A stretch of 64,000 nt of DNA, from assembly GCF_900120155.1 (NCBI RefSeq), contig NZ_LT635549.1, positions 1,353,907 through 1,417,906 of the forward strand. The letters run 5' to 3'. The notes under the pieces were generated by a model. The model was given only the letters and a program-made list of their open reading frames with translations, ran no database searches and was not told where the DNA came from. Position 1 is the stretch's first letter; the number at the start of each line of letters is the position of its first letter. Shown here in pieces: positions 1-64,000 of the stretch. The stretch is from Clostridium sp. Marseille-P3244 (GTDB lineage: Bacteria > Bacillota > Clostridia > Lachnospirales > Lachnospiraceae). Both the position numbers and the translations under genes were made by a program.

Positions 1-286
1 TCTGATCCATAACCCGGTATACGGTCCGTTCACTGGGGATATGTACGCCTTCCGGCTGCTTCAGCAACAGCGCCTGATACATCCGGATCCGTCCATAAGT
101 ATCGTTACATTCATCCTCGCTGATGATTTCTTTCATGGCATCCGCCAGATCCTGGTACTTCCATGGACGGTCTTTGTTTGCGAGATATTTATAGAAGCCC
201 TGCCGGCTGATACCAAGCATCCGGCAATAAAATGAAATTTTTCCGGTAATCCTGCCGTCCTCTGTTTTCAAAGCGAGAAAGATCAT
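1..286 (-). CDS. IS3-family transposase OrfB, N-terminal part
   Basis: This frame encodes the start of the catalytic (DDE, rve-type) subunit of an IS3-family transposase. Its ATG at 286 overlaps the OrfA stop as ATGA. The visible protein includes KISFYCRMLGISRQGFYKY and DTYGRIRMYQALL, the HTH_21-like N-terminal region typical of OrfB; the DDE residues lie beyond the window edge. The frame is -1 relative to OrfA and stays open upstream of the ATG to a T TTT TTC heptamer at 328-322, so the functional product is probably the OrfAB fusion made by -1 frameshifting. Nothing visible suggests inactivation, but only about 95 codons are present. Confidence 0.85.
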   Translation of the reverse strand, partial: MIFLALKTEDGRITGKISFYCRMLGISRQGFYKYLANKDRPWKYQDLADAMKEIISEDECNDTYGRIRMYQALLLKQPEGVHIPSERTVYRVMDQ

Positions 287-615
287 TCTCTGGTTTTTGC
301 TGACTTCCGACGGCTGGCGGCGAAAAAAGCGCTGGCTTCCTCCAGAAATTCATTTTCTTCCTTCAGGCGGCGGATTTCTTTATCCTGCTCCTTCACCCGC
401 TTACGCAGCATGGTAATTTCTTCTGACAGGCTCATTGCACTGGCAGGGGTATGGGAACCTTCCCCAACATCCAGCTTACCAGCTCTTACAGCTTTCAGCC
501 ATGTATGGATGGTTCCTTCAGGGATTCCTAATTCTTTAGCAGCCTTAGCGCCGCCGATTTCTTTGGCAAGTTTCACTGCCTGTACTTTGTATTCATGGTC
601 ATATTTACGTGCCAC
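283..615 (-). CDS. IS3-family transposase OrfA (HTH, leucine-zipper-like)
   Basis: A 110-aa OrfA that binds the IS ends and pairs with OrfB to form the transposase. The N-terminal half (YKVQAVKLAKEIGGAKAAKELG) is the HTH of the Tnp_1/HTH_8 type. The C-terminal third (EEITMLRKRVKEQDKEIRRL) has the heptad spacing of the coiled coil used for multimerisation. The start is GTG at 615, eight bases after AAGGAGG. A promoter (TTGACA, 18 bp, CATAAT) lies upstream inside the IS end. The T TTT TTC heptamer near its 3' end is the expected slippage site for OrfAB. Confidence 0.9.
   Translation of the reverse strand: MARKYDHEYKVQAVKLAKEIGGAKAAKELGIPEGTIHTWLKAVRAGKLDVGEGSHTPASAMSLSEEITMLRKRVKEQDKEIRRLKEENEFLEEASAFFAASRRKSAKTRE
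322..328 (-). promoter_or_regulatory. -1 ribosomal frameshift heptamer T TTT TTC (OrfA/OrfB)
   Basis: Read on the minus strand, OrfA codons GCT TTT TTC contain the heptamer T TTT TTC in the correct phase. After a -1 slip the frame continues without a stop (FFRRQPSEVSKNQRM) into OrfB. This is the standard way IS3 elements make the OrfAB transposase. The site is seen directly; its efficiency is inferred. Confidence 0.7.
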
Positions 616-644
616 TTTGAATACCTCCTTATTCTCTTGGTTTT

Positions 645-674
645 ATTATGAAATCCTTGAGAATAAGCTGTCAA
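645..674 (-). promoter_or_regulatory. Promoter in the IS terminus driving OrfA
   Basis: On the minus strand TTGACA (674-669) and CATAAT (650-645) are separated by 18 bp and point at OrfA. The -35 box lies within the terminal repeat region, as is usual for IS3 elements. Confidence 0.6.
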
Positions 675-1569
675 CTTTTTTTATACCACACCAATACTTG
701 CAGATATGAGCTCCACCTTCGAGGGCAGATTCCGCTTGCTCTGGATAAAAAGAAAAAGGTATTTGATTAATCATCAGATATTTCGTGTCATGTTCAATCA
801 TTTTCCACTCCATCACATCAAAATATCCATTTTGGAAATTCACCCAATAAGATGGTTGGTTATTTAGGTCAGAAAAACGTTTCTGCACCTGTGGTTGTGA
901 TATCAGAAGATTATAAATGCCCTGAATCGTAGTTGCTTTGATGCAGTCACGAAATATCAGCCTTTGAATCTGAGATTTTAAGCGAATCCCATTACGATCT
1001 TCATGGTAACATCCTTGTTCATAGATATAGGGTGTGCTTCCGAGCATAAAAAAAGGAACCGTCTGTATCAGATGGTCCACAATTTCCATGTCGAATACTC
1101 CAATCCGTTTTCCCTGTTCATTAAAACGATGAAATCTGTTTAAGTCTGGTGTATCGTCTGGTCTGCGTTCAAAGCGCTTAATATAGTCTCCAAGTAAAGA
1201 TTTTATTTCTTGCATATGCTCCAGTTTTTGAAGATATTTCTTTTCTTTAAATAAATACCATCCCTGCCTGACTGTTAGAAAATTTTTATGGAGCATTTGT
1301 TCCAGAAAATCATTATATTTCTTGCCGTAACAAGCCGTTACATAGCAGTAATCCATTTGGTAAGTTCCAGCATAAGCAATTTCTTCCATATATGCTGCGA
1401 AACTCTCAAGACTATGATATCCGTCTTCCGCAGGAAGCAGAGCAACAGTAAGGAATCCGGCACCTATCAAAGAAAATGCTAAATCCTGATTATCAACAAG
1501 GAAAATATATTTCTGTTCATCTGTTTCCGGTTTGGTTTTCATATAGTGTTCTAAAAAGTTTTTATTCAA
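646..1569 (-). pseudogene. Truncated D5-type phage/plasmid primase, disrupted by the IS
   Basis: The protein is the N-terminal half of a DNA primase of the D5/P4-alpha type used by phages and plasmids for replication initiation. Residues about 20-110 resemble a toprim-like segment (IFLVDNQDLAFSLIGAGFL). Residues about 160-280 match the D5_N region, with VNFQNGYFDVMEWKM and NQIPFSF. The helicase half with its Walker motifs is missing: at position 690 the frame enters the IS end and picks up 14 foreign residues (from CGIKKVD) before a stop. The start is a TTG at 1569 placed eight bases after AGGAGG. It belongs to a different element from the intact D5 protein at 38368, with no obvious sequence likeness by eye. 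Confidence 0.75.
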
Positions 1570-1631
1570 TGTAAATTCCTCCTAACGTGAAGAAAGACGC
1601 TCCAACTAAGGAACGCCTTTCGGTAAAAAGT

Positions 1632-1733
1632 CTATTGATAGGCTGAATGCAAGGCTTTTGCCTTAGTCAAACCATCAATCCAGTTACATATAATAACGAT
1701 AGATTCAAGATTTACATTGATTAGTGAACAACA
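1632..1733 (-). pseudogene. C-terminal fragment of an unrecognised mobile-element gene
   Basis: Between the truncated ABC lipoprotein gene and the D5 remnant, one minus-strand frame stays open for about 33 codons, reads like protein (SIVIICNWIDGLTKAKALHS) and ends at TAG (1634-1632). It has no start of its own: its upstream part would have lain where the ABC-transporter gene now is. I take it as the tail of a gene from the older mobile element, cut when the element joined the chromosome. No family is recognised, and a short open frame by chance is possible. Confidence 0.3.
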
Positions 1734-2209
1734 CCTTTCCGGCCGCCAAGGACGAGATGCCCTTTCAAGTCATCCCATGTGAAATCCGGCATATCCTCTC
1801 TTGCCACGAGAAAGTTCCCTGCCCGCTGGGTAAGCTGGGCAAAGTTTACCACATAGTCTGTAGCGCCTTCACTGTAAGTGTAGATAGACGCTTCAGAACC
1901 CATAAACCCGATTTCTGCTTCACCGGAGATTACGGCAGTCATAACTTTGTCGGCGCCAAACCCGCATACGAGATCCAGATCGATCCCTTCATCTTCAAAA
2001 TATCCTTCTTCTATTGCTACATACATAGGTGCATAGAAGATAGAGTGAGCAACTTCATTCAGAGTGACTTTCGTCAGTTCTTTTTCTGTCTGCTTTGCAG
2101 CGGCACTGTCCGGGGAGTCCTTTTGCTGGGCCGTGCCTTTGGCGCAGCCGCCCAGAAGCGTCAGAGCAAATACAGCGGCAGTCAGGCATGCTATAATACG
2201 CTTTTTCAT
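1721..2209 (-). pseudogene. Truncated ABC-transporter substrate-binding lipoprotein (NMT1/SsuA-like)
   Basis: The N-terminal half of a periplasmic-type binding protein of the NMT1/THI5-like class, which feeds an ABC importer (thiamine-precursor, sulfonate or nitrate type). The start is ATG 2209 behind GGAGG. A lipoprotein signal is clear: KKRII, a hydrophobic stretch and the lipobox LLGGC at residues about 19-23. The fold start is seen in VTLNEVAHSIFYAPMYVAIE, and MTAVISGEAEIGFMG is the typical ligand-lobe motif. The protein stops after GGRKG (residue about 160), where complete members continue for another 150 or so residues. The break coincides with the start of foreign DNA near 1735. The permease and ATPase partners are not in the window. 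Confidence 0.8.
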
Positions 2210-2288
2210 AATTCCTCCATAACATATGATTCTATGAATTTCATAATAATATATGAGCAAAGAATGAAAAAGGTGTGAAAACAGGGTA

Positions 2289-2325
2289 CAAATAAAACAG
2301 GATGTACCATCGGATACATCCTGTT
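2289..2325 (-). terminator. Rho-independent terminator after the zinc-ribbon gene
   Basis: AACAGGATGTA (2296-2306) pairs perfectly with TACATCCTGTT (2315-2325). On the minus strand the stem is followed by TTTTATTTG. It lies just past the stop of the 2363-3442 gene. Confidence 0.8.
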
Positions 2326-2362
2326 CATATGAACGATCATATTTCAGAAATAAGATAAAACA

Positions 2363-3442
2363 TCAATAATCATCCGCATAGTCATCCTCAAAGGAATCAT
2401 CGTAGTCATCCTCATCATCGTAATCTCCACCGCCCCTTGAAGTGATGGCCAGGATCAGTGATATAACTGCCAGTACGGCCGCGGCTACAGCGGCGATGAG
2501 AAGCTGCAGGTCATCTCCTCTGTTGAGGAAGGCAAGCACTCCGCTGCCGAGATAGAATAACATAGGCAGAAGGAATGCAAATACAGAATTTGTTTTCTGC
2601 ATAATTAAATACAGCAGAGCGGCTACCAGCATACAGAGAGACAGAATGACAAAAATCAGTCCGGAAGTGGATCCGTCTTCTGCAGTTGATGTCAGCCCGG
2701 CGGCAAATCCGCGGTAAATAAAATAGCCGAATCCAAGCAGTGAAACGATGCCGAGAAGGATGCGCATAGGGCGGAATCTCGGAGTGTCATCGTAATAATC
2801 ATCCTCGTATTCATCAAATTCTGGCTCGGATTTTCTGGACGAAGCATTAGCGTGAGACGCCTTTTTTTCAGCCGGGGCAGCGCTGGAAATAGTTTTTGTC
2901 TCATCTGCCGGCCGGGCTTTCTTTTTTAAAGGCTTTCCTATTGCTCCGGTGGCAAGCATGTCCTCATACCCTTTTCTGGCCGCTTTTTCATGCTTGGTGC
3001 GGACCCTTTCAGGCGGAATATTACTGTAACGTTTTTCTTCGTCAGAAGCTCCGGCATTGTTTTTTGCAGCAGTTTTTGTGGCGGCTGCTTTTTTCTGAGC
3101 GGGTTTCTGATCTGTAGTTTTGCGGACGGTGGCCTTTGCATCGGCAGGTTTCTGACCCGCAGACTTTGCAGAAGCCGCTTTCTTGCCGGAGGAAGAAACA
3201 GATGAAGAAGCAGTGGCAGAAGACTTTCGCTTAGGAGCGGCAGTTTTCAGTTCTTTATCCGAAATTTCATCTTTGGCCGCTTTTTTCTGAGCCGCTTTTT
3301 TTGCACGCTGTTTATCAAGATTCCACTGTTTTTTACAATCGCGGCAGATAGCATACTCGTTATAGACAGGATCACCGTTTTCGCCAGTGCCGACCTGTTT
3401 TGTGCGCAGTTCAAGATCTTTTCCGCATATTGGACACTTCAT
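2363..3442 (-). CDS. Zinc-ribbon membrane protein with Lys/Ala-rich linker
   Basis: A 359-aa protein of unknown role. The N-terminus is a zinc ribbon: C3-x2-C6 in MKCPICGK and a second C-x2-C in YAICRDCKKQW. Residues about 45-200 form a low-complexity Lys/Ala/Ser linker. Residues about 225-335 hold four hydrophobic stretches (for example MRILLGIVSLLGFGYFIYRG), so the protein should be membrane-anchored. The tail is very acidic (DYDDEDDYDDSFEDDYADDY). The start has GAGGAG upstream, and a promoter lies about 45 bp before it. The function cannot be stated; proteins with this layout are, as I recall, common in Lachnospiraceae. Confidence 0.75.
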   Translation of the reverse strand: MKCPICGKDLELRTKQVGTGENGDPVYNEYAICRDCKKQWNLDKQRAKKAAQKKAAKDEISDKELKTAAPKRKSSATASSSVSSSGKKAASAKSAGQKPADAKATVRKTTDQKPAQKKAAATKTAAKNNAGASDEEKRYSNIPPERVRTKHEKAARKGYEDMLATGAIGKPLKKKARPADETKTISSAAPAEKKASHANASSRKSEPEFDEYEDDYYDDTPRFRPMRILLGIVSLLGFGYFIYRGFAAGLTSTAEDGSTSGLIFVILSLCMLVAALLYLIMQKTNSVFAFLLPMLFYLGSGVLAFLNRGDDLQLLIAAVAAAVLAVISLILAITSRGGGDYDDEDDYDDSFEDDYADDY

Positions 3443-3488
3443 ATATCTATACTCCTCTCTTTTGTTGGACAGAATCTACAACGTATTT

Positions 3489-3517
3489 ATTATAACATTA
3501 TGAGAGGGCAAGAACAA
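3489..3517 (-). promoter_or_regulatory. Sigma-A-type promoter for the zinc-ribbon gene
   Basis: On the minus strand TTGTTC (3517-3512) and TATAAT (3494-3489) are separated by 17 bp, about 47 bp upstream of the ATG at 3442. Confidence 0.65.
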
Positions 3518-3603
3518 CGAAAAAATGTAAGATCTGCTCGAAAATTGTAAATTATCCTCGGATTCTGTCATGGGATCCTAAGAGCGCAGAGAGGCACAGA
3601 AAG

Positions 3604-3810
3604 TTAATTTTTACTTTTTCCTTGTCTGTCACAATGTTTCCGCTTCGTATGTGGCTGAAACTGGTAGATGTCATTGTAAGATTCTAATTCCTCATCATTT
3701 TGCGGAAGTGATGGGATCAGTCCTGTACAGTCCATAGCAGAAGCCGCGTTAGTAAGATAATCATAGTCATCGATAGATTTCTTTTTTTCTTTTTTTATTT
3801 CTTTTTTCAT
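3604..3810 (-). CDS. Small hypothetical protein, Lys-rich N-terminus
   Basis: A 68-aa protein beginning KKEIKKEKKKSIDDYDYLTN and containing MDCTGLIPSLPQNDEELESY. The ATG has GAGGTG eight bases upstream and the AT-rich start looks like a genuine translation start. There is no signal peptide or membrane segment and I recognise no domain. It stands alone between the zinc-ribbon gene and the divergent PHP gene. Confidence 0.5.
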   Translation of the reverse strand: MKKEIKKEKKKSIDDYDYLTNAASAMDCTGLIPSLPQNDEELESYNDIYQFQPHTKRKHCDRQGKSKN

Positions 3811-3848
3811 TTTTTCACCTCGCGGTTATTATCTCCGGATAAGATAAA

Positions 3849-3876
3849 TTGTATTCTGAGGGAAGTATGGTATAAT
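3849..3876 (+). promoter_or_regulatory. Promoter for the PHP phosphatase gene
   Basis: TTGTAT (3849-3854), a 16-bp spacer and TATAAT (3871-3876), about 75 bp before the chosen ATG. Confidence 0.55.
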
Positions 3877-3951
3877 AGCAGATGGTTACGGCTGAAGACG
3901 TTTTTGGAAAAGATTTCGTTTGAAAAATACATGTGGAAAGGTGGTATATTG

Positions 3952-4677
3952 ATGAATTTTTTAGTGGATACACACTCTCATACGATTGCCAGCGGCCATG
4001 CTTACAGTACAATAAAGGAAATGGCGGCGGCGGCAAAGTCCAGGGGCCTGAAGGCCCTGGCCATCACGGATCATGCGCCGGAAATGCCGGGTTCATGCGG
4101 GATGTTTTACTTTGATAATCTGGGGATCGTGCCCAGAGAAGAGAGCGGGGTCCGGCTTTTTATGGGAGCGGAAGTAAATATCATGGCTCCGGACGGGACC
4201 ATTGATCTTCCGGAAAAGGTATGCAGAAATCTGGATATTGTAGTGGCAAGTATCCATCCTCCGTGCTATGGTTTGGATCACACTCCGGAAGAAACTCTGA
4301 GAGCCTATGCAGAAGTGATGAGTAAACCTTATATCAACATTATCGGCCATCCGGATGACGGGAGATTTTCTGTTGATTATGAGGTCCTGGTTAAAATGGC
4401 AAAAGAGACAGGAACTCTTCTGGAAATCAATAATTCATCCTTGAATCCAAATGGAGTCCGGGCAGGAGCCAGAAAGAACACACTGGTCATCCTTGACCTG
4501 TGCAAGAAGCATGGGGTACCGGTGACTGTAGGCAGTGATGCTCATATAGATGTGCAGGTCGCTGATTTCTCTTTTGTCAGGGAAGTGCTTGATTATTGCG
4601 ATTTCCCGGAAGATTTGATCGTCAATACGAATCTGGAGAAGCTGAAGCCTTACTTAAATCTTTATAAAACACTATAA
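3952..4677 (+). CDS. PHP-domain phosphatase, YcdX-like
   Basis: A 241-aa metal-dependent phosphoesterase of the PHP family, closest in look to YcdX-type phosphatases. The N-terminus VDTHSHTIASGHAYSTIKEM has the first histidine pair, and ALAITDHAPEMPG is the TDHG-type motif. Later metal ligands are in VASIHPP, NIIGHPDD and TVGSDAHI. Family length is about 240-250, so it is complete. I chose ATG 3952 because AAAGGTGG lies 7 bases upstream; an earlier in-frame start at 3904 would add 16 residues not expected for the family. The physiological substrate is not known from sequence. Confidence 0.9.
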   Translation: MNFLVDTHSHTIASGHAYSTIKEMAAAAKSRGLKALAITDHAPEMPGSCGMFYFDNLGIVPREESGVRLFMGAEVNIMAPDGTIDLPEKVCRNLDIVVASIHPPCYGLDHTPEETLRAYAEVMSKPYINIIGHPDDGRFSVDYEVLVKMAKETGTLLEINNSSLNPNGVRAGARKNTLVILDLCKKHGVPVTVGSDAHIDVQVADFSFVREVLDYCDFPEDLIVNTNLEKLKPYLNLYKTL

Positions 4678-4798
4678 AGAGGTAGACTTTAAAAGTTTAG
4701 TGTGCTAAAATATAGGGGCAGTTTGAAATGAAGATCATCTGACAATGCCGGCATTTTGCTGTATTTGGGCCGCAGGCTTGAAAAGGAGAAACACGATT

Positions 4799-5098
4799 AT
4801 GAGTAAGAAGATAAGGACAGAAGCGGTAGATTATCTTTTTAAAGCAATTCTCAGTCTGGAAAATAAAGAAGAGTGCTATACATTTTTTGAAGATATCTGT
4901 ACGATCAACGAACTTCTTTCACTGTCGCAGAGATTTGAAGTGGCCAAAATGCTGAGGGAACAAAAGACGTATCTTGAGATCGCGGAGAAGACAGGAGCTT
5001 CTACAGCGACGATCAGCCGGGTAAACCGCTCCCTGAATTATGGAAATGACGGTTATGATATGGTGTTTGAGAGGATCGGGCTGGATGACGGGGAATAA
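4799..5098 (+). CDS. YerC/YecD-type TrpR-like DNA-binding protein
   Basis: A 99-aa single-domain protein of the YerC/YecD family, related in fold to the Trp repressor. The HTH is in LEIAEKTGASTATISRVNRS, and the preceding INELLSLSQRFEVAKMLREQ is the conserved helical part. The ATG at 4799 follows AAGGAG; an upstream in-frame ATG lacks a ribosome site. A possible promoter is TAGACT-17-TAAAAT at 4683-4711. It is just upstream of pcrA-region genes, an association I recall from other Firmicutes. The regulated genes are unknown. Confidence 0.9.
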   Translation: MSKKIRTEAVDYLFKAILSLENKEECYTFFEDICTINELLSLSQRFEVAKMLREQKTYLEIAEKTGASTATISRVNRSLNYGNDGYDMVFERIGLDDGE

Positions 5099-5117
5099 AC
5101 GATTCCGATAAGAATAG

Positions 5118-5155
5118 AAAAGAGGATGTCTGAAGTTTTTCAGGCATCCTCTTTT
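5118..5155. terminator. Bidirectional terminator between convergent genes
   Basis: AAAAGAGGATG (5118-5128) pairs with CATCCTCTTTT (5145-5155), with inner TCTGAA/TTCAG pairing. The A/T flanks let it work for both the YerC gene and the DUF1836 gene; its right arm is also the last codons of the latter. Confidence 0.85.
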
Positions 5156-5742
5156 GGTGCAAGTTCATCGAGGATTTTTTCAATCATGGATTTCTTTAAG
5201 TAAACATCAAAACTCAGACTGCACAGGAAAGAGAAAAGCTGGAGTTCTTCTCTGTCCGGGCCATCCGGCATGTCAGGAAACGCAGAACATGACTGCTCAT
5301 AAGCGTCCTTCACGGCAGCCTTGAGAGGTTCGATGCGGGCTTTTTCCATTGCGCAGATTTCGCTGTAAAGGTCAGAAAGTTTCGGGTTATTTTCATTTGA
5401 GAAATATTTTTCTTTCAAAGGCCTTAAAATAATTTCTATATCTTTGATGGAAAGAATATTTTTAAAATAGTAAATAAAAATAAGCAGGAGGACATGCTCC
5501 TTGGAATATTTCTTTTTTATAGAAGGTGGCAGAAGATTATTTTTCGTGTAATTGTTGATCATGGTCTTGGTGAGGATCTTGTCTTCTTCATATCGTTTTG
5601 TAGAGGCAAAATGCTCGTCCATAAATGTGGTGACCTGATCCATATACAGAGCAATATTGGGGATTTCTTCGGGACGGATATAATCTACATGGTCCAGACT
5701 CTCCAGGATACTCTTCAGTATATCATTTGTATCAATTTTCAT
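5140..5742 (-). CDS. DUF1836 family protein (YkrK-like)
   Basis: A 200-aa protein of the DUF1836 family. The diagnostic block is MINNYTKNNLLPPSIKKKYS followed by HVLLLIFIYYFKNILSIKDI, which resembles a MerR-like helical DNA-binding segment. It is likely cytosolic and probably a transcription regulator, though no target is established. GAGGTGAT precedes the ATG. Its promoter region contains a perfect inverted repeat (5765-5787) next to a TATAAT box, which suggests autoregulation. Confidence 0.85.
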   Translation of the reverse strand: MKIDTNDILKSILESLDHVDYIRPEEIPNIALYMDQVTTFMDEHFASTKRYEEDKILTKTMINNYTKNNLLPPSIKKKYSKEHVLLLIFIYYFKNILSIKDIEIILRPLKEKYFSNENNPKLSDLYSEICAMEKARIEPLKAAVKDAYEQSCSAFPDMPDGPDREELQLFSFLCSLSFDVYLKKSMIEKILDELAPKEDA

Positions 5743-5762
5743 AGTATCACCTCAGCGCTTCC

Positions 5763-5787
5763 ATTATATAGTATTCAAAACTATATA
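5763..5787 (-). promoter_or_regulatory. -10 box and palindromic operator of the DUF1836 gene
   Basis: On the minus strand TATAAT lies at 5768-5763. The perfect palindrome TATATAGT-n7-ACTATATA spans 5765-5787 and overlaps it. A repressor bound here would block the promoter; the likely ligand is the DUF1836 protein itself, which is inference. Confidence 0.5.
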
Positions 5788-5812
5788 GCAAGGGAAAAGT
5801 GACGAAAATGTG

Positions 5813-5841
5813 TTGACTTTGACGAAAACATGTTCGATAAT
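5813..5841 (+). promoter_or_regulatory. pcrA promoter with embedded LexA-type SOS box
   Basis: TTGACT (5813-5818), a 17-bp spacer and GATAAT (5836-5841) form a good promoter. CGAAAACATGTTCG (5823-5836) lies in the spacer and differs from the Gram-positive LexA consensus CGAAC-n4-GTTCG at one of the ten defined bases. A LexA dimer there would occlude RNA polymerase. Confidence 0.65.
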
Positions 5842-5913
5842 AAACAGAAACGCAGATGATCAGAAATCTGCGGATCAACAGACAGATGCAGGATATATTT
5901 AAAGGAGACATAG

Positions 5914-8154
5914 ATGGATATATATGAAACTTTGAATGAACCACAGAGAGAAGCTGTTTTCTACACAGACGGACCTCTTTTGATTCTTGCGGGAGCGGGC
6001 TCCGGTAAAACGAGAGTGCTGACTCATCGCATCGCTTATCTGATTCGGGAGAAGAGTGTGAATCCCTGGAATATTCTGGCTATCACATTTACGAACAAGG
6101 CAGCGGGCGAGATGCGGCAGCGGGTGGACAATCTGGTAGGGTTCGGTTCAGAGAGCATCTGGGTGAGTACATTTCATTCGGCATGTGTCAGGATCCTGCG
6201 CAGATACATAGACAGACTGGGCTATGACACCCGGTTTACCATTTATGACACAGATGATCAGAAGACTCTGATGAAAGAGGTGTGCCGGAAATGTGGGATC
6301 GACACGAAGCAGTTTAAAGAGAGGATGCTCCTCTCTGTTATTTCTTCGGCCAAAAATGAGATGGTCATGCCGGAGGAGTTTGAACTGAACGCCGGAGGAG
6401 ATTTTTCTCAGCTAAAGATCGCGAAGGTATACCGGGAGTATGAGGCGCAGCTTAGGGCGAATAATGCTCTGGATTTCGATGATCTTCTGGTGAAAACAGT
6501 GCAGCTGCTGGACACTCAGCCGGATGTGCTGGAAAGCTACCAGGAGAGATTCCGTTATATTATGGTAGATGAATATCAGGATACGAATACTGTGCAGTTC
6601 AGACTGATCCGTCTGCTGGCAGGCAAATACAGGAATCTGTGTGTTGTCGGGGATGACGATCAGTCGATCTATAAGTTCCGGGGCGCGAATATCCGCAATA
6701 TCCTTGATTTTGAGAAAGAATATCCGGATGCCCGGGTCATCCGGCTGGAGCAGAACTACCGCTCTACGGGCAATATTCTGAATGCGGCAAACCATGTAAT
6801 CTGCAACAACAGGGGACGTAAGGAAAAAACTCTGTGGACGGAGAACGGAGACGGGGACAGGATCCGATTGGGACAGTTCGATACCGGCTACGATGAGGCG
6901 GACTTTATTGCTTCGGATATCCGGAAAAGTGTCCGGGAAGGTGCATCTTACAATGACAATGCCATCCTGTACAGGACCAATGCACAGTCCCGTCTGTTTG
7001 AGGAAAAGTTTGTGGCCATGAATATTCCCTATAAGATCGTAGGGGGAATCAATTTCTATGCCCGCAGGGAGATCAAGGATATCCTTGCCTATTTGAAGAC
7101 CGTGGACAACGGGAAGGATGACCTGGCTGTGCGCAGGATCATCAATGTGCCGAAACGGGGGATCGGGCTGACTACGATCAACCGTGTCCAGGAGTCAGCT
7201 ACCGCCCGCGGTATCGGTTTTTATGAAGCGCTGCTGGCGCCGGATCTGATCGCAGGGATTGGAAGGAGTGGGGCGAAGCTGGATTCTTTTGCGGCTCTGA
7301 TCGAATATTTCAAGGGACAGGCAGAGAGAGAAAGTCTGACTGATCTGCTGAATGAGATCATAGAAAAGACCGGATATATTGAAAATCTGGAGGCGGATGA
7401 TCCGGTAGATGCGGAGACCAGGATCCAGAATATCGATGAACTTCTGAATAAAGCGGCCGCTTATGAGGAAGATTGTGCAGATAAAGGAGAACCTGCGGAT
7501 CTGAGCGGTTTTCTGGAAGAAGTGGCTCTTGTGGCTGACATTGACAGCCTGGATGAAGATCAGGATTATGTCGTGTTGATGACACTGCACAGTGCGAAAG
7601 GACTCGAATTTCCTCATGTGTATATGGCCGGTATGGAAGACGGATTGTTTCCCAGTTATATGACGGTTACAGGAGATGATCCGGAAGAACTGGAAGAGGA
7701 GCGCAGGCTCTGTTATGTGGGTATCACCAGAGCAGAGCAGAAGCTGACGCTGACCTGCGCGCGCTACAGGATGGTGCGCGGTGAGACACAGTATAACAAG
7801 CTGTCCCGGTTTGTTAGGGAGATCCCTGCAGAGCTGTTAGATACCGGTGCCGGTCAGAGACCTGTAAAGCCCCTTTTTATGGATAGACCGGAGTCGAAAC
7901 AGGCATCTGTTGGGAAGGGGGTATTTTCCGTACTGAAGAAGGGAAGTCAGCTGACTGCGGAAAAGCCCGGGAAATTGACCTATGACGTTGGAGACCGGGT
8001 GCGGCATGTGAAATTTGGAGAGGGGACCGTGCTTGAGATCAAAGATGGAGGACGTGACCATGAGGTGACAGTCGAATTTGATACTGCCGGAATAAGAAAA
8101 ATGTTTGCCATGTTTGCCAAGCTGGTCCGGATTACAGATGATGGGGCCAGGTAA
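5914..8154 (+). CDS. pcrA: ATP-dependent DNA helicase PcrA (UvrD/Rep family)
   Basis: A 746-aa superfamily 1A 3'-5' DNA helicase that removes RecA filaments, aids repair and resolves replication-transcription conflict. All motifs are present: LNEPQREAV (Q motif), AGAGSGKTR (Walker A, residues about 27-35), TFTNKAAGEM, STFHSACVRIL, VDEYQDTN (Walker B), VVGDDDQSIYKFRGA, LEQNYRS, MTLHSAKGLEF and YVGITRAE. The C-terminal 50 residues (YDVGDRVRHVKFGEGTVLEI) are the Tudor-like RNA-polymerase-interaction domain of PcrA. AAAGGAG precedes the ATG, and the promoter carries a LexA-type box. Length is normal for the family. Confidence 0.97.
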   Translation: MDIYETLNEPQREAVFYTDGPLLILAGAGSGKTRVLTHRIAYLIREKSVNPWNILAITFTNKAAGEMRQRVDNLVGFGSESIWVSTFHSACVRILRRYIDRLGYDTRFTIYDTDDQKTLMKEVCRKCGIDTKQFKERMLLSVISSAKNEMVMPEEFELNAGGDFSQLKIAKVYREYEAQLRANNALDFDDLLVKTVQLLDTQPDVLESYQERFRYIMVDEYQDTNTVQFRLIRLLAGKYRNLCVVGDDDQSIYKFRGANIRNILDFEKEYPDARVIRLEQNYRSTGNILNAANHVICNNRGRKEKTLWTENGDGDRIRLGQFDTGYDEADFIASDIRKSVREGASYNDNAILYRTNAQSRLFEEKFVAMNIPYKIVGGINFYARREIKDILAYLKTVDNGKDDLAVRRIINVPKRGIGLTTINRVQESATARGIGFYEALLAPDLIAGIGRSGAKLDSFAALIEYFKGQAERESLTDLLNEIIEKTGYIENLEADDPVDAETRIQNIDELLNKAAAYEEDCADKGEPADLSGFLEEVALVADIDSLDEDQDYVVLMTLHSAKGLEFPHVYMAGMEDGLFPSYMTVTGDDPEELEEERRLCYVGITRAEQKLTLTCARYRMVRGETQYNKLSRFVREIPAELLDTGAGQRPVKPLFMDRPESKQASVGKGVFSVLKKGSQLTAEKPGKLTYDVGDRVRHVKFGEGTVLEIKDGGRDHEVTVEFDTAGIRKMFAMFAKLVRITDDGAR

Positions 8155-8274
8155 AGATTGGACAGAGCAATAATTTTCAGAATTTGGAATAAATCAGTAG
8201 TAATCTGAAAATGTTAGTGTTATAATAATCAGAGAGCAAGAGCTGTCCTTAGGGACAGGGAAAGGACGGGTATT

Positions 8275-8514
8275 ATGAGCAAAGTAGAAGAGCTTATCGC
8301 TGAATCAAAATTGAGCGAACTGCTGCACAGAAATGAGGCAGACAAACAGAAGAATACAGTGATCTGGGTACTCGCCATAATTGGCGTAGTCGCTGCGGTG
8401 GCGGCTATCGCATATGCGGTATACCGTTTCTTTACACCGGATTATCTGGAAGATTTTGAAGATGATTTCGATGATGACTTTGATGATTATTTCAGCGAAG
8501 ATGACCAGGTGTAA
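8275..8514 (+). CDS. Small single-pass membrane protein with acidic tail
   Basis: A 79-aa protein with a Lys/Glu-rich N-terminus, one transmembrane segment (VIWVLAIIGVVAAVAAIAYA, residues about 29-48) and an Asp-rich tail (EDFEDDFDDDFDDYFSEDD). By charge the N-terminus is outside the acidic-tail side; orientation is not certain. It has an extended -10 promoter (TGTTATAAT, 8218-8226) and a terminator after it, so it is probably its own transcription unit. No function is recognised; the acidic tail resembles that of the 2363-3442 membrane protein. Confidence 0.7.
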   Translation: MSKVEELIAESKLSELLHRNEADKQKNTVIWVLAIIGVVAAVAAIAYAVYRFFTPDYLEDFEDDFDDDFDDYFSEDDQV

Positions 8515-8547
8515 TACACTTAAGTAGTAAGAGATAGAACAGAACAT

Positions 8548-8584
8548 ACAGGCAGGATGTAGAAAGCTGCACCCTGTCTGTTTT
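8548..8584 (+). terminator. Terminator after the small membrane protein gene
   Basis: ACAGGCAGGATG pairs imperfectly with CACCCTGTCTGT and is followed by TTTT. Confidence 0.6.
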
Positions 8585-8598
8585 GCTGTAAAGTTTCA

Positions 8599-8659
8599 AT
8601 AGGGGACGTGTACCTTTTAAAAGGGGACAGGCACCTTTTAAAAGGTACACGTCCCCTAT
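8599..8659. repeat. REP-like compound palindrome
   Basis: ATAGGGGACGTGTACCTTTT (8599-8618) and its exact reverse complement (8640-8659) flank a 21-bp middle, AAAA plus GGGGACAGGCACCTTTT. That middle is itself a variant of the left arm. The whole 61 bp is intergenic and ends 34 bp before rlmD. GGGGACAGGCACC-type palindromes resemble those mobilised by REP-associated Y1 (RAYT) transposases; none is encoded here, so that link is inference. Confidence 0.75.
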
Positions 8660-8693
8660 CGAGGATAATATTCTGACAATTTGGAGATCAGTA

Positions 8694-10133
8694 ATGAAAA
8701 AAGGACAGATTTATGAAGGAATCATAGAGAGAGTTGATTTTCCGAACAAAGGGATTGTATCCGTGGCGGAAGAGAACAGGCAGGTCGTGGTCAAGAACGG
8801 GATCCCCGGGCAGAAAGTCCGTTTCTTGATCAATAAAATCCGCCAAGGAAACGCAGAAGGAAGGCTTGTGGAGGTGCTGGAAAGGTCTCCTCTTGAGACG
8901 CGGGAACCTGTGTGCGGTATCTTCCCGGCCTGCGGGGGATGTATGTATCAGACCATGGCCTATGAAGATCAGCTGAAAATGAAGGAAGGCCAGATCAGAC
9001 GGATCATGGATGAAGCCGTAAAAGGCACATATCTGTTTGAGGGGATAAAAAGAAGCCCAAGAGAGTTCGGCTACCGGAATAAAATGGAATTTTCGTTTGG
9101 AGATGAATATAAAGACGGACCGCTGTCACTGGGCCTTCATAAGAAAGGCAGTACTTATGATGTATTGACTGCCGCGGACTGCAGGCTGGTGCATGAGGAT
9201 ATGACCCGGATCCTTGTCTGCGTGCTGGAATATTTTCGAAAGAGGAATGTCAGTTATTACAGGAAGATGCAGCATACAGGATATCTGCGGCATCTGCTGG
9301 TCAGAAGGGGAGGCGCGACAGGAGAGATCCTGATAAATCTTGTCACCACGACGCAGGAGGAACACGACCTTGGCCCGCTGGTGCAGGAGCTGCTGGATCT
9401 GAAGCTGGAGGGGAGCGTCGCCGGCATCCTCCATATCCTCAATGATTCTCTGTCAGATGTAGTGAAGAGTGACGAAACTCGTATCCTGTATGGCCGGGAT
9501 TTCTTTTATGATAAACTTCTGGGACTGGAGTTTAAGATTACGCCATTTTCTTTCTTTCAGCCAAATACGGGAGGAGCGGAAGTGCTTTATGAGACCGTGC
9601 GGGAATATATTGGGGATATTCATGATATGACTGTATTCGATCTGTTCAGCGGAACCGGCACCATCAGCCAGGTTCTTGCGCCGGTGGCAAAACAGGTGGT
9701 GGGAGTGGAGATCGTGGAAGAGGCGGTTATAGCGGCGAGGGAAAATGCCAAAAGAAACGGAATTTCCAACTGTAAATTCATAGCAGGCGATGTTTTCCAG
9801 GTGCTGGATGAAATTAAAGAAAAGCCGGATGTGATCGTGCTGGATCCGCCACGGGATGGAATTCATCCGAAGGCTCTTCCCAAGATTCTGGACTACGGTG
9901 TGGATCGGATCGTATACATTTCCTGTAAGATGACCAGCCTGGCGCGGGATCTGGAGATGATGCAGATGAAAGGGTACCGGGTGGAGAAAATAACGGCCGT
10001 GGATCAGTTTTGTCAAACGGTTCATATAGAGACTGTGTGCCTCTTGGGCAAACGAAAACCTGACACTACGGTAAAGATCGGTATAGATATGAAAGATTAC
10101 CGCAGAATTAGGGATGCGGAAAAAGCAGAATAG
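8694..10133 (+). CDS. rlmD: 23S rRNA (uracil-C5)-methyltransferase, RlmD/TrmA family
   Basis: A 479-aa SAM-dependent RNA uracil-C5 methyltransferase. Residues 1-60 are a TRAM RNA-binding domain (GQIYEGIIERVDFPNKGIVS). Cys74-x5-Cys80-x2-Cys83, with a later Cys in AADCRLV, form the iron-sulfur cluster site of this family. The methyltransferase core shows VFDLFSGTGTISQ (SAM binding), LDPPRDGIHPKAL and the catalytic Cys in YISCKM; the base Glu is in TVHIETV. Length is normal. The family includes RlmD, RlmCD and TrmA; in Firmicutes the exact target uracils vary, so the symbol is a best guess. It is the last chromosomal gene before the accessory region. Confidence 0.9.
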   Translation: MKKGQIYEGIIERVDFPNKGIVSVAEENRQVVVKNGIPGQKVRFLINKIRQGNAEGRLVEVLERSPLETREPVCGIFPACGGCMYQTMAYEDQLKMKEGQIRRIMDEAVKGTYLFEGIKRSPREFGYRNKMEFSFGDEYKDGPLSLGLHKKGSTYDVLTAADCRLVHEDMTRILVCVLEYFRKRNVSYYRKMQHTGYLRHLLVRRGGATGEILINLVTTTQEEHDLGPLVQELLDLKLEGSVAGILHILNDSLSDVVKSDETRILYGRDFFYDKLLGLEFKITPFSFFQPNTGGAEVLYETVREYIGDIHDMTVFDLFSGTGTISQVLAPVAKQVVGVEIVEEAVIAARENAKRNGISNCKFIAGDVFQVLDEIKEKPDVIVLDPPRDGIHPKALPKILDYGVDRIVYISCKMTSLARDLEMMQMKGYRVEKITAVDQFCQTVHIETVCLLGKRKPDTTVKIGIDMKDYRRIRDAEKAE

Positions 10134-10177
10134 AAGCCTATCTGCCATTGAAAATAGTATACGGAATCGAAGTTGAG

Positions 10178-10221
10178 AAGCTGTTGATGCGTTAGAGAAA
10201 AACGTGTCAGCAGCTTTTTTT
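10178..10221 (+). terminator. rlmD terminator
   Basis: AAGCTGTTGA (10178-10187) pairs with TCAGCAGCTT (10207-10216, one G-U), then TTTTT follows. The DNA from here to 10347 holds no gene; chromosome and accessory element probably meet in it, but I see no attachment-site duplication inside the window. Confidence 0.75.
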
Positions 10222-10347
10222 AGCGTTGGGTGCGTAGTCGAAACTTCGAGGAGGTGGTGCCGTTGGGCAGAGAAAATTAAAAAATGGTGATGGAGGCAAG
10301 TCTGTAATAATTCTAAGGTCTGATCAAATCTGAAAGGAGTCAATTCT

Positions 10348-10590
10348 ATGGCAAAGAAGAGTGTAAGAAATATGAAGGTCTGTGGACAGAGCGGTTATCA
10401 GTATAAGACGATCCCGTCTATCATGCTGAAGGGACAGTGGCTGAAGGACTGGGGATTCGAGATTGATGATGCGATTGTGGTGAAGTGTGAGGATGGGAAA
10501 CTGGTGATTTCCAAGGCTGAAGACGAGCAGCGGGAGTTTGCCGGAGTGAGCCAGATGGTTGCGGAGGGCGTGAAAAAATACGGAAACTGA
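10348..10590 (+). CDS. SymE-family toxin-like protein
   Basis: An 80-aa protein with the SymE toxin domain: the block IPSIMLKGQWLKDWGFEIDD followed by VKCEDGKLVISKAEDEQ. SymE of E. coli is the toxin of a type I toxin-antitoxin pair and has an AbrB-like fold; many Firmicutes relatives are uncharacterised and may be plain DNA- or RNA-binding proteins. AAAGGAG lies eight bases before the ATG. It heads a four-gene run with parA and parB, so a role in element maintenance is plausible. I could not identify an antisense RNA antitoxin by eye. Confidence 0.75.
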   Translation: MAKKSVRNMKVCGQSGYQYKTIPSIMLKGQWLKDWGFEIDDAIVVKCEDGKLVISKAEDEQREFAGVSQMVAEGVKKYGN

Positions 10591-10631
10591 GAATGATAAG
10601 AAAATCAGAGTTAAAGGAGGCAGTGTGCATA

Positions 10632-11420
10632 ATGGGTAAGATTATGATGTGCGGATCATTTAAAGGGGGAGTTGGCAAGACGGCAAGCTCCTGGAATTTG
10701 GCGTATTGTCTGGCAGAGATGGGGAAGAAGGTTCTGGCTGTAGATTTTGACAGCCAGGCAAATCTTTCCACCTGTTTTGGAATTGAGGATCCGGCGGCGG
10801 TACCGTTGACCATCGGGCATCTGATGATGAGTCAGCTGGAAGATGAGAAACAGCCGGATCCGGCGGAGTTTATTCAGAGAAGAAATGGTGTGAATTTTAT
10901 CCCGTCATCCATGGTGCTGTCTGCTGTGGACAGCAGGCTGCGGATGGAGATGGGGGCGGAGAAGATTCTGGAAAGTATCCTGGAGCCGCTCAGGGATCGG
11001 TATGACTTTGTGATAGTGGATACGTGCCCTTCGCTGGGAACGTTGACCATCAATGCGCTGGCTGCAGCAGATGAAGTGATGATTACCGTCAATCCGCAGC
11101 TCCTGGCTATGATGGGGCTTCAGGATTTTATCCGGACAATAAAGAAAGTACGGAACCGGCTGAATGAAAGACTCCGGATTGCAGGTATTTTGTTGACAAT
11201 GTGTGATGCCAGAACAAATCTCTGCAAGGTGATTACAGAACAGGTGATGGGAGCGTTTGAAGGACAGATCCGGATTTTTGAGAGCGTGATCCCGAACACG
11301 GTCAAAGTGGGAGAGTCTATTTATTACAGTAAGCCGTTGGTGGAATATGCGCCGGGAAGCAAGGTGTGTGAAATGTATCGGAGCCTGGCGAGGGAGGTGG
11401 CAGGTTATGAAAGCGAATAG
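10632..11420 (+). CDS. parA: ParA-family partition ATPase
   Basis: A 262-aa deviant-Walker ATPase that segregates DNA with ParB. KGGVGKTASSWNLA (residues 11-24) is the deviant Walker A with its signature lysine, VLAVDFDSQANLST is the A' motif, and FVIVDTCPSLG is Walker B. There is no N-terminal HTH, so it is the small, Soj-like form. I start at ATG 10632, behind AAAGGAGG, rather than 13 codons upstream. parB starts inside its last codons. A ParAB pair next to SymE suggests a plasmid-like, ICE-like or phage-plasmid-like element. Confidence 0.92.
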   Translation: MGKIMMCGSFKGGVGKTASSWNLAYCLAEMGKKVLAVDFDSQANLSTCFGIEDPAAVPLTIGHLMMSQLEDEKQPDPAEFIQRRNGVNFIPSSMVLSAVDSRLRMEMGAEKILESILEPLRDRYDFVIVDTCPSLGTLTINALAAADEVMITVNPQLLAMMGLQDFIRTIKKVRNRLNERLRIAGILLTMCDARTNLCKVITEQVMGAFEGQIRIFESVIPNTVKVGESIYYSKPLVEYAPGSKVCEMYRSLAREVAGYESE

Positions 11421-12378
11421 CCCGAAACGGAAGGTATTCCAGGATGCCCTGGATTTACTGACGGAGGATATGGCAGTAGATAAGGCTGTGTCTGAAAATG
11501 GTATTCTGCAGATTGCTATTGATAAGATCACGCCGTTTTACGACCATCCTTTCCGGTTGTATGAGGGAGAACGCCTGGCTGATATGGTGCAGAGCATTCG
11601 GGAGCATGGAGTCCTGAATCCGGTGATCGTAAGACGTACAAAAAAGGGATTTGAGATGCTGGCCGGACATAACCGGGCAAATGCTGCCAAACTGGCGGGA
11701 TTGAAGGAGATTCCTGCTATTGTGAAGGATAAGCTGTCAGAGGAAGAGGCTTATGTCTATGTGATCGAGACGAACCTGATCCAGCGGTCCTTTACAGATC
11801 TCCTGCCGTCAGAAAAGGCGGCAGTGCTGAAGGAACGGCATGAGAAGATTTCCTGTCAGGGGAAACGGAATGATATTGTAAAAGAGATTGCTGCTCTGGA
11901 AGGCGCATCACAGAAATCAACTTGTGGTCACTGTGACCACAAGTTGAGGAGCAGGGATAGCGTTGGAAAGGAATATGAACTGTCAGGAAGTTCTGTCTCC
12001 CGACTGATGCGCCTGAATCATCTGATTCCGGAGTTTAAGGAACAGGTGGATGATGGAAGGCTGCCCTTTATGGCGGCGGTCCATCTGTCCTATTTGAATG
12101 AAGAAGAGCAGGATCTGATCTGTCAGGTTGCGGAGCAGGAAGGCAAGAAGATTCGCCCCAAGCAGGCGGAGCAGCTTCGGAAACGGACCGGGAAGATTGA
12201 TCGGGAGGCAGCGGAGACTATGTTCCGATGCTCCGAGAAGTCTATGGCTGAGAAGAAGACAGTCAGGATATGGATTGACGCAGGAGTTTACAATGCGTAT
12301 CTGGCGGATGTTGGCGAAGCAGATGTTTCTGAAATCATGGAGAAAGCATTGAGAATGTATTTTGGAAAGGCGGTGTGA
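11407..12378 (+). CDS. parB: ParB/RepB/Spo0J-family partition protein
   Basis: A 323-aa centromere-binding protein. The ParB N-terminal nuclease-like/CTPase domain is seen in RLADMVQSIREHGVLNPVIV and MLAGHNRANAAKLAGLKEIP, followed by the helical ENLIQRS-type block (VIETNLIQRSFTDLLPSEKA). An HTH lies in YELSGSSVSRLMRLNHLIPE. The start overlaps parA by 14 bp and GGGAGGTGG precedes it. The linker (STCGHCDHKLRSRD) is encoded by a perfect 29-bp palindrome at 11918-11946, which may be a binding site. Confidence 0.92.
   Translation: MKANSPKRKVFQDALDLLTEDMAVDKAVSENGILQIAIDKITPFYDHPFRLYEGERLADMVQSIREHGVLNPVIVRRTKKGFEMLAGHNRANAAKLAGLKEIPAIVKDKLSEEEAYVYVIETNLIQRSFTDLLPSEKAAVLKERHEKISCQGKRNDIVKEIAALEGASQKSTCGHCDHKLRSRDSVGKEYELSGSSVSRLMRLNHLIPEFKEQVDDGRLPFMAAVHLSYLNEEEQDLICQVAEQEGKKIRPKQAEQLRKRTGKIDREAAETMFRCSEKSMAEKKTVRIWIDAGVYNAYLADVGEADVSEIMEKALRMYFGKAV
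11918..11946. repeat. Perfect palindrome inside parB, possible parS-like site
   Basis: CAACTTGTGGTCAC (11918-11931), one central T and GTGACCACAAGTTG (11933-11946) make a 29-bp perfect inverted repeat. parS sites are often palindromes close to or inside the par operon, as with Spo0J. It differs from the chromosomal TGTTTCACGTGAAACA parS. Binding is inference. Confidence 0.6.
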
Positions 12379-12379
12379 A

Positions 12380-12661
12380 GTGTTTTCAGAGAGGGAATTA
12401 AAGGGACTGGATCGGGGCTATTTTAACATTATTATGGCAAATGATTATGATCTGACATTGATGAGCAAAAATACCGGGCACTACTGGTATTTGCATAATC
12501 CGGAGTATCCGGAAGAAGGAAAGGTGATCATATTTCATCGTCATAATGGACAACTGCCGTATCATCTGCACAGTAAAAGCAGCACGCTGAGCCAGGCGGT
12601 AAAGCAGATCAAAGCCCATGATGCGTTCCAGTTGAACGGCCGGCGGCCGGTCCGCAGATGA
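12380..12661 (+). CDS. Hypothetical protein in the parAB operon
   Basis: A protein of about 93 aa starting with GTG 12380, with AAAGGCGG eight or so bases upstream; a TTG six codons earlier is the alternative. It contains GYFNIIMANDYDLTLMSKNT and GHYWYLHNP, and ends RRPVRR. There is no signal peptide or membrane segment. It starts immediately after the parB stop and ends just before a terminator, so it is the last gene of the symE-parA-parB unit. I recognise no family. Confidence 0.65.
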   Translation: MFSERELKGLDRGYFNIIMANDYDLTLMSKNTGHYWYLHNPEYPEEGKVIIFHRHNGQLPYHLHSKSSTLSQAVKQIKAHDAFQLNGRRPVRR

Positions 12662-12670
12662 TAAAGTATT

Positions 12671-12716
12671 AGCAGACAGCACTGTAGGAGATGCCTGTGG
12701 TGCTGTCTGATTTTTA
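12671..12716 (+). terminator. Terminator closing the symE-parAB unit
   Basis: CAGACAGCAC (12673-12682) and GTGCTGTCTG (12700-12709) pair perfectly and are followed by ATTTTT. Confidence 0.85.
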
Positions 12717-12806
12717 TGCCTGATATTGAGAAAAGTAAGTCTTTAATTTCATATCTTGTTATCGCTTTTAGCTGATGTTCATTCTTGAGAAACTAAAGAT
12801 TATTCG

Positions 12807-12835
12807 TTGTGAAAATTGAGGAGCTGTGATATACT
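12807..12835 (+). promoter_or_regulatory. Promoter for the HTH regulator and BREX operon
   Basis: TTGTGA (12807-12812), 17 bp, TATACT (12830-12835). It is the best promoter between the upstream terminator and brxA, so it may drive the whole BREX operon. Confidence 0.6.
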
Positions 12836-12900
12836 GAAAATTGATTGATAAATTAGTTCCTGTAAAAGAATTTGAAGATGACGGACATGAGGTGTACGGC

Positions 12901-13113
12901 ATGAAAATAAGCTATAAAAAATTATGGAAGCAGCTGATCGATGAAGATATGATGAAGAAAGATCTGCAGCAGAAAGCGGGGATCAGCTGGGCTACGATGA
13001 CGAAAATGTCTAAGGGCGAAGTGGTAAGCACGGAAGTGCTGATGAAGGTATGTCAGGTGCTGCATTGTAATGTAGGGGACATCATTGATTTTATTGAAGA
13101 TGATCCGGAATAG
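12901..13113 (+). CDS. Small Cro/CI-type (XRE) HTH regulator
   Basis: A 70-aa protein of the short Cro/C1-type HTH class. DLQQKAGISWATMTKMSKGE is the HTH, and LMKVCQVLHCNVGDIIDFIE is the conserved second half. I start at ATG 12901 behind GAGGTG; the frame is open for 20 codons upstream without a ribosome site. It stands directly before brxA, where BREX loci often have a regulator, although most described BREX regulators are the larger WYL-type BrxR. It probably controls the BREX promoter; this is inference from position. Confidence 0.8.
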   Translation: MKISYKKLWKQLIDEDMMKKDLQQKAGISWATMTKMSKGEVVSTEVLMKVCQVLHCNVGDIIDFIEDDPE

Positions 13114-13182
13114 ATCAGGGATTTTTATGGGACAGCAACCTTGTAATAATTAGAATGGGAATGTAAGGAAGGTAAGCAGCGG

Positions 13183-13803
13183 ATGGCGGGAAATCAGATG
13201 GTAAGCCCATATAAGGGAAGCGGCCAGATCACAAGAGAGAAATTTATGTTTTATGAGATGCGGACTGCTGCAAGACTGATGGAGGAAGGGTTAAGTGATT
13301 CAGATGTGGAGGAACGGATCGTAGAGGATAATCTGTTCCAATACCCCACAGAGAAATCCATCCGACAAATGGCTAAGACTTGTATCCGGCGTCTGCATGG
13401 CCTTCAGGATGAAAGCCTGATAGCGGCAGTTGCGGCAATGCCTCAGGATGCAGCAAAGCAAATCTGTTTATATGCGATGATGAAACAGTATCGTTTGGTA
13501 TGGGATTTTATGATCACGGTGATCGGTGAGAAATACCGGATGCAGAATTTCTCCTTCAGCCAGATGGATGTGAATGTTTTTTTCATGCAGCTTCAGGAAC
13601 AGGATGATTATGTGGCTGGATGGAGTGAGAGTACGATGAAGAAAATCCGCCAGATTTTGATCCGGGTGCTTGCGGAGAATGAGTATCTGGATGACATCAA
13701 GGCGGATCACATCAATCCGGTATGGCTGAATCCAGTGCTGGAGAATGCCATAAGAAGCAACAACGACGACAGGGCACTGGCGGCGTTCAACTGCTTTCAG
13801 TGA
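13183..13803 (+). CDS. brxA: BREX protein BrxA (DUF1819)
   Basis: A 206-aa member of the BrxA/DUF1819 family, a small helical protein that is part of the type 1 BREX core. Recognisable blocks are GQITREKFMFYEMRTAARLM near the N-terminus and RQILIRVLAENEYLD near the C-terminus. AAGGAAGG precedes the ATG. It is the first gene of a brxABC-pglX-pglZ-brxL operon. Its stop codon lies inside a perfect 13-bp hairpin, the first of three before brxB. The biochemical role of BrxA is not firmly known; a NusB-like fold and DNA binding have been described for the family. Confidence 0.93.
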   Translation: MAGNQMVSPYKGSGQITREKFMFYEMRTAARLMEEGLSDSDVEERIVEDNLFQYPTEKSIRQMAKTCIRRLHGLQDESLIAAVAAMPQDAAKQICLYAMMKQYRLVWDFMITVIGEKYRMQNFSFSQMDVNVFFMQLQEQDDYVAGWSESTMKKIRQILIRVLAENEYLDDIKADHINPVWLNPVLENAIRSNNDDRALAAFNCFQ

Positions 13804-13902
13804 AGCAGGCTTCACTGAAAGCCTCCGGCGGATCGCAGAAATGCGCAAAGGAAAGATTGCTTCGCAATCTGCGCATTTCGCGCACTGAGCGACAAGCGCT
13901 CA
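13793..13902 (+). repeat. Three consecutive hairpins between brxA and brxB
   Basis: Hairpin 1: GCTTTCAGTGAAG (13793-13805) with CTTCACTGAAAGC (13810-13822). Hairpin 2: GAAATGCGCA (13838-13847) with TGCGCATTTC (13870-13879), enclosing GATTGC-TTC-GCAATC (13855-13869). Hairpin 3: TGAGCG (13886-13891) with CGCTCA (13897-13902). All arms are perfect. No T-run follows, so they are not simple terminators; they could be an mRNA-processing or stability element, or a small inserted palindromic repeat. Confidence 0.7.
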
Positions 13903-13923
13903 ATGATGATAGAGGAGGAGAAC

Positions 13924-14511
13924 ATGAACAACATAAACGAAAGATTGGATAATCTGAAATTAGAGATACAGAAGCCGGAGTTTCTGGAAGGTAAGGGACT
14001 CAGCAATGAGGTGAATATTCGTATTTTCTGTTATGATGCCCAGGATGAAATGATCGTCAGGCATTTTACGGAGCAGCTGATTGTAGACCAGTCTCTGGAC
14101 TGCCATTTGATTGAGCGAAATCTGTACAAGGTATTCTTGTCTATCTGTGATGATAAGCGTATCACGGAAAAGGCAGTGCAGATGGAAGAAAAGAAAGGAA
14201 AAGAGTTCCTGTTCCATAATCTGCAGAAGTTTGCCAATAATAAGAGCTTTGTGGAGAAGATGCAGTATGAACCGCATGAGCCGGGGGATGTGCTGCTTCT
14301 GACCGGCGTGGGGGAGGTTTTTCCGTTTATGAGGATTCATTCCCTTCTGGAAGCATTGCAGCCTGAATTTCCGGATATCCCGATTCTGGTGATGTATCCG
14401 GGAACATATGACGGAAGATTTGTGCGTCTGTTCGATAAGCTGGAACCGAATCCATATTACCGCGCATTTAATATTATTGGAATTGATGGTTCCAATAATC
14501 ATGTATTGTAG
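13924..14511 (+). CDS. brxB: BREX protein BrxB (DUF1788)
   Basis: A 195-aa BrxB/DUF1788 protein of the type 1 BREX core. Family blocks include RLDNLKLEIQKPEFLEGKGL, EPHEPGDVLLLTGVGEVFPF and ILVMYPGTYDGRFVRLFDKL. The ATG at 13924 follows GAGGAGG; ATGs seven codons upstream lack this spacing. brxC follows after 13 bp with its own AGGAGG, so expression is coupled. BrxB is needed for defence in studied systems, but its molecular action is not settled. Confidence 0.93.
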   Translation: MNNINERLDNLKLEIQKPEFLEGKGLSNEVNIRIFCYDAQDEMIVRHFTEQLIVDQSLDCHLIERNLYKVFLSICDDKRITEKAVQMEEKKGKEFLFHNLQKFANNKSFVEKMQYEPHEPGDVLLLTGVGEVFPFMRIHSLLEALQPEFPDIPILVMYPGTYDGRFVRLFDKLEPNPYYRAFNIIGIDGSNNHVL

Positions 14512-14524
14512 GAGGTACTGACAA

Positions 14525-17500
14525 ATGAGAATACAGGAAATGTTTTATGACGACATCGACCGTAAGATCAATGGCGTCGTTAAGGTAGACCAGGATGCCG
14601 CTGATGTACTGAAGCAGGAAGTTAAGGAATATGTCATCACGCGGGATATCCGTAAGCACATGATCACCTTCTTCAATAATTATGCCGAATCTTTTCGGGA
14701 GCCGACAGCAGATGTGGGCGTGTGGATCTCAGGATTCTTCGGAAGTGGTAAATCTCATTTCCTGAAAATGCTGTCATACCTTCTGGAAAACAAGGAAGTG
14801 GATGGAAAGAAGGTTGAGGATTATTTCCGTGAGAAGTTTGATGATGAAGCGACTTTCATGCAGATCGCAAGCGCGATCCGCGGAGAAACCGACACGATCC
14901 TGTTCAATATAGATATCGAGGGATCCATCAATAAGGATAAAACTGCTGTTCTGCGTGTATTTGCGAAGATGTTTTACAACTATCTGGGCTTTTATGGTGA
15001 GAACCTGAAGTGTGCGAAGATGGAACAGTTTATTGATAAAAAGGGAAAGACGGAAGAGTTCCGCAGAGTGTTTGAAGAAAAGAACGGTTCCCCATGGGTA
15101 GAATCCCGTGATGCTTTCGCATTCTTCGAGGATGATGTGGTAGATACTCTGGTTGAAGTGCTGGGTATGAGCGAGACTGCCGCTCATAACTGGTTTGACG
15201 GCACGGAGACCGTTGAGACCTCCATTGCACAGCTTGTATCCGAAATGAAGGAATACGTGGATGCCAAGCCGAAAAATTTCAGACTGCTGTTTATGATCGA
15301 TGAGGTTGGCCAGTATGTGGGCGACAGCATTGATCTGTTGATGAACCTGCAGTCGCTTGTGGAGAAGATCGGAAGCGAGTGCAACGGAAAGATCTGGGTG
15401 GTATGTACCGGACAGGAAGCGATCGATGAAATCATCAAGACCAGACAGGATCAGTTCTCACGTATCCAGGCGAGATTCAAGACTAGGCTGTCCCTGACGT
15501 CTTCCTCTGCGGATGAAGTGATCCAGAAGCGTATCCTCAGAAAGAAGGATGCGATAACACCGCAGCTGGAACAGGTATATAATGAGAATGATTCCGTGCT
15601 GAGAAATCTGTTCAGTTTTAATTATTCTGCCGGTGATGCGGTTTTGGATATTAAAGGTTTTAATGGCCCGGGAGAGTTTGCAAGGGACTTCCCGTTCGTA
15701 CCGTATCAGTTCATCATCATGCAGAAGGTATTTGCCGAGATCCGCAAGCACGGCAATTCCGGAAAGCATCTGTCCGGTGGGGAGCGTTCCATGCTGTCCG
15801 GATTCCAGGAAGCGGCGCAGAAGATCGAGGATAAGGATGAGTTCGCGCTGGCGCCGTTCTATCTCTTCTACGATACGGTTCACACATTCCTTGACAGTTC
15901 TATCCGCCGGGTGATCGAGCGCTGCCAGAAGGCGGCTGACACGAATGCCGGCATTGAACAGCAGGATGTGGCCGTGCTGAAGCTTTTATATCTGGTTCGC
16001 TATATCGATGATATCAAGGCGAATCTGGACAATATCGTTATCCTGATGGCGGATGATATCCGCATGGATAAGATCATCATGAGGGAACAGGTCAGGGGAT
16101 CCCTTGACCGCCTGATGAGCCAGAACTATATCGGACGCACGGGCGATACTTATAATTTCCTGACGGATGAAGAACAGGATATTCAGAGAGAAATCAAGAA
16201 TACGCCGGTTGATACCGCGGCGATTGTAGAGCGTATCGCACATATGGTATTCGGCGATATTTATACAGCAAAGAAGTTCCGCTATGGTAAGTATGACTTT
16301 GCCTTTGACCAGATGGTGGATCATACCACGGTCGGAGCGGTGACAGGCGGCATGAGACTGAAGATCATGACTGTGGCAGCGGATCCTGAGGAGAAGGCAG
16401 AACTTCGCCTGATGACAGAATCCTCAGGCCAGTCTATTGTGGTATTGTCTGATACGCCGTATTATGAATCGCTGGAAAATGCAATGAAGATCCGCAAGTA
16501 TGTGAAGCAGAGGAATGTGGCTCAGCTTCCAAAGAGCGTGAGAGACATCATTGCAAATTATCAGAATGAAGCTGATAAATATGAGCAATCTGCACAGACG
16601 GATCTGGCAGACGCCATAACCAATGCGCAGTTCTATGTGGACGGTGAGAAAATTGAGATCAAGGCAGCAGCCGTTTCCTCAAAGGAAGAGGATCCGGTGA
16701 AGAGGGATTATGAGATCAAGAAGGGCAAGGCGAAGAGTGTCATTGACCAGTCCCTTGATTATCTGGTGTCCCACGTGTACAGCGACCTGGATCTGATCGT
16801 GGAGAATGCTGAATCGGATGCGGATATTCTGGCGCTTCTGACTGGCGCTGTCACGATGCTTCCGGGAACGGAGCCGAACAGGGATGCTGCTGCCAAGGTG
16901 GAAGAGTATCTGGAAATGCAGGACAGAAAGCATCTGCCGACTTCCATGGCGGATGTTCAGAAAAGATACCAAGCGATTCCTTATGGATGGCGTGAGATTG
17001 ATATTGCGGCTGTCGTGGCTCTGCTGATTGTAGGGCAGAAAGTGACGATCAAATATGCCGGTTCAACGGTGCAGCCGAACAATCCGAAACTTCCGGATAT
17101 GCTCAGGAAAAAGAGCGAGATCGGGAAGACGCAGATTTCCAAGAGACAGGTGGTGTCTGCAACAAGGATGAAGGCGGTTAAGGATTTTCTGAGGGATTAC
17201 TTCAATCTCATGGATGTTCCTGCGGATGAAGACGGCCTGATCCATTTCATCATTGATAAGTTTGAAGGTCTGCAGAAGCATTATGAAGATCTTTTGGAAA
17301 AATACGAGGGTCATAAGTATCCGGACAGGAATGTGGTCAGCAATGCACATCAAATTATAAAAGATGTGCTGTCACAGCAGAAGGATAACGTGGCTCTGAT
17401 CGAGCGTGTCCTTCAGAGGGAAGACAATCTGTATGATGCGCAGGACGCTATGCAGAATGTGGAAGCCTTTTTCAAGACGCAGATTTCCGTATTTGATGCA

Positions 17501-18124
17501 GCAGTGAAGTTTGAGCAGGATCTGAGGAATGACCTGGATTATCTCAAGAAGGATGAAGAGGCAAACCAAGAGCTGAACACAATCCGTCTGATTACCATGA
17601 TTCCTTCCAATGGGAAGTATGATTATAGGAGGATTCCGGAATTGAACGCTCTGATGGCGAAGGTAAAGGCTTCCCATGATGCGATGCTGGAAGAAAAGCG
17701 CACAGAGCTTCTGGAAGTAGTCCGTCAGTGTATGGCGGAGATCCATCAGGCGTTAGACGATGGAAATGCGACAGCCAAGGCAATCAGTGACAAGGCTGAT
17801 GTGTACTATGGACAGCAGAAGGAAAAGATTGCGGAGACGACAAGTCTGGCATTGATGGAAGGCTTCCCGATTCCGATGTGGAATTACCGGGATGATGCTG
17901 TTTCCAAGATCGAGTTTAGCAAACGGCCGCCGAAACCGGTTGCTCCGAAGCCCGTGAATCCTGTGAAGCCGGCTGCGAAGAAGACGTATAAGCCGATATT
18001 CCGTCAATCGCTTTTGAAGGCGGCAAGGCTGGAAAGCGATGCGGAAATTGATGCGTATGTGGACAAACTGAGAGAGCAGCTGAAGACATTACTGAAGGGA
18101 TCAGACGGTATCGAACTTAAGTGA
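14525..18124 (+). CDS. brxC: BREX ATPase BrxC
   Basis: A 1199-aa P-loop ATPase, the large AAA+ component of type 1 BREX (DUF499/DUF6079-like). GFFGSGKS at residues 70-77 is Walker A and LLFMIDE at 254-260 is Walker B; QDQFSRIQARFKTRLSLTS follows as a probable sensor region. The C-terminal half is helical with coiled-coil character (for example EEKRTELLEVVRQCMAEIHQ), then a Pro/Lys-rich stretch (RPPKPVAPKPVNPVKPAAKK). The family is about 1200 aa, so it is complete. It is essential for phage restriction and works with BrxB and PglZ. Confidence 0.95.
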   Translation: MRIQEMFYDDIDRKINGVVKVDQDAADVLKQEVKEYVITRDIRKHMITFFNNYAESFREPTADVGVWISGFFGSGKSHFLKMLSYLLENKEVDGKKVEDYFREKFDDEATFMQIASAIRGETDTILFNIDIEGSINKDKTAVLRVFAKMFYNYLGFYGENLKCAKMEQFIDKKGKTEEFRRVFEEKNGSPWVESRDAFAFFEDDVVDTLVEVLGMSETAAHNWFDGTETVETSIAQLVSEMKEYVDAKPKNFRLLFMIDEVGQYVGDSIDLLMNLQSLVEKIGSECNGKIWVVCTGQEAIDEIIKTRQDQFSRIQARFKTRLSLTSSSADEVIQKRILRKKDAITPQLEQVYNENDSVLRNLFSFNYSAGDAVLDIKGFNGPGEFARDFPFVPYQFIIMQKVFAEIRKHGNSGKHLSGGERSMLSGFQEAAQKIEDKDEFALAPFYLFYDTVHTFLDSSIRRVIERCQKAADTNAGIEQQDVAVLKLLYLVRYIDDIKANLDNIVILMADDIRMDKIIMREQVRGSLDRLMSQNYIGRTGDTYNFLTDEEQDIQREIKNTPVDTAAIVERIAHMVFGDIYTAKKFRYGKYDFAFDQMVDHTTVGAVTGGMRLKIMTVAADPEEKAELRLMTESSGQSIVVLSDTPYYESLENAMKIRKYVKQRNVAQLPKSVRDIIANYQNEADKYEQSAQTDLADAITNAQFYVDGEKIEIKAAAVSSKEEDPVKRDYEIKKGKAKSVIDQSLDYLVSHVYSDLDLIVENAESDADILALLTGAVTMLPGTEPNRDAAAKVEEYLEMQDRKHLPTSMADVQKRYQAIPYGWREIDIAAVVALLIVGQKVTIKYAGSTVQPNNPKLPDMLRKKSEIGKTQISKRQVVSATRMKAVKDFLRDYFNLMDVPADEDGLIHFIIDKFEGLQKHYEDLLEKYEGHKYPDRNVVSNAHQIIKDVLSQQKDNVALIERVLQREDNLYDAQDAMQNVEAFFKTQISVFDAAVKFEQDLRNDLDYLKKDEEANQELNTIRLITMIPSNGKYDYRRIPELNALMAKVKASHDAMLEEKRTELLEVVRQCMAEIHQALDDGNATAKAISDKADVYYGQQKEKIAETTSLALMEGFPIPMWNYRDDAVSKIEFSKRPPKPVAPKPVNPVKPAAKKTYKPIFRQSLLKAARLESDAEIDAYVDKLREQLKTLLKGSDGIELK

Positions 18125-18188
18125 GGCAGTAAATCTTTGATTTGTCTAGCTGAACCTATGTGGAGTTTAGTAAAGGAAGAGTCAACTT

Positions 18189-21100
18189 ATGGATAAAAAT
18201 GCGATAAAGAAGTATGCGGTGTGGGCGCGTAAGGAGTTGATTACGCGCGTCACACAGAAGACAGAGCAATATGAAATTACGGAGAAGAAAACTACTCCCG
18301 CGGACGCAGATAGCATCGGTGGAAGGGTGCTTACTGCAGCGGAAAAGAAGCAGAGACAGGCATTGATTGCAAAAATCAATCAGGATGGGTTTGAACAGGT
18401 GATGGAAGAGGTTGCCTATACCTGGTTCAACCGTTTTACCGCGCTTCGGTTCATGGAAGTGAACAATTATCTGCCGAGTCATACCAGAGTTTTCACCAAC
18501 GAGAATGGCAGGTTCAAGCCGCAGATTCTGGCAGATGCGATACAGCTGGATCTGGAAGGTTTGGATATGGACAAGGTTTTTGAACTGAAGGATGCCAACA
18601 AGACGGAAGAACTTTATAAGTATCTTCTGATCACTCAGTGTAATGTTTTGTCCGGTATTTTGCCGCGTATGTTTCAGAAGATTGAGGATTATACGGAACT
18701 GCTTCTGCCGGATTATCTTCTCCGTGAGGGAAGTGTGATTGAGCAGATGATCGCATTGATTCCGGAAGAAGATTGGACGGATCAGGTTCAGATTATTGGG
18801 TGGCTTTATCAATACTATAACAGCGAGAAAAAGGACGATATTTTCGCAGCACTGAAAAAGAATGTGAAAATCACAAAAGAAAATATTCCAGCAGCAACCC
18901 AGCTTTTCACACCGGATTGGATTGTCCGCTACATGGTAGAGAACAGTCTTGGCCGTCTGTGGCTGGAGGGACACCCGGACGTGAAGGAGCAGTTTCTGCC
19001 AACGGAGGAAGAACAGTCTGCATATGCGAAAGGAAATCGCACCCCGGAAGATACCAAATGGCACTACTATCTGGAAGAAGCCGAGCAGGAGCCGGAAGTG
19101 CAGGCACAGCTGGATGAGGTTCGCAAGGAATACGCCGTACTGACACCGGATCAGTTGAAAGTGATCGACCCATGCTGTGGATCCGGTCATATCCTTGCGT
19201 ATATGTTCGATGTGTTGATGAAGATTTATGAATCCTACGGTTATACGACCCGTGAAGCAGTGGCAAGCATTGTGGAGAACAATCTTTACGGTCTGGATAT
19301 TGATGAGCGTGCGGTACAGTTGGCATACTTTGCGGTAATGATGAAAGCCCGTCAGTATGACCGCCGTTTTTTCAGTCGAGGTATTCAACCACATGTATAT
19401 GCCATTGAGGAGAGCAATCATGTAGATCAGTTTGCCGTGGACTATTTCTGCAACGGCGATGCCAAGCTGAAATCGGCTATGGACACCATTCTCAGCGAAC
19501 TGTATGATGCAAAGGAATACGGCTCGATTCTGACTGTGACACCGCAGGATTGGTCTGCACTGCATGACCGCTTTGCGGAGATTACGGAAGATATAAATAT
19601 GTCCCGAGAGACGGCATTGAGAGAACTGTTGCCGCTGGTGCAGATAGCAGAAGCACTGGCGCAGAAGTATGATGCGGTTGTGACAAATCCGCCATATATG
19701 TCAACCTCTAATGCTGATATAAAAGTAAATCAATATATAAAGAATAATTTTGCTATTGCTAAAGCTGATTTATATTCCGTATTTATTGCGAAGTGCGGAA
19801 GCATGGTAAAAAAACATAGATTTCAGGCGATGATTACACAACATAGTTGGATGTACTTGGCGAGTTTTGAAAAAATGCGGCAGGTTTTGCTGAATGGCTC
19901 GGATGTTGTTAATATGGCTCATCTGGGCGCAAGAGCCTTTGAGGAAATTGGGGGAGAGGTAGTGCAAACAACCAGTTTTGTTTTGCGAAAAAGTTTAGTC
20001 CTTGGATATCATGGAGCATATATCCGCTTGGTGGAAGCAAATAACCAGTTCACAAAAGAAAAGGAATTTTTATCAAAGAAAAGTATGTTTTACGTAAATC
20101 AGCAACAATTTATAGAGATTCCTGGTGCGCCAATAGCTTATTGGCTGTCACAATCTTTCTTAAATGTATTTTCTTTTCCATCACTTTCAACGGTGGGTGA
20201 AACACGAGAGGGTGTTACAACGGCTAATAATGAGCTATTTTTAAAATTGTGGTTTGAAGTAAAAAAAGATGATATTGATTTTGGATGTACTTCACAGGAG
20301 GATGCAGTAGTATCTACAAAGAAATGGTTTCCACATCATAAAGGTGGAGAATATAGGAAATGGTATGGTAATTGTGAATATGTCATAAATTGGGCAAATG
20401 GTGGCTCAGAGATTATGAATTACAAAGATGAAAAAACAGGAAGGGTTAGATCTCATAATTATAATATTGATTATAATTTTAGAGAGTATGCAACATGGTC
20501 TCGAATTTCATCGGAAAATGTTGGATTAAGATATTCTCCAAAAGGATTTATCTTTGATTCAGCGAGTGCAGGGTTATTCTTGCCACACGATATTCTTAAA
20601 TATGGCATGGGTTTTATATGTTCTAAGGTCGCAAAACCATTATTAAAGGTATTAAATCCTACCATTAAAATTCAACCGGGGGATATTGCAGTACTTCCAT
20701 TTTGCATTGATAAATCACAAAAAAAAAGGGTTGAAATTCTTGTAGATGAAAATATTCAGCAGTCAGAAACGGAATGGAATGATTTTGAAACCTCATGGGA
20801 CTTTCAGCGGCATCCTTTGCTTCGCAAAGTTTCTACTATTGCTGAAGCCTTTGACCAATGGCAGGCTGAATGTGACAACCGTTTTAGCCAACTGAAAGCC
20901 AATGAGGAAGAACTGAACCGTATCTTCATTGATATTTACGGTTTGCAGGATGAGTTGACACCGGAAGTTGAGGATAAAGATGTTACCGTTCGCAAGGCTG
21001 ACCTTGGCAGAGACATTCGCTCCTTCATTTCCTATGCGGTTGGTTGTATGTTTGGGCGCTACTCTATTTATAAAGAGGGAGTGATATATGCTGGCGGTAA

Positions 21101-21770
21101 CTGGAATTATAATGACTATGAAAACATGGCATGGATAGCTGAAGGAAAACCGGAAATTCTGTCTTTTTATAGCAAGACACATTTCTTTCCGGATCAAGAT
21201 AATATCATTCCTATTTGTGATGATGAATATTTTGTTGATGATATTGTTCACAAATTTATAGAATTTGTAAGCGTAGTTTACGGCACAGATAATTTGCATG
21301 AAAATATCAAATTCATTGCCGATGCCCTGGGCGGCAAAGGTCAGCCAAAAGATGTGATTCGGAATTATTTCCTGAATGATTTTTACAAAGACCATTGCAA
21401 GATTTATCAGAAACGCCCGATTTACTGGCTGTTTGACAGCGGCAAGAAGAATGGGTTTAAGGCTCTGATTTATATGCACCGCTATCAGCCGGATACTATT
21501 GCCCGCATACGCACGGATTATGTCCATGAACAGCAGAGCCGCTACCGCACGGCGATGGCTGATCTGGAAAAACGTATTGACAATGCAGCTACCGGCGAGC
21601 GTGTAAAGTTGAACAAAGAACTGAATAAGCTGCAGACGCAGTCGGAAGAAATTCGTGTTTATGAAGAAAAGATTCATCACCTTGCAGATCAGATGATCAG
21701 CATCAATCTGGACGATGGCGTCAAGCATAATTATGCGATATTCGAGGATGTGCTTGCGAAGATAAAGTAA
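18189..21770 (+). CDS. pglX: BREX adenine-specific DNA methyltransferase PglX
   Basis: A 1193-aa N6-adenine methyltransferase that marks host DNA at non-palindromic BREX sites and is also needed for restriction. DPCCGSG at residues 327-333 is the SAM-binding motif and NPPY at 500-503 the catalytic motif. Residues about 505-870, expected to include the target-recognition part, are encoded by clearly AT-rich DNA (about 19700-20790), unlike the flanks; this suggests exchange of specificity by recombination. An A9 tract at 20719-20727 lies in that segment. The C-terminus has a coiled coil (KLNKELNKLQTQSEEIRVYE). AAAGGAAG precedes the ATG. The gene is intact as given. Confidence 0.95.
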   Translation: MDKNAIKKYAVWARKELITRVTQKTEQYEITEKKTTPADADSIGGRVLTAAEKKQRQALIAKINQDGFEQVMEEVAYTWFNRFTALRFMEVNNYLPSHTRVFTNENGRFKPQILADAIQLDLEGLDMDKVFELKDANKTEELYKYLLITQCNVLSGILPRMFQKIEDYTELLLPDYLLREGSVIEQMIALIPEEDWTDQVQIIGWLYQYYNSEKKDDIFAALKKNVKITKENIPAATQLFTPDWIVRYMVENSLGRLWLEGHPDVKEQFLPTEEEQSAYAKGNRTPEDTKWHYYLEEAEQEPEVQAQLDEVRKEYAVLTPDQLKVIDPCCGSGHILAYMFDVLMKIYESYGYTTREAVASIVENNLYGLDIDERAVQLAYFAVMMKARQYDRRFFSRGIQPHVYAIEESNHVDQFAVDYFCNGDAKLKSAMDTILSELYDAKEYGSILTVTPQDWSALHDRFAEITEDINMSRETALRELLPLVQIAEALAQKYDAVVTNPPYMSTSNADIKVNQYIKNNFAIAKADLYSVFIAKCGSMVKKHRFQAMITQHSWMYLASFEKMRQVLLNGSDVVNMAHLGARAFEEIGGEVVQTTSFVLRKSLVLGYHGAYIRLVEANNQFTKEKEFLSKKSMFYVNQQQFIEIPGAPIAYWLSQSFLNVFSFPSLSTVGETREGVTTANNELFLKLWFEVKKDDIDFGCTSQEDAVVSTKKWFPHHKGGEYRKWYGNCEYVINWANGGSEIMNYKDEKTGRVRSHNYNIDYNFREYATWSRISSENVGLRYSPKGFIFDSASAGLFLPHDILKYGMGFICSKVAKPLLKVLNPTIKIQPGDIAVLPFCIDKSQKKRVEILVDENIQQSETEWNDFETSWDFQRHPLLRKVSTIAEAFDQWQAECDNRFSQLKANEEELNRIFIDIYGLQDELTPEVEDKDVTVRKADLGRDIRSFISYAVGCMFGRYSIYKEGVIYAGGNWNYNDYENMAWIAEGKPEILSFYSKTHFFPDQDNIIPICDDEYFVDDIVHKFIEFVSVVYGTDNLHENIKFIADALGGKGQPKDVIRNYFLNDFYKDHCKIYQKRPIYWLFDSGKKNGFKALIYMHRYQPDTIARIRTDYVHEQQSRYRTAMADLEKRIDNAATGERVKLNKELNKLQTQSEEIRVYEEKIHHLADQMISINLDDGVKHNYAIFEDVLAKIK
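20719..20727 (+). repeat. A9 homopolymer in pglX
   Basis: Nine A residues followed by GGG encode Gln-Lys-Lys-Arg in frame. Tracts of this kind can slip and switch a gene off; PglX-type genes are phase-variable in some BREX/Pgl systems. No slipped copy can be seen here. Confidence 0.6.
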
Positions 21771-21787
21771 GTAAGGAAGGTACCAGT

Positions 21788-24427
21788 ATGGATTCGGATA
21801 AGATCATACAAGAATTAAATCAACGGTTTGCCGCACCACTGCCGGAATTCTATAAGCGTCGTATTATATTCTGGTACGATGAAGATGGAGAGTTCCGTGA
21901 GAGGCTGGATGAGGTTGCGCTGAATAATGCAAAGTTGGTCGCATTGACCGGAACCAATAATTTTGCAGTGAAAAAGCTTCTTTCGGTGGACGATACCACA
22001 AACAATTTTCTGATATATTGCCCGCTGTCCTATGAGAAGCCGGAGGATGACTGGCTTCTGGATATAGAAATGTATAGCGAAGAATTCCGGGCGGATCTGA
22101 TCTCTATCTGGATGGACGAGATGGGGATTCCGTCAACACCTGCAATGCGTAAACAGGTGAAGGACTACCGGAAGTTTTTCAAAGCAAAGGTGCGCAGAGA
22201 TAAAATTGCAAGCCAGAACAAGGTGCCAAGCGTCCCGCCTCAGCTGCACATAGCTGTGATGGGTGCTCTGGGCGGCATTAAAGATGTCACGCCGTCGGCG
22301 ATCATCAAGGAAGTGCTGAAGGCCGGTATGGACACCGACACGAATGATCTGTATCAGGAGTTTGTTAATTATGGTGCGGATAAGGCTTTTTGGAGTATGG
22401 TGAACCAGGGATCTGGCTACAAGGTGAATTCCGGTGGAGCCGGAAGAGAGGGCGGTCTGGACCACGTTTCTGAGCAGCCGGATATTGCGATGCTGGCAAC
22501 ACATATGCTTCTGACAGCAACCACAAGGACGATGAGGCTGGAACATTTGGCGGGATTGGACGAGTTCATTTCCTCGCCGCATCAGGCGTTCTGCTTTGAT
22601 TTTATTTCTGACTGGCTCCATGCTGAAGATCGGGAACAGCTGATAGAGATTGCAAAGTCTGTGGAAGATGAACTGAAGCTGCCGCAGCGGTTCATGAAGC
22701 TGGAGGTCAGTGATCTGGTGGATACGGAAGTCTTTCCGTGTCTGGATGAAGTGATTCTGATCAAGCTGATGACAGAGATCGGAGATCATCTCATTGATGT
22801 AGATGTGATCAAGCGGACAGTAGAGAAACGCCGGACGTGCGTAAACTATGAGCCATTTAAGGATTATTACGAGGGAATTCTGCAGGTGGCAAACATGCAG
22901 GCGTTCTATAAAGAGCATTCGACAGGCTTCCATTCTGCTGAGGCGAAGAAGGTCTGGAAAGAATATACTTCTGAGTATTACAAGATGGATACTTATTACC
23001 GTCTGTTCCATAAGAGCTATGGGGAAAGCCTGAAGGAATACAATTCCGATCTGCATGACCTGTTCCGCTCTGTCATGGAGAAGGTGGAAGGGCTGTATAA
23101 GAACTGGTTCCTGGGGCAGCTGGGCGGTAACTGGCAGGCAGTATGTTCTGAGGAATTGGCAAAGTATGGCCGGATTTTGGAAGTGCCACAACAGGCAGAC
23201 TTCTACAGAAACCGCATTGACAATGCGGACAGCAGGGTATTTGTTGTCATTTCCGATGCTTTGCGGTATGAAGTGGCAGCTTCCCTTGCGGAACAGTTAA
23301 GACGTGAGACGCAGGCGGATGTAAAGCTTCAGGATGTTCAGGGCATCTTCCCGACTATCACGAAGTTCGGCATGGCTGCGCTGCTTCCGCATAAGGAACT
23401 GGAAGTGGAGCTGCATGGTGAAGTTCTGAAGGTTATGGCGGACGGCGTTTCAACGGATGCCGGATACAGAGATAGGATCTTGAAAGCGGAGAAGCCGAAT
23501 AGCGTGGCAGTAAAATACGAAGATCTGGTAAATGCGAAGAGGGCTGACCGAAGCGCAATGGTAAAGGGAATGGATGTTGTGTATATCTATCATGATACGA
23601 TTGATGAGGCAAGCCATACATCCGATACGATGGTGTTCCCGGCCTGCGATGATGCGATTCAGGAATTAAAGAACCTGACGAAGATCATTTGCAATGATTT
23701 CGGAGCGACGCATATTCTGTTTACCGCGGATCATGGTTTCCTCTATACCTATAGTCCGCTGACCGAGGATGACAAAATCGACAAGACCGGATTTGTCAAT
23801 CGTATTGTGGAGTACGGCAGGCGCTATGCCATCATGATGAAGGATTCGGATCCCGATTATCTGCAGAAGATTCAGTTTTTGGGCGGAACATCCGAGTATG
23901 ATGCTTTTGCGCCGAAGGAAAATATAAGAATTAAGATGAACGGCAGCGGCCTTAATTTCGTTCATGGCGGAATCAGCCTTCAGGAAATGGTCGTGCCGGT
24001 CATTGATTATCATTTTCTGAGAAATCAGAGCAAGCAGTATCAGAGGAACCAGAAGAAGTATGATACGAAGCCGGTGGAGGTAAGTCTCCTGTCGGCAACA
24101 CATAAAGTCAGCAATATGATCTTCTCACTGAACTTCTATCAGAAAGAGCCGGTGGGGGATAATCGTGAGGCGGCGATCTATCAGCTGTATTTCACGGACA
24201 GCAATGGAAAGCAGATCAGCGACATCTCGAAGATCATTGCAGATAAGACCAGTGACAACGGACAGGAGAGGACATTCCGGTGCAGCTTCAATCTGAAGTC
24301 GCTGAAATACGATAACAAGGAAATCTATTATCTCGTGATCGCAGATGCAGACGGTCTGGTTGTATCAAGGGAAGAGTTCCAGATAGATATTGCCTTTGCG
24401 GTGGATGAATTTGATTTCTTTAGTTAA
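21788..24427 (+). CDS. pglZ: BREX phosphatase-like protein PglZ
   Basis: An 879-aa protein with the PglZ domain of the alkaline-phosphatase superfamily, the signature component of BREX. Metal-ligand motifs are FVVISDALRYE (Asp490) and FTADHGF (Asp648, His649), and HDTIDEASHTS lies between them. The N-terminal 450 residues are the helical BREX-1 type region (RIIFWYDEDGEFRERLDEV at the start). GGAAGGTACC precedes the ATG. Length matches type 1 PglZ. It is thought to act with BrxC and PglX; nuclease or phosphodiesterase activity has been proposed for related proteins. Confidence 0.95.
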   Translation: MDSDKIIQELNQRFAAPLPEFYKRRIIFWYDEDGEFRERLDEVALNNAKLVALTGTNNFAVKKLLSVDDTTNNFLIYCPLSYEKPEDDWLLDIEMYSEEFRADLISIWMDEMGIPSTPAMRKQVKDYRKFFKAKVRRDKIASQNKVPSVPPQLHIAVMGALGGIKDVTPSAIIKEVLKAGMDTDTNDLYQEFVNYGADKAFWSMVNQGSGYKVNSGGAGREGGLDHVSEQPDIAMLATHMLLTATTRTMRLEHLAGLDEFISSPHQAFCFDFISDWLHAEDREQLIEIAKSVEDELKLPQRFMKLEVSDLVDTEVFPCLDEVILIKLMTEIGDHLIDVDVIKRTVEKRRTCVNYEPFKDYYEGILQVANMQAFYKEHSTGFHSAEAKKVWKEYTSEYYKMDTYYRLFHKSYGESLKEYNSDLHDLFRSVMEKVEGLYKNWFLGQLGGNWQAVCSEELAKYGRILEVPQQADFYRNRIDNADSRVFVVISDALRYEVAASLAEQLRRETQADVKLQDVQGIFPTITKFGMAALLPHKELEVELHGEVLKVMADGVSTDAGYRDRILKAEKPNSVAVKYEDLVNAKRADRSAMVKGMDVVYIYHDTIDEASHTSDTMVFPACDDAIQELKNLTKIICNDFGATHILFTADHGFLYTYSPLTEDDKIDKTGFVNRIVEYGRRYAIMMKDSDPDYLQKIQFLGGTSEYDAFAPKENIRIKMNGSGLNFVHGGISLQEMVVPVIDYHFLRNQSKQYQRNQKKYDTKPVEVSLLSATHKVSNMIFSLNFYQKEPVGDNREAAIYQLYFTDSNGKQISDISKIIADKTSDNGQERTFRCSFNLKSLKYDNKEIYYLVIADADGLVVSREEFQIDIAFAVDEFDFFS

Positions 24428-24445
24428 GGCGGAAGGAGAGAATAT

Positions 24446-26512
24446 ATGGAGCCTATCGCTGAAAATGCTGTAGATAAACGTGAGGAAATAAAGAACAAAC
24501 TCCGTGAGAGTTTTGACGGAAAGATCGTCCGGAAGGATCTGACGAAGAAGATCAAGGAAGGGGCAAACGTGCCGGTGTATGTGCTGGAGTTCCTTCTTGG
24601 TCAGTATTGCAGTTCCGATGATGAGTCTATCATTGAGCAGGGGGTACAGAATGTGAAGCGGATCCTGGCGGATAATTTTGTCCGTCCGGATGAATCGCAG
24701 AAAGTTCTGTCAAAGCTCAGGAAAAAAGGAAGCTATACTGTTATCGATATGATTACGGCACGGCTGGACATGAAGCGGAATATTTATATTGCAAGCTTCT
24801 CCAATCTGGGCATCGACAATGTTCTCCTGGAGGATGAATATCCGGAGAAGTTTGACCGGCTGCTCTGCGGCGGTATCTGGTGTATTGTCCAGCTTGATTA
24901 CGAGTATGTGGAAGAAGAAAAGAAGAATGGAATGCCGGTACAGATCCGGAAGCTGACGCCGATCCAGATGCCCCATGTGGAGATTGATGAACTGAAGGAA
25001 GGCAGGAAACGTTTCACGGAAGATGAGTGGTTGGATATCATGATGCGTTCGATCGGTATGGAGCCGGATACTCTGTCTGAACGTGAGAAGTGGCTGCTTC
25101 TTTTACGTATGGTTCCGCTGGTAGAGAATAACTTCAATCTGTGTGAACTGGGTCCGAGATCCACGGGTAAGTCCCATCTGTATAAAGAAATATCGCCGAA
25201 CAGTATTCTGGTATCCGGCGGACAGACCACGGTGGCCAATCTTTTCTATAACATGGGAAGGAAGACAATTGGCCTTGTCGGTATGTGGGATGTCGTTGCT
25301 TTTGATGAGGTGGCCGGTATTCATTTTAAGGATAAAGATGGGATCCAGATCATGAAGGATTATATGGCGTCTGGATCCTTTGCCAGAGGCAAGGAAGAGA
25401 AGGCGGCCTCCGCATCGATGGTCTTTGTGGGAAATATTAATCAGAGTGTGGATGTTCTGTTGAAAACTTCCAGTTTGTTTGATCCGTTTCCGCCGGAGAT
25501 GGGAACGGATACAGCGTTTCTGGATCGTATACATTGTTATATTCCTGGTTGGGAGATTCCGAAGTTTCGGCCGGAGCATTTTACAAATGATTATGGTTTC
25601 ATCACGGATTATCTGGCTGAGTTTCTGCGGGAACTGAGAAAAGAGCAGTATGGGGATGCTCTGGATGAGTATTTCCGTTTGGGAAGGAACCTGAATCAGA
25701 GAGATACGATTGCAGTCCGGAAGATGGTGGGCGGTCTTGTGAAGCTCATGTATCCGGATGGCGAATATACAAAAGAGCAGCTGGAAGAGATCCTGAAGAT
25801 TTCTCTGGAAATGCGCCGGCGCGTTAAAGAACAGCTGAAGAAGCTGGGTGGCATGGAGTTCTATGATGTGAACTTTTCTTATATTGATCTGGAAGATATG
25901 TCCGAGCATTATGTTTCGGTGCCTGAGCAGGGCGGCGGCAAGCTGATCCCTGAAGGGCTGTGCAATCCGGGACAGGTTTATACTGTATCACGGGGAAAGT
26001 CCGGAATGATCGGAGTGTTCCGTCTGGAAAGCCAGATGCTTCCGGGCAATGGCAAGCTGGAGCGGACAGGATTGGGATCTGACCGTGACGCGAAAGAATC
26101 TTCCAATACAGCTTTCAATTATCTGAAGGCGAACGGTAACAGAATCAGTGGTTCCATCAGTACAACGCAGAAGGATTACATTATCAATTATCAGGATCTG
26201 CAGGGAATCGGTATGACCGGGAAACTGGCTCTGCCGACGCTGATTGCACTGTGTTCCATCGCTTTGAGAAGACCGGTGCAGAGTTCCACGGCGATCCTAG
26301 GTGAAATCAGTATCAGCGGTACGCTGATCAAGGCGGATAACCTGGCGGATACGCTGCAAGTGTGCCTGGATTCTGGTGCAAAGAAGGTGCTGCTTCCGCA
26401 GACATCGTTTGTAGATTTTGCAACGGTGCCGCCGGAGTTGATGAGTGCGTTCCAATTAATTCCGTATCAGAGTGCGGAGGATGCGGTGTTTAAGGCTTTG
26501 GGGGTTGAGTAA
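24446..26512 (+). CDS. brxL: BREX AAA+/Lon-like protein BrxL
   Basis: A 688-aa type 1 BREX effector-class protein. GPRSTGKS at residues 236-243 is Walker A, VVAFDEVAG around 284-292 is Walker B, and ARGKEEKAASASMVFVGNIN follows as the sensor region. The C-terminal 170 residues resemble a Lon protease domain, but the place of the Lon PSAG motif reads GMTGK, so protease activity is doubtful; structural work on BrxL showed an MCM-like DNA-binding hexamer. GGAAGGAG precedes the ATG. It completes the canonical gene order, and the next gene starts two bases after its stop. Confidence 0.94.
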   Translation: MEPIAENAVDKREEIKNKLRESFDGKIVRKDLTKKIKEGANVPVYVLEFLLGQYCSSDDESIIEQGVQNVKRILADNFVRPDESQKVLSKLRKKGSYTVIDMITARLDMKRNIYIASFSNLGIDNVLLEDEYPEKFDRLLCGGIWCIVQLDYEYVEEEKKNGMPVQIRKLTPIQMPHVEIDELKEGRKRFTEDEWLDIMMRSIGMEPDTLSEREKWLLLLRMVPLVENNFNLCELGPRSTGKSHLYKEISPNSILVSGGQTTVANLFYNMGRKTIGLVGMWDVVAFDEVAGIHFKDKDGIQIMKDYMASGSFARGKEEKAASASMVFVGNINQSVDVLLKTSSLFDPFPPEMGTDTAFLDRIHCYIPGWEIPKFRPEHFTNDYGFITDYLAEFLRELRKEQYGDALDEYFRLGRNLNQRDTIAVRKMVGGLVKLMYPDGEYTKEQLEEILKISLEMRRRVKEQLKKLGGMEFYDVNFSYIDLEDMSEHYVSVPEQGGGKLIPEGLCNPGQVYTVSRGKSGMIGVFRLESQMLPGNGKLERTGLGSDRDAKESSNTAFNYLKANGNRISGSISTTQKDYIINYQDLQGIGMTGKLALPTLIALCSIALRRPVQSSTAILGEISISGTLIKADNLADTLQVCLDSGAKKVLLPQTSFVDFATVPPELMSAFQLIPYQSAEDAVFKALGVE

Positions 26513-26513
26513 T

Positions 26514-27352
26514 ATGGCATTTATCACAAAAAAAGAAGAAGGGTTATTTTTGGCTCTTTTTAATAGAGACGGATATGTACTAAATTTTAATGATAGTACT
26601 TTTAACGCTTTTACAGCTTCGAGTATTGGAGAAGCTTTAAAACAAAAGTATGGGATGTCAAAGGGAAAATCCTTGGCGGCGTATCTCAATGATGCTACTG
26701 ATGCGAATAGAACAAAGATTTTGGTGGATCTTTTTCATCATTACGAAGATGAAATGGAATATGAATTTAACAAAGACTATGAGGATGTCACCTGGTGGGG
26801 AAATAGTTCCAGATATGATGAAAAATATGCAAAGCTATACCAGAAATGTAAAGAAGTCGTAGACAGGTTGGAAGGAAGTACAGTTGTTATAACTCAGACA
26901 GCAGAAGAATTGAAGATGAAGTTTTCAAGCGAATATCTTTCCAGGCAGATTGATCTTATGGTGAAGATGCAAGTATCTGATCCGACTAACGCAATTGGTA
27001 TGGCGAAGGAACTGATCGAAAGCTGTTGTAAGACGATTTTAGATGAGAAGGGAATTGCATACACCAAGAATGACGATGTTCCGCAGCTGGCCGATAAAAC
27101 AATGGATGCATTGAATCTTCTTCCGGCAAACGTACAACCAACGGATCGCGTGCTGACGCAATAAAAGCTGTTTTGGGAAACCTAAGGGCTATACCTACGA
27201 AACTTGCTGAAATAAGAAATCCGTTTGGTAGTGGACACGGAAAGAGCGCTTCATTTAAGGGGCTTGAGGTTAGGCATGCAAAGCTGGCTGTAGGAAGCAG
27301 CATAACATTTGTTGATTTCGTCTGGAGTACATACGAGGCATCGAAGAAGTAA
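26514..27352 (+). pseudogene. Abortive-infection protein (Abi C-terminal domain), frameshifted
   Basis: The first 216 codons (FITKKEEGLFLALFNRDGYV to DRVLTQ) stop at TAA 27162-27164. The adjoining frame continues with AIKAVLGNLRAIPTKLAEIR, NPFGSGHGKSASFKG and RHAKLAVGSSITFVDFVWS to TAA 27352. Together they form one abortive-infection family protein whose conserved RN...GHGK...RHA...A C-terminus is in the second part. A one-base indel near 27130-27160 explains the split; no classic slippery heptamer is seen. It starts just after brxL and was probably an accessory phage-exclusion gene. If the break is a sequencing error the gene is whole. Confidence 0.75.
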
Positions 27353-27354
27353 GT

Positions 27355-27398
27355 ATAAAGAAAAAGATCCATATGCGGCGTAGGTCGCAGATGGATCT
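27355..27398. terminator. Terminator between the Abi gene and the leftward HTH-like gene
   Basis: AGATCCAT(A)TGCG (27365-27377) pairs with CGCA(G)ATGGATCT (27386-27398). On the minus strand it is followed by TTTTTCTTTAT, right after the stop of the 27406 gene. Confidence 0.75.
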
Positions 27399-27405
27399 CG
27401 TAACA

Positions 27406-28110
27406 TTAGATACGGCTTACGGTGTCCATATATTCGTCAAAGATCGGGCGAAGGGTAAGGATCCAGCCGTAAAGTGTCCGGTACGGTTTACCGAGAATGA
27501 CGGAAGCTTCCTTAAGGGTGTGCTCATGCCCGAGAAGTTCCACCAATTCCGTGTATTTACTGTATTTCGGATGTTGTACCTTGATAAAGCGGATCAGGCC
27601 ATATAAAAGTTCCATGTAGTTATCCGCCTGATTGAGTGGGTACGGTGATGCGGGATCAAAGGGGGCCTCATTTCCATGGTCATCAATGACGGTGAGGGTG
27701 GAAAAGAAAACCTTGCCCTTTGTTGATTTGAAGGATCTGTAATACTTACATTTGGCGCAGTCATTCATGATGGTTTTCGGAGCGGTGCCGCCTTCCTTGT
27801 ATTCAGGGTTTGGGATTCTGCAGGGGCAAAATCTGGATTTACCGCCTGCTCCGCCGATGAGGCAGCGGTTTTCCTGTTTGTAGCGGTATTCTTCCATCCA
27901 TTGATCCCTTTTGAAGGTGTCGTAGGTGGATTTATCAACTTCCAGCTTGATAGCCGGAACTATTTCGCCTTCAACACGCATCTTGGAGAGAGAAGTGCCG
28001 ATGCGCTCCTGTTCGGAGGCGGCTTTGTACTGGCGAATGCCTTCCTCATCGGTTTCAAAGAGTACATAATACTTTTTGTCGCTGGTTTTCTCAGAAGTGT
28101 ATTTATTCAT
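27406..28110 (-). CDS. Cys-rich, HTH-like hypothetical protein
   Basis: A 234-aa protein I do not recognise. The middle carries cysteines spaced like a metal site: ENRCLIGG, RFCPCRIPNPE and NDCAKCKYYRSF. The C-terminal 60 residues contain ELLGHEHTLKEASVILGKPY and RTLYGWILTLRP, which read as a helix-turn-helix. It may be a DNA-binding regulator from the phage or island. The ATG at 28110 has AAGGAGAATAAC before it; six codons upstream another ATG is possible. The 284 bp upstream, to the mazF stop, hold a 12-bp inverted repeat and no gene. Confidence 0.65.
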   Translation of the reverse strand: MNKYTSEKTSDKKYYVLFETDEEGIRQYKAASEQERIGTSLSKMRVEGEIVPAIKLEVDKSTYDTFKRDQWMEEYRYKQENRCLIGGAGGKSRFCPCRIPNPEYKEGGTAPKTIMNDCAKCKYYRSFKSTKGKVFFSTLTVIDDHGNEAPFDPASPYPLNQADNYMELLYGLIRFIKVQHPKYSKYTELVELLGHEHTLKEASVILGKPYRTLYGWILTLRPIFDEYMDTVSRI

Positions 28111-28145
28111 GTTATTCTCCTTTTTCATGGCGATTGCCTGAAATC

Positions 28146-28270
28146 GGAGGATGCACACTGCTGAGACTGTCCTTGCTGCTGGCCTGAAAAAAGGCACACA
28201 AACAAAGAGGTAAAGCACAATGTTTCAGATGGATCCTGCGGATCTGGCCAAAACGGTATGTGCATCCTCC
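28146..28270 (-). repeat. 12-bp inverted repeat bounding a 125-bp leader
   Basis: GGAGGATGCACA (28146-28157) and TGTGCATCCTCC (28259-28270) are perfect complements. They lie upstream of the 27406-28110 gene in its likely leader and could close a long stem. The region 28111-28394 has no coding frame I can support. Confidence 0.5.
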
Positions 28271-28394
28271 TGCTTATGCGCGCTTAGATCAAAGCAATCA
28301 GATTCAATTTTTAAAGTGCTGTGTTGTTATGGTTGGATCATTGATCCAGTGTATTGGGTGGGCGGATTTTGTACATGGTGAAAGACTCCTGCGG

Positions 28395-28769
28395 CTACGC
28401 GAAGATATTGTCCCTCAGGTCAAGGGATACCTTGAGACCCTGATTGAAACGGATTTCGTCTTCTGGTCTTAATGTATCTACAACATCGATGATGTCATCA
28501 CGATCAATCGTCATGATCTGTCCGCACTTGATCATTGCAGGTTTGTAGTCAAGACCGGCATACCACTGGATCGGTACATTGGTTCTGATGTCCAGGCGTT
28601 TCACCTTGGATGTGATGTAGCAGATGATCACGCTGTCGGAATAACGGTTTCCCATGTTGTTCTGACAAACGACAGCATAATGGTCGCCCTGCATGATGTG
28701 ACTTCCGGCTGAGCCGGGGAAAGGGTTCTTTACGAACACGATAGAATTACGTTTAATATCTTTTTTCAT
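28395..28769 (-). CDS. PemK/MazF-family toxin-like endoribonuclease
   Basis: A 124-aa member of the MazF/PemK family, sequence-specific mRNA interferases. Family features are NSIVFVKNPFPGSAGSHIMQ, the core GDHYAVVCQNNMGNRYSDSV, ITSKVKR and KPAMIKCGQIMTIDRDDI. AAGGAGAT precedes the ATG. No MazE-like antitoxin is encoded on either side, so it is an orphan or is controlled by a distant or unusual antitoxin. It is divergent from the three-gene ATPase operon. Free-standing phage-borne PemK-like proteins are common and some may not be toxic. Confidence 0.8.
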   Translation of the reverse strand: MKKDIKRNSIVFVKNPFPGSAGSHIMQGDHYAVVCQNNMGNRYSDSVIICYITSKVKRLDIRTNVPIQWYAGLDYKPAMIKCGQIMTIDRDDIIDVVDTLRPEDEIRFNQGLKVSLDLRDNIFA

Positions 28770-28830
28770 ATTCGAAATCTCCTTGTCGCTGATGGACTCT
28801 CATTTACTCTGTGACTGTCCCCCGTCGAGG

Positions 28831-28874
28831 ACCTTCCTTCGAAGGTGGCGCAGGATAAAAAGGTTCTTTATCCT
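28831..28874. repeat. Two hairpins in the mazF / three-gene-module intergenic region
   Basis: ACCTTC-CTTC-GAAGGT (28831-28846) and AGGATAAA-n7-TTTATCCT (28852-28874) are perfect. They lie in the 214-bp divergent intergenic region (28770-28983), which must hold both promoters. Several GGTTTAT repeats lie nearer to 28984. Confidence 0.5.
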
Positions 28875-28983
28875 TTGCTGATAGGAGTTTCGGGTTTATA
28901 AAGTTTGAGGTCAATATCCCTAAACAGGGCAAAATGGCTTTATAAGGTTTATTAGGTTTATTCTTTTTGAAAGGGGATAAAGA

Positions 28984-29889
28984 ATGGGTGAAATGAACAT
29001 TCCCTTCCTCTGTGGAGGCACCTTTTACATCCTGCTTTTGCAGGCATTAAAGAAAGACAGGCGTATCCGCCTCAATGATCTGGATGGGTATAAAGCAAAA
29101 GAAAAAGCGATTAACGATGTTACCTGCCTGAAGGGGTTAGTAAGAACGTTTTATGATTTTAATGAGCATTTTTCGGACAGTACCTTCACTGCTCATAAGA
29201 ATCAATATAAGTTGTGTGAAAAAAACAGCACAGACTGGCTGCGGTTTGAGACTCAGTATTTAGTCGATGCGTATGATAAAAAGGTCAGAGACAATTACGC
29301 TCTTGCGCTGGAGGAAATGGATAGCTTTATCGATGCTTTTATTGATGATGGTGATCTTGGAAAGAAGCTGGTCAGAGCACTGCTTGAGGTTATTGATTTG
29401 GACAGAACGATAGATGATGATGCCGAATTTGTGGTACAGACCGATGGCAGAGTAATAGATAAAAAGGGACTTTTAAAGCTTTCTAACATTGGAGCAAGGC
29501 CGTTTCTGTTGTCTGTATGGCACTTTATCATAACGAAACGTGGATCGGAAAACACTTTGGGTGCCGAAACTGTTGGCCAATGGCTGCACCATAAAACAAG
29601 CCAAGCTCCTTACAAATATGTAGGTACTGTTGGAGAGCGTTACGCTTTGGATAAGGAAATATCGTTTAAGAAGGTTGTGACTGACTCTGTAGATGAATCT
29701 GGAACACCGGAAAGCACAGAATATACGGATTCAGATAATAAGGCGAAAGAGGATCGGAGCGATGAATATTGTGAACAAAGAGAAGCTGGAGGACAGGGGA
29801 CAAATCAGATTTTGAATGCTCAAACAGTATTCAATCAAAGAGCAGAGAAGATCGTGAATATTGAGCATGTAGAACACTTACAGATATAG
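28984..29889 (+). CDS. Unrecognised 301-aa protein, first gene of a three-gene ATPase module
   Basis: The protein begins MNIPFLCGGTFYILLLQALK and has a mostly helical body of about 200 residues, including ARPFLLSVWHFIITKRGSEN. A polar Ser/Asp/Glu-rich linker (about 240-275) leads to a C-terminal tail containing NQRAEKIVNI (residues 284-293). The same motif is near the N-terminus of the next protein. There is no catalytic motif I can name and no membrane segment. AAAGGGGAT precedes the ATG, and the next gene follows after 12 bp. The architecture (globular domain, flexible linker, short shared motif) suggests a subunit that docks to a partner. I have an unverified impression that its N-terminal region recurs next to ATPases in other Firmicutes. 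Confidence 0.75.
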   Translation: MGEMNIPFLCGGTFYILLLQALKKDRRIRLNDLDGYKAKEKAINDVTCLKGLVRTFYDFNEHFSDSTFTAHKNQYKLCEKNSTDWLRFETQYLVDAYDKKVRDNYALALEEMDSFIDAFIDDGDLGKKLVRALLEVIDLDRTIDDDAEFVVQTDGRVIDKKGLLKLSNIGARPFLLSVWHFIITKRGSENTLGAETVGQWLHHKTSQAPYKYVGTVGERYALDKEISFKKVVTDSVDESGTPESTEYTDSDNKAKEDRSDEYCEQREAGGQGTNQILNAQTVFNQRAEKIVNIEHVEHLQI

Positions 29890-29901
29890 GAGTAATCAAT
29901 C

Positions 29902-30546
29902 ATGGCAAATGAGATACAGAAGACCGGCCCTGCAGGTCTTTTAAATAATGTAGCAGGAGTAAATCAGCAGGCAGAGAAGATTATTAATGTGAATCGCGCG
30001 GATTCTATCACAACCGGAAATATCACCAACAATATGTATTTTGCAGCCACGGATCAGAGGCAGGCAGTAATCTCCGGAAATTATGGAACCAGTCATGAAT
30101 ACTATAATCTCTTTGTGCAATTTGAAGAGACATTTTATGATCAGGGACATTTTTATGTGACTAAAGATCGTGCATTGAATTCCAAACTCACATCAGACTA
30201 TATACGGGATAAAGTCAATGGGTTGGAGCCGGAGGCAATTGAACAGATAAAAACATTTCCTGCCATCTTCTGCTCCGAGAATCATGAAATGGGGAAAACC
30301 GATGATGATCAGATGGCATACTATGGGCTGGTTACGGATGTTAAAGTCCAGGATAACGGGATCAAGATATATTACAGAGTATTGAATGCACTTCAGCAGA
30401 AGATTCTTAACGAGAACTTATTTGATCTTGGGATAGATGGTAATGATAGATTCAATGAGTTGAATCATACTCATTGGGCAATCAAGAGAATCGATCTGGT
30501 TACGACATTAAAAGAGATAGGCGTTTCTGTATTCACTCTGTCTTAA
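29902..30546 (+). CDS. Unrecognised 214-aa protein, second gene of the module
   Basis: The N-terminus carries NQQAEKIINV (residues 21-30), matching the tail of the preceding protein, then an Asn-rich turn (TTGNITNNMYF). The rest is one domain with FPAIFCSENHEMGKTDDDQM, AYYGLVTDVKVQDNGIKIYY and NHTHWAIKRIDLVTTLKEIG. Alternating strands suggest a beta-rich fold. I recall similar F-P-A-x-F...Y-x-G-x-x-T-D...THWA-x-K blocks in other bacterial conflict-type proteins, but cannot verify it. AGGAG precedes the ATG. The gene lies 12 bp after the first and 14 bp before the ATPase gene, so the three are surely co-transcribed. Confidence 0.75.
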   Translation: MANEIQKTGPAGLLNNVAGVNQQAEKIINVNRADSITTGNITNNMYFAATDQRQAVISGNYGTSHEYYNLFVQFEETFYDQGHFYVTKDRALNSKLTSDYIRDKVNGLEPEAIEQIKTFPAIFCSENHEMGKTDDDQMAYYGLVTDVKVQDNGIKIYYRVLNALQQKILNENLFDLGIDGNDRFNELNHTHWAIKRIDLVTTLKEIGVSVFTLS

Positions 30547-30560
30547 AGGAGGCATTGCTA

Positions 30561-32948
30561 ATGGCGGAGAAACTGGTTACAGGTATACAAGAACTGACAA
30601 TATCGTCAGCGACATACCACGGGGTAAAAATCAATCCTACATACGTAAATTACTTTTTTGGAAACAATGGTGTAGGAAAAACAACTATTGCAAGAGAGAT
30701 AGCGAAGCTGAAGAGGCCTGCAAACGAATTGTCCGGTGGCGAAGAGCCAAAGGATGTTCTTTTCGAACCGGGAAAAACGCACAGGGACTTTAACTTTCTT
30801 GTATATAATGATGATTTTATCCGGGAGAATTTCCGTCAGTTAGAACATCTGCCAGGTGTCTTCATGATTGATAAAGAAGGTATTAAGCAGGAGGATGACC
30901 TAAATGCCACAAAGAAAGAAAAAGACGATGTGGATCGGGAATATGGAGAGCTTCTTAAACAGAAAAAGCTGAAAGAATCCGTGCTGACAACCATGGGAAC
31001 TACGTTAGAAAATGATTGTTGGAATCTGACAAAAGCGATCAGAGAAAAGTTCTCTGAGACTCAGATGTCTGGCACTAAGACAAAGAAAGGGTTTCTGTCA
31101 AAGATCCGGACAGTGCAGGCGCCTACCGGTCACGATGAAGATGAATTGAAAAAACTGTATGATACGGTATTCGATCGGAATGCAAGAACATATAACCTCT
31201 TTAAACGGATTTCTGATACAGAAGTGATGGATACAGTTCCTGGATTGGAATTGCTTTCAAAACGTATTGTTAGCAGTAGCGATACGGATTTTGCAAGATT
31301 TATAAAAGCACTCAATGCAACGGACTGGGTTCGTCAGGGACACGAAAAATATCATAATACGCCCGACGGTAAATGTCCTTATTGTCAGCAGAAGATGCCG
31401 GTGACTTTTGAGAAGGATCTGGCGGATTGTTTTGATGAATCATATCAGCAGGAAGTCAGTGCTTTGGGGCAATTACTTCAAGCGTATAAAACAGCCGGTA
31501 ATAATCTTTGGAGAGTTCTTCAAGATAACCTTCAGGATGTATATCCCAAAATAGATCCGACGGAATATCGCGATAAGATGACAATTCTGAAGAATGCCAT
31601 TGGTGCAAATATCCAGATTATCGAACAGAAAATCAAGGAACCAAGTAGCGAAGTGCTTCTTGATCCCATTACACCTTACTTAGAGGAATTGAATGAGCTT
31701 ATTGTTGGATTCAATATTCAGATAAAAGAGAACAACGACATTGTTAATGCAGCAAGAACCAAAAAGAAAGAATGTACTGAACAAGTATGGGAATTAATGG
31801 CATTCCGGGTAGGGGATACCATTGCCAAGTACAATTCTGATCTTGAAAAAGTCTTGGATGATCAGAAAAAAATAGACGATGCGGCAAAGAAAAAACAAGC
31901 TTATGCTATGTCGCTTGCTGAAAAAATCAATGAGCTGAATAAGCATACCGTGAATACAGAAGAAGCAATCGCAAACATGAATAAGATGCTTAGAGATTCA
32001 GGATTCCAAGGCTTTAGTATTCAGGAACATCCTGCCAGCAAGAACCAATATCAGATTGTTCGAGAAGATGGTGCGGTAGCGGACAGGCTGAGTGAAGGTG
32101 AAAGAAACTTTATCGCATTCCTGTACTTCTGTAATTTGGTTCATGGCAGCGGTTGTACTCGAGATGCCCAAGTTATAATTACGAATCATGGAGAAGAGAT
32201 GATCACGGATGGCCGTGATATGCGTGATAAGATAGTAGTAATCGATGATCCGGTTTCCAGTATGGACAGCAGCACCTTATTTATCGTTAGTTCTCTGGTG
32301 CGGCAGATGATTTCAATCTGCCTTAACAATGTCACATTAGGAGAAAAGCCAGAGAAGGGCGATTATATAAAGCAGATATTTATTCTGACTCATAACGCAT
32401 ATTTTCATAGGGAAGTAACAGTGAACCAGGAAAAGAACTATCTGCGAGTATCCTTTTATTTGATCACGAAGTATGACAATAAGTCTGTGATTAAGCACTG
32501 CATTACGAAAAACGAAGCTGCTCCTTCAGAAAAGAAAAATTATAATCCAGTGCAGAATTCTTATGCCGCATTGTGGACGGAATATAATGAAGTTAAGAGT
32601 TCTATTACATTGAAGAATGTGATCCGGAGGATTCTGGAGTACTATTTTATCCAGATCTGCGGCTATGATGGGCATACACTTCAGGATATCATTCTGGTAA
32701 AGAATCGTCATCGGTTTGTGAAAGTAATTGATGAATCTACAGGGGAGGAAGATACAATTGAACTTCGCATGGTGTCGTCTATGATCAATTACCTTGCGGC
32801 TGATTCGTTTGGAGTAAATGAAGGTCTGCATTTTGTTGAGGATAGTATCGCACCGGAGATTTATAAGGATCTGACAAAGAGGATATTTGAAGCAATGGGG
32901 CAGCCACAGCATTATCAGATGATGTCGTCCATATTTGTGTATGAATAA
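30561..32948 (+). CDS. AAA_13 (RloC/PrrC-like) ABC-type ATPase
   Basis: A 795-aa SMC/Rad50-like ABC ATPase of the AAA_13 class, which includes the anticodon nucleases RloC and PrrC. GNNGVGKT (34-41) is Walker A, LSEGERNF (510-517) the ABC signature, VVIDDPVSSMDSS (Asp562-Asp563) Walker B and LTHNAYFHRE (His611) the switch histidine. A long helical middle contains KCPYCQQ (Cys272-Cys275), a zinc-hook-like CxxC. The C-terminal domain has NVIRRILEYYF, giving Arg689-x3-Glu693, and a His757, spacing reminiscent of the PrrC nuclease triad. I start at ATG 30561 behind AAAGGAGG. Its operon partners are not those of PrrC, so it probably powers a different multi-subunit system. Confidence 0.88.
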   Translation: MAEKLVTGIQELTISSATYHGVKINPTYVNYFFGNNGVGKTTIAREIAKLKRPANELSGGEEPKDVLFEPGKTHRDFNFLVYNDDFIRENFRQLEHLPGVFMIDKEGIKQEDDLNATKKEKDDVDREYGELLKQKKLKESVLTTMGTTLENDCWNLTKAIREKFSETQMSGTKTKKGFLSKIRTVQAPTGHDEDELKKLYDTVFDRNARTYNLFKRISDTEVMDTVPGLELLSKRIVSSSDTDFARFIKALNATDWVRQGHEKYHNTPDGKCPYCQQKMPVTFEKDLADCFDESYQQEVSALGQLLQAYKTAGNNLWRVLQDNLQDVYPKIDPTEYRDKMTILKNAIGANIQIIEQKIKEPSSEVLLDPITPYLEELNELIVGFNIQIKENNDIVNAARTKKKECTEQVWELMAFRVGDTIAKYNSDLEKVLDDQKKIDDAAKKKQAYAMSLAEKINELNKHTVNTEEAIANMNKMLRDSGFQGFSIQEHPASKNQYQIVREDGAVADRLSEGERNFIAFLYFCNLVHGSGCTRDAQVIITNHGEEMITDGRDMRDKIVVIDDPVSSMDSSTLFIVSSLVRQMISICLNNVTLGEKPEKGDYIKQIFILTHNAYFHREVTVNQEKNYLRVSFYLITKYDNKSVIKHCITKNEAAPSEKKNYNPVQNSYAALWTEYNEVKSSITLKNVIRRILEYYFIQICGYDGHTLQDIILVKNRHRFVKVIDESTGEEDTIELRMVSSMINYLAADSFGVNEGLHFVEDSIAPEIYKDLTKRIFEAMGQPQHYQMMSSIFVYE

Positions 32949-32950
32949 AA

Positions 32951-32986
32951 ATAACACCGCCAGGGCAGCAGCTCCGGCGGTGTTTT
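32951..32986. terminator. Bidirectional terminator between ATPase module and phage polymerase
   Basis: AACACCGCC (32953-32961) pairs with GGCGGTGTT (32976-32984). A-rich DNA on the left and TTTT on the right serve both converging genes. Confidence 0.85.
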
Positions 32987-32989
32987 ACG

Positions 32990-34993
32990 TCAACTATCCT
33001 TTTGATAAAAATCGCACTGATATCCATCTCCGCGGATCAGGATGCCCGTCATCCAGTCCGGAGATCTGCTCATGATGCCGCAGAGGCTCTGCACAGAGAC
33101 CTCCGGGCTGCATTCGATGATCACCTCATCATGAACATGGCCGACGATCTGGCAGAAGGACAGGTTCCTCATAGCAAAGCACAGGAGATCCCGGGAGATT
33201 GCCTGAACGATGTTCTCCACGAATTTCGGACCGTAAGATTCGATCCTTTCCCATTTTTTTGTGGCGCCGACCCCTTCATAGGTGACGGATTCTCCGCCGA
33301 AACGGTTTTCCCCAATACGGGGTTTCACATAGGCAAGCTGCCGGCCGGAGGGAAGGGTGATGAAGAGCATGCCGCTTTTGTAGGAGAAGCGTATGCCGCG
33401 GACTTCGGTTTTGATCCGCTGCCGGACGGTTGTCTTTACGGCATTATCTACATCCCACCAAAAATGTACGATGTTTGGATTAGCCTGACGCCAGGCGTTG
33501 ACTAATGGCTGAAGTTCTTCTTCCTGCAGACCATTATCCAGGGCACCCATAGATTTTAGGGCGCCTACAGATCCGCCGTATCCGAGGGCAAGTTCAGCGA
33601 TTTTGCCTTTTTGGCGGAGATGACTGTTGATACCGTGTTTTTCCACGGGAACGCCGAACATCTGAGATGCAGAAGCGCAGTAAATATCTTTTCCTTCAGC
33701 AAATACTTTAGAACGCCATTTTTCACCGGCGATATGCGCGAGGACTCTGGCTTCTATGGCAGAATAATCGCTGACAATGAACTTGCATCCCGGTTTTGGG
33801 ATAAAAGCCGTGCGGATCAGCTGCGAGAGCGTGTCCGGGATGTCGTTGTAAAGAAGGTTCATGGTATCGTAATCTCCGGAACGGACAAGGGCGCGGGCTT
33901 CTGCGAGATCCGGGATGTGGTTCTGTGGAAGGTTCTGCAGCTGGATCAGACGGCCGGCCCATCTGCCGGAACGATTGGCACCGTAGAACTGAAACATGCC
34001 GTGGGCACGTCCGTCAGAGCACATGACGTTCTGCATGGCCTGATATTTGCGGACGGAGGATTTTGCAAGCTGGAGGCGGAGTTTCAGGGCTTCTGTAATA
34101 TTACCATCCATATTGCCAATGGAATCTTTGACAAACTTCGCAACTTCTTTCTTGCCGAGTGATTCCATTTCAACGCCCCGATCGGAGAGCCATTCTTTCA
34201 TTTGCTGAACGCTGTTCGGATTATCAATCCCTGTGATATCCCGCATTTTTGACATGAGGGAAGCTCTGGATCTTTCATCAAAGGCGATGGCATTCGATAC
34301 GAATTCTGGGTCAATCATGATGCCGCGGTCATTGATTTCCTGATCCAGGTGATATTCATCCCAGACAAAATCAGGGACAGGGAAACGTGCGAGTTTCTGC
34401 TTGATAGCTATTTCTACTTCCACATCACGGTGGTTGTATTCCTTAAAGAGGATCCATTTTTCACTGTCATGCTGGGGAAGGTTCCGGGTGCGTCCGCCGT
34501 TTGCCTTGGTAGGTTTGCATGGCTTGCAGAAATAGCGGATCAGGTCTTTGCCTTCCTTCAGCTTCTGATCCTGTAATTTCAGGACAGCACCGACGCCTTC
34601 CAGTGAGAGGGGAAGCCCCATGTATGCGGACCATATCATGGTACATTTCCATGAGGAAGGATCCAGATATTTTGAGGCCGGATCCTCAGGAATGCTGTAT
34701 CCGCGGAAGTGTTCCGGGCAATGCCGATTCAGCCAGTTGGAGAGGCAGATACGCTCGAAGGAAGCGTTGAAAGCCCACTTGGTTATATTTTCATCAGATA
34801 GTGCTGCAAGGATTTCTTCCGGAATGGTATCGCCGCAGGCCAGGTCATATACCTTAACAGGGCCGCCATTCACGGAGACTCCGAAGAGCAGTATCTCAAA
34901 ATAGTCAGACTCAGCGTACTTGTATGCACCGCATTTGGTGATATCGATGTCGCTGTAAGTCTCCAGGTCGATTGACATTTCTCTGATTTCCAT
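32990..34993 (-). CDS. Phage family A DNA polymerase
   Basis: A 667-aa phage replicative polymerase. The N-terminal exonuclease-like domain starts with SIDLETYSDIDI (Asp-x-Glu). Polymerase motif A is IVSDYSAIEARVLAHIAGE, motif B is KGKIAELALGYGGSVGAL and motif C is VGHVHDEVIIE, with the paired acidic residues present. Length is normal for the phage DNA polymerase I group found in Firmicutes siphophages. AAAGGAATA precedes the ATG. It is the last gene of a leftward early block with DUF2800 and DUF2815 genes. Confidence 0.95.
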   Translation of the reverse strand: MEIREMSIDLETYSDIDITKCGAYKYAESDYFEILLFGVSVNGGPVKVYDLACGDTIPEEILAALSDENITKWAFNASFERICLSNWLNRHCPEHFRGYSIPEDPASKYLDPSSWKCTMIWSAYMGLPLSLEGVGAVLKLQDQKLKEGKDLIRYFCKPCKPTKANGGRTRNLPQHDSEKWILFKEYNHRDVEVEIAIKQKLARFPVPDFVWDEYHLDQEINDRGIMIDPEFVSNAIAFDERSRASLMSKMRDITGIDNPNSVQQMKEWLSDRGVEMESLGKKEVAKFVKDSIGNMDGNITEALKLRLQLAKSSVRKYQAMQNVMCSDGRAHGMFQFYGANRSGRWAGRLIQLQNLPQNHIPDLAEARALVRSGDYDTMNLLYNDIPDTLSQLIRTAFIPKPGCKFIVSDYSAIEARVLAHIAGEKWRSKVFAEGKDIYCASASQMFGVPVEKHGINSHLRQKGKIAELALGYGGSVGALKSMGALDNGLQEEELQPLVNAWRQANPNIVHFWWDVDNAVKTTVRQRIKTEVRGIRFSYKSGMLFITLPSGRQLAYVKPRIGENRFGGESVTYEGVGATKKWERIESYGPKFVENIVQAISRDLLCFAMRNLSFCQIVGHVHDEVIIECSPEVSVQSLCGIMSRSPDWMTGILIRGDGYQCDFYQKDS

Positions 34994-35053
34994 AGTAAAT
35001 ATTCCTTTATTTGAGAAAGGCAGCAGGCATGAAAAACCGCTGCCATTTGTATT

Positions 35054-35644
35054 TTATTCTTCCGGTATCGGTTCGTTTTCCTTCTTGTACCGGAGAAGAC
35101 TGTAGCTGATATCGGTAAGTGATTTACGGATTTCTTCATGCCATTCCGGCGCTTCATCTTCATAGGCAGTATTGAAACGGTTGATAACCGGATGGCCGCA
35201 CCAGTTGTTATCCTGAAGATCCTCCATGTGCTCCTGCAGCATCCTGTACTCATTCCAGAGGATAATTGCCGGCGCATCCATGGCCAGAAGGCGCGTAAAT
35301 CTGGCATTCCTCATACGGACGCGGTTCAGAAGATAAAGGATATCGTAAAGGGTATCGAAGTCTTCTGTATTCATGACGATATCATCAACCTCAATATCGG
35401 TCAGAGATACATCCGGAAGATCCAGAGACTGGCGGTAATAGCAGACTGCTTCTGATCCATACAGGTAGAATTTTGGAAGTTTGCTGCTGTTCTTCGTGTT
35501 TTCGATGAGCCGTAATCCATCTGCATCCGGAAGCAGGAACTTCCGGTTGGTCAGAAGATCCACTGCGATTTCCCTTTGGGAGACCGTCATATCATTCAGG
35601 GCGCTGCGGAGGACGACAGGCTTGATAAGTGTGATGTTTTTCAT
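35054..35644 (-). CDS. Hypothetical phage early protein
   Basis: A 196-aa protein beginning MKNITLIKPVVLRSALNDMT, with VDLLTNRKFLLPDADGLRLI and LDLPDVSLTDIEVDDIVMNT. It lacks membrane segments and known motifs. AAAGGAAC precedes the ATG. Its place between the DUF2815 gene and the polymerase gene suggests a role in phage DNA replication or its control, by position only. Confidence 0.75.
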   Translation of the reverse strand: MKNITLIKPVVLRSALNDMTVSQREIAVDLLTNRKFLLPDADGLRLIENTKNSSKLPKFYLYGSEAVCYYRQSLDLPDVSLTDIEVDDIVMNTEDFDTLYDILYLLNRVRMRNARFTRLLAMDAPAIILWNEYRMLQEHMEDLQDNNWCGHPVINRFNTAYEDEAPEWHEEIRKSLTDISYSLLRYKKENEPIPEE

Positions 35645-35727
35645 ATCATGTTCCTTTCTTTCTTAAGAAGGCAGCGGCAGCCATATTTTGATGACTGCCG
35701 CCGGATAGAGTGTTACAGGTTTTCAGC

Positions 35728-36291
35728 TTAGCTCAGGAAATCATCATCGTCTTCGGTATTGAAATCATCCTCAGCCCTGGACTTACCGCCAAGAGGTTCG
35801 CCGTCGCGGATCTTCTGAAGGTTGTTCAGGCCGCAGGCAATGCCTTTGTTCCCGTTGGTGTTGAAAGCATACAGATTGATACTGGCCCTGCCGTACACGC
35901 CGGAATATACTTCGGAGCGGTCAATGATCTGCTGTCTGTCCGCGTCTACGATACCGGGCGCTGTAGAAGAGTTGGCGTTGATGAAGTAGGCGTTGGCGTA
36001 GACCGGATCATCGGGTCTTTCCAGGTCGCCGTCACGGAGCGGAGTCTTCAGGGTGGACAGCGCCGGTACGGACTTGCTGTTGCCCTTCAGCTTGCTCTGG
36101 CCTTCCTCGTAAGCTGCCTGGATGGCGGCCTTGATTTTGTTGATGGTCATGGTATCCGACTTCGGAATGATGAGGCTGACGCTGTATTTCGGCGTACCGC
36201 CGTTGATGGACTTCGGATCCCAGACGTTCGCGTAGGACCATCTGGTGTTTACGCCTGTGATAACTTTTGTAGGATTAACAAATTTTGCCAT
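35728..36291 (-). CDS. DUF2815 phage protein (ssDNA-binding-like)
   Basis: A 187-aa DUF2815 protein. The start MAKFVNPTKVITGVNTRWSY and the block GTPKYSVSLIIPKSDTMTIN are diagnostic, and the tail is acidic (AEDDFNTEDDDDFLS), as in single-strand DNA-binding proteins. The family is thought to be the phage SSB. AAAGGAG precedes the ATG. It sits between DUF2800 and the polymerase, the usual order in Firmicutes phages. Confidence 0.9.
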   Translation of the reverse strand: MAKFVNPTKVITGVNTRWSYANVWDPKSINGGTPKYSVSLIIPKSDTMTINKIKAAIQAAYEEGQSKLKGNSKSVPALSTLKTPLRDGDLERPDDPVYANAYFINANSSTAPGIVDADRQQIIDRSEVYSGVYGRASINLYAFNTNGNKGIACGLNNLQKIRDGEPLGGKSRAEDDFNTEDDDDFLS

Positions 36292-36305
36292 AATATTTTT
36301 CTCCT

Positions 36306-37427
36306 TTATTCTTGAAAGTCTTCGATTGCTGTGTTTATTGCCGGCCGTTTATCGGTGTCCGGCACCAGTGTCGGCTTGCCGGGCGGTTTCGTGATAAGAC
36401 CACCGAGAAGCTCTTCAAATCTCTTCTTCCCGAGAAGGGAAGTCATTGCCGTGATCCCGAGAAGTTTCTTCTCATAAGGGTCGAATCCATTGTTTGTGAC
36501 GACTTCTGCTACGGCGGCTTCATCTGTGAAACGCCTTGTGGATCTGCCTTCAACAACCTTGAAGCCTGGATACTGTGTTCCGCTTAAGGCTGACTGAAGG
36601 GCAAATTCCTTTACGTCTCCGGCCCATGCGATGAGTTCGTCAATCCGGGGGAGAATGGCAGAAATCTCTGCCTGATCCAGATTTACCGGCATCTCAAAAT
36701 CATATTTTGCAAGTTCCAGATTGTATTCCGCGCGCTTGCGGCAGGTAGCCTTGACTGCGCAGAACTGGCAGTGATCTCCGGCCTGGAAGTCGCCCTCGCC
36801 TTTGATGGCAAGTTCCGCTGCAGGTTTCAGCACCTTCTCAGCCCATGCAAGCAGGTCGGTCTTGCTGATGTCCCAGGAACTGATATTTCCGCGGCGGGGC
36901 TGGAAGATCGTCATACGGACTTCTTCTATATCATAGATGCCATCGTAGATATCCAGGGCGCCGAGGGCGTAACACATCATCTGGGGATTGTTCTTAGCTT
37001 CTACGAGAATTCCGACGCCGTATTTGAAATCGATGATGTGAAGGATCTTGTCAGCAACGATCAGGCAGTCGCCGGTTCCGAAGCCTTGCGGTACCCATCT
37101 GGAAAAGTCCAGCCGCTGTTCGATCAGGATCTGCGGATCGCTGCAGAGGGTTTTGACTTTCTGCAGCTGCTCGTATACGTAGGAACAATACTGGTCGGAG
37201 CAGTCATCCATCTCTGTATCAAAGTAGTCCAGGTTCTCCGTAGGATCAGGGGAATCGCGCCCCAGGGCTTTCAAGACCTTGTACTCACAGAGTGCATGGG
37301 CGTCAGTACCCTGCTGGGCGTATGGACTGGACTTGTTGGCTTCCTTTGCGCAGAGTTTCGCGCTTGGTGGACAGGCAAGCCAGCGGTGTGACGATGATGC
37401 TGAGAGGATTGCGTGTTTACCCGGCAT
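36306..37427 (-). CDS. DUF2800 phage protein (RecB/Cas4-like nuclease fold)
   Basis: A 373-aa DUF2800 protein. HAILSASSSHRWLACPPSAK is the typical N-terminus, and GTGDCLIVADKILHIIDFKY has the Asp...Asp-x-Lys of PD-(D/E)xK nucleases. QAGDHCQFCAVKATCRKRAE is the iron-sulfur-like Cys cluster of Cas4/AddB-type proteins. It probably processes phage DNA ends during replication or recombination. I start at ATG 37427 behind GGAGG; this overlaps the end of the preceding gene by 11 bp, implying coupling. Confidence 0.9.
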   Translation of the reverse strand: MPGKHAILSASSSHRWLACPPSAKLCAKEANKSSPYAQQGTDAHALCEYKVLKALGRDSPDPTENLDYFDTEMDDCSDQYCSYVYEQLQKVKTLCSDPQILIEQRLDFSRWVPQGFGTGDCLIVADKILHIIDFKYGVGILVEAKNNPQMMCYALGALDIYDGIYDIEEVRMTIFQPRRGNISSWDISKTDLLAWAEKVLKPAAELAIKGEGDFQAGDHCQFCAVKATCRKRAEYNLELAKYDFEMPVNLDQAEISAILPRIDELIAWAGDVKEFALQSALSGTQYPGFKVVEGRSTRRFTDEAAVAEVVTNNGFDPYEKKLLGITAMTSLLGKKRFEELLGGLITKPPGKPTLVPDTDKRPAINTAIEDFQE

Positions 37428-37800
37428 TTCCGATTGCCTCCACTTCAGCTGCAAGAGCCGCATAGTTTCTGGGGTCTACATCGGTAAGGCTTCCACCGTT
37501 GCCGTACTTTCTGACCAGGTTTCTGACATCCACTTTATAGATGCCGTCTGCCTCATTGGCTTTCGCTGCAAGCATGGCTCTGATCTCTTCCTTCGAATAT
37601 GTTTTCTCCGGTATCGATTCAGGCTGCGTTGTTTCCGGGGCTGCCGGTTCCTCTGTGGGAGGAAGTGGCTTTGCCGGAGCGGCTGAAGGGTCATTGTCAG
37701 ATGAATAGAACGCTTTTAGTGCCCTGGCCGTCTCTGTTAGTGTTTCGCCGCATTCGATCAGATTGTCCAGCAGCATGGACAGTTCATTCATTTTGCTCAT
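37417..37800 (-). CDS. Hypothetical phage protein with Pro-rich linker
   Basis: A 127-aa protein with a helical N-terminus (MNELSMLLDNLIECGETLTE), a Pro/Glu-rich linker (PAKPLPPTEEPAAPETTQPE) and a C-terminal part with EEIRAMLAAKANEADGIYKV and VRNLVRKYGNGGSLTDVDP, which resembles a SAP/rho-N-like nucleic-acid-binding segment. AAGGAG precedes the ATG. It overlaps the DUF2800 start and the small upstream gene, so it belongs to the leftward early operon. Confidence 0.75.
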   Translation of the reverse strand: MSKMNELSMLLDNLIECGETLTETARALKAFYSSDNDPSAAPAKPLPPTEEPAAPETTQPESIPEKTYSKEEIRAMLAAKANEADGIYKVDVRNLVRKYGNGGSLTDVDPRNYAALAAEVEAIGNAG

Positions 37801-37936
37801 CTTGTCTTTCTCCTTCCGTCATGATCAGGCCTGCGAGGCGCTTAGCGATGACACTGATGATGATCAGGAAATCCGAGATTTCTTCATCCGTCGGCATGCT
37901 GCGCCTGCTAGGTCTTGTGTCTGGTTGACTCTGCAT
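37784..37936 (-). CDS. Small (50-aa) phage early protein
   Basis: A minus-strand frame starting at ATG 37936, eight bases after AGGAGG, encodes about 50 residues: MQSQPDTRPSRRSMPTDEEI and SDFLIIISVIAKRLAGLI are visible. It overlaps the next gene by 17 bp, in the manner of coupled phage genes. One hydrophobic helix is present but with charged flanks. It is likely the first gene of the leftward early operon. No family is recognised. Confidence 0.6.
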   Translation of the reverse strand: MQSQPDTRPSRRSMPTDEEISDFLIIISVIAKRLAGLIMTEGERQDEQNE

Positions 37937-38367
37937 TCTCTTTGCCTCCTTGTCTGTATTTTTCTGAGCGGCTGTGTGCCTCTCTGGTGCTGTAAGGAGT
38001 TTTGGCAGCGAATTTTTTGTGACTTCCGAGGGAATTTTTTCGGAAGCCGCCGCCGGATTTACTCCTCTGATGTCGTAAGGAGTTTGGAACGGCAGATTTT
38101 TGAATTGGATTTTGGATTTTCTGTGGAATGCGTTTCGCGCTTATAAAAGGGAAGAGATTTCAAACGGGGATTTTTCTAAAAATTTTTTGATCAGGTCAAA
38201 AAACAGGTAACCGAAACTCCTTGGATCAATAGAAGGCGGTCAGAGCGCCTTACTACTGTCGAAGGGAGAACGGTCCAATGGAATATGAAAAAGATGTTTT
38301 TACGAGTGGCGCATGCCGGTGGCGAAGATGCCGGCAGGAACAGAATTTAAGACAGGAGGCATAGCGA
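37937..38367. promoter_or_regulatory. Divergent early control region of the prophage
   Basis: This 430-bp stretch separates the leftward and rightward early operons and should hold both promoters. It contains two imperfect direct repeats of about 38 bp (37981-38018 and 38064-38101, sharing GTAAGGAGTTT), an inverted repeat CTTCCGA/TCGGAAG around 38031-38048 and a possible 28-codon leader ORF at 38278. I could not pick a convincing -35/-10 pair. No repressor gene is adjacent. Confidence 0.45.
38278..38364 (+). CDS. Possible 28-aa leader peptide before the primase gene
   Basis: An ATG at 38278 preceded by GAAGGGAGAACG opens a short frame (MEYEKDVFTSGACRWRRCRQ then EQNLRQEA) ending at TAG three bases before the primase start. 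It could be a leader peptide that couples translation to the primase, or a chance frame. Confidence 0.3.
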   Translation: MEYEKDVFTSGACRWRRCRQEQNLRQEA

Positions 38368-40635
38368 ATGCGATTGATTTTGCATACAGCCAATGTAGTT
38401 TCCGACACGAAGAACTGCTTTTATCCGAACAGGGTGGAAGTAACTTCCGCGGAGGAACTGCATGAGGCGGCGAAGTTTGATCATGTGTGCGCAGAATACC
38501 GGAAAGATTACCGCAGCAAGAATAATTTTGTGAAGTCGAATGTTCTGGTGATGGATTGTGACAACGACCATTCTGAGGATCCAAAAGAGTGGATGACAGA
38601 GGAAAAGCTGGCGGAGCTTCTGCCGGATGTATCCTATGCGATTGCCTACAGCCGGAATCATATGAAGGAAAAGGATGGCAGGGGTGCCAGACCTAAGTTT
38701 CATGTGTATTTCGAGCTCGAGGAAACGGAGGATCCGGATTATTATGCGGCGCTGAAGGCGGCGGTTCATGAAAAGTATCCTTTTTTTGACGGGAATGCCC
38801 TGGATGCGGCAAGGTTCATTTTCGGCGCGGATACCGGAGCGTGCATCTGGCATGAAGGGTGGCTGAACATTGATGAAGAGGTGTCTATGGATCCTTCCTA
38901 TGAGGAAGAAGGGGAGATGCCGGTGGGTTCCGGTCCGATTACAGAGGGAAGACGCAACAATTCTATGAGCCATTTTGCTGGCAGGATTCTGAAAAAGTAT
39001 GGGATCACGGATAAGGCGAAGGATGCTTTTCTGGAATATGCGAAGCGGTGTGATCCGCCGTTGGAGGAATCGGAGCTGAATACGATCTGGGCAAGTGCGG
39101 TGCGGTTTTATAAGAAAACGGTCATGACGCAGCCGGGCTATGTGCCGCCGGAGGAATATAACGCTGAGTTTGGTTCCTTAAAGCCTGAGGACTATTCGGA
39201 TATCGGAGAGGCGCGAGTGTTGGTCAGGGAATATGCCGGCGAGCTTCTTTATACGGATGCGACAGAGTTCTTAAGTTATGACGGGGTCTGTTGGAGAGAA
39301 AACAGGCAGAAGGCGGTCGGAACTGTGGAAGAGTTTTTGGATATGCAGCTTGTGGATGCCAGATCACAGTATTCGGCAGCGATGCAGGCGCTTATCTCCG
39401 GAGGTATTCCGGAGCAGGCTGTAAGAACCGGCGGGAAAGCTTTGGAGAAGCTGATTTCCCCGGAACTGAATGATGCCTATAAGGAATATCTGGCGGCAAA
39501 AGCTTATTACGCTTTCGTGATGAAGTACAGGAATTACAAGAATATCGTCAACACGCAGAATGCGGCGAAGCCTATGGTTGCGACAGATATCAACCTGTTT
39601 GACGCGCAGGAGAATTACCTGAATACGCCGGAAGCAACTTATGACCTGAAGAAGGGGATAGAAGGCGCGAGGGCGCATAATTCAGCGGATCTTCTGACGA
39701 AGATTACGAATGCGTCGCCGGGGGATAAGGGAAAAGACTTGTGGGAAAATGCCCTGCAGGTATTCTTCTGTAAAGATCAGGATCTGATTGATTATGTGCA
39801 GGAGACGGTGGGACTTGCGGCGATTGGAAAGGTATATGAGGAGGCTCTCATCATTGCGTATGGGGAAGGGCGGAACGGTAAATCTACCTTCTGGAATACG
39901 GTGTCGAGAGTGCTTGGTACCTATTCCGGAGCGATTTCTGCCGATGCCCTGACGGCTGGCTGCAGGAGAAATGTAAAACCGGAGATTGCGGAGCTGAAGG
40001 GAAAGCGTCTCATCATCGCGGCGGAGCTGGAAGAAGGGATGAGATTGTCAACTTCCATCCTGAAACAGCTGTGCTCCACGGATCAGATCCGGGGTGAGAA
40101 GAAGTTCAAAGATCCTTTTGATTTTGTCCCTTCACACACAGTAGTGCTTTATACGAACCATCTGCCGAAGGTCAGCGCATCCGATGACGGGACCTGGCGA
40201 AGGCTGATCGTGATTCCGTTCCATGCAAAGATCGAAGGTAATTCAGATATCAAGAATTACTCGGATTATCTATATGAGCATGCTGCGCCGGCCATCATGA
40301 GCTGGATTATTGAGGGCGCAGGGAAGGTGATCGGGCATGACCACAAGACGACAAAACCGAAGGTGGTTGTGGATGCCATTGCTGCTTACCGCGGGATGAA
40401 TGACTGGATGGGCATTTTCCTGGAGGAATGCTGCGAGGTCGGTGACGGACTGGAGTATAAGTCTGGGGAACTGTATGAAGAGTTCCGTGCTTACTGCCTG
40501 CGTACCGGAGAGTATCAGCGTACAAATGCGGATTTTGTTTTGGAATTGGAGAAGAGAGGATTTACCCGCAAAAAGAAGAAATCCGGCATGTGGGTGCAGG
40601 GGCTGCAGGTCAAAGACACAGACTTTGCTGAATGA
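38368..40635 (+). CDS. Phage D5-type primase-helicase
   Basis: A 755-aa primase-helicase of the P4-alpha/D5 type that starts phage DNA replication. The N-terminal 180 residues are primase-like: NVLVMDCDNDHSEDP has the acidic cluster and GARPKFHVYFELEE the partner motif. A helical PriCT-like region follows (RNNSMSHFAGRILKKYG). GEGRNGKS at 499-506 is the superfamily 3 helicase Walker A, with IAAELEEGMRLS and VVLYTNHLPKVSASDDGTWR as later motifs. AGGAGG lies about nine bases before the ATG. It is complete, unlike the D5 remnant at the left edge. A candidate origin follows it. Confidence 0.93.
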   Translation: MRLILHTANVVSDTKNCFYPNRVEVTSAEELHEAAKFDHVCAEYRKDYRSKNNFVKSNVLVMDCDNDHSEDPKEWMTEEKLAELLPDVSYAIAYSRNHMKEKDGRGARPKFHVYFELEETEDPDYYAALKAAVHEKYPFFDGNALDAARFIFGADTGACIWHEGWLNIDEEVSMDPSYEEEGEMPVGSGPITEGRRNNSMSHFAGRILKKYGITDKAKDAFLEYAKRCDPPLEESELNTIWASAVRFYKKTVMTQPGYVPPEEYNAEFGSLKPEDYSDIGEARVLVREYAGELLYTDATEFLSYDGVCWRENRQKAVGTVEEFLDMQLVDARSQYSAAMQALISGGIPEQAVRTGGKALEKLISPELNDAYKEYLAAKAYYAFVMKYRNYKNIVNTQNAAKPMVATDINLFDAQENYLNTPEATYDLKKGIEGARAHNSADLLTKITNASPGDKGKDLWENALQVFFCKDQDLIDYVQETVGLAAIGKVYEEALIIAYGEGRNGKSTFWNTVSRVLGTYSGAISADALTAGCRRNVKPEIAELKGKRLIIAAELEEGMRLSTSILKQLCSTDQIRGEKKFKDPFDFVPSHTVVLYTNHLPKVSASDDGTWRRLIVIPFHAKIEGNSDIKNYSDYLYEHAAPAIMSWIIEGAGKVIGHDHKTTKPKVVVDAIAAYRGMNDWMGIFLEECCEVGDGLEYKSGELYEEFRAYCLRTGEYQRTNADFVLELEKRGFTRKKKKSGMWVQGLQVKDTDFAE

Positions 40636-40647
40636 TAATAACGAAAA

Positions 40648-40749
40648 GGTGCAGGGGTTGCAGGACTATTACCTATATCGCGTATAGAGAATTTTTTCAA
40701 GAAAAATCCCTATAAGGGGAATATAGAAATGTCCTGCACCCCCTGCACC
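40648..40749. other. Candidate phage replication origin (paired iteron-like repeats)
   Basis: GGTGCAGGGGTTGCAGGAC (40648-40666) and GTCCTGCACCCCCTGCACC (40731-40749) are reverse complements with one mismatch. Each arm holds two TGCAGG units. Between them lie CTATA-TCGCG-TATAG (40673-40687) and an AT-rich stretch. Only 12 bp separate it from the primase stop. Repeats beside a P4/D5-type primase gene are typical of origins recognised by such proteins. Confidence 0.45.
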
Positions 40750-40773
40750 ATAAATTCGATTGATGGAGGAGCT

Positions 40774-41055
40774 ATGAGAGAGAAACAGGTGGAGCAGAAA
40801 CTGGTTCAGGCCGTAAAGGCCAGAGGCGGGATCTGTCCCAAGTTCGTTTCACCGGGATTTGACGGAATGCCGGATCGGATCGTGCTTCTGCCGGGAAGGC
40901 ATTTTGGATTTGTGGAGATTAAGGCTCCTGGGAAGATGCCAAGGCCGCTACAGGTATCCAGGCACAGGCTTATGGAGAAACTTGGATTTTCGGTGTATGT
41001 ACTTGATGGTCCGGAGAAAATCGGAGGGATTTTAGATGAGATACAAGCCACATGA
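40774..41055 (+). CDS. VRR-NUC domain nuclease
   Basis: A 93-aa stand-alone VRR-NUC (PD-(D/E)xK) nuclease, a resolvase-like enzyme frequent in phages. MREKQVEQKLVQAVKARGGI is the N-terminal helix with Glu, PGFDGMPDRIVLLPG supplies the Asp, and FGFVEIKAPGK the catalytic Glu-x-Lys. Earlier in-frame codons overlap the candidate origin; GGAGGA supports ATG 40774. Its last 20 bp overlap the SNF2 helicase gene. Confidence 0.92.
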   Translation: MREKQVEQKLVQAVKARGGICPKFVSPGFDGMPDRIVLLPGRHFGFVEIKAPGKMPRPLQVSRHRLMEKLGFSVYVLDGPEKIGGILDEIQAT

Positions 41056-42412
41056 TTATCAGAAATATGCGATAAATTTTATAAAGGAACATCCGATAGC
41101 AGCAATTCTGCTGGATATGGGGATGGGCAAGACCAGTATAGTGCTGGCGGCTCTGAATGACCTGATATTTGATCGCTTTGAGGTGTCGAAGGTGCTGATT
41201 ATAGCGCCGTTAAGGGTCGCAAAACATACCTGGTCAACAGAAATTCAGAAATGGGATCAGCTGAAGGGACTCAGGTACTCCATAGTAGTCGGTACAGCGG
41301 CAGAGAGGAGGAGAGCCCTTATGGTGGATGCAGATATTTATATCATCAACCGGGAAAACATCCCTTGGCTGATTGAGAAGAGCGGCCTGCCTTTTGATTA
41401 TGACATGGTGGTGATCGATGAGCTGTCATCCTTTAAAAATTGGCAGGCAAAGAGATTTCGGGCATTGATGAAGGTGCGGCCGAAGGTAAAACGGATCGTG
41501 GGGCTGACCGGGACGCCTTCTTCCAATGGATTGATGGATTTATTCGCCGAGTACAAGATCCTGGATATGGGGGAACGCCTGGGAAGATTTATCAGCCAGT
41601 ACCGGCTGGATTATTTTGTGCCGGATCAGATGAACGGACCCGTTGTGTACAGCTACCGTTTAAGGCCGGGGGCAGACAGGAGAATCTACAACCGGATTTC
41701 GGATATTACGATTTCCATGAAGGGAACGGACCATCTGAAGATGCCGGAATTGGTAAATTCAGAATATATGGTCTACATGGATGAGGATGAGTGCAGGAAA
41801 TATGAGCAGATGAAGCATGATCTGGTTGTAAGCCTTCCGGGTGGAGAGGTTACAGCTGCGAACGCTGCCTCTTTATCCGGGAAGCTGACGCAGATGGCAA
41901 ATGGCGCTGTGTATTCCGATACGGGCGGGATAGAGAAGATCCATGACCGGAAGCTGGATGCCTTGGAGGATATGATTGAAGCAGCGAATGGAAAGAGTCT
42001 TCTGGTGGCCTATTGGTATAAGCATGACCTGATACGGATTTCCAGAAGACTGGATGCCCGGGGAGTGCGTTATGGAAAGCTGGATACGGACAAAAGTATC
42101 TGTGATTGGAATGCGGGAAGGCTGGAGGTTGGGCTGATACATCCGGCTTCTGCGGGACATGGGCTGAATCTGCAGAGCGGCGGGAGTACTCTGGTGTGGT
42201 TTGGGATGATATGGAGCTTGGAACTGTATCAGCAGACGATAGCCAGGCTTTGGAGACAGGGACAGGAATCCGGAACTGTGGTGGTACAGCACATCCTGAC
42301 AGCAGGTACTGTAGATGAGCGGATCATGAAGGCGTTATCCGCAAAAGATGCTACACAGACCAGGCTGATTGATGCAGTGAAGGCAGAGGTGACAGCAGAT
42401 GACGGGAACTAA
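41036..42412 (+). CDS. Phage SNF2-type DEAD/H helicase
   Basis: A 458-aa SF2 helicase/translocase of the SNF2 class common in siphophage replication modules. LLDMGMGKTSIVLAAL (near residue 25) is motif I, MVVIDELSSFKNW motif II (Asp-Glu-Leu-Ser variant), GLTGTPSSNGLMDLF motif III and QQTIARLWRQGQ motif VI. It lacks accessory chromatin-type domains. It overlaps VRR-NUC upstream and the next gene downstream, so translation is coupled. Confidence 0.92.
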   Translation: MRYKPHDYQKYAINFIKEHPIAAILLDMGMGKTSIVLAALNDLIFDRFEVSKVLIIAPLRVAKHTWSTEIQKWDQLKGLRYSIVVGTAAERRRALMVDADIYIINRENIPWLIEKSGLPFDYDMVVIDELSSFKNWQAKRFRALMKVRPKVKRIVGLTGTPSSNGLMDLFAEYKILDMGERLGRFISQYRLDYFVPDQMNGPVVYSYRLRPGADRRIYNRISDITISMKGTDHLKMPELVNSEYMVYMDEDECRKYEQMKHDLVVSLPGGEVTAANAASLSGKLTQMANGAVYSDTGGIEKIHDRKLDALEDMIEAANGKSLLVAYWYKHDLIRISRRLDARGVRYGKLDTDKSICDWNAGRLEVGLIHPASAGHGLNLQSGGSTLVWFGMIWSLELYQQTIARLWRQGQESGTVVVQHILTAGTVDERIMKALSAKDATQTRLIDAVKAEVTADDGN

Positions 42413-42641
42413 GAACCTGGCAGAGGATCCTTATGAACGGTTGGCGAACGCCATTATCCTGCAGGCTGTCACGGATTACCGAGCGGCGCTAAAGCGGATC
42501 AAATGGAAGCCGGAGGATCGGGAGACAATAGATGAAGCCATGAGAGTTGAGAGTTTTTTCCGTTCTGGCTGGTACAGTCAGCTGACAACCGTTGACGGAG
42601 AATATCTGATTCGAAGACTTCAGGACGAAGTGAAGGAATGA
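42399..42641 (+). CDS. Small hypothetical phage protein
   Basis: An 80-aa protein (LAEDPYERLANAIILQAVTD, AMRVESFFRSGWYSQLTTVD) that starts inside the last codons of the helicase gene behind GAGGTG. Its place between the SNF2 helicase and the sigma-like activator is one where short conserved phage proteins often lie. I assign no function. Confidence 0.75.
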   Translation: MTGTKNLAEDPYERLANAIILQAVTDYRAALKRIKWKPEDRETIDEAMRVESFFRSGWYSQLTTVDGEYLIRRLQDEVKE

Positions 42642-42702
42642 GAGTCAATCAAGGGAGGCAATCCGAGGAGAACTATTTACGGATTTCAATCGGAGGTGGC
42701 TT

Positions 42703-43134
42703 ATGGATAAACAGCAGACGGCGGTTAAGAACTTTTTGATGAAAGCGTATTATATGGATGAGCGGATCAACAGCAAGCTGGAGCAGGTAGCTTCCTTGAA
42801 TGAATTGGCGATAAAAGCAACCTCGACCATGAGTGACATGCCTGGCAGCCCGAACCGGAACATCCACAAAACAGAGGACATCATTGTGAAGATTCTGGAT
42901 CTGCAGAGGGAGATCCAGGAGGATGCCAATGAACTTCTGAACCTGAAGCAGGTGATCCGCCGGTGTATCAAGCAGGTGGAAGATCCAGAATGCCAGATCA
43001 TTTTGGAAGAGAGGTATCTGCGGATGGTGAAATGGGAGCAGATCGCTACAACGCTGAACATGAGCATGAGGAAAGTGTTCCGGCTCCATGACGAGACGCT
43101 GAAAAAAATCGTGATCCCTGAAAGTTGGCAGTAA
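42703..43134 (+). CDS. Phage late transcription activator, sigma-70 region 4-like (DUF1492/ArpU-like)
   Basis: A 143-aa protein with a coiled N-terminal half and a C-terminal HTH: EERYLRMVKWEQIATTLNMS followed by MRKVFRLHDETLKKI. This is the pattern of DUF1492/ArpU-type phage regulators that switch on late genes. GGAGGTGG precedes the ATG. It lies just before the packaging genes, fitting late-operon control. Confidence 0.8.
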   Translation: MDKQQTAVKNFLMKAYYMDERINSKLEQVASLNELAIKATSTMSDMPGSPNRNIHKTEDIIVKILDLQREIQEDANELLNLKQVIRRCIKQVEDPECQIILEERYLRMVKWEQIATTLNMSMRKVFRLHDETLKKIVIPESWQ

Positions 43135-43249
43135 ATGCTATAGATGTGCAGTATGGAAGTATGATATAGTTAAGATGGCAAAAATGAAAACAGGCCGTTG
43201 CGGAGAAAATCTGCAGCGGCTTTTTCTGTGGAAGAAAGAAGGTGGACAG

Positions 43250-43612
43250 ATGCCGAGAAAACCAAAGAAGCCCTGTGCTTATCCGGGCTGTCCCAACCTG
43301 ACGGATGGACGGTATTGTCCAGAGCATCAGAGCAAAGTGAACAGCGATTATGAGAAGTATGGCAGAGACAAGAATACCAAGAGAAAGTATGGTCGAGCCT
43401 GGAAGAGGATCCGGGATAAGTATGCGGCAGAGCATCCTTTCTGCGAGAGGTGCTTTGAACGAGGGATTCTTGTGGAGACGGAAGAGATCCACCACAAGCT
43501 GCCGCTGAGTGAAGGCGGCACTCATGACCGGAGAAATCTGATCGCGTTGTGCAAGTCGTGCCATTCCCGTGAGCACGCCGAGAGGGGAGATCGGTGGAGA
43601 AAAGCCCGGTAG
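43250..43612 (+). CDS. HNH endonuclease
   Basis: A 120-aa HNH nuclease of the type that assists terminase at cos sites. An N-terminal zinc site (CAYPGCPNLTDGRYCPEH) precedes the HNH core: HPFCERCFERG, EEIHHKLPLSEGGTHDRRNL and LCKSCHSREHAE. I start at ATG 43250 with AAGGTGG upstream; the longer frame from 43175 lacks such a site. It is immediately upstream of the small terminase gene, the usual location in HK97-like phages. Confidence 0.92.
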   Translation: MPRKPKKPCAYPGCPNLTDGRYCPEHQSKVNSDYEKYGRDKNTKRKYGRAWKRIRDKYAAEHPFCERCFERGILVETEEIHHKLPLSEGGTHDRRNLIALCKSCHSREHAERGDRWRKAR

Positions 43613-43765
43613 GGGCGGGTAAAATCTCCACGGGAACAGCCTCCGGGGAACGGTGCGGGGGTGTCACGCACAAAAACGAGAAATCAAACGGGGAATTATC
43701 CCCTGCAAGTCTGGGGTTCCCGCGAAGCTTGCTTCGTGGGGAGAGGACGAGGAGGTGAGAGGAAC
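43613..43765 (+). other. Candidate cos region with a hairpin
   Basis: The 153 bp between HNH and terminase genes contain GGTGCGGGGGTGTCACGCAC near 43653-43672, and a hairpin near 43720-43737 in which CGAAGC pairs with GCTTCG. A non-coding G-rich stretch between HNH and TerS is where cos is found in related phages. The cut site cannot be read from the sequence. Confidence 0.3.
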
Positions 43766-44305
43766 ATGGCGAAAGATGGAACGATGCGCGGCGGTGCCAG
43801 GGTTGGCTCTGGCAGGAAATCCAAAGCGCTGACGGAAAAGATCGGCAGCGGGCTGGCGGCATCGGTCATTGACCTTCCGGAGCCGGAAGAGATCAGCGGC
43901 GAGGACGTGCCTCCGGTGAAGGAGTTTTTAAAGGCGGCTCAGAAAAGCGGCATCGATCTCTGCGCGGAGGATGTGTTCCGGTCTACATTCCTCTGGCTGA
44001 AGGAGCGGGGATGTGACCGGCTGGTGAATACCCAGCTGATTGAGCAGTACGCTATGTCGGTGTCCCGGTGGGTGCAGTGCGAAACCTGTATTTCTGAATA
44101 CGGTTTTCTGGCGAAGCATCCGACCACAGGGGCGGCGATCACTTCTCCGTATGTGACCATGAGCCAGAATTATTTGAAGCAGGTAAACCAGTGCTGGTAT
44201 CAGATTTATCAGATTGTGAAGGAAAACTGTTCCGTGGAGTACGGCGGCGCCAATCCCCACGATGACCTGATGGAGCATCTGCTGTCTGCACGGAAACGGG
44301 GATAG
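43766..44305 (+). CDS. Terminase small subunit, P27 family
   Basis: A 179-aa small terminase that recognises phage DNA for packaging. GGARVGSGRKSKA near the start is the typical basic motif and VSRWVQCETCISEYGFLAKH lies in the P27 core. I start at ATG 43766 behind GAGGAGGTG; an open upstream extension has no ribosome site. It precedes, with three inserted genes, the large terminase gene. Confidence 0.88.
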   Translation: MAKDGTMRGGARVGSGRKSKALTEKIGSGLAASVIDLPEPEEISGEDVPPVKEFLKAAQKSGIDLCAEDVFRSTFLWLKERGCDRLVNTQLIEQYAMSVSRWVQCETCISEYGFLAKHPTTGAAITSPYVTMSQNYLKQVNQCWYQIYQIVKENCSVEYGGANPHDDLMEHLLSARKRG

Positions 44306-44315
44306 GAGGACTTGG

Positions 44316-44756
44316 ATGGAGTATGTAAGAAAAAGGCTTTCAGAATTAAAGCCGTATGAGAATAATCCGAGGGTCAATGATGAGGCGGTGGACGATGTTG
44401 CGGAGAGCATCCGGCAGTGTTCTTACATCGCACCAATCATCATTGATGAGGATGGCATGATCCTGGCCGGACACACGAGATATAAAGCTTTGAAGAAGCT
44501 GGGGTATCAGGAATGTGAAGTGGTTATCGTTTCCGATCTGACGGAAGCGCAGAAGAAAAAGTATCGTCTGTATGACAACAAAACGGCTGAGATGGCTTCC
44601 TGGGATCAAAGGAAGCTGAGTGCGGAATTGTGTGATGTGGATTTTCAGGGATATGATTTCGGACAGCCTGAGATTGCGATTCCTGATGATGAAACGGAAG
44701 AGGCAGGCCCTAAGACGATGACCTGTCCGTGCTGCGGGGAGGTGTTCGAGGTATGA
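44316..44756 (+). CDS. ParB-N (nuclease-like) domain protein, copy 1
   Basis: A 146-aa protein with a ParB/sulfiredoxin-like domain: NNPRVNDEAVDDVAESIRQC then IIDEDGMILAGHTRYKALKK. The C-terminus has a zinc-knuckle-like CPCCGEVFEV. Such proteins often sit beside phage DNA methyltransferases and may guide or regulate modification. It is clearly homologous to the next gene. GGAGGACTT precedes the ATG. Confidence 0.88.
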   Translation: MEYVRKRLSELKPYENNPRVNDEAVDDVAESIRQCSYIAPIIIDEDGMILAGHTRYKALKKLGYQECEVVIVSDLTEAQKKKYRLYDNKTAEMASWDQRKLSAELCDVDFQGYDFGQPEIAIPDDETEEAGPKTMTCPCCGEVFEV

Positions 44757-45247
44757 AGCTTCAGAGATTAAAGCTGGCTGATATAGAACCATACAAGAAT
44801 AATCCGAGAAAAAACGATAATGCGGTGAATGCTGTTGCGGAAAGTATTCGCCAGTGTTCCTATATTACGCCGATCATCGTAGATGAGAATTATGTGATCA
44901 TCGCAGGCCATACCAGATACAAGGCGCTTGTCGCTCTTGGTATAGATGATGCGGAATGCCTGATCTGCGATGGGCTGACGGAGGAACAGAAGAAGAAATA
45001 TCGGTTCCTGGATAACAAAATCGGCGAAAAGGCAACATGGGATCTGATGAAGTTGGAAGTCGAACTGGAAGGACTGGATCTGGAAGGGTTCGATTTTTTG
45101 GGCATGGCGGCCGACCTGCCTGTAGATAGTGACGGCAGCAGCGGTTCTGAAAAGGAACTGACCGGTACCACGGAAATAGATGCGGAGGTGTTTGGAGATG
45201 AAAAGTTCAAATACGAATGCCCGAACTGTGGTTTCCGGTTCAACTGA
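44753..45247 (+). CDS. ParB-N domain protein, copy 2
   Basis: A 164-aa paralogue of the preceding protein: NNPRKNDNAVNAVAESIRQC and GHTRYKALVALGIDD align without gaps, and both end in a CPxCG...F metal-site-like tail (CPNCGFRFN). The start overlaps the previous stop as ATGA. A Ser/Gly/Glu-rich linker (about 125-145) is unique to this copy. The tandem pair looks like an old duplication, because the copies have diverged substantially. Confidence 0.88.
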   Translation: MKLQRLKLADIEPYKNNPRKNDNAVNAVAESIRQCSYITPIIVDENYVIIAGHTRYKALVALGIDDAECLICDGLTEEQKKKYRFLDNKIGEKATWDLMKLEVELEGLDLEGFDFLGMAADLPVDSDGSSGSEKELTGTTEIDAEVFGDEKFKYECPNCGFRFN

Positions 45248-46313
45248 GTTTCCGTGGAAGTGGAGCCTGTCGGAACTGGAGAAAAGACCGAAGCATGGGC
45301 ATACTGTGTTTTCCTGTTTTTCCTGTGGCGGCGGTTCCTCGATGGGATACAAGCTGGCAGGATATGATGTCGTGGGTAGCTGCGAGATCGATCCCGATAT
45401 GATGAAGGTTTATAAGCAGAACAATCATCCGAAGCATTCATTTCTTATGGATGTCAGGGATTTTCTGAAATTGCCGGATGAAAAGATTCCGGAAGAGTTA
45501 TTCCATCTGGATGTGCTGGACGGTTCGCCGCCTTGCTCCGTGTTTTCCACAGCCGGAGCCAGAGAAGAAGGATGGAATACGGAAAAGGTATTCCGTGAAG
45601 GGCAGGCAAAGCAGCGGCTGGATGATCTGTTCCTTTATTTTATAGCGATAGCGAAGAGACTGCAGCCGAAGGCTGTGATCGCGGAGAATGTGAAGGGGAT
45701 CATCATTGGAAATGCCAAGGGCTGGGTCAACCAGATCGTGAAGGGGTTTGATGACGCAGGATATACAGTGCAGATCTTTTTGTTCAACGCGGCGAGGATG
45801 GGAGTGCCTCAGAAAAGGGAGCGCGTCTTTTTTATTGCCCATCGGAAAGACCTGAAATATCCGAAGCTGTCTATGGAGTTCCATTCTAAGCCGATCCCGT
45901 TTGGGGATGTCCGGGAGCCGTATGGCAAGCCGATGGATCCGGACAGCATGCAGGCGAAGCTTCTGAAATACCGGATTCCGACGGACCGCTGTATCGCGGA
46001 TATCAATGAGCGGGTGCGGAAGGTGAAGAACAACGGTTTTTCCACTCCGATCAACAGGGATGAGGAACCGGTGCAGACAATCGTTTCCGGCAGCAGCCTT
46101 TACCGGATGTGCGATGGCCTGCTGATGACGGATAAGGATATCATCAGCTGCCAGACCTTCCCGCAGGATTATGATTTTATGGGACAGAGTGTCCAGTATA
46201 TTTGCGGGATGAGTGTTCCGCCGGTGATGATGGCGAAAATCTCCGAGCAGGTGTACCGGCAGTGGCTGAAAGGCGGTGATGCGGATGAAGATGCGGAAAC
46301 TGAAGAAATATAA
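45198..46313 (+). CDS. Phage DNA (cytosine-5) methyltransferase
   Basis: A 371-aa C5-cytosine methyltransferase. SCFSCGGGSSMGYKLAGYD is motif I, DVLDGSPPCSVFS carries the catalytic Cys of motif IV, IAENVKGIIIG is motif VI and VPQKRERVFFIAHR motif VIII. The target sequence cannot be told. It may protect phage DNA from host restriction. It overlaps the ParB-N gene by 50 bp; I start at ATG 45198 behind GGAGGTG. Confidence 0.92.
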   Translation: MKSSNTNARTVVSGSTEFPWKWSLSELEKRPKHGHTVFSCFSCGGGSSMGYKLAGYDVVGSCEIDPDMMKVYKQNNHPKHSFLMDVRDFLKLPDEKIPEELFHLDVLDGSPPCSVFSTAGAREEGWNTEKVFREGQAKQRLDDLFLYFIAIAKRLQPKAVIAENVKGIIIGNAKGWVNQIVKGFDDAGYTVQIFLFNAARMGVPQKRERVFFIAHRKDLKYPKLSMEFHSKPIPFGDVREPYGKPMDPDSMQAKLLKYRIPTDRCIADINERVRKVKNNGFSTPINRDEEPVQTIVSGSSLYRMCDGLLMTDKDIISCQTFPQDYDFMGQSVQYICGMSVPPVMMAKISEQVYRQWLKGGDADEDAETEEI

Positions 46314-47892
46314 GCCGACAAAGTTCAAGGCGAAGGATTCTGTTTACGATGAGGAAGCGGCAGATTTTGCCGTGAACTTTATCGAGTGCCTGTGCCACAC
46401 CAAAGGCACCTGGGCCGGGAAGCCCTTTGAACTAATCGACTGGCAGGAGCAGATCATCCGGGATGTGTTTGGCACCATCAAGCCGAACGGCTACCGGCAG
46501 TTTAATACCGCATACATTGAGATCCCTAAGAAGCAAGGAAAATCGGAACTGGCTGCGGCAGTGGCCCTTCTGCTCTGCTGCGGAGATGGTGAGGAACGGG
46601 CGGAAGTGTATGGCTGTGCCGCAGACCGGCAGCAGGCGTCCATTGTTTTTGAAGTGGCGGCGGATATGGTGCGGATGTGTCCGGCCTTAAATAAGCGGGT
46701 GAAGATCCTGGCTTCCCAGAAGAGGATCATCTATCAGCCGACCAACAGTTTTTATCAGGTGCTGTCTGCGGAGGCCTACAGCAAGCATGGGTTTAATATT
46801 CATGGAGTTGTCTTTGATGAGCTGCATACCCAGCCGAACCGGAAGCTGTTCGATGTTATGACAAAGGGTTCCGGCGATGCCAGGATGCAGCCTCTGTATT
46901 TCCTGATCACTACAGCAGGGACGGATACCAACTCCATCTGCTATGAGACGCACCAGAAGGCAAAGGATATCCTGGAAGGCCGGAAGATCGACCCGACTTT
47001 TTACCCGGTGATCTATGGGGCGGATGAGGGTGACGACTGGACTGATCCGAAGGTCTGGAAGAAGGCCAACCCGTCTCTGGACATCACGGTGGGGATGGAC
47101 AAGGTGAGGGCAGCCTGCGAGTCAGCAAAGCAGAATCCAGGAGAGGAAAACTCCTTCCGGCAGCTGCGGCTGAACCAGTGGGTGAAGCAGGCGGTGCGCT
47201 GGATGCCGATGGAGAAATGGGATCAATGCGCCTTCGCGGTCAATGAAGAGGAACTGGAAGGAAGGGTCTGCTACGGCGGCCTGGATCTTTCCTCCACCAC
47301 GGACATCACGGCGTTTGTCCTGGTGTTCCCGCCTCTGGATGAGGAAGATAAGTTTCAGCTGCTCCCGTATTTCTGGATTCCGGAAGAGACGCTGGATCTG
47401 CGGGTGCGCAGGGATCATGTCCCCTATGATGTGTGGGAGCGGCAGGGTTTCCTGCAGACCACGGAGGGGAATGTGGTGCATTACGGATATATTGAGAAAT
47501 TCATTGAACGCCTGGGGGAACGGTTCAACATCCGGGAGATTGCTTTTGACCGGTGGGGCGCCGTGCAGATGGTCCAGAACCTGGAAGGCATGGGATTCAC
47601 GGTGGTTCCCTTCGGTCAGGGATTTAAGGATATGTCGCCGCCTACCAAGGAGCTGATGAAGCTGACATTGGAGCAGAGGATCGCCCACGGCGGGCATCCG
47701 GTGCTGCGGTGGATGATGGACAACATCTTCATCCGTACCGATCCGGCGGGGAATATCAAGGCGGATAAGGAGAAGTCCACGGAGAAGATCGATGGAGCGA
47801 TCGCGGCGATCATGGGGCTGGACCGGGCGATCCGGTGCGGGAATGATACAGGGGAATCTGTTTACGATACCAGGGGACTGCTGGTATTTTGA
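46285..47892 (+). CDS. Terminase large subunit
   Basis: A 535-aa packaging ATPase-nuclease of the Terminase_1/HK97-like class. IPKKQGKSELAAAV holds Walker A (residues about 80-87), VVFDELHTQ Walker B (Asp178-Glu179), LITTAGTD the coupling motif and YGGLDLSSTTDITAFVL the first nuclease acidic residue; AIAAIMGLDRAI near the end is typical. Several ATGs lie close together at 46279-46291; 46285 gives the best spacing to AAAGGCGG. It overlaps the methyltransferase gene. Confidence 0.95.
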   Translation: MKMRKLKKYKPTKFKAKDSVYDEEAADFAVNFIECLCHTKGTWAGKPFELIDWQEQIIRDVFGTIKPNGYRQFNTAYIEIPKKQGKSELAAAVALLLCCGDGEERAEVYGCAADRQQASIVFEVAADMVRMCPALNKRVKILASQKRIIYQPTNSFYQVLSAEAYSKHGFNIHGVVFDELHTQPNRKLFDVMTKGSGDARMQPLYFLITTAGTDTNSICYETHQKAKDILEGRKIDPTFYPVIYGADEGDDWTDPKVWKKANPSLDITVGMDKVRAACESAKQNPGEENSFRQLRLNQWVKQAVRWMPMEKWDQCAFAVNEEELEGRVCYGGLDLSSTTDITAFVLVFPPLDEEDKFQLLPYFWIPEETLDLRVRRDHVPYDVWERQGFLQTTEGNVVHYGYIEKFIERLGERFNIREIAFDRWGAVQMVQNLEGMGFTVVPFGQGFKDMSPPTKELMKLTLEQRIAHGGHPVLRWMMDNIFIRTDPAGNIKADKEKSTEKIDGAIAAIMGLDRAIRCGNDTGESVYDTRGLLVF

Positions 47893-47904
47893 TAGGAGGT
47901 TTTG

Positions 47905-49206
47905 ATGGGAATCTTAAGTTTGTTTGGATTTGGAAGGAGCAGGGATAAGCCGGAGAATCGGACTTCCGGCAGCGGCTATACCTTCTTTATGGGAGGGAGT
48001 ACATCCGGGAAGCGGGTGAATGAACGGACGGCCATGCAGATGACGGCGGTGTACTCCTGCGTGAGGATCCTGTCGGAGGCGGTGGCCAGCCTGCCATTAC
48101 AATTCTATAGATATACCGATGATGGCGGGAAAGAGAAAGCGGTGGAACATCCGCTTTATTTTTTGCTCCATGACGAGCCGAACCCGGAGATGACGTCTTT
48201 CGTGTTCCGGGAGACGCTGATGACGCACCTGCTTTTGTGGGGCAATGCCTACGCCCAGATCATCCGGAACGGAAGGGGCGAGGTGGTGGCCTTATATCCC
48301 CTGATGGCGGACCGGATGTATGTGGACAGGGATGACAAGGGGCAGCTGTACTACGAGTACACCCTGTATTCCGATGACGCGCCTACCATGAAGGGATCCA
48401 TTGTCCGGCTGTCCCCATATGAAGTGCTGCATATCCCAGGTCTGGGATTTGACGGGCTGGTGGGCTATTCGCCCATCGCTATGGCGAAGAACGCCATCGG
48501 CATGGCCATGGCCTGCGAGGAATACGGGGCGAAGTTTTTCGCCAACGGCGCGGCGCCTTCCGGGGTGCTGGAGCATCCGGGGACGATTAAAGATCCCAGT
48601 CGGGTGCGGGAAAGCTGGCAGAGGACCTTCGGAGGAAGCGGGAACGCCAACAAGGTGGCGGTGCTGGAGGAAGGGATGAAGTACACGCCCATCTCTATCT
48701 CGCCGGAGCAGGCGCAGTTTCTGGAAACAAGGAAGTTCCAGCTGGATGAGATCGCCCGGATCTTCCGGGTTCCGCCCCATATGATCGGGGATCTGGAAAA
48801 GTCGTCTTTCAACAACATCGAGCAGCAGTCCCTGGAATTCGTGAAGTATACTTTGGATCCCTGGGTGTCCCGGTGGGAGCAGTCCATGGTGCGCTCTTTA
48901 CTGTCCAGGGAAGAGAAAAAGCAGTATTTCATCAAGTTCAACGTGGACGGCCTGCTTCGCGGGGACTACCAGAGCCGGATGAACGGCTACGCCACGGCAA
49001 GGCAGAACGGCTGGATGAGCGCCAATGATATCCGGGAACTGGAAAACCTGGACCGGATCCCGGCGGAGCAGGGCGGGGATCTGTACCTGATCAATGGGAA
49101 CATGACGAAGCTTGCGGATGCCGGATTGTTTGGGACATCTCGGCAGGAGGCTGCCGCAGGGGGAGAGGATCTTGCGGCAATGGGGAAAGGAGAAGAAATC
49201 CGATGA
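47905..49206 (+). CDS. Phage portal protein, HK97 family
   Basis: A 433-aa portal (connector) protein that forms the DNA gate of the head. Family blocks are NERTAMQMTAVYSCVRILSE, PNPEMTSFVFRETLMTHLLL, WGNAYAQIIRNGRGEV and RVPPHMIGDLEKSSFNNIEQ. ATG 47905 follows AGGAGG. It is joined to the protease gene by an ATGA overlap, the standard portal-protease-capsid order. Confidence 0.95.
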   Translation: MGILSLFGFGRSRDKPENRTSGSGYTFFMGGSTSGKRVNERTAMQMTAVYSCVRILSEAVASLPLQFYRYTDDGGKEKAVEHPLYFLLHDEPNPEMTSFVFRETLMTHLLLWGNAYAQIIRNGRGEVVALYPLMADRMYVDRDDKGQLYYEYTLYSDDAPTMKGSIVRLSPYEVLHIPGLGFDGLVGYSPIAMAKNAIGMAMACEEYGAKFFANGAAPSGVLEHPGTIKDPSRVRESWQRTFGGSGNANKVAVLEEGMKYTPISISPEQAQFLETRKFQLDEIARIFRVPPHMIGDLEKSSFNNIEQQSLEFVKYTLDPWVSRWEQSMVRSLLSREEKKQYFIKFNVDGLLRGDYQSRMNGYATARQNGWMSANDIRELENLDRIPAEQGGDLYLINGNMTKLADAGLFGTSRQEAAAGGEDLAAMGKGEEIR

Positions 49207-49943
49207 AAAAATTTTGGAACTGGAAAAGCAGGAAGATCCGGGATCAGGATTCCGGCAAAGAGAGCGTTGAGAGAGTGCTGTTCCTGAACGGAACGATTGC
49301 GGAAGAGAGCTGGTATGACGATGAAGTCACGCCGGCTCTTTTTAAGGAAGAGCTGATGGCGGGAAACGGCGATATCACGGTTTGGATCAACAGCCCCGGC
49401 GGGGACTGTGTGGCCGCGGCACAGATCTACAACATGCTGATGGATTATAAAGGGAATGTCACGGTAAAGATCGATGGGATCGCGGCATCCGCGGCAAGCG
49501 TGATCGCCATGGCAGGAACGAAGGTACTGATCTCGCCGGTAGGCATGCTGATGATCCATAACCCGGCCACCATCGCCTGGGGAGATTCCGGAGAAATGCA
49601 GAAGGCTATTGAGATGCTGGAAAGCGTGAAGGATTCCATCATCAACGCCTATGAGATCAAGACCGGCCTGTCCCGGACAAAGCTGTCCCACATGATGGAC
49701 GCGGAGACCTGGATGGATGCCGGGAAAGCAGTGGAACTGGGGTTCGCGGACGGTATTTTAAGCCGTGAAGGATTCCCGGAGGACGCAGAACCTCCTGCGG
49801 TATCTATGCTCTATTCCGAAGCCGCCGCAGTCAATTCCTTAATGGATAAGATCGCGGCAAAGTGCAGGACAAAACCGAAAACCGAACCGACAGGCCGCAG
49901 CGTAGACAGTCTCTATGAGCGGCTTAATTTATTGAAGAATTAG
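49203..49943 (+). CDS. ClpP-type head maturation protease
   Basis: A 246-aa prohead protease of the ClpP/S14 type. VWINSPGGDCVAAAQIYNML and VKIDGIAASAASVIAMAG contain the substrate groove and catalytic Ser; GMLMIHNPATIAWG provides the His. It should trim the capsid protein's N-terminal delta region during head assembly. AAAGGAG precedes the start, which overlaps the portal stop. Confidence 0.94.
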   Translation: MKKFWNWKSRKIRDQDSGKESVERVLFLNGTIAEESWYDDEVTPALFKEELMAGNGDITVWINSPGGDCVAAAQIYNMLMDYKGNVTVKIDGIAASAASVIAMAGTKVLISPVGMLMIHNPATIAWGDSGEMQKAIEMLESVKDSIINAYEIKTGLSRTKLSHMMDAETWMDAGKAVELGFADGILSREGFPEDAEPPAVSMLYSEAAAVNSLMDKIAAKCRTKPKTEPTGRSVDSLYERLNLLKN

Positions 49944-49957
49944 AGGAGGACATGACG

Positions 49958-51163
49958 ATGACGATTTTAGAGCTGAGAGAAAAGAGGGCGAAGGCGTGGG
50001 AGGCAGCGAAAGCCTTTCTGGATTCCCACAGGAATGAAAAAGGTGTGCTGTCTGCGGAGGATGACGCCGCCTATACCCGTATGGAACAGGAAATTACGGA
50101 TCTGGGAAAAGAGATTGCCAGGATGGAGCGGCAGGAAGCCTTTGAGAGGGAACTGTCCCAGCCGGTGAATCAGCCCCTGACCGGACGTCCTGCATCCGGC
50201 AGTGCGGGAAAGGAAAAGACCGGCCGCGCTTCGGAGGAATATAAAACGAACTTCTGGAACGCCATGCGCTCCAAGGTGCCGCTTCCCAACGTGGTCAATG
50301 CCCTGGAAGAGGGCACGGATTCCGAGGGCGGGTATCTTGTGCCGGATGAGTATGAACGTACCCTGGTGGAAGCCCTGGAAGAGGAAAATGTGTTCCGCCA
50401 GCTGGCAAACGTGATCCGCACTTCCAGCGGCGACCGGAAGATCCCGGTGGTGGCAACGAAGGGAACGGCGTCCTGGATTGATGAGGAAGGGGCCTACACG
50501 GAGAGTGATGATTCCTTCGGCCAGGTATCCATCGGGGCCTACAAGGTGGGTACCATGATCAAGGTATCTGAGGAACTTCTTAATGACAGCGTTTTTGACC
50601 TGGAATCTTATATTGCGAAGGAATTCGCCCGCCGGATCGGGGCGAAGGAGGAAGAGGCGTTCTTTACCGGGGACGGCTCCGGGAAACCCTTGGGTGTCCT
50701 TGCGGCCACCGGCGGCGCTGAAACAGGGGTGACGGCAGCTTCCTCTACAGCCATTACGGCGGATGAACTGATGGATCTGTTCTATTCCCTGAAATCTCCC
50801 TATCGGAAGAAGGCAGTATGGGTGCTGAACGATTCTACCATCAAGGCGGTGCGGAAACTGAAGGACTCCACGGGGCAGTACCTGTGGCAGCCTTCCCTTG
50901 CGGCCGGTACGCCGGATACGCTCCTTGGCAGGCCGGTGAAGACTTCTGCCTATATGCCGGTGATCGCGGCGGGGGCAAAGACCATTGCCTTCGGCGATTT
51001 CAGCTATTACTGGATCGCGGACCGGCAGGGGCGTTCCTTTAAACGGCTGAATGAACTGTATGCCGCCAACGGCCAGGTGGGTTTCCTTGGCTCCCAGAGG
51101 GTAGATGGGAAGCTGGTGCTTTCCGAGGCAGTGAAGGTACTGGCGCAGAAGGCAGGTTCCTGA
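49958..51163 (+). CDS. Major capsid protein, HK97 fold
   Basis: A protein of about 401 aa. Residues 1-85 form a coiled delta/scaffold region (LELREKRAKAWEAAKAF), which the ClpP-type protease should remove. The capsid domain includes EGTDSEGGYLVPDEYERTLV, WIDEEGAYTESDDSFGQVSI and EEEAFFTGDGSGKPLGVL, all typical of HK97-fold capsids. Two ATGs are two codons apart; 49958 is better spaced from GAGGAGG. Confidence 0.95.
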   Translation: MTILELREKRAKAWEAAKAFLDSHRNEKGVLSAEDDAAYTRMEQEITDLGKEIARMERQEAFERELSQPVNQPLTGRPASGSAGKEKTGRASEEYKTNFWNAMRSKVPLPNVVNALEEGTDSEGGYLVPDEYERTLVEALEEENVFRQLANVIRTSSGDRKIPVVATKGTASWIDEEGAYTESDDSFGQVSIGAYKVGTMIKVSEELLNDSVFDLESYIAKEFARRIGAKEEEAFFTGDGSGKPLGVLAATGGAETGVTAASSTAITADELMDLFYSLKSPYRKKAVWVLNDSTIKAVRKLKDSTGQYLWQPSLAAGTPDTLLGRPVKTSAYMPVIAAGAKTIAFGDFSYYWIADRQGRSFKRLNELYAANGQVGFLGSQRVDGKLVLSEAVKVLAQKAGS

Positions 51164-51236
51164 TGGATTGATATGAGAAAAAAGGCGGTGCCTTCAGTTA
51201 CAGAGGCACTGCCGATAGTAAAGGAGGGCAGGAAGG

Positions 51237-51512
51237 ATGCTGGTGACCCTGGAAGAAATGAAAAATTACCTCCGGGTGGATGACAGTGAGGATGACGGGC
51301 TGATCACTGCGCTTTTGGCATCAGCGGAGCGGATGTGCATGGATATCCTGCGCACAGACGAGGAAAGCGGCCTGCAGGAGGCGGAGAATGGAAAACCGGC
51401 GGTGATGTATACCGTGGCCTATCTGTATGAACACCGGGAGGAAGCCGACCACCATGCCCTGGTCCTGACGCTGCGCTCCCTGCTCTTCGGCAGCCGGAAG
51501 GAGGCGTTCTGA
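51237..51512 (+). CDS. Head-tail connector (gp6-like)
   Basis: A 91-aa adaptor that binds under the portal. MLVTLEEMKNYLRVDDSEDD and MYTVAYLYEHREEADHHALV match the short helical gp6/Gp15-type connector family. GGAGGGCAGG precedes the ATG. The 73 bp upstream contain a GGCGGTGCCT/AGGCACTGCC hairpin without a T-run on the plus strand. Confidence 0.88.
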   Translation: MLVTLEEMKNYLRVDDSEDDGLITALLASAERMCMDILRTDEESGLQEAENGKPAVMYTVAYLYEHREEADHHALVLTLRSLLFGSRKEAF

Positions 51513-51844
51513 TGGAGATCGCTCTTCTGAATGTGAAAGTGACATTCCAGAAAAACTCCGTAGCTGCGGACGATATCGGAAACCGAAAAAATGTCTGGGA
51601 GGATTATTATACCTGCCATGCCACGGTCAGCGGGGAAAGCGGGCAGGAAAAGGCAGCAGCCGGATTGACGGTTGCGGATTCTGACATTGCTTTTACCATC
51701 CGTTTTTGTAAACGGGCGGCGGAGGTAACGGCGGACGGGTTCCGTATCCTGTTTCAAGGGGAGATCTACAATATCGCGGCTGTGGACCACATGAACTATA
51801 AGAAGAAAGCGCTGAAGTTCCGGTGTGAGAAAGCGAGGCGGTGA
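51512..51844 (+). CDS. Head closure protein (SPP1 gp16-like)
   Basis: A 110-aa protein of the phage head-closure class. KVTFQKNSVAADDIGNRKNV and FRILFQGEIYNIAAVDHM are the recognisable beta-strand blocks. It closes the portal channel after packaging. It overlaps its neighbours by the start/stop bases and has AAGGAGG upstream. Confidence 0.82.
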   Translation: MEIALLNVKVTFQKNSVAADDIGNRKNVWEDYYTCHATVSGESGQEKAAAGLTVADSDIAFTIRFCKRAAEVTADGFRILFQGEIYNIAAVDHMNYKKKALKFRCEKARR

Positions 51845-51846
51845 CT

Positions 51847-52230
51847 ATGGGACAGACCGTGCAGATCGGGGATCTGGCGGACGCTGTTATGGAGACATTG
51901 GAGGAATATGCGGATCTGGCTGTCGAAGATGTGAAACAGGCGGTTCGGGATACCGGGGAGACGGTAAGGAAGGAGATCCGTGCCAACGCCCCGAAGGATA
52001 CCGGGGACTACGCCAAAAGCTGGGCGGTAAAGAAAACAAAAGAAACTTCCACCAGCCTGACGCTGACCGTCCATTCCAAAAACCGCTACCAGCTGGCCCA
52101 TCTGCTGGAGTATGGCCATGCAAAGCGGGGCGGCGGACGGGTGGAGGGCAAAGCCCATATCGCCCCGGCGGAGGAGAAGGGGATCCGGCAGCTGGAAGAA
52201 GAGATCGAAAGGAGCCTGAGGGATGGATAA
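51847..52230 (+). CDS. HK97 gp10-like tail-joining protein
   Basis: A protein of about 127 aa of the HK97-gp10 family. IRANAPKDTGDYAKSWAVKK and RYQLAHLLEYGHAKRGGGRV are diagnostic. It contributes to the head-tail joint or tail end. ATG 51847 (or GTG 51841) follows GAGGCGG. Confidence 0.9.
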   Translation: MGQTVQIGDLADAVMETLEEYADLAVEDVKQAVRDTGETVRKEIRANAPKDTGDYAKSWAVKKTKETSTSLTLTVHSKNRYQLAHLLEYGHAKRGGGRVEGKAHIAPAEEKGIRQLEEEIERSLRDG

Positions 52231-52564
52231 ACTTCTGGATATTTTGAAAAGCACCGGCTTCCCCTATGCTTATGACCATTTCGCGGAAGGGGAAGCGCCG
52301 GATCCGCCGTTCCTTTGCTACCTGCTGCCGGGGAGCGATAACTTTTCCGCGGATGGGAAGGTCTATTACCGGATCAGCGAGGTGCGGGTGGAATTATATA
52401 CGGACCAGAAGGATTTAGCCGCGGAGAGGAAGATGGAGGATGCCCTGGATGCGGCAGGAGTTTTTTATAACAAGACGGAAACCTGGATCGAAAGCGAAAA
52501 GCTGTATGAGGTTCTGTACTCTTTTGAGATGGAGGGAGTAGGAAATGTCTACAAAGAAGAATAA
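52223..52564 (+). CDS. Tail terminator/completion-like protein
   Basis: A 113-aa protein in the tail-terminator position, between gp10-like and major tail genes. GFPYAYDHFAEGEAPDPPFL and VYYRISEVRVELYTDQKDLA resemble the short tail-completion proteins of Firmicutes siphophages. It overlaps the major tail gene by 20 bp. Confidence 0.75.
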   Translation: MDKLLDILKSTGFPYAYDHFAEGEAPDPPFLCYLLPGSDNFSADGKVYYRISEVRVELYTDQKDLAAERKMEDALDAAGVFYNKTETWIESEKLYEVLYSFEMEGVGNVYKEE

Positions 52565-53183
52565 AGTAAAATTTAATATCTGCAACGTGCATTACGCGTT
52601 GATTACAGTGGATGATGACGGGGAGGTGACCTTTGGGACGCCGGTGGCTATGCCTGGAGCGGTATCCTTGTCTTTGGAGCCGAATGGAGAGCCGTCCAAT
52701 TTTTATGCGGATGGGTACGCTTATTATACGATCTCCAATAACATGGGTTATGAGGGGGATCTGGAACTGGCCATGGTGCCGGAGAGTTTCCGGACGGATG
52801 TGCTGAAGGAATCCTTGGATGACAACAGCGTGCTGGTGGAGAGCGCCAATGTGGAAACAGCGAACTTTGCCCTGCTTTTTGAATTTGATGGGGATGTGAA
52901 GAAGATCCGACATGTGCTGTATAACTGCTCTGCGGCCAGGCCCAATATCGAGTCCGCGACCAATGAAGAGGAGATCGAGGTACAGACGGAAACGCTGGCC
53001 ATCACGGCGGCGCCCCTGGCCAATGGGTATGTGAAGGCCCGTACCGGGGACAGCACCACGGATACCGTTTATACGGGCTGGTATACAGCGGTGTATCTGC
53101 CGGAGGTGACGCCGGATACCTCCGGGACACAGCAGTCCGGCCAGCAAGGGACAGATGATGAGACAGGAGGGGAGACCTTATGA
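52545..53183 (+). CDS. Major tail protein (phi13-like)
   Basis: A 212-aa tail tube protein. NKVKFNICNVHYALITVDDD and GTPVAMPGAVSLSLEPNGEP, then YYTISNNMGYEGDLELAMVP, match the phi13-type family. The last 30 residues are Thr/Ser/Gly-rich (TPDTSGTQQSGQQGTDDETG) and are probably a flexible tail. GGAGGGAG precedes the ATG. Confidence 0.9.
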   Translation: MSTKKNKVKFNICNVHYALITVDDDGEVTFGTPVAMPGAVSLSLEPNGEPSNFYADGYAYYTISNNMGYEGDLELAMVPESFRTDVLKESLDDNSVLVESANVETANFALLFEFDGDVKKIRHVLYNCSAARPNIESATNEEEIEVQTETLAITAAPLANGYVKARTGDSTTDTVYTGWYTAVYLPEVTPDTSGTQQSGQQGTDDETGGETL

Positions 53184-53557
53184 GCATGAAACGGAATATC
53201 ATGATTGACGGGCAGGAGGTCACTTTTAAGGCCTCCGCCGCTATCCCCCGGATCTACCGGATGCGGTTCCACCGGGATATTTATAAGGACCTGCGGGATC
53301 TGGAAAAGGGGATTGACAAGAATGACCCGGAGAATTCCAACCTGGACCTGTTTTCCCTGGAAATGTTTGAGAACATCGCCTATGTGATGGCGAAGCACGC
53401 TGACCCGTCCATCCCGGATACGCCGGAGGAATGGCTGGATGGGTTCAACACCTTTTCCATTTATCAGGTGCTGCCCCAGATCATTGAACTGTGGGGGCTG
53501 AACACCCAGACGGATGTGCAGGCTAAAAAAAACTTCGCCCGACTGACCGGGAAATGA
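53180..53557 (+). CDS. Tail assembly chaperone gpG
   Basis: A 125-aa tail assembly chaperone that binds the tape measure protein. IMIDGQEVTFKASAAIPRIY is the typical N-terminus. It ends after an A AAA AAC slippery site, from which the longer gpGT form is made. AGGAGG precedes the start, which overlaps the major tail stop. Confidence 0.88.
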   Translation: MSMKRNIMIDGQEVTFKASAAIPRIYRMRFHRDIYKDLRDLEKGIDKNDPENSNLDLFSLEMFENIAYVMAKHADPSIPDTPEEWLDGFNTFSIYQVLPQIIELWGLNTQTDVQAKKNFARLTGK

Positions 53558-53718
53558 CAACACCTCTGTTCCTCCTGCGGTGCGTGCAGCTGGGGCTGTC
53601 CATCCGGGATCTGGATCTGCTGACCATTGGGATGGTGAATGATATGTATGTGGAGAGCCGGAACGATGAGCATAAGTATGCGGTAGTGGCCACGCAGGAG
53701 GATTTTGATAGGTTCTGA
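53180..53718 (+). CDS. gpGT tail chaperone made by -1 frameshift
   Basis: A -1 slip on A AAA AAC (53527-53533) carries the ribosome from codons AAA AAC into a frame that runs to TGA 53716-53718. The extension includes LRPTDREMTTPLFLLRCVQL, IRDLDLLTIGMVNDMYVESR and ends TQEDFDRF. This matches the conserved gpG/gpGT arrangement of long-tailed phages. The slippage is inferred from sequence and family knowledge. Confidence 0.82.
53527..53533 (+). promoter_or_regulatory. Slippery heptamer A AAA AAC (gpG/gpGT)
   Basis: An A8C run at 53525-53533 contains A AAA AAC in the right phase, 24 bp before the gpG stop. It is the classic lambda-type position. Confidence 0.8.
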
Positions 53719-53747
53719 TTGTTTATAGTTCTCATCCTTGCTATAAT
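53719..53747 (+). promoter_or_regulatory. Promoter of the first moron
   Basis: TTGTTT (53719-53724), 17 bp, TATAAT (53742-53747), starting right after the gpGT stop. Late phage genes do not need their own promoter here, so it supports independent expression of the moron in the lysogen. Confidence 0.65.
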
Positions 53748-53811
53748 TGAGTAGGGAGAAATATCCCCTATTTTTAATGTAGAGTAGAGCAAATTGAGAT
53801 GGGGAGAAAAT

Positions 53812-54591
53812 ATGATGGATATTCAAGAGTTGAGAAATGATAAAAAATTTGAAAACTGGCATGAATACGAACCGATGGATGCTCAATATGTGAGATATAT
53901 TAAAACGGATCCTTCTGTATTGGCTGCAGGGCATAAAATCAATGATGTATACCATACATTTTGTGATGCAAGAGCTTCATTACTACAAGCCAATTACAAA
54001 AATTATGGAGATTTGTGTGCCGATAATGAGATCAGTAGATTATACATAAAGACGAAATTTTTAAAAGATGCTCTTATGGAATATGCAATATGTCTTGATT
54101 TGAGTTGGCAAGTGGTATGGGCTTATATTCAGCCCAGTTCTTTTGCTTATTTGGTTCAAAAGAAATATAAGGAAATGGAAAAGTTATGTACAGAAGACAA
54201 TGTACATTCACAATTAAATTGTGCAATAGCACAAAATGTAGATAAAGCAAAAAGAATAAAGGACTTGATAATATGCTTTGGAGATGAAAAGACAGTCAGA
54301 GACATTAGAAGCATATATAATAGCATAAAACATCGTGGTATGATGTATTTTAAAGGTTTCTCTAAAGAAGATATATCAAAGTTTCTTTTTGATCCCAATA
54401 TTGAAATGCCTCTTAAAAGAGAAACATATGATCCTAATTATATTCAGGAGTTATTATTATCGTATCACGAAAAATTTGAAGAATATTTTAACGACTTGAT
54501 TTCTTTGATTATGCCGATAGATTATAAAAATAATGATATTGGGATAATCAATTACATAAGTATTCTTGATGAAATCAAAAAATTCAACTAG
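53812..54591 (+). CDS. Moron: AT-rich protein, possibly HEPN-like
   Basis: A 259-aa protein inserted between the tail chaperone and tape measure genes, with its own promoter and terminator and much lower GC than its neighbours. It is helical and soluble. TVRDIRSIYNSIKHRGMMYF resembles the N/R-x-x-KH motif of HEPN-fold proteins such as the Cthe_2314 group, and ALMEYAICLDLSWQVVWAYI is a plausible partner helix. If it is HEPN it might be an RNase-type exclusion factor or only a helical scaffold. GGGGAG precedes two adjacent ATGs. The family call is tentative. Confidence 0.65.
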   Translation: MMDIQELRNDKKFENWHEYEPMDAQYVRYIKTDPSVLAAGHKINDVYHTFCDARASLLQANYKNYGDLCADNEISRLYIKTKFLKDALMEYAICLDLSWQVVWAYIQPSSFAYLVQKKYKEMEKLCTEDNVHSQLNCAIAQNVDKAKRIKDLIICFGDEKTVRDIRSIYNSIKHRGMMYFKGFSKEDISKFLFDPNIEMPLKRETYDPNYIQELLLSYHEKFEEYFNDLISLIMPIDYKNNDIGIINYISILDEIKKFN

Positions 54592-54645
54592 AGTAATACG
54601 TTTAAAAATCATTTAATATTTGCATAATTGTGAGGAATCCTTTGT

Positions 54646-54673
54646 AAAAAGCTCGGAGAAATCCGGGCTTTTT
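54646..54673 (+). terminator. Terminator of the first moron
   Basis: AAAAAGCTCGGA pairs with TCCGGGCTTTTT around GAAA. It ends 30 bp before the tape measure start and isolates the moron from the late genes at least partly. Confidence 0.7.
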
Positions 54674-54702
54674 CTATGTCCATTTTCAGGAGGTGGCAAC
54701 AC

Positions 54703-57700
54703 ATGGCAAGCCGGATTAAGGGCATTACAGTGGAGATTGGCGGCGATACCAGAGGACTGGAAAAGTCGCTTGCCGCAGTGAACAATTCCATAAAGAAGAC
54801 CCAGAGCCAGCTTCGGGATGTAAATAACCTTCTGAAACTGGATCCGTCCAACACCATCCTTCTGGCGCAGAAGCAGGAACTTCTGCAGTCGGCCATCGGG
54901 GATACGGAAAAGAAGCTGGAAGCCCTGGAACAGGCCCAGGAGGATGTGGCGAAAGCCTTTGAACGTGGTGACCTGGGGAAAGACCGGTACATGGCTTTCC
55001 AACGTGAAGTAGAAGAAACCCGTGGAGCGCTGAACCGGTATAAGGCAGACTTGTCTGGTTTGCAGTCAGAGCAGGAGCGGCTGGCATCCAATACGGAGCG
55101 GCTGAATAAGCTGTTTGCGGCTACAGGTTCCAGTGTGGATGATTACGCCGATGTGCTGGGGAGCCGCCTGGTGACGGCGATCCGGAATGGGACGGCTTCT
55201 TCTGATCAACTGAAAACCGCTGTGGAGAAGATCGGGAAGGCGGTCACCGGCGGGAAGGCAGACATTAAGCAGCTGACAGACGCCCTGGATACAGTAGATG
55301 ACGGGCAGGCGGTACGAAATCTGATCAATGATCTGAATGATGTGGGTGACGCTGCTCAGGACGCTGCGGATGACATCGGGGAGATTGCCCAGGCCACCAA
55401 GGGTGCAGCGCTTATGGAAGCCGCTGACCAGTTATCTGTGGTGGGGGATAAGATCCAGGATGTGGGAGATAAGGCGGTATCCGCTTATGCGGAGATTGAG
55501 ACGGCCGTTTCTAAAGTAAACGCCTACTTCGGGGAGACCGGGGAGGCGGCGGAAGCCAGCGCTGAAATCGTGAAAAACGTGTACGGCTCCGGCGTGGGCC
55601 AGAGTATGGACGCGGTGGCGGAAGCGGTCATCATGGTCAAGAAGAATCTGGGAGAGCTTTCCGATACTGACCTTACGAACCTTACCAAGCAGGCGCTGAC
55701 GCTGGAAGAACTGTACGGGATCGACATGAATGAGACCCTTCGGGGCGTCAACTCTCTGATGAAGCAGTATGGCCTGACCGCACAGGAGGCCATGGATTAT
55801 ATTGTCCGAGGTACGCAGAACGGCTTGGACAAGACCAATGAGTTGGGGGATAACCTGTCCGAGTATGCCGGGAAATTTGAGCAGGCTGGGTATTCTGCTT
55901 CCGAGTATTTTCAGCTTCTGCAGAATGGCCTGCAGGGAGGCGCTTATAACCTGGACAAGGTCAATGACGCGGTCAATGAGGTGACCACCCGTCTGGCGGA
56001 TGGAACCATCGGGGATTCCATTGACCTGTATTCCCAGAAGACCCAATCTTTATTCCTTGCATGGCAGAACGGGGAGGCCACCCAGAAGCAGGTAATCGAT
56101 TCCATTGTGGCAGATATTGGAAACTGCACCAGCCAGCAGGAAGCCCTGAACATGGCGGCCCAGGCATTTGGGACCATGGCTGAGGACGGGAACCTAAAAT
56201 TTATTACTTCCCTGACTTCTGTGGGAGAGACTTATGACAGCGTTGCCGGGTCAGCGGAAAATCTGTTCAGCCAGACACAGACGCCTATGCAGGAGATGGA
56301 AGCCAATACGAGGAAGCTGCAGCAGGCGCTGGTGCCTCTGGGAGAAAAGATCGTGGAGCTGGCCAACGTGGTGCTGCCGCCCCTGGTGGCCATCATCACA
56401 GCAGTGAGCGAGGTATTCGGCATGCTGCCTGAGCCGGTGCAGAATTTTGTGGTGATCCTTGGGGCTTTGCTGGTGGCGTTTACCGCATTGACGCCGGTAA
56501 TCGCGGCCCTGGCGGTGTCCTTCGGGGCACTGAACATCTCCCTGCTTCCCGTGATCGGCATTATTGCCGGGGTGGCGGCGGCCATTGCCGGGATCATCGC
56601 TATCGTCAAAAACTGGGGAGCGATTACGGAATGGTTCGGGAACCTGTGGCAGACGGTATCCCAAAAGCTGATGGAATTATGGAACGGGTTGGCAGTCTTT
56701 TTTACGGAGACGATCCCGGCAGCGTTCCAGATCTTCATCAGCTTTTTTTCTGCCATCCCGGACTGGTGGAGCGGCCTGTGGTCACAGGTATCCGCGTTTT
56801 TCGCGAATACCTGGAACGCAATCCTGCAGAATCCCATTGTCCAGCTGGTGGTGACAACGATTACTTCTTTGTGGGAGAATGCGAAAAATACTCTGCAGGG
56901 GATCTGGTCGGGAATTTGCCAGATTGCCTCCGGCGCTTTTGAACTGCTGAAAAATGTGATCTTGGCTCCGGTGCTTCTGCTGATCGATTTGGTGACAGGA
57001 AATTTCTCCCAGTTTGCCTTCGATGCGGCCAATATCTGGAACAATATCAGAAATGCGGCTTCCCAGATCTGGTCGGGAATCCGGCAGGTGGTGACTTCTG
57101 CAGCTTCGGGACTGAAGCAGGGCGTGGAAACTGTGCTTTCGGCTCTGTCCCAGTTTGCCTCTCAGATCTGGTCCGCCATGAAGCAGACGGCGTCTTCTGT
57201 CTGGAACGGCATCAAGACCACGGTGGTGAATATCGCATCCACCTTGCGTGAAGCGGCGGTGTCCGCTTTCCAGCGGATGGTTTCCGGGATTGGCTCCGCC
57301 CTTTCCGGGCTGTATTCGGTTGTAAGCAATGGATTTTCTTCCGCCATCCGGTTTATCACCGGGCTGCCGGGACAGGCGTTCCAGTGGGGGAAAGATTTCA
57401 TTCAGGGGCTGATCAACGGGATTTCCAGCATGATCCAGAGTGTGATCAACACAATTTCCGGTCTGGCTGACCGGATCCGATCTTTCCTGCACTTCTCGGC
57501 TCCGGATGAGGGGCCGCTGGCAGATTATGAGACCTGGATGCCGGACTTCATGAAGGGGCTGGCGAGCGGCATTGAGAAGAACCGGAACCTGGTGGAGAAA
57601 GCTGTCCGGGATGTGGCTTCGGATATGGTGATTTCCCCGAAAATGAACGGGCCAGAGTATGGCTATGCCAATGGCGCTTTATCCGGCGGGAACATATCCG

Positions 57701-57861
57701 ACCTGATCTCCGGGATCTCTTCTGCGGTGTCAGAAGCATTGGCAGGCTTTTCCGGCTCGCAGGGGAATATTGTGATCCCGGTGTATGTCGGCGGGACGCT
57801 TCTGGATGAACTGGTAGTGACAGCGCAGGCAAGACAGAACCTGCGGTCAGGAGGGAGGTAA
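54703..57861 (+). CDS. Tail tape measure protein
   Basis: A 1052-aa tape measure that sets tail length. The N-terminus (GITVEIGGDTRGLEKSLAAV) and following coiled coil (LNRYKADLSGLQSEQERLAS) are typical; residues about 245-470 form the TP901-type core. Hydrophobic segments follow (for example LVAFTALTPVIAALAVSFGA) and repeated Trp-containing units such as IWNNIRNAASQIWSGI. I start at ATG 54703 behind AGGAGGTGG. Roughly 1050 residues suggests a tail of about 150 nm by the usual 1.5 angstrom per residue rule. Confidence 0.95.
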   Translation: MASRIKGITVEIGGDTRGLEKSLAAVNNSIKKTQSQLRDVNNLLKLDPSNTILLAQKQELLQSAIGDTEKKLEALEQAQEDVAKAFERGDLGKDRYMAFQREVEETRGALNRYKADLSGLQSEQERLASNTERLNKLFAATGSSVDDYADVLGSRLVTAIRNGTASSDQLKTAVEKIGKAVTGGKADIKQLTDALDTVDDGQAVRNLINDLNDVGDAAQDAADDIGEIAQATKGAALMEAADQLSVVGDKIQDVGDKAVSAYAEIETAVSKVNAYFGETGEAAEASAEIVKNVYGSGVGQSMDAVAEAVIMVKKNLGELSDTDLTNLTKQALTLEELYGIDMNETLRGVNSLMKQYGLTAQEAMDYIVRGTQNGLDKTNELGDNLSEYAGKFEQAGYSASEYFQLLQNGLQGGAYNLDKVNDAVNEVTTRLADGTIGDSIDLYSQKTQSLFLAWQNGEATQKQVIDSIVADIGNCTSQQEALNMAAQAFGTMAEDGNLKFITSLTSVGETYDSVAGSAENLFSQTQTPMQEMEANTRKLQQALVPLGEKIVELANVVLPPLVAIITAVSEVFGMLPEPVQNFVVILGALLVAFTALTPVIAALAVSFGALNISLLPVIGIIAGVAAAIAGIIAIVKNWGAITEWFGNLWQTVSQKLMELWNGLAVFFTETIPAAFQIFISFFSAIPDWWSGLWSQVSAFFANTWNAILQNPIVQLVVTTITSLWENAKNTLQGIWSGICQIASGAFELLKNVILAPVLLLIDLVTGNFSQFAFDAANIWNNIRNAASQIWSGIRQVVTSAASGLKQGVETVLSALSQFASQIWSAMKQTASSVWNGIKTTVVNIASTLREAAVSAFQRMVSGIGSALSGLYSVVSNGFSSAIRFITGLPGQAFQWGKDFIQGLINGISSMIQSVINTISGLADRIRSFLHFSAPDEGPLADYETWMPDFMKGLASGIEKNRNLVEKAVRDVASDMVISPKMNGPEYGYANGALSGGNISDLISGISSAVSEALAGFSGSQGNIVIPVYVGGTLLDELVVTAQARQNLRSGGR

Positions 57862-57864
57862 ACC

Positions 57865-58227
57865 ATGGCATTTATACAATATCTGACCTTTGACGGGATA
57901 GCCCTCCCTTTGCCGGATTCCTATGAAGTACAGATGGATGATGTGGAGGCGGATTCCGGCGGGGAGACGGAAGCTGGTACAATGCAGCGAGATGTGGTGC
58001 GCGCAGGCGTGGTGAGCATCCCGGTGACATTTTCTGTTTCGGCAAAGTGGCTGAAGATCCTGACGGAGTTTAAGCAGCAGGAAAAGATTACCGTGGGGTA
58101 TTTTGATACAGAGACGCTGGCTTTGAATACGGCGGAGATGTATGTGGAAGGATATAAGGCTTCTCTGGTAAAGGATACTTCTCGGAAAGGTCTGTGGACG
58201 GTGAGTTTTACGCTGAGGGAGTTTTGA
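57865..58227 (+). CDS. Small phage tail protein
   Basis: A 120-aa protein beginning FIQYLTFDGIALPLPDSYEV and ending GLWTVSFTLREF. It occupies the distal-tail position after the tape measure. Proteins of this type are annotated as tail proteins in Firmicutes phages; no enzymatic motif is present. AGGAGGGAGG precedes the ATG. Confidence 0.75.
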   Translation: MAFIQYLTFDGIALPLPDSYEVQMDDVEADSGGETEAGTMQRDVVRAGVVSIPVTFSVSAKWLKILTEFKQQEKITVGYFDTETLALNTAEMYVEGYKASLVKDTSRKGLWTVSFTLREF

Positions 58228-58305
58228 ATGTGTATTCTTTTTTGGGGGAAATTGTGGTATATTTGAGAAAAACGAATTGGAAATTGTGTGGGAGGTAGAG
58301 TATTC

Positions 58306-58638
58306 ATGGGAAAATTCTTTTTGTTCATGCTCTATATTGTTTTTGCATTTATTTTAGGGATTTTATCAGTTGTATTAAAGAAAAAGCATACTCAATTTCC
58401 TGATTTTAGGGTAGGATACCACAATAAAAAGATAATGGAAAATAAAGAAAAGTGGGACTATGCAAATAATGTTGCAGGAAATTTATGTGCTTTGTTTGCG
58501 GTTATCGGTATAATTGTTTCCGCAATTTTATATCTGCTTAAAGCAAATATGAATATAACAATAATAATATTCTTTATATACAGTATAGCTACAATATTAG
58601 CCATTTTGGTGTTGCCAGTAAAATTAATAAAGAAATAA
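58306..58638 (+). CDS. Moron: SdpI-like small membrane protein
   Basis: A 110-aa AT-rich protein with three transmembrane segments (FFLFMLYIVFAFILGILSVV, NLCALFAVIGIIVSAILYLL and ITIIIFFIYSIATILAILVL). Between the first two lies FRVGYHNKKIMENKEKWDYA, like the G-Y/R...W-x-x-x-N motif of SdpI-family proteins. SdpI is an immunity protein to a secreted toxin. It has an extended -10 (TGGTATATT) and a GGGAGGT ribosome site. As a prophage moron it might alter the lysogen's envelope; that is inference. Confidence 0.65.
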   Translation: MGKFFLFMLYIVFAFILGILSVVLKKKHTQFPDFRVGYHNKKIMENKEKWDYANNVAGNLCALFAVIGIIVSAILYLLKANMNITIIIFFIYSIATILAILVLPVKLIKK

Positions 58639-58724
58639 CTACCATTCTCTGCAATAAAATTAAAGTCAAATCGGTCAATCCTAAGTTGTTGAGTTAGATG
58701 ATTCTGATATTTTATATTGCCAAG

Positions 58725-58755
58725 AGCATCAGTCAGAAATGATTGGTGCTTTTTT
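58725..58755 (+). terminator. Terminator of the second moron
   Basis: AGCATCAGTCA-GAAA-TGATTGGTGCT with G-U pairs, followed by TTTTT. The next late gene starts 30 bp later. Confidence 0.65.
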
Positions 58756-58785
58756 GATGCCTGGAAACGGAAGGAGGGATGTCCG

Positions 58786-60684
58786 ATGTACCCGGTGAGC
58801 GAGGCGTTCCTGCAGGCGGTGCAGGGGAACACCCGGAAATATTACTGGACAGGGAAGATCACCACAGCAGGCGGCGTGGAGTATCCCTTTGATCAGGAGG
58901 ATATTGTGAAAGGCAGCGGTTATATCACGGCCCAGTGCTGCGGCAATTCGGAGATCGAGCTTGGGGCGGTGTATGCGGCAGAGATGGGGATCAGCCTGTT
59001 TCTTGATATTGACCGGTATACGCTGGAGGATGCGGAGGTGGAATTATCCTATCATCTCCGGCTTGCCAGCGGCACTTATGAGACTGTTCCTATGGGGATC
59101 TTTGAAGTGAGTGAAGCCAACCGATCAGTCCATGTGCTGGAACTGAAGGCTTATGATCGGATGCTCCGCTTTGACCGGACTTTCAATGGTTTTGAAACCA
59201 TCGGCACCGCTTATGGGATGATGGCGCTGTGCAGTACGGCCTGCGGGGTGGAACTGGCGCAGACCCAGGCGGAGATTGAGGCGCTCCCGAATGGATCAGA
59301 GCTGCTCTCCATTTATCCGGAGAATGACATTGAGACCTACCGGGATGTGCTGTATTTTACGGCACAGGTGCTGGGCGGATTTTTCTGCATCAATAGAGCC
59401 GGGAAGCTGGAATTCCGCCAGTACGGGGAGACGCCGGTGATGGAGATTCTGCAGAAGCATCGGTTTTCCAGCAGCTTCTCTGATTTTGTGACCCGGTACA
59501 CGGCAGTCAGTTCCACCAACCTGCGGACGCAGGCTGCTGAGTATTACGCCCTGGAAACAGACGATGGTCTGACTATGAACCTGGGAGTCAACCCGTTACT
59601 GCAGTTTGGTCTGGAAGAGACCAGGGCAGAACTGTGTGGGAACATCCTGGATGCCCTTTCCAAAGTGAACTATGTGCCTTTTGATTCAGATACCATCGGA
59701 AATCCGGCATTGGATCTGGGGGATGTGCTGACTTTCTCCGGCGGGCAGGCGGATGACCAGCAGATCACCTGTGTGACGTCTTTTACGGTTAAGATCGGCG
59801 GACGGCAGAGCCTGAAATGCGTGGGGAAGAATCCAAGACTTTCCCAGGCAAAGTCCAAGAACGATAAAAATATTTCCGGTCTGCTGAACCAGATTGAGGC
59901 GGGAAAGATCGGCATCCACACCTTTACCAATGCCTCTGAATATATCATCGGAGAGACAAGCGTGCGGATCATCAGCATTGAGTTCGCTTCCAAAGAGGAA
60001 AACCATGCCCAGTTCTTCGGGCAGGTGGTGGTGGACGTAGCGGCTGATCCGGCTGTAAGGTCAGCCAATGCCAGCGGCACAATTGTGATTCCATTTCCTT
60101 CCGGGAATACAGGAGACAGCGGAGGGACATCCGGTGGAGCAACGGATACAGAAAATGGTTCTGAGGATGGTGCTGCCGGGGAAGAGACCACGGATATTTC
60201 CGTAGATGTAAGCCTGCCGGTGACCTGGACGGAGGACGGGAAGGCGGTCTGCCATGTGACCTTTGAACTGAACAACGCGGAGATCCTGCTCCATCATCCG
60301 GTGGAGACCTGGCACAGCGGGAAGCACATCTTGTCTTTGTATTACCCGATTGAAAATATCGTGCCGAATATCACAAACACTTTCAATGTGTACCTGCGTA
60401 TGGAGGACGGCTCCGGAAGCGTGGGGGTCGGGGACTGCATTGCGTCCATCAGCGGCCAGGCCATGGCGGCTGCGGCAGCATGGGACGGCAGGATCGATAT
60501 TGAGGAAACTGCGGCTCTGTTTTCTGTAGGCGGCGGCCTGCAGGGAAAGGGCTTTACAGATGTGATGGCAGTGGAAACGATGGAACTGGTGCAGAAAAGC
60601 TATTCGGATACCCTGACTGTGAAGCCGAAGATCGGGGCGTTCTGCCGCCCGGTGACGCTGCCGGTATCCAGTGATTCAGAATGA
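58786..60684 (+). CDS. Phage tail protein (tail hub / endopeptidase-like)
   Basis: A 632-aa baseplate/tail-tip protein. The N-terminal 370 residues (KYYWTGKITTAGGVEYPFDQ, VHVLELKAYDRMLRFDRTFN) resemble the tail-associated Gp27/hub-like proteins of Firmicutes phages. A Gly/Ser/Thr-rich linker (about 440-480) leads to a beta-rich C-terminal domain. No clear peptidase residues are seen. I start at ATG 58786 behind GGAGGG. Confidence 0.8.
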   Translation: MYPVSEAFLQAVQGNTRKYYWTGKITTAGGVEYPFDQEDIVKGSGYITAQCCGNSEIELGAVYAAEMGISLFLDIDRYTLEDAEVELSYHLRLASGTYETVPMGIFEVSEANRSVHVLELKAYDRMLRFDRTFNGFETIGTAYGMMALCSTACGVELAQTQAEIEALPNGSELLSIYPENDIETYRDVLYFTAQVLGGFFCINRAGKLEFRQYGETPVMEILQKHRFSSSFSDFVTRYTAVSSTNLRTQAAEYYALETDDGLTMNLGVNPLLQFGLEETRAELCGNILDALSKVNYVPFDSDTIGNPALDLGDVLTFSGGQADDQQITCVTSFTVKIGGRQSLKCVGKNPRLSQAKSKNDKNISGLLNQIEAGKIGIHTFTNASEYIIGETSVRIISIEFASKEENHAQFFGQVVVDVAADPAVRSANASGTIVIPFPSGNTGDSGGTSGGATDTENGSEDGAAGEETTDISVDVSLPVTWTEDGKAVCHVTFELNNAEILLHHPVETWHSGKHILSLYYPIENIVPNITNTFNVYLRMEDGSGSVGVGDCIASISGQAMAAAAAWDGRIDIEETAALFSVGGGLQGKGFTDVMAVETMELVQKSYSDTLTVKPKIGAFCRPVTLPVSSDSE

Positions 60685-60699
60685 TGGGAGGAAACAGAC

Positions 60700-62106
60700 A
60701 TGACTTTAAAAGGCGTGATGACAATCGAACTGACGGATGAAAATACCGGGGTGGTAGAAACGGTCACGGAAGAGAACATAATCACAGAGTCCGTCAATAA
60801 TATCCTGGGGTTAAACCCTATGGGTATCTTTTACGCGGCAACCGGCGAGTATGACGATGCGGTCCTATGGAATGGGAACCTTCTTCCCATCTGCCCCAAC
60901 ATGATCGGCGGCATCCTGCTCTTTTCCGAAGCGCTGACGGAGGATGAGGAACTGCTGTATGAAAGCTCCGACAACCTGCCGGTGGCTTACGCTTCCAACA
61001 ATGTCAATTCTACGGCGAACCTGGCCAGGGGGAGTCTGAACCTGACGGAGAGCATGGCTCTTTCCAACGGCTATAAATTTGTGTGGGAGTTTACGCCCAA
61101 CCAGGGCAACGGGACGATCGCGGCGGTGGCGCTGACCAGCGCCCTGGGCGGACAGAATGGTTTTGGAAGCCTTGTGGGGGATGCCAGCACTTTCCTTCAG
61201 TTAAAGGCGGCGGATATCGGGTCAATCCCGGACGCCAATAAGATGGTGCTGTTTGAGGCGGTGGAGATGGATTTCGAGAACGGCCTGCTGTATTCCATCA
61301 CCTTTGAGAACGCAGCCGTCCGGATCCGGAAACTGCGGATCCCGGTGTTTTCCATCGGGCTGAATGAGAAGCTGGATGATTCCACTTATACCGTCCTGGA
61401 TGATGAGGTGCTGACGCCGGAAACCTTTGAGTTCCTGGGAAGCTATACCAAGTATGGGGAATTCATGGACGGGCAGGACGGATACTGGTACGGGTTCTCC
61501 AATGAGGGAAATTCTTCCGGGGATGCAACAATGCTCTGGATCAAGATTTCCAAAACGGATTATTCCTTTACCGAAGGGCAGTGGACGCTGTCCAATGCCA
61601 AGCTGATGGATGTGGGGAACCGGGAGAACGGCACCTTTGCGGAACGTGTGGTTAAATGCTGCGTCCGGGGCGGGTATCTGTATGTGCCAGCTTATGACAA
61701 GACGGGGATCTATAAGATCAGCCTTTCCAATTCCACGGATGTGACGCTGATCGAGTTCGGCTTTACGTCCAAGTGGAAGCCCTTGTGCGAGACCGGCTCC
61801 TGCGAGCTGTACCTGACGCTCATCGGGGATCTGATCATCGGCGGGGATTTCCAGATCACGGCGGAGGATACGGTGGTCCATACCCAGGGAAACGTCCGGC
61901 TCAACAACGCCGCGACGCCCCTGTTCCAGTATAAGAACTTCCTGATCGGCTGGGGCGGAAGCTACGGAAATGAGTACCGGACGGCTTATCTCCTGACGCC
62001 GTACCTGGCGTCCATCAACAACCTTTCCTCAGCGGTGGTGAAGACCGTGGATAAGACCATGAAGATCACCTACACGCTGACGGAACAACCCGATCCCGTG
62101 CCGTAA
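60700..62106 (+). CDS. Tail fibre / receptor-binding candidate
   Basis: A 468-aa beta-rich protein after the tail hub, the usual place for the receptor-binding protein. MTLKGVMTIELTDENTGVVE begins it, and GYLYVPAYDKTGIYKISLSN and SCELYLTLIGDLIIGGDFQI have a propeller-like repeat feel. No hydrolase motif is evident. GGGAGG precedes the ATG. Function is inferred from position. Confidence 0.65.
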   Translation: MTLKGVMTIELTDENTGVVETVTEENIITESVNNILGLNPMGIFYAATGEYDDAVLWNGNLLPICPNMIGGILLFSEALTEDEELLYESSDNLPVAYASNNVNSTANLARGSLNLTESMALSNGYKFVWEFTPNQGNGTIAAVALTSALGGQNGFGSLVGDASTFLQLKAADIGSIPDANKMVLFEAVEMDFENGLLYSITFENAAVRIRKLRIPVFSIGLNEKLDDSTYTVLDDEVLTPETFEFLGSYTKYGEFMDGQDGYWYGFSNEGNSSGDATMLWIKISKTDYSFTEGQWTLSNAKLMDVGNRENGTFAERVVKCCVRGGYLYVPAYDKTGIYKISLSNSTDVTLIEFGFTSKWKPLCETGSCELYLTLIGDLIIGGDFQITAEDTVVHTQGNVRLNNAATPLFQYKNFLIGWGGSYGNEYRTAYLLTPYLASINNLSSAVVKTVDKTMKITYTLTEQPDPVP

Positions 62107-62214
62107 GGGAAAGAGCTGCCCTGGAAAGGGCAGGCGGCACTTTATATAGAGAAACTGACTGGCAGGCGCTCTTTTGGGGCGTCTTTTCTTATGGGAAAGC
62201 GAGGAATAAAAGCA

Positions 62215-62637
62215 ATGAAAGAATTTTGGAACATGATCCAGATGGTATTTGCCGCGGTGGGCGGCTGGCTGGGGTATTACCTGGGCGGCTGTGACGGCCT
62301 GCTGCTGGCTCTGGTGGCTTTCGCGGCGGCGGATTATCTGACCGGTGTGATGTGCGCGATCAGTGACCGGAACCTGTCCAGCAATGTAGGTTTTAAGGGT
62401 ATCTGCCGGAAGGTGCTGATCTTCCTTCTGGTGGGGATCGCCAACATCCTGGATGTCCATGTCATCGGCACCGGATCGGTGCTGCGGACGGCAGTGATCT
62501 TTTTCTATATTTCCAATGAGGGCGTGAGCCTTTTGGAGAACGCAGCGCACCTGGGGCTTCCGGTGCCGGAGAAGATCAAGGCGGTGCTGGAGCAGCTCCA
62601 TGACCGGGCAGAGAAAATAGAAACGGAGGAAAAATGA
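62215..62637 (+). CDS. Phage holin (phi-LC3/toxin-secretion type)
   Basis: A 140-aa holin that permeabilises the membrane for the endolysin. Three hydrophobic segments are visible: LLLALVAFAAADYLTGVM, VLIFLLVGIANILDVHVI and RTAVIFFYISNEGVSLLENA. The DYLTGVMCAI and FYISNEGVSLLEN blocks are the signature of the holin 4-1 family. GAGGA precedes ATG 62215. The amidase start lies one base after its stop. Confidence 0.93.
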   Translation: MKEFWNMIQMVFAAVGGWLGYYLGGCDGLLLALVAFAAADYLTGVMCAISDRNLSSNVGFKGICRKVLIFLLVGIANILDVHVIGTGSVLRTAVIFFYISNEGVSLLENAAHLGLPVPEKIKAVLEQLHDRAEKIETEEK

Positions 62638-62638
62638 G

Positions 62639-63610
62639 ATGAAGTTAGTACAGAGCATTTTAACGAAGAATCCCTGTTATACGGCGGGAAGGAAGATCAC
62701 GGTGAAGGGGCTGATGCTCCATTCGGTGGGCTGTCCCCAGCCCAAGGCGTCTGTGTTCATCAGTTCCTGGAACAGCCCGTCCTATGATAATGCCTGTGTG
62801 CATGGGTTTATTGACGGGAATGACGGGACGGTGTACCAGACCCTGCCCTGGAATCACCGGGGCTGGCACTGCGGATCCGGAAGCAAAGGCAGCGGGAACA
62901 ATACCCATATCGGGGTGGAGATGTGCGAGCCTGCCTGTATCCGGTACACGTCCGGGTCGCACTTTACCTGTTCTGACCTGACGGCGGCAAGGGCAGTGGC
63001 GAAGAGAACCTATGAGGCGGCGGTGGAATTATTTGCTTACCTGTGCAAACAGTACAATCTGAACCCGGCCGCGGATGGCGTGATCATCAGCCACCGGAAA
63101 GGACACAGCCGGGGGATCGCTTCCAACCATGGGGACCCGGAGCATTTGTGGAAGGGGCTTGGCCTGGGCTATACCATGGACGGGTTCCGGAAAGATGTTA
63201 AGGCGGCTATGGGAGGAGCTGGGACAACGGAGCCGGAGAACGGCGGATGGTTTCGGGTCAGGAAGTCCTGGACAGACGCAAAGTCCCAGAAAGGGGCGTT
63301 CAAAGTGCTTGCCAATGCCAGAAAGTGCGCGGATGAGAATCCGGGGTATTCGGTATACGATGAGTCTGGGAAAGCTGTCTATGGAAGCCAGGGATCCGGA
63401 GGCGGATTTTCCCCGTATCTGGTGCAGGTGTCCATCACGGATCTGAATATCCGGAAAGGGCCGGGGACGAATTACGGGAAGACCGGGAAGTATACCGGGA
63501 AAGGCGTTTTTACCATTGTGGAGGAAACGGACGGACAGGGGGCTTCCCGTTGGGGCAAGCTGAAATCCGGCGCAGGGTGGATCTCGCTGGATTACGCCCG
63601 CAGGATTTAA
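62639..63610 (+). CDS. Endolysin: N-acetylmuramoyl-L-alanine amidase with SH3 domain
   Basis: A 323-aa lysin. Residues about 15-190 are an Amidase_2/PGRP fold with zinc His in LMLHSVGCPQP and in SHRKGHSRGI, and NTHIGVEMCEP between. A SPOR-like stretch (KSQKGAFKVLANARKCADEN) and a C-terminal SH3b wall-binding domain (SITDLNIRKGPGTNYGKTGK) follow. It cleaves the peptidoglycan stem peptide from muramic acid at lysis. Confidence 0.95.
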   Translation: MKLVQSILTKNPCYTAGRKITVKGLMLHSVGCPQPKASVFISSWNSPSYDNACVHGFIDGNDGTVYQTLPWNHRGWHCGSGSKGSGNNTHIGVEMCEPACIRYTSGSHFTCSDLTAARAVAKRTYEAAVELFAYLCKQYNLNPAADGVIISHRKGHSRGIASNHGDPEHLWKGLGLGYTMDGFRKDVKAAMGGAGTTEPENGGWFRVRKSWTDAKSQKGAFKVLANARKCADENPGYSVYDESGKAVYGSQGSGGGFSPYLVQVSITDLNIRKGPGTNYGKTGKYTGKGVFTIVEETDGQGASRWGKLKSGAGWISLDYARRI

Positions 63611-63659
63611 TATCTTCTCTGATAGCTTGCTGACAAGTGAATAGGAAAGGTTAGAATAT

Positions 63660-63714
63660 GGCCTGTCGTTATCTGCTGAAGTATACGCAGATGGCGGCAG
63701 GCCTTTTCTTTTTT
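63660..63714 (+). terminator. Late-operon terminator
   Basis: GGCCTGTCG and ATCTGC pair with GCAGAT and CGGCAGGCC (63660-63703), followed by TTTTCTTTTTT. It closes the lysis genes. Confidence 0.88.
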
Positions 63715-63773
63715 CGGAAATCAAAAAATCGGGCAGGAAAACTCCTTTGAGCAGAAGAAGGAGGTGTCTGCCT

Positions 63774-63959
63774 TTGAAAAAAGTAGAAGTGGTGGATACG
63801 GGCCGCCTGACGGAGAAAGAGGCGAGGATGAATATGGAAAAATGCGCGGAATTTCTGGCGCGGATGATCCAGAAATACGGAAATGAGATCCTGGCGGAAC
63901 TGGGAGCCGCAAAAGGGCAGGAAAACAGGGGACATGACGGGGATGCCGGCGCCTATTAG
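63774..63959 (+). CDS. Small protein after the lysis genes, possibly preceding a recombinase
   Basis: A protein of about 61 aa starting at TTG 63774, eight bases after AAGGAGGTG: KKVEVVDTGRLTEKEARMNM then EKCAEFLARMIQKYGNEILA. It is short, soluble and helical. Similar small genes, as I recall, stand directly before serine site-specific recombinase genes in Lachnospiraceae prophages, so an integrase may lie beyond the right edge. That is inference; I know no function for the protein itself. Confidence 0.6.
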   Translation: MKKVEVVDTGRLTEKEARMNMEKCAEFLARMIQKYGNEILAELGAAKGQENRGHDGDAGAY

Positions 63960-64000
63960 GGATGCCGGCTCTTTTTTGGGAGTCCCGCATAAAAAAGAGG

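Follow-up and report, generated by a model that had tools for sequence, protein, structure and literature searches.

Within the window, by which we mean the whole stretch of 64,000 nucleotides of Clostridium sp. Marseille-P3244 DNA that was analysed, three open reading frames (ORFs), denoted g1, g2 and g3, follow each other on the + strand with gaps of 12 and 14 bp. The tightly spaced three-gene layout described in an earlier sequence-only reading of this DNA was thus recovered. The start of g3 was taken as the ATG at 30561; a longer ORF from the TTG at 30474 overlaps g2. The features used below are the following.

28984..29889, + strand: g1, 301 aa; helical domain at about aa 1-232, then a linker of low confidence and the C-terminal tail motif; proposed effector
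29824..29886, + strand: C-terminal pairing motif of g1, final 21 aa, TVFNQRAEKIVNIEHVEHLQI
29902..30546, + strand: g2, 214 aa; N-terminal tail motif followed by a compact alpha/beta domain; proposed adaptor
29959..30009, + strand: N-terminal pairing motif of g2, VNQQAEKIINVNRADSI
30094..30522, + strand: folded domain of g2, aa 65-207, with TIR-joined relatives
30561..32948, + strand: g3, 795 aa; AAA_13 / PDC-S06 Rad50-like ABC ATPase
31374..31385, + strand: CPYC zinc-hook-like motif of g3, aa 272-275
32625..32639, + strand: R689-x3-E693 of g3, putative remnant of a former ACNase triad
32990..34993, - strand: DNA polymerase A gene adjoining the trio, with homologues near g1 loci in phages

The product of g3 matched the Pfam family AAA_13 (E=4e-117) and the PADLOC profile PDLC04890 (PDC-S06; E=6e-203), the latter with aa 9-790 of 795 on profile positions 2-723 of 732. 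The LmuB profile of PADLOC was matched at E=2.5e-13, far below PDC-S06, and membership in Lamassu was rejected on this comparison. The residues that we take to be the Walker A, the LSEGE signature, the Walker B and the CPxC hook (C272/C275) were invariant in 10 aligned sequences including that of the window, which agrees with the earlier description of an ATPase having all ABC motifs and a CxxC hook-like site. The hook region also gave a profile match to solved Rad50 fragments (E=1e-4).

The catalytic triad of RloC is given in PMC2610378 as Arg-x3-Glu-x36-52-His. In the window g3 the triad His column is occupied by Phe, and the His is kept in 4 of 79 family rows versus all 4 of the highest-scoring outside homologues aligned; only identical sequences were removed from the family rows, two of which are the window protein, one being the copy from its genome locus, and a single row has a gap at the His position. 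The outside homologues came from matches in 28 of 398 genomes, of which 11 neighbourhoods were taken, yielding 10 whole-length proteins, plus 3 from plasmids. A loose R-x3-E-x36-52-H pattern matches 34 of the 79 family members, partly via other residues, and does not match the window g3; three outside proteins match it via an R-x3-E that is non-aligned, as judged by eye. Because the triad His is gone, the likeness to an RloC-type nuclease drawn in the sequence-only reading is not supported, and g3 as a stand-alone RloC was rejected on the same ground. Judging from these residues, the in-cis tRNA-cutting site of g3 has probably been lost. All 80 of the 80 rows of the g3 family fall into a single clade, with a support of 0.93.

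The curated families gave no credible match for g1 and g2, which the earlier reading had likewise been unable to place. Neither protein matched a Pfam family at E<=1 or a PHROG at E<=0.01, NCBIfam returned nothing for g1 and CpxP alone for g2 (E=0.063), and PADLOC returned WYL alone for g1 (E=0.0096) and nothing for g2. Both WYL and CpxP were discarded as chance matches, as was phrog_4962, a family of unknown function matched by one g2 relative (E=0.0033). A search of PDB sequences with g1 and g2 profiles produced nothing credible (best E of 0.73 and 0.037, respectively). The predicted model of g1 is moderate (mean pLDDT 66.7), and it offered no catalytic residues or family name that could be singled out; the position of g1 makes an effector role probable.

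The three genes recur together, and the trio is therefore not a chance arrangement. The order g1-g2-g3 was found in 51 of 75 non-redundant g1 clusters, a census biased towards g2 carriers since its loci came from g1, g2 or early g3 searches. In a g3-only search, free of that bias and with redundancy among its 68 contigs left in, g2 lay within 3 kb upstream of g3 in 66 of 68 viral loci. Upstream of g2 in those 66 loci we found g1 (57 loci), a transposase-split g1 (1 locus) or g1' (8 loci), a protein unrelated to g1 that takes the place of g1 and keeps the tail motif. The sole hhalign match between g1' and g1 consisted of 28 tail columns, and the locus L195 was assigned to g1' by domain model. 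Three genomes have a one-strand run with g1-g2-HTH at one end, g3 at the other and a type III-like restriction-modification (R-M) system between them; the HTH gene was rejected as a core part, being missing in the window clade. We are nearly certain that the trio is a three-gene functional unit, and the proposal that two dedicated partners point to a multi-subunit machine is in keeping with this co-occurrence. As regards the novelty claimed for the module, the two small genes match no named system and are accompanied by the ATPase in the majority of g1 clusters; the ATPase does match the named candidate PDC-S06.

The C-terminal tail of g1 and the N-terminal tail of g2 carry a short Asn/Gln/Gly-rich motif, which matches that of the cognate partner far better than those of partners from other loci. 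We reduced 197 tail pairs to 71 non-redundant ones, leaving out of the cognate matching incomplete ORFs, g2 with fewer than 25 residues ahead of the domain and loci in which the number of upstream g1 or g1' was other than one. For pairs with less than 50% g2-domain identity (n=31), the cognate score was 52.0 versus 28.1 for non-cognate pairs (z=14.1, p<=0.0002), and controls for the same 31 loci gave z=0.1, 1.4 and 2.3; below 42% identity, the pre-tail control reached up to z=3.0. The cognate tail was the best in its row in 17 of the 31 divergent loci and not the best in 14. The shuffle test was failed by 8 of 50 pairs, three of which (L065, L087 and L099) look cut or mis-started. In the cognate matching, a g1' row (L199) scored 24 because its upstream ORF is split, so that its real tail was not used. 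Fifty-nine of the 71 pairs scored at least 40, and in their aligned motifs N accounts for 18.6% of residues versus 5.5% in the background and Q for 8.7% versus 3.4%, and R, C and W are almost missing. It is very likely that the tails of g1 and g2 pair specifically.

As to the genomic setting, positions ~27366-38555 of the window, containing the trio and phage replication genes, could be aligned to two relatives. None of the seven BREX-side ORFs tried had a match in the ~5.5 kb left flank of these relatives, and for this reason the trio is placed inside a prophage-like block, with BREX as a mere neighbour, and not between BREX and a prophage. The adjacency to BREX, previously offered as support for a defence role, does not provide it, and the linkage was dropped.

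Relatives of g1 and g2 also connect the trio to other protein classes. The g1 domain was found as the N-terminal part of NACHT fusions, and g1 also occurs upstream of NACHT genes whose N-terminus resembles the g1 tail, the score being reached by 8 and 0 of 2000 shuffles in two pairs with almost identical, hence not independent, tails. An NLR partner is present at L046 and L049. Relatives of the g2 domain are joined to TIR on E. coli plasmids and one viral contig. In the ABC-3C loci L118, L119 and L120, CTD11 is fused to an N-terminal part that resembles g1. The resemblance to ABC three-component systems noted earlier reflects a real link, since distant g1 relatives are effector subunits of CTD11-MC7-ABC loci. 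The sequence-only reading had not picked up the matched tails, the exchange of g1 for g1', the fusions of g1 with NACHT and of g2 with TIR, or the prior listing of the ATPase family as PDC-S06.

The reading that we moderately favour sees in the trio a conflict system of the abortive-infection type that is carried by phages and switched by an ATPase, with g3 as the nuclease-dead switch, g2 as adaptor, g1 as swappable effector and an amyloid-like pairing that works without an NLR. In such a system g3, being Rad50/RloC-like with its nuclease His lost, would sense infection and switch its state, the most likely triggers being DNA ends, disturbed replication or a restriction step that failed. The folded domain of g2 would receive the signal and its N-terminal tail would then expose the Asn/Gln/Gly-rich beta motif, which would dock or nucleate g1 via the matching C-terminal motif of the latter. 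The resulting assembly would probably be a beta-solenoid or an amyloid-type stack, and the g1 domain, once clustered, would kill or arrest the cell. What we infer for the trio is its role in defence, the direction of signalling, what triggers it, the effector chemistry and the amyloid character of the tails; the linkage of the genes, the lost His, the cognate tail matching, the g1' replacement and the N-terminal place of g1 in NACHT fusions were established computationally. More tentatively, the trio may represent NLR-free bacterial amyloid-type signalling borne by temperate phages, running from a nuclease-dead Rad50-like ATPase through an adaptor motif to templated polymerisation of the interchangeable g1 and g1', with g1 serving NACHT receptors too.

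Whether the tails polymerise in an amyloid-like manner, as opposed to docking one-to-one, is close to an even question. Plain beta docking, with co-folded solenoid rungs holding a fixed complex and no templating amyloid, is quite conceivable given that the aligned length of the tails is short (median 22), that those of both g1 and g2 have very low confidence in each single-chain model and that at L100 g1 and g2 are fused into a single protein lacking a motif-like linker; NQG is 4-6 in fusions versus 5-14 in split tails, with overlapping ranges. However, the composition of the tails and their placement, at the C-end of the effector and the N-end of the partner in adjacent genes, resemble described bacterial amyloid signalling sequences, and some loci have two g2 copies with tails that look similar by eye. 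We consider it unlikely that g3 is itself a toxin, with g1-g2 as silencer or guard and the tails holding the silencing complex, in the way that the restriction enzyme EcoprrI silences PrrC (PMC2610378, PMC3710099). The sister group of the g3 clade, three AAA_13 proteins from R-M neighbourhoods (an HsdM-HsdS-AAA_13-HsdR run and R-M genes nearby on two plasmids), would suit such a guard, as would the R-x3-E largely retained in the family (R in 71/79 and E in 68/79 rows), but the catalytic His is found in so few rows (4/79), g1-NACHT fusions occur without g3 in the stretch covered in 8 of 75 g1 clusters, and the distant g1 relatives are joined to CTD11.

Assigning the trio to ABC-3C as a divergent member, in which g1 would be the effector-CTD and g2 the middle component, is rather unlikely to be right. 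Although the three-part logic is in common and CTD11 effectors beside MC7 are distant relatives of g1, no CTD or MC match was obtained for g1 and g2, the ATPase of the trio is AAA_13 whereas those of L118 and L120 match DUF2326, g2 has 214 aa versus 84-86 aa, and the LmuB match of g3 is the far weaker one. Accessory phage genes with a role in replication or lysogeny and none in defence would explain why g1 loci adjoin phage polymerase and replication genes and often contain an excisionase-like HTH gene. This seems very improbable to us, however, as g1-g2 is also found on a Lactococcus plasmid and beside R-M genes, and as NACHT proteins share g1 and TIR proteins share the domain of g2.

The review PMC7889193 poses the question of signalling amyloids in NLR-independent fungal and bacterial pathways, and the trio offers a way to put it to the test, using short peptides and three genes. 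If the favoured conflict-system reading is true, tail-to-tail signalling works beyond the immune receptors where it has been known so far. The trio suggests a route from an RloC-like suicide nuclease to a switch for separate, swappable effectors, and it provides a link between g1 and both the NACHT and the ABC-3C systems, as well as between TIR proteins and the folded domain of g2. It also makes a candidate ATPase of a defence database part of a three-gene unit in the window clade.

Among known systems, the PADLOC candidate PDC-S06 resembles g3 over nearly the full length of the profile. The S in its name presumably stands for a single-gene candidate. PADLOC yields no partner model for g1 or g2, whereas in the g3 clade g1 or g1' and g2 are regular partners; PMC11514479 names PDC-S06 as a table entry for a strain. 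The RloC/PrrC anticodon nucleases have in common with g3 the AAA_13 ATPase, the CxxC hook and the C-terminal R-x3-E, and, as in RloC, an ABC ATPase with a hook is recognised in g3 from its Walker A and B motifs, its signature and C272/C275; the g3 family differs by the rarity of the triad His and by its two regular partners. ABC-3C/Lamassu systems, described as an effector, a small middle gene and a Rad50-like ATPase (PMC10586767), have a three-part make-up like that of the trio and include the distant CTD11 relatives of g1, but the trio is without a CTD in g1, an MC in g2 (Pfam, E<=1) or a LmuB-level match in g3, and its tail motifs may stand in for the CTD. In NLR amyloid signalosomes (BASS), short matched motifs are described in pairs of proteins from adjacent genes, one protein carrying the motif at its C-end and the following one at its N-end (PMC7889193, PMC8086366, PMC12261475). 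The C-terminus of g1 and the N-terminus of g2 show this arrangement, with a putative amyloid character; the partners in the trio are g2 and an ABC ATPase with no NACHT match in Pfam instead of an NLR, and g1 has no match in Pfam, which may or may not hold a Bell model. The NACHT proteins with SNaCT14, from which the window trio differs in having no NACHT partner, carry the g1 domain as their own N-terminal domain or have it encoded upstream as a gene of its own, with a tail that matches.

The arrangement described in the sequence-only reading, three tightly spaced genes with two small proteins that it could not place, was recovered, all genes lying on the forward strand and 12 and 14 bp apart.

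28984-29889, + strand: g1, 301 aa, proposed effector; 12 bp gap to g2
29902-30546, + strand: g2, 214 aa, proposed adaptor; 14 bp gap to g3
30561 (ATG) to 32948, + strand: g3, 795 aa, AAA_13 ATPase (Pfam, E=4e-117)

The two small proteins are still without placement, as searches of Pfam, NCBIfam, PADLOC and PHROGs gave no credible match to either, whereas the ATPase does match a catalogued candidate: PDC-S06 of PADLOC covers g3 at almost full length (E=6e-203). A PHROG with unknown function also matches g3 (E=1e-71).

In order to follow the co-occurrence of the three genes, 162 loci with a single g1 were grouped into 75 clusters at 90% g1-domain identity. All three genes are in the stretch examined in 51 of the 75 clusters, and 40 of these 51 have a single g2, separated from g3 by an HTH_17-type gene of ~66 aa. 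The small genes are therefore not found mostly without the ATPase, the finding that would have spoken against a distinct system. Other clusters have a g1-NACHT fusion (8/75), g1 followed by a NACHT gene (2/75), g1-g2-HTH followed by SNF2 (3/75), a g1-g2 fusion (1/75), or g1 alone or g1-g2 without g3 in the stretch examined (10/75). A second census used the g3 alignment as its sole query and gave 68 viral loci, in 66 of which g2 lies at most 3 kb upstream of g3. The gene preceding g2 in those 66 is g1 in 57, a transposase-split g1 in one (L212), and in 8 a protein unrelated to g1, denoted g1', which thus replaces g1 in 8 of the 68 g3 loci. One of the two loci without an upstream g2 (L189) shares its contig with a g1-g2-HTH-SNF2 locus. 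Three genomes (G193, G194, G269) have, on one strand, g1-g2-HTH, SNF2, DUF4391, other genes, then a DNA methylase, a type III Res subunit and DUF2130 (440-441 aa), and last g3; every Pfam assignment was checked in one or more of these genomes. Here g1-g2-HTH and g3 flank a restriction system, so the trio remains linked even with such a system in between. Judged from gene order, g1, g2 and g3 are one unit. The trio is rare: among 398 sampled genomes of the phylum, 5 have g2 and 8 have g1, including the window's own genome, and three of those 8 are the distant CTD11 relatives.

Several loci have further arrangements. The excisionase-like HTH_17 gene of 64-66 aa (L114:7587-7781 and many phage loci) is absent from the window clade. 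Six loci (L020, L099, L101, L102, L105, L107) have a tandem g2 pair with its own tail motif on each copy, and a 12 kb dairy Lactococcus plasmid (pUCCL628C, L113) has g1-g2 and a 62-aa ORF without g3. At L212:2332-5324 the transposase genes (IS3-like by eye) split g1, and the tail part remains open and is still similar to that of g2.

The position beside BREX had been taken to support a defence role. That support falls away, as seven BREX-side ORFs tried against the fetched left flanks (~5.5 kb) of contigs L011 and L012 had no match in either. Both contigs have the trio: window positions 27366 to 38555 align at 96.5% to L011 (Lachnoclostridium) and in two pieces at ~75% to L012 (Lachnospiraceae). 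Where the window has BREX, L011:1-5432 encodes proteins of 680+ and 1128 aa, and the left flank is therefore a variable region. A DNA polymerase A gene adjoins the trio; of 8 phage or prophage loci with g1 that were compared, 7 contain homologues of it and of two neighbours (187 and 385 aa), at 48-84% identity. The order g1-g2-HTH-g3 is present, for example, in Streptococcus phage Javan105 and in two records with the label Ca. Heliusvirales; in another record with this label, g1 lies at the record's end. Because of the alignment with relatives, the shared phage neighbours and these phage records, we infer that the trio, in a genome of 2.97 Mb, is phage cargo and BREX merely a neighbour. A PemK/MazF-like toxin gene (28395-28769, - strand) adjoins the trio and is retained in both nearest relatives. 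The 217-aa protein after brxL (26511-27164, + strand) has weak matches to DFF40 (E=0.003, under the Pfam cut-off) and AbiJ (E=6e-4).

A short motif occurs both in the last 20-40 residues of g1 and in the region preceding the g2 domain (the tails), NQRAEKIVNI and NQQAEKIINV in the window. It is highly variable between loci and the two copies within a locus covary, as in PNYGTINIT / PNYGTVNIT (L034), GSGDIYSDIGTLN / GSGDIYSNIGTIN (L109) and QFNNATIETIN / QFNNPQINTMN (L074). Among 197 complete tail pairs, 71 are non-redundant (64 with g1, 7 with g1'), and subsets with g2-domain identity under 70, 50 and 42% hold 48, 31 and 24 pairs. Cognate tails, both from one locus, scored higher than non-cognate ones with z = 22.0 (71 pairs), 19.0 (48), 14.1 (31) and 13.0 (24), while controls run on the stretch preceding the tail, or on either the g1 or the g2 domain, gave z of -0.0 to 3.0. 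The cognate tail was best in its row for 18/71, 21/48, 17/31 and 15/24 pairs, with competition from near relatives in the larger sets. A prior test on 18 divergent loci had placed it best in 15, and 42 of 50 tail pairs beat at least 99% of shuffles. Of the 71 pairs, 59 score at least 40, and their aligned motifs are enriched in Asn, Gln, His, Thr, Val, Gly and Ile and depleted in Glu, Lys, Arg, Leu, Cys and Trp. Both tails have pLDDT below 50 in single-chain models. Linkers of fused parts have fewer Asn, Gln and Gly, as would be expected if the tails serve to join separate chains, which is weak evidence since the ranges overlap.

The tail is also what g1 and g1' have in common, the hhalign comparison of their profiles giving a 28-column tail match only; in L247 the g1' tail VVNQYGENCVHIDHV stands opposite g2 TVNQYGDKSVHIDTV. 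Pfam gave no credible family for g1'. The sole g1' tried against PHROGs (L247) matches phrog_6948 (E=2e-11), a family of 372 positions and unknown function, so its domain is also present in other phage proteins. The g1-NACHT fusion was confirmed in all four proteins scanned (L033, L035, L057, L059), three with SNaCT14. Where g1 precedes a NACHT gene (L046, L049), the NACHT N-terminus matches the g1 tail with scores of 46 and 52, reached by 8/2000 and 0/2000 shuffles, respectively. CTD11 forms the C-terminus of three distant g1 relatives, which match the profile in part (E 5e-8 to 2e-5); the neighbours were scanned for two of them (L118, L120), and in both MC7 and a DUF2326 ATPase come next. 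TIR proteins encoded on E. coli plasmids contain the g2 domain: at E<=0.01 it matches 61 plasmid records, 51 of them from Escherichia, and 17 of the 20 matches listed are annotated as TIR. It is also joined to TIR in L111. By eye, the L013 g1 and the L225 g1' have a common extra helical insert between domain and tail, and what looks like a comparable stretch lies ahead of the NACHT in L046.

The ATPase had been read as RloC-like. The RloC triad is Arg-x3-Glu-x36-52-His, and Ala at any of the three abolished activity in vivo, according to the passages available from PMC2610378. The pattern is within the last 260 residues of all 13 compared AAA_13 proteins outside the g3 family, 11 of which have Ser preceding the His. 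At the aligned His position, 4 of the family's 79 rows have His, one has a gap and the window g3 has Phe, which goes against an RloC-like nuclease; His is present there in each of the four outside homologues with the highest scores. Arg is kept in 71/79 and Glu in 68/79 rows. The argument rests on the column and not on the pattern, because a loose pattern fits 34/79 members, partly via other residues. From this alignment, g3 is probably not a nuclease. In the FastTree phylogeny the family is a single clade (80/80 rows, support 0.93), and its sister group consists of three proteins that have the His: one is encoded within an HsdM-HsdS-AAA_13-HsdR run, the other two on plasmids close to R-M genes. 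The simplest reading would be that an in-cis nuclease was lost on gain of g1 and g2. At L287:1822-9000, a His-bearing AAA_13 relative lies in a type I R-M run (HsdM, HsdS, AAA_13, HsdR) without g1 or g2.

We propose that g3 may act as sensor-switch, g2 as adaptor and g1 as effector, the g2 tail relaying the signal to that of g1. Two features suggest the role of g1: it is N-terminal in NACHT and CTD11 proteins, and it can be replaced. In the parts consulted of PMC12261475, PMC8086366 and PMC7889193, bacterial amyloid signalling sequences lie at an effector C-terminus and an NLR N-terminus of adjacent genes; given this placement and the composition, the tails are putatively amyloid-like. That they would instead dock one-to-one as beta rungs is almost as likely. 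Among the matches listed from open-licence PubMed Central literature, we did not find g1, g2, the tails or the three-gene unit described.

If the tails are amyloid-like, the unit would differ from amyloid signalling as described in the sources consulted, which tie it to NLRs, in that an ABC ATPase takes the NLR's place. The layout of CTD11, MC7 and DUF2326 ATPase in L118 and L120 is that of ABC-3C, and belongs to distant g1 relatives. Loci L123/L254, L124/L255 and L125/L256, with type III-like R-M, SNF2, DUF4391 and DUF2130 between g1-g2-HTH and g3 on one strand, recall PrrC, which is located inside an R-M locus.
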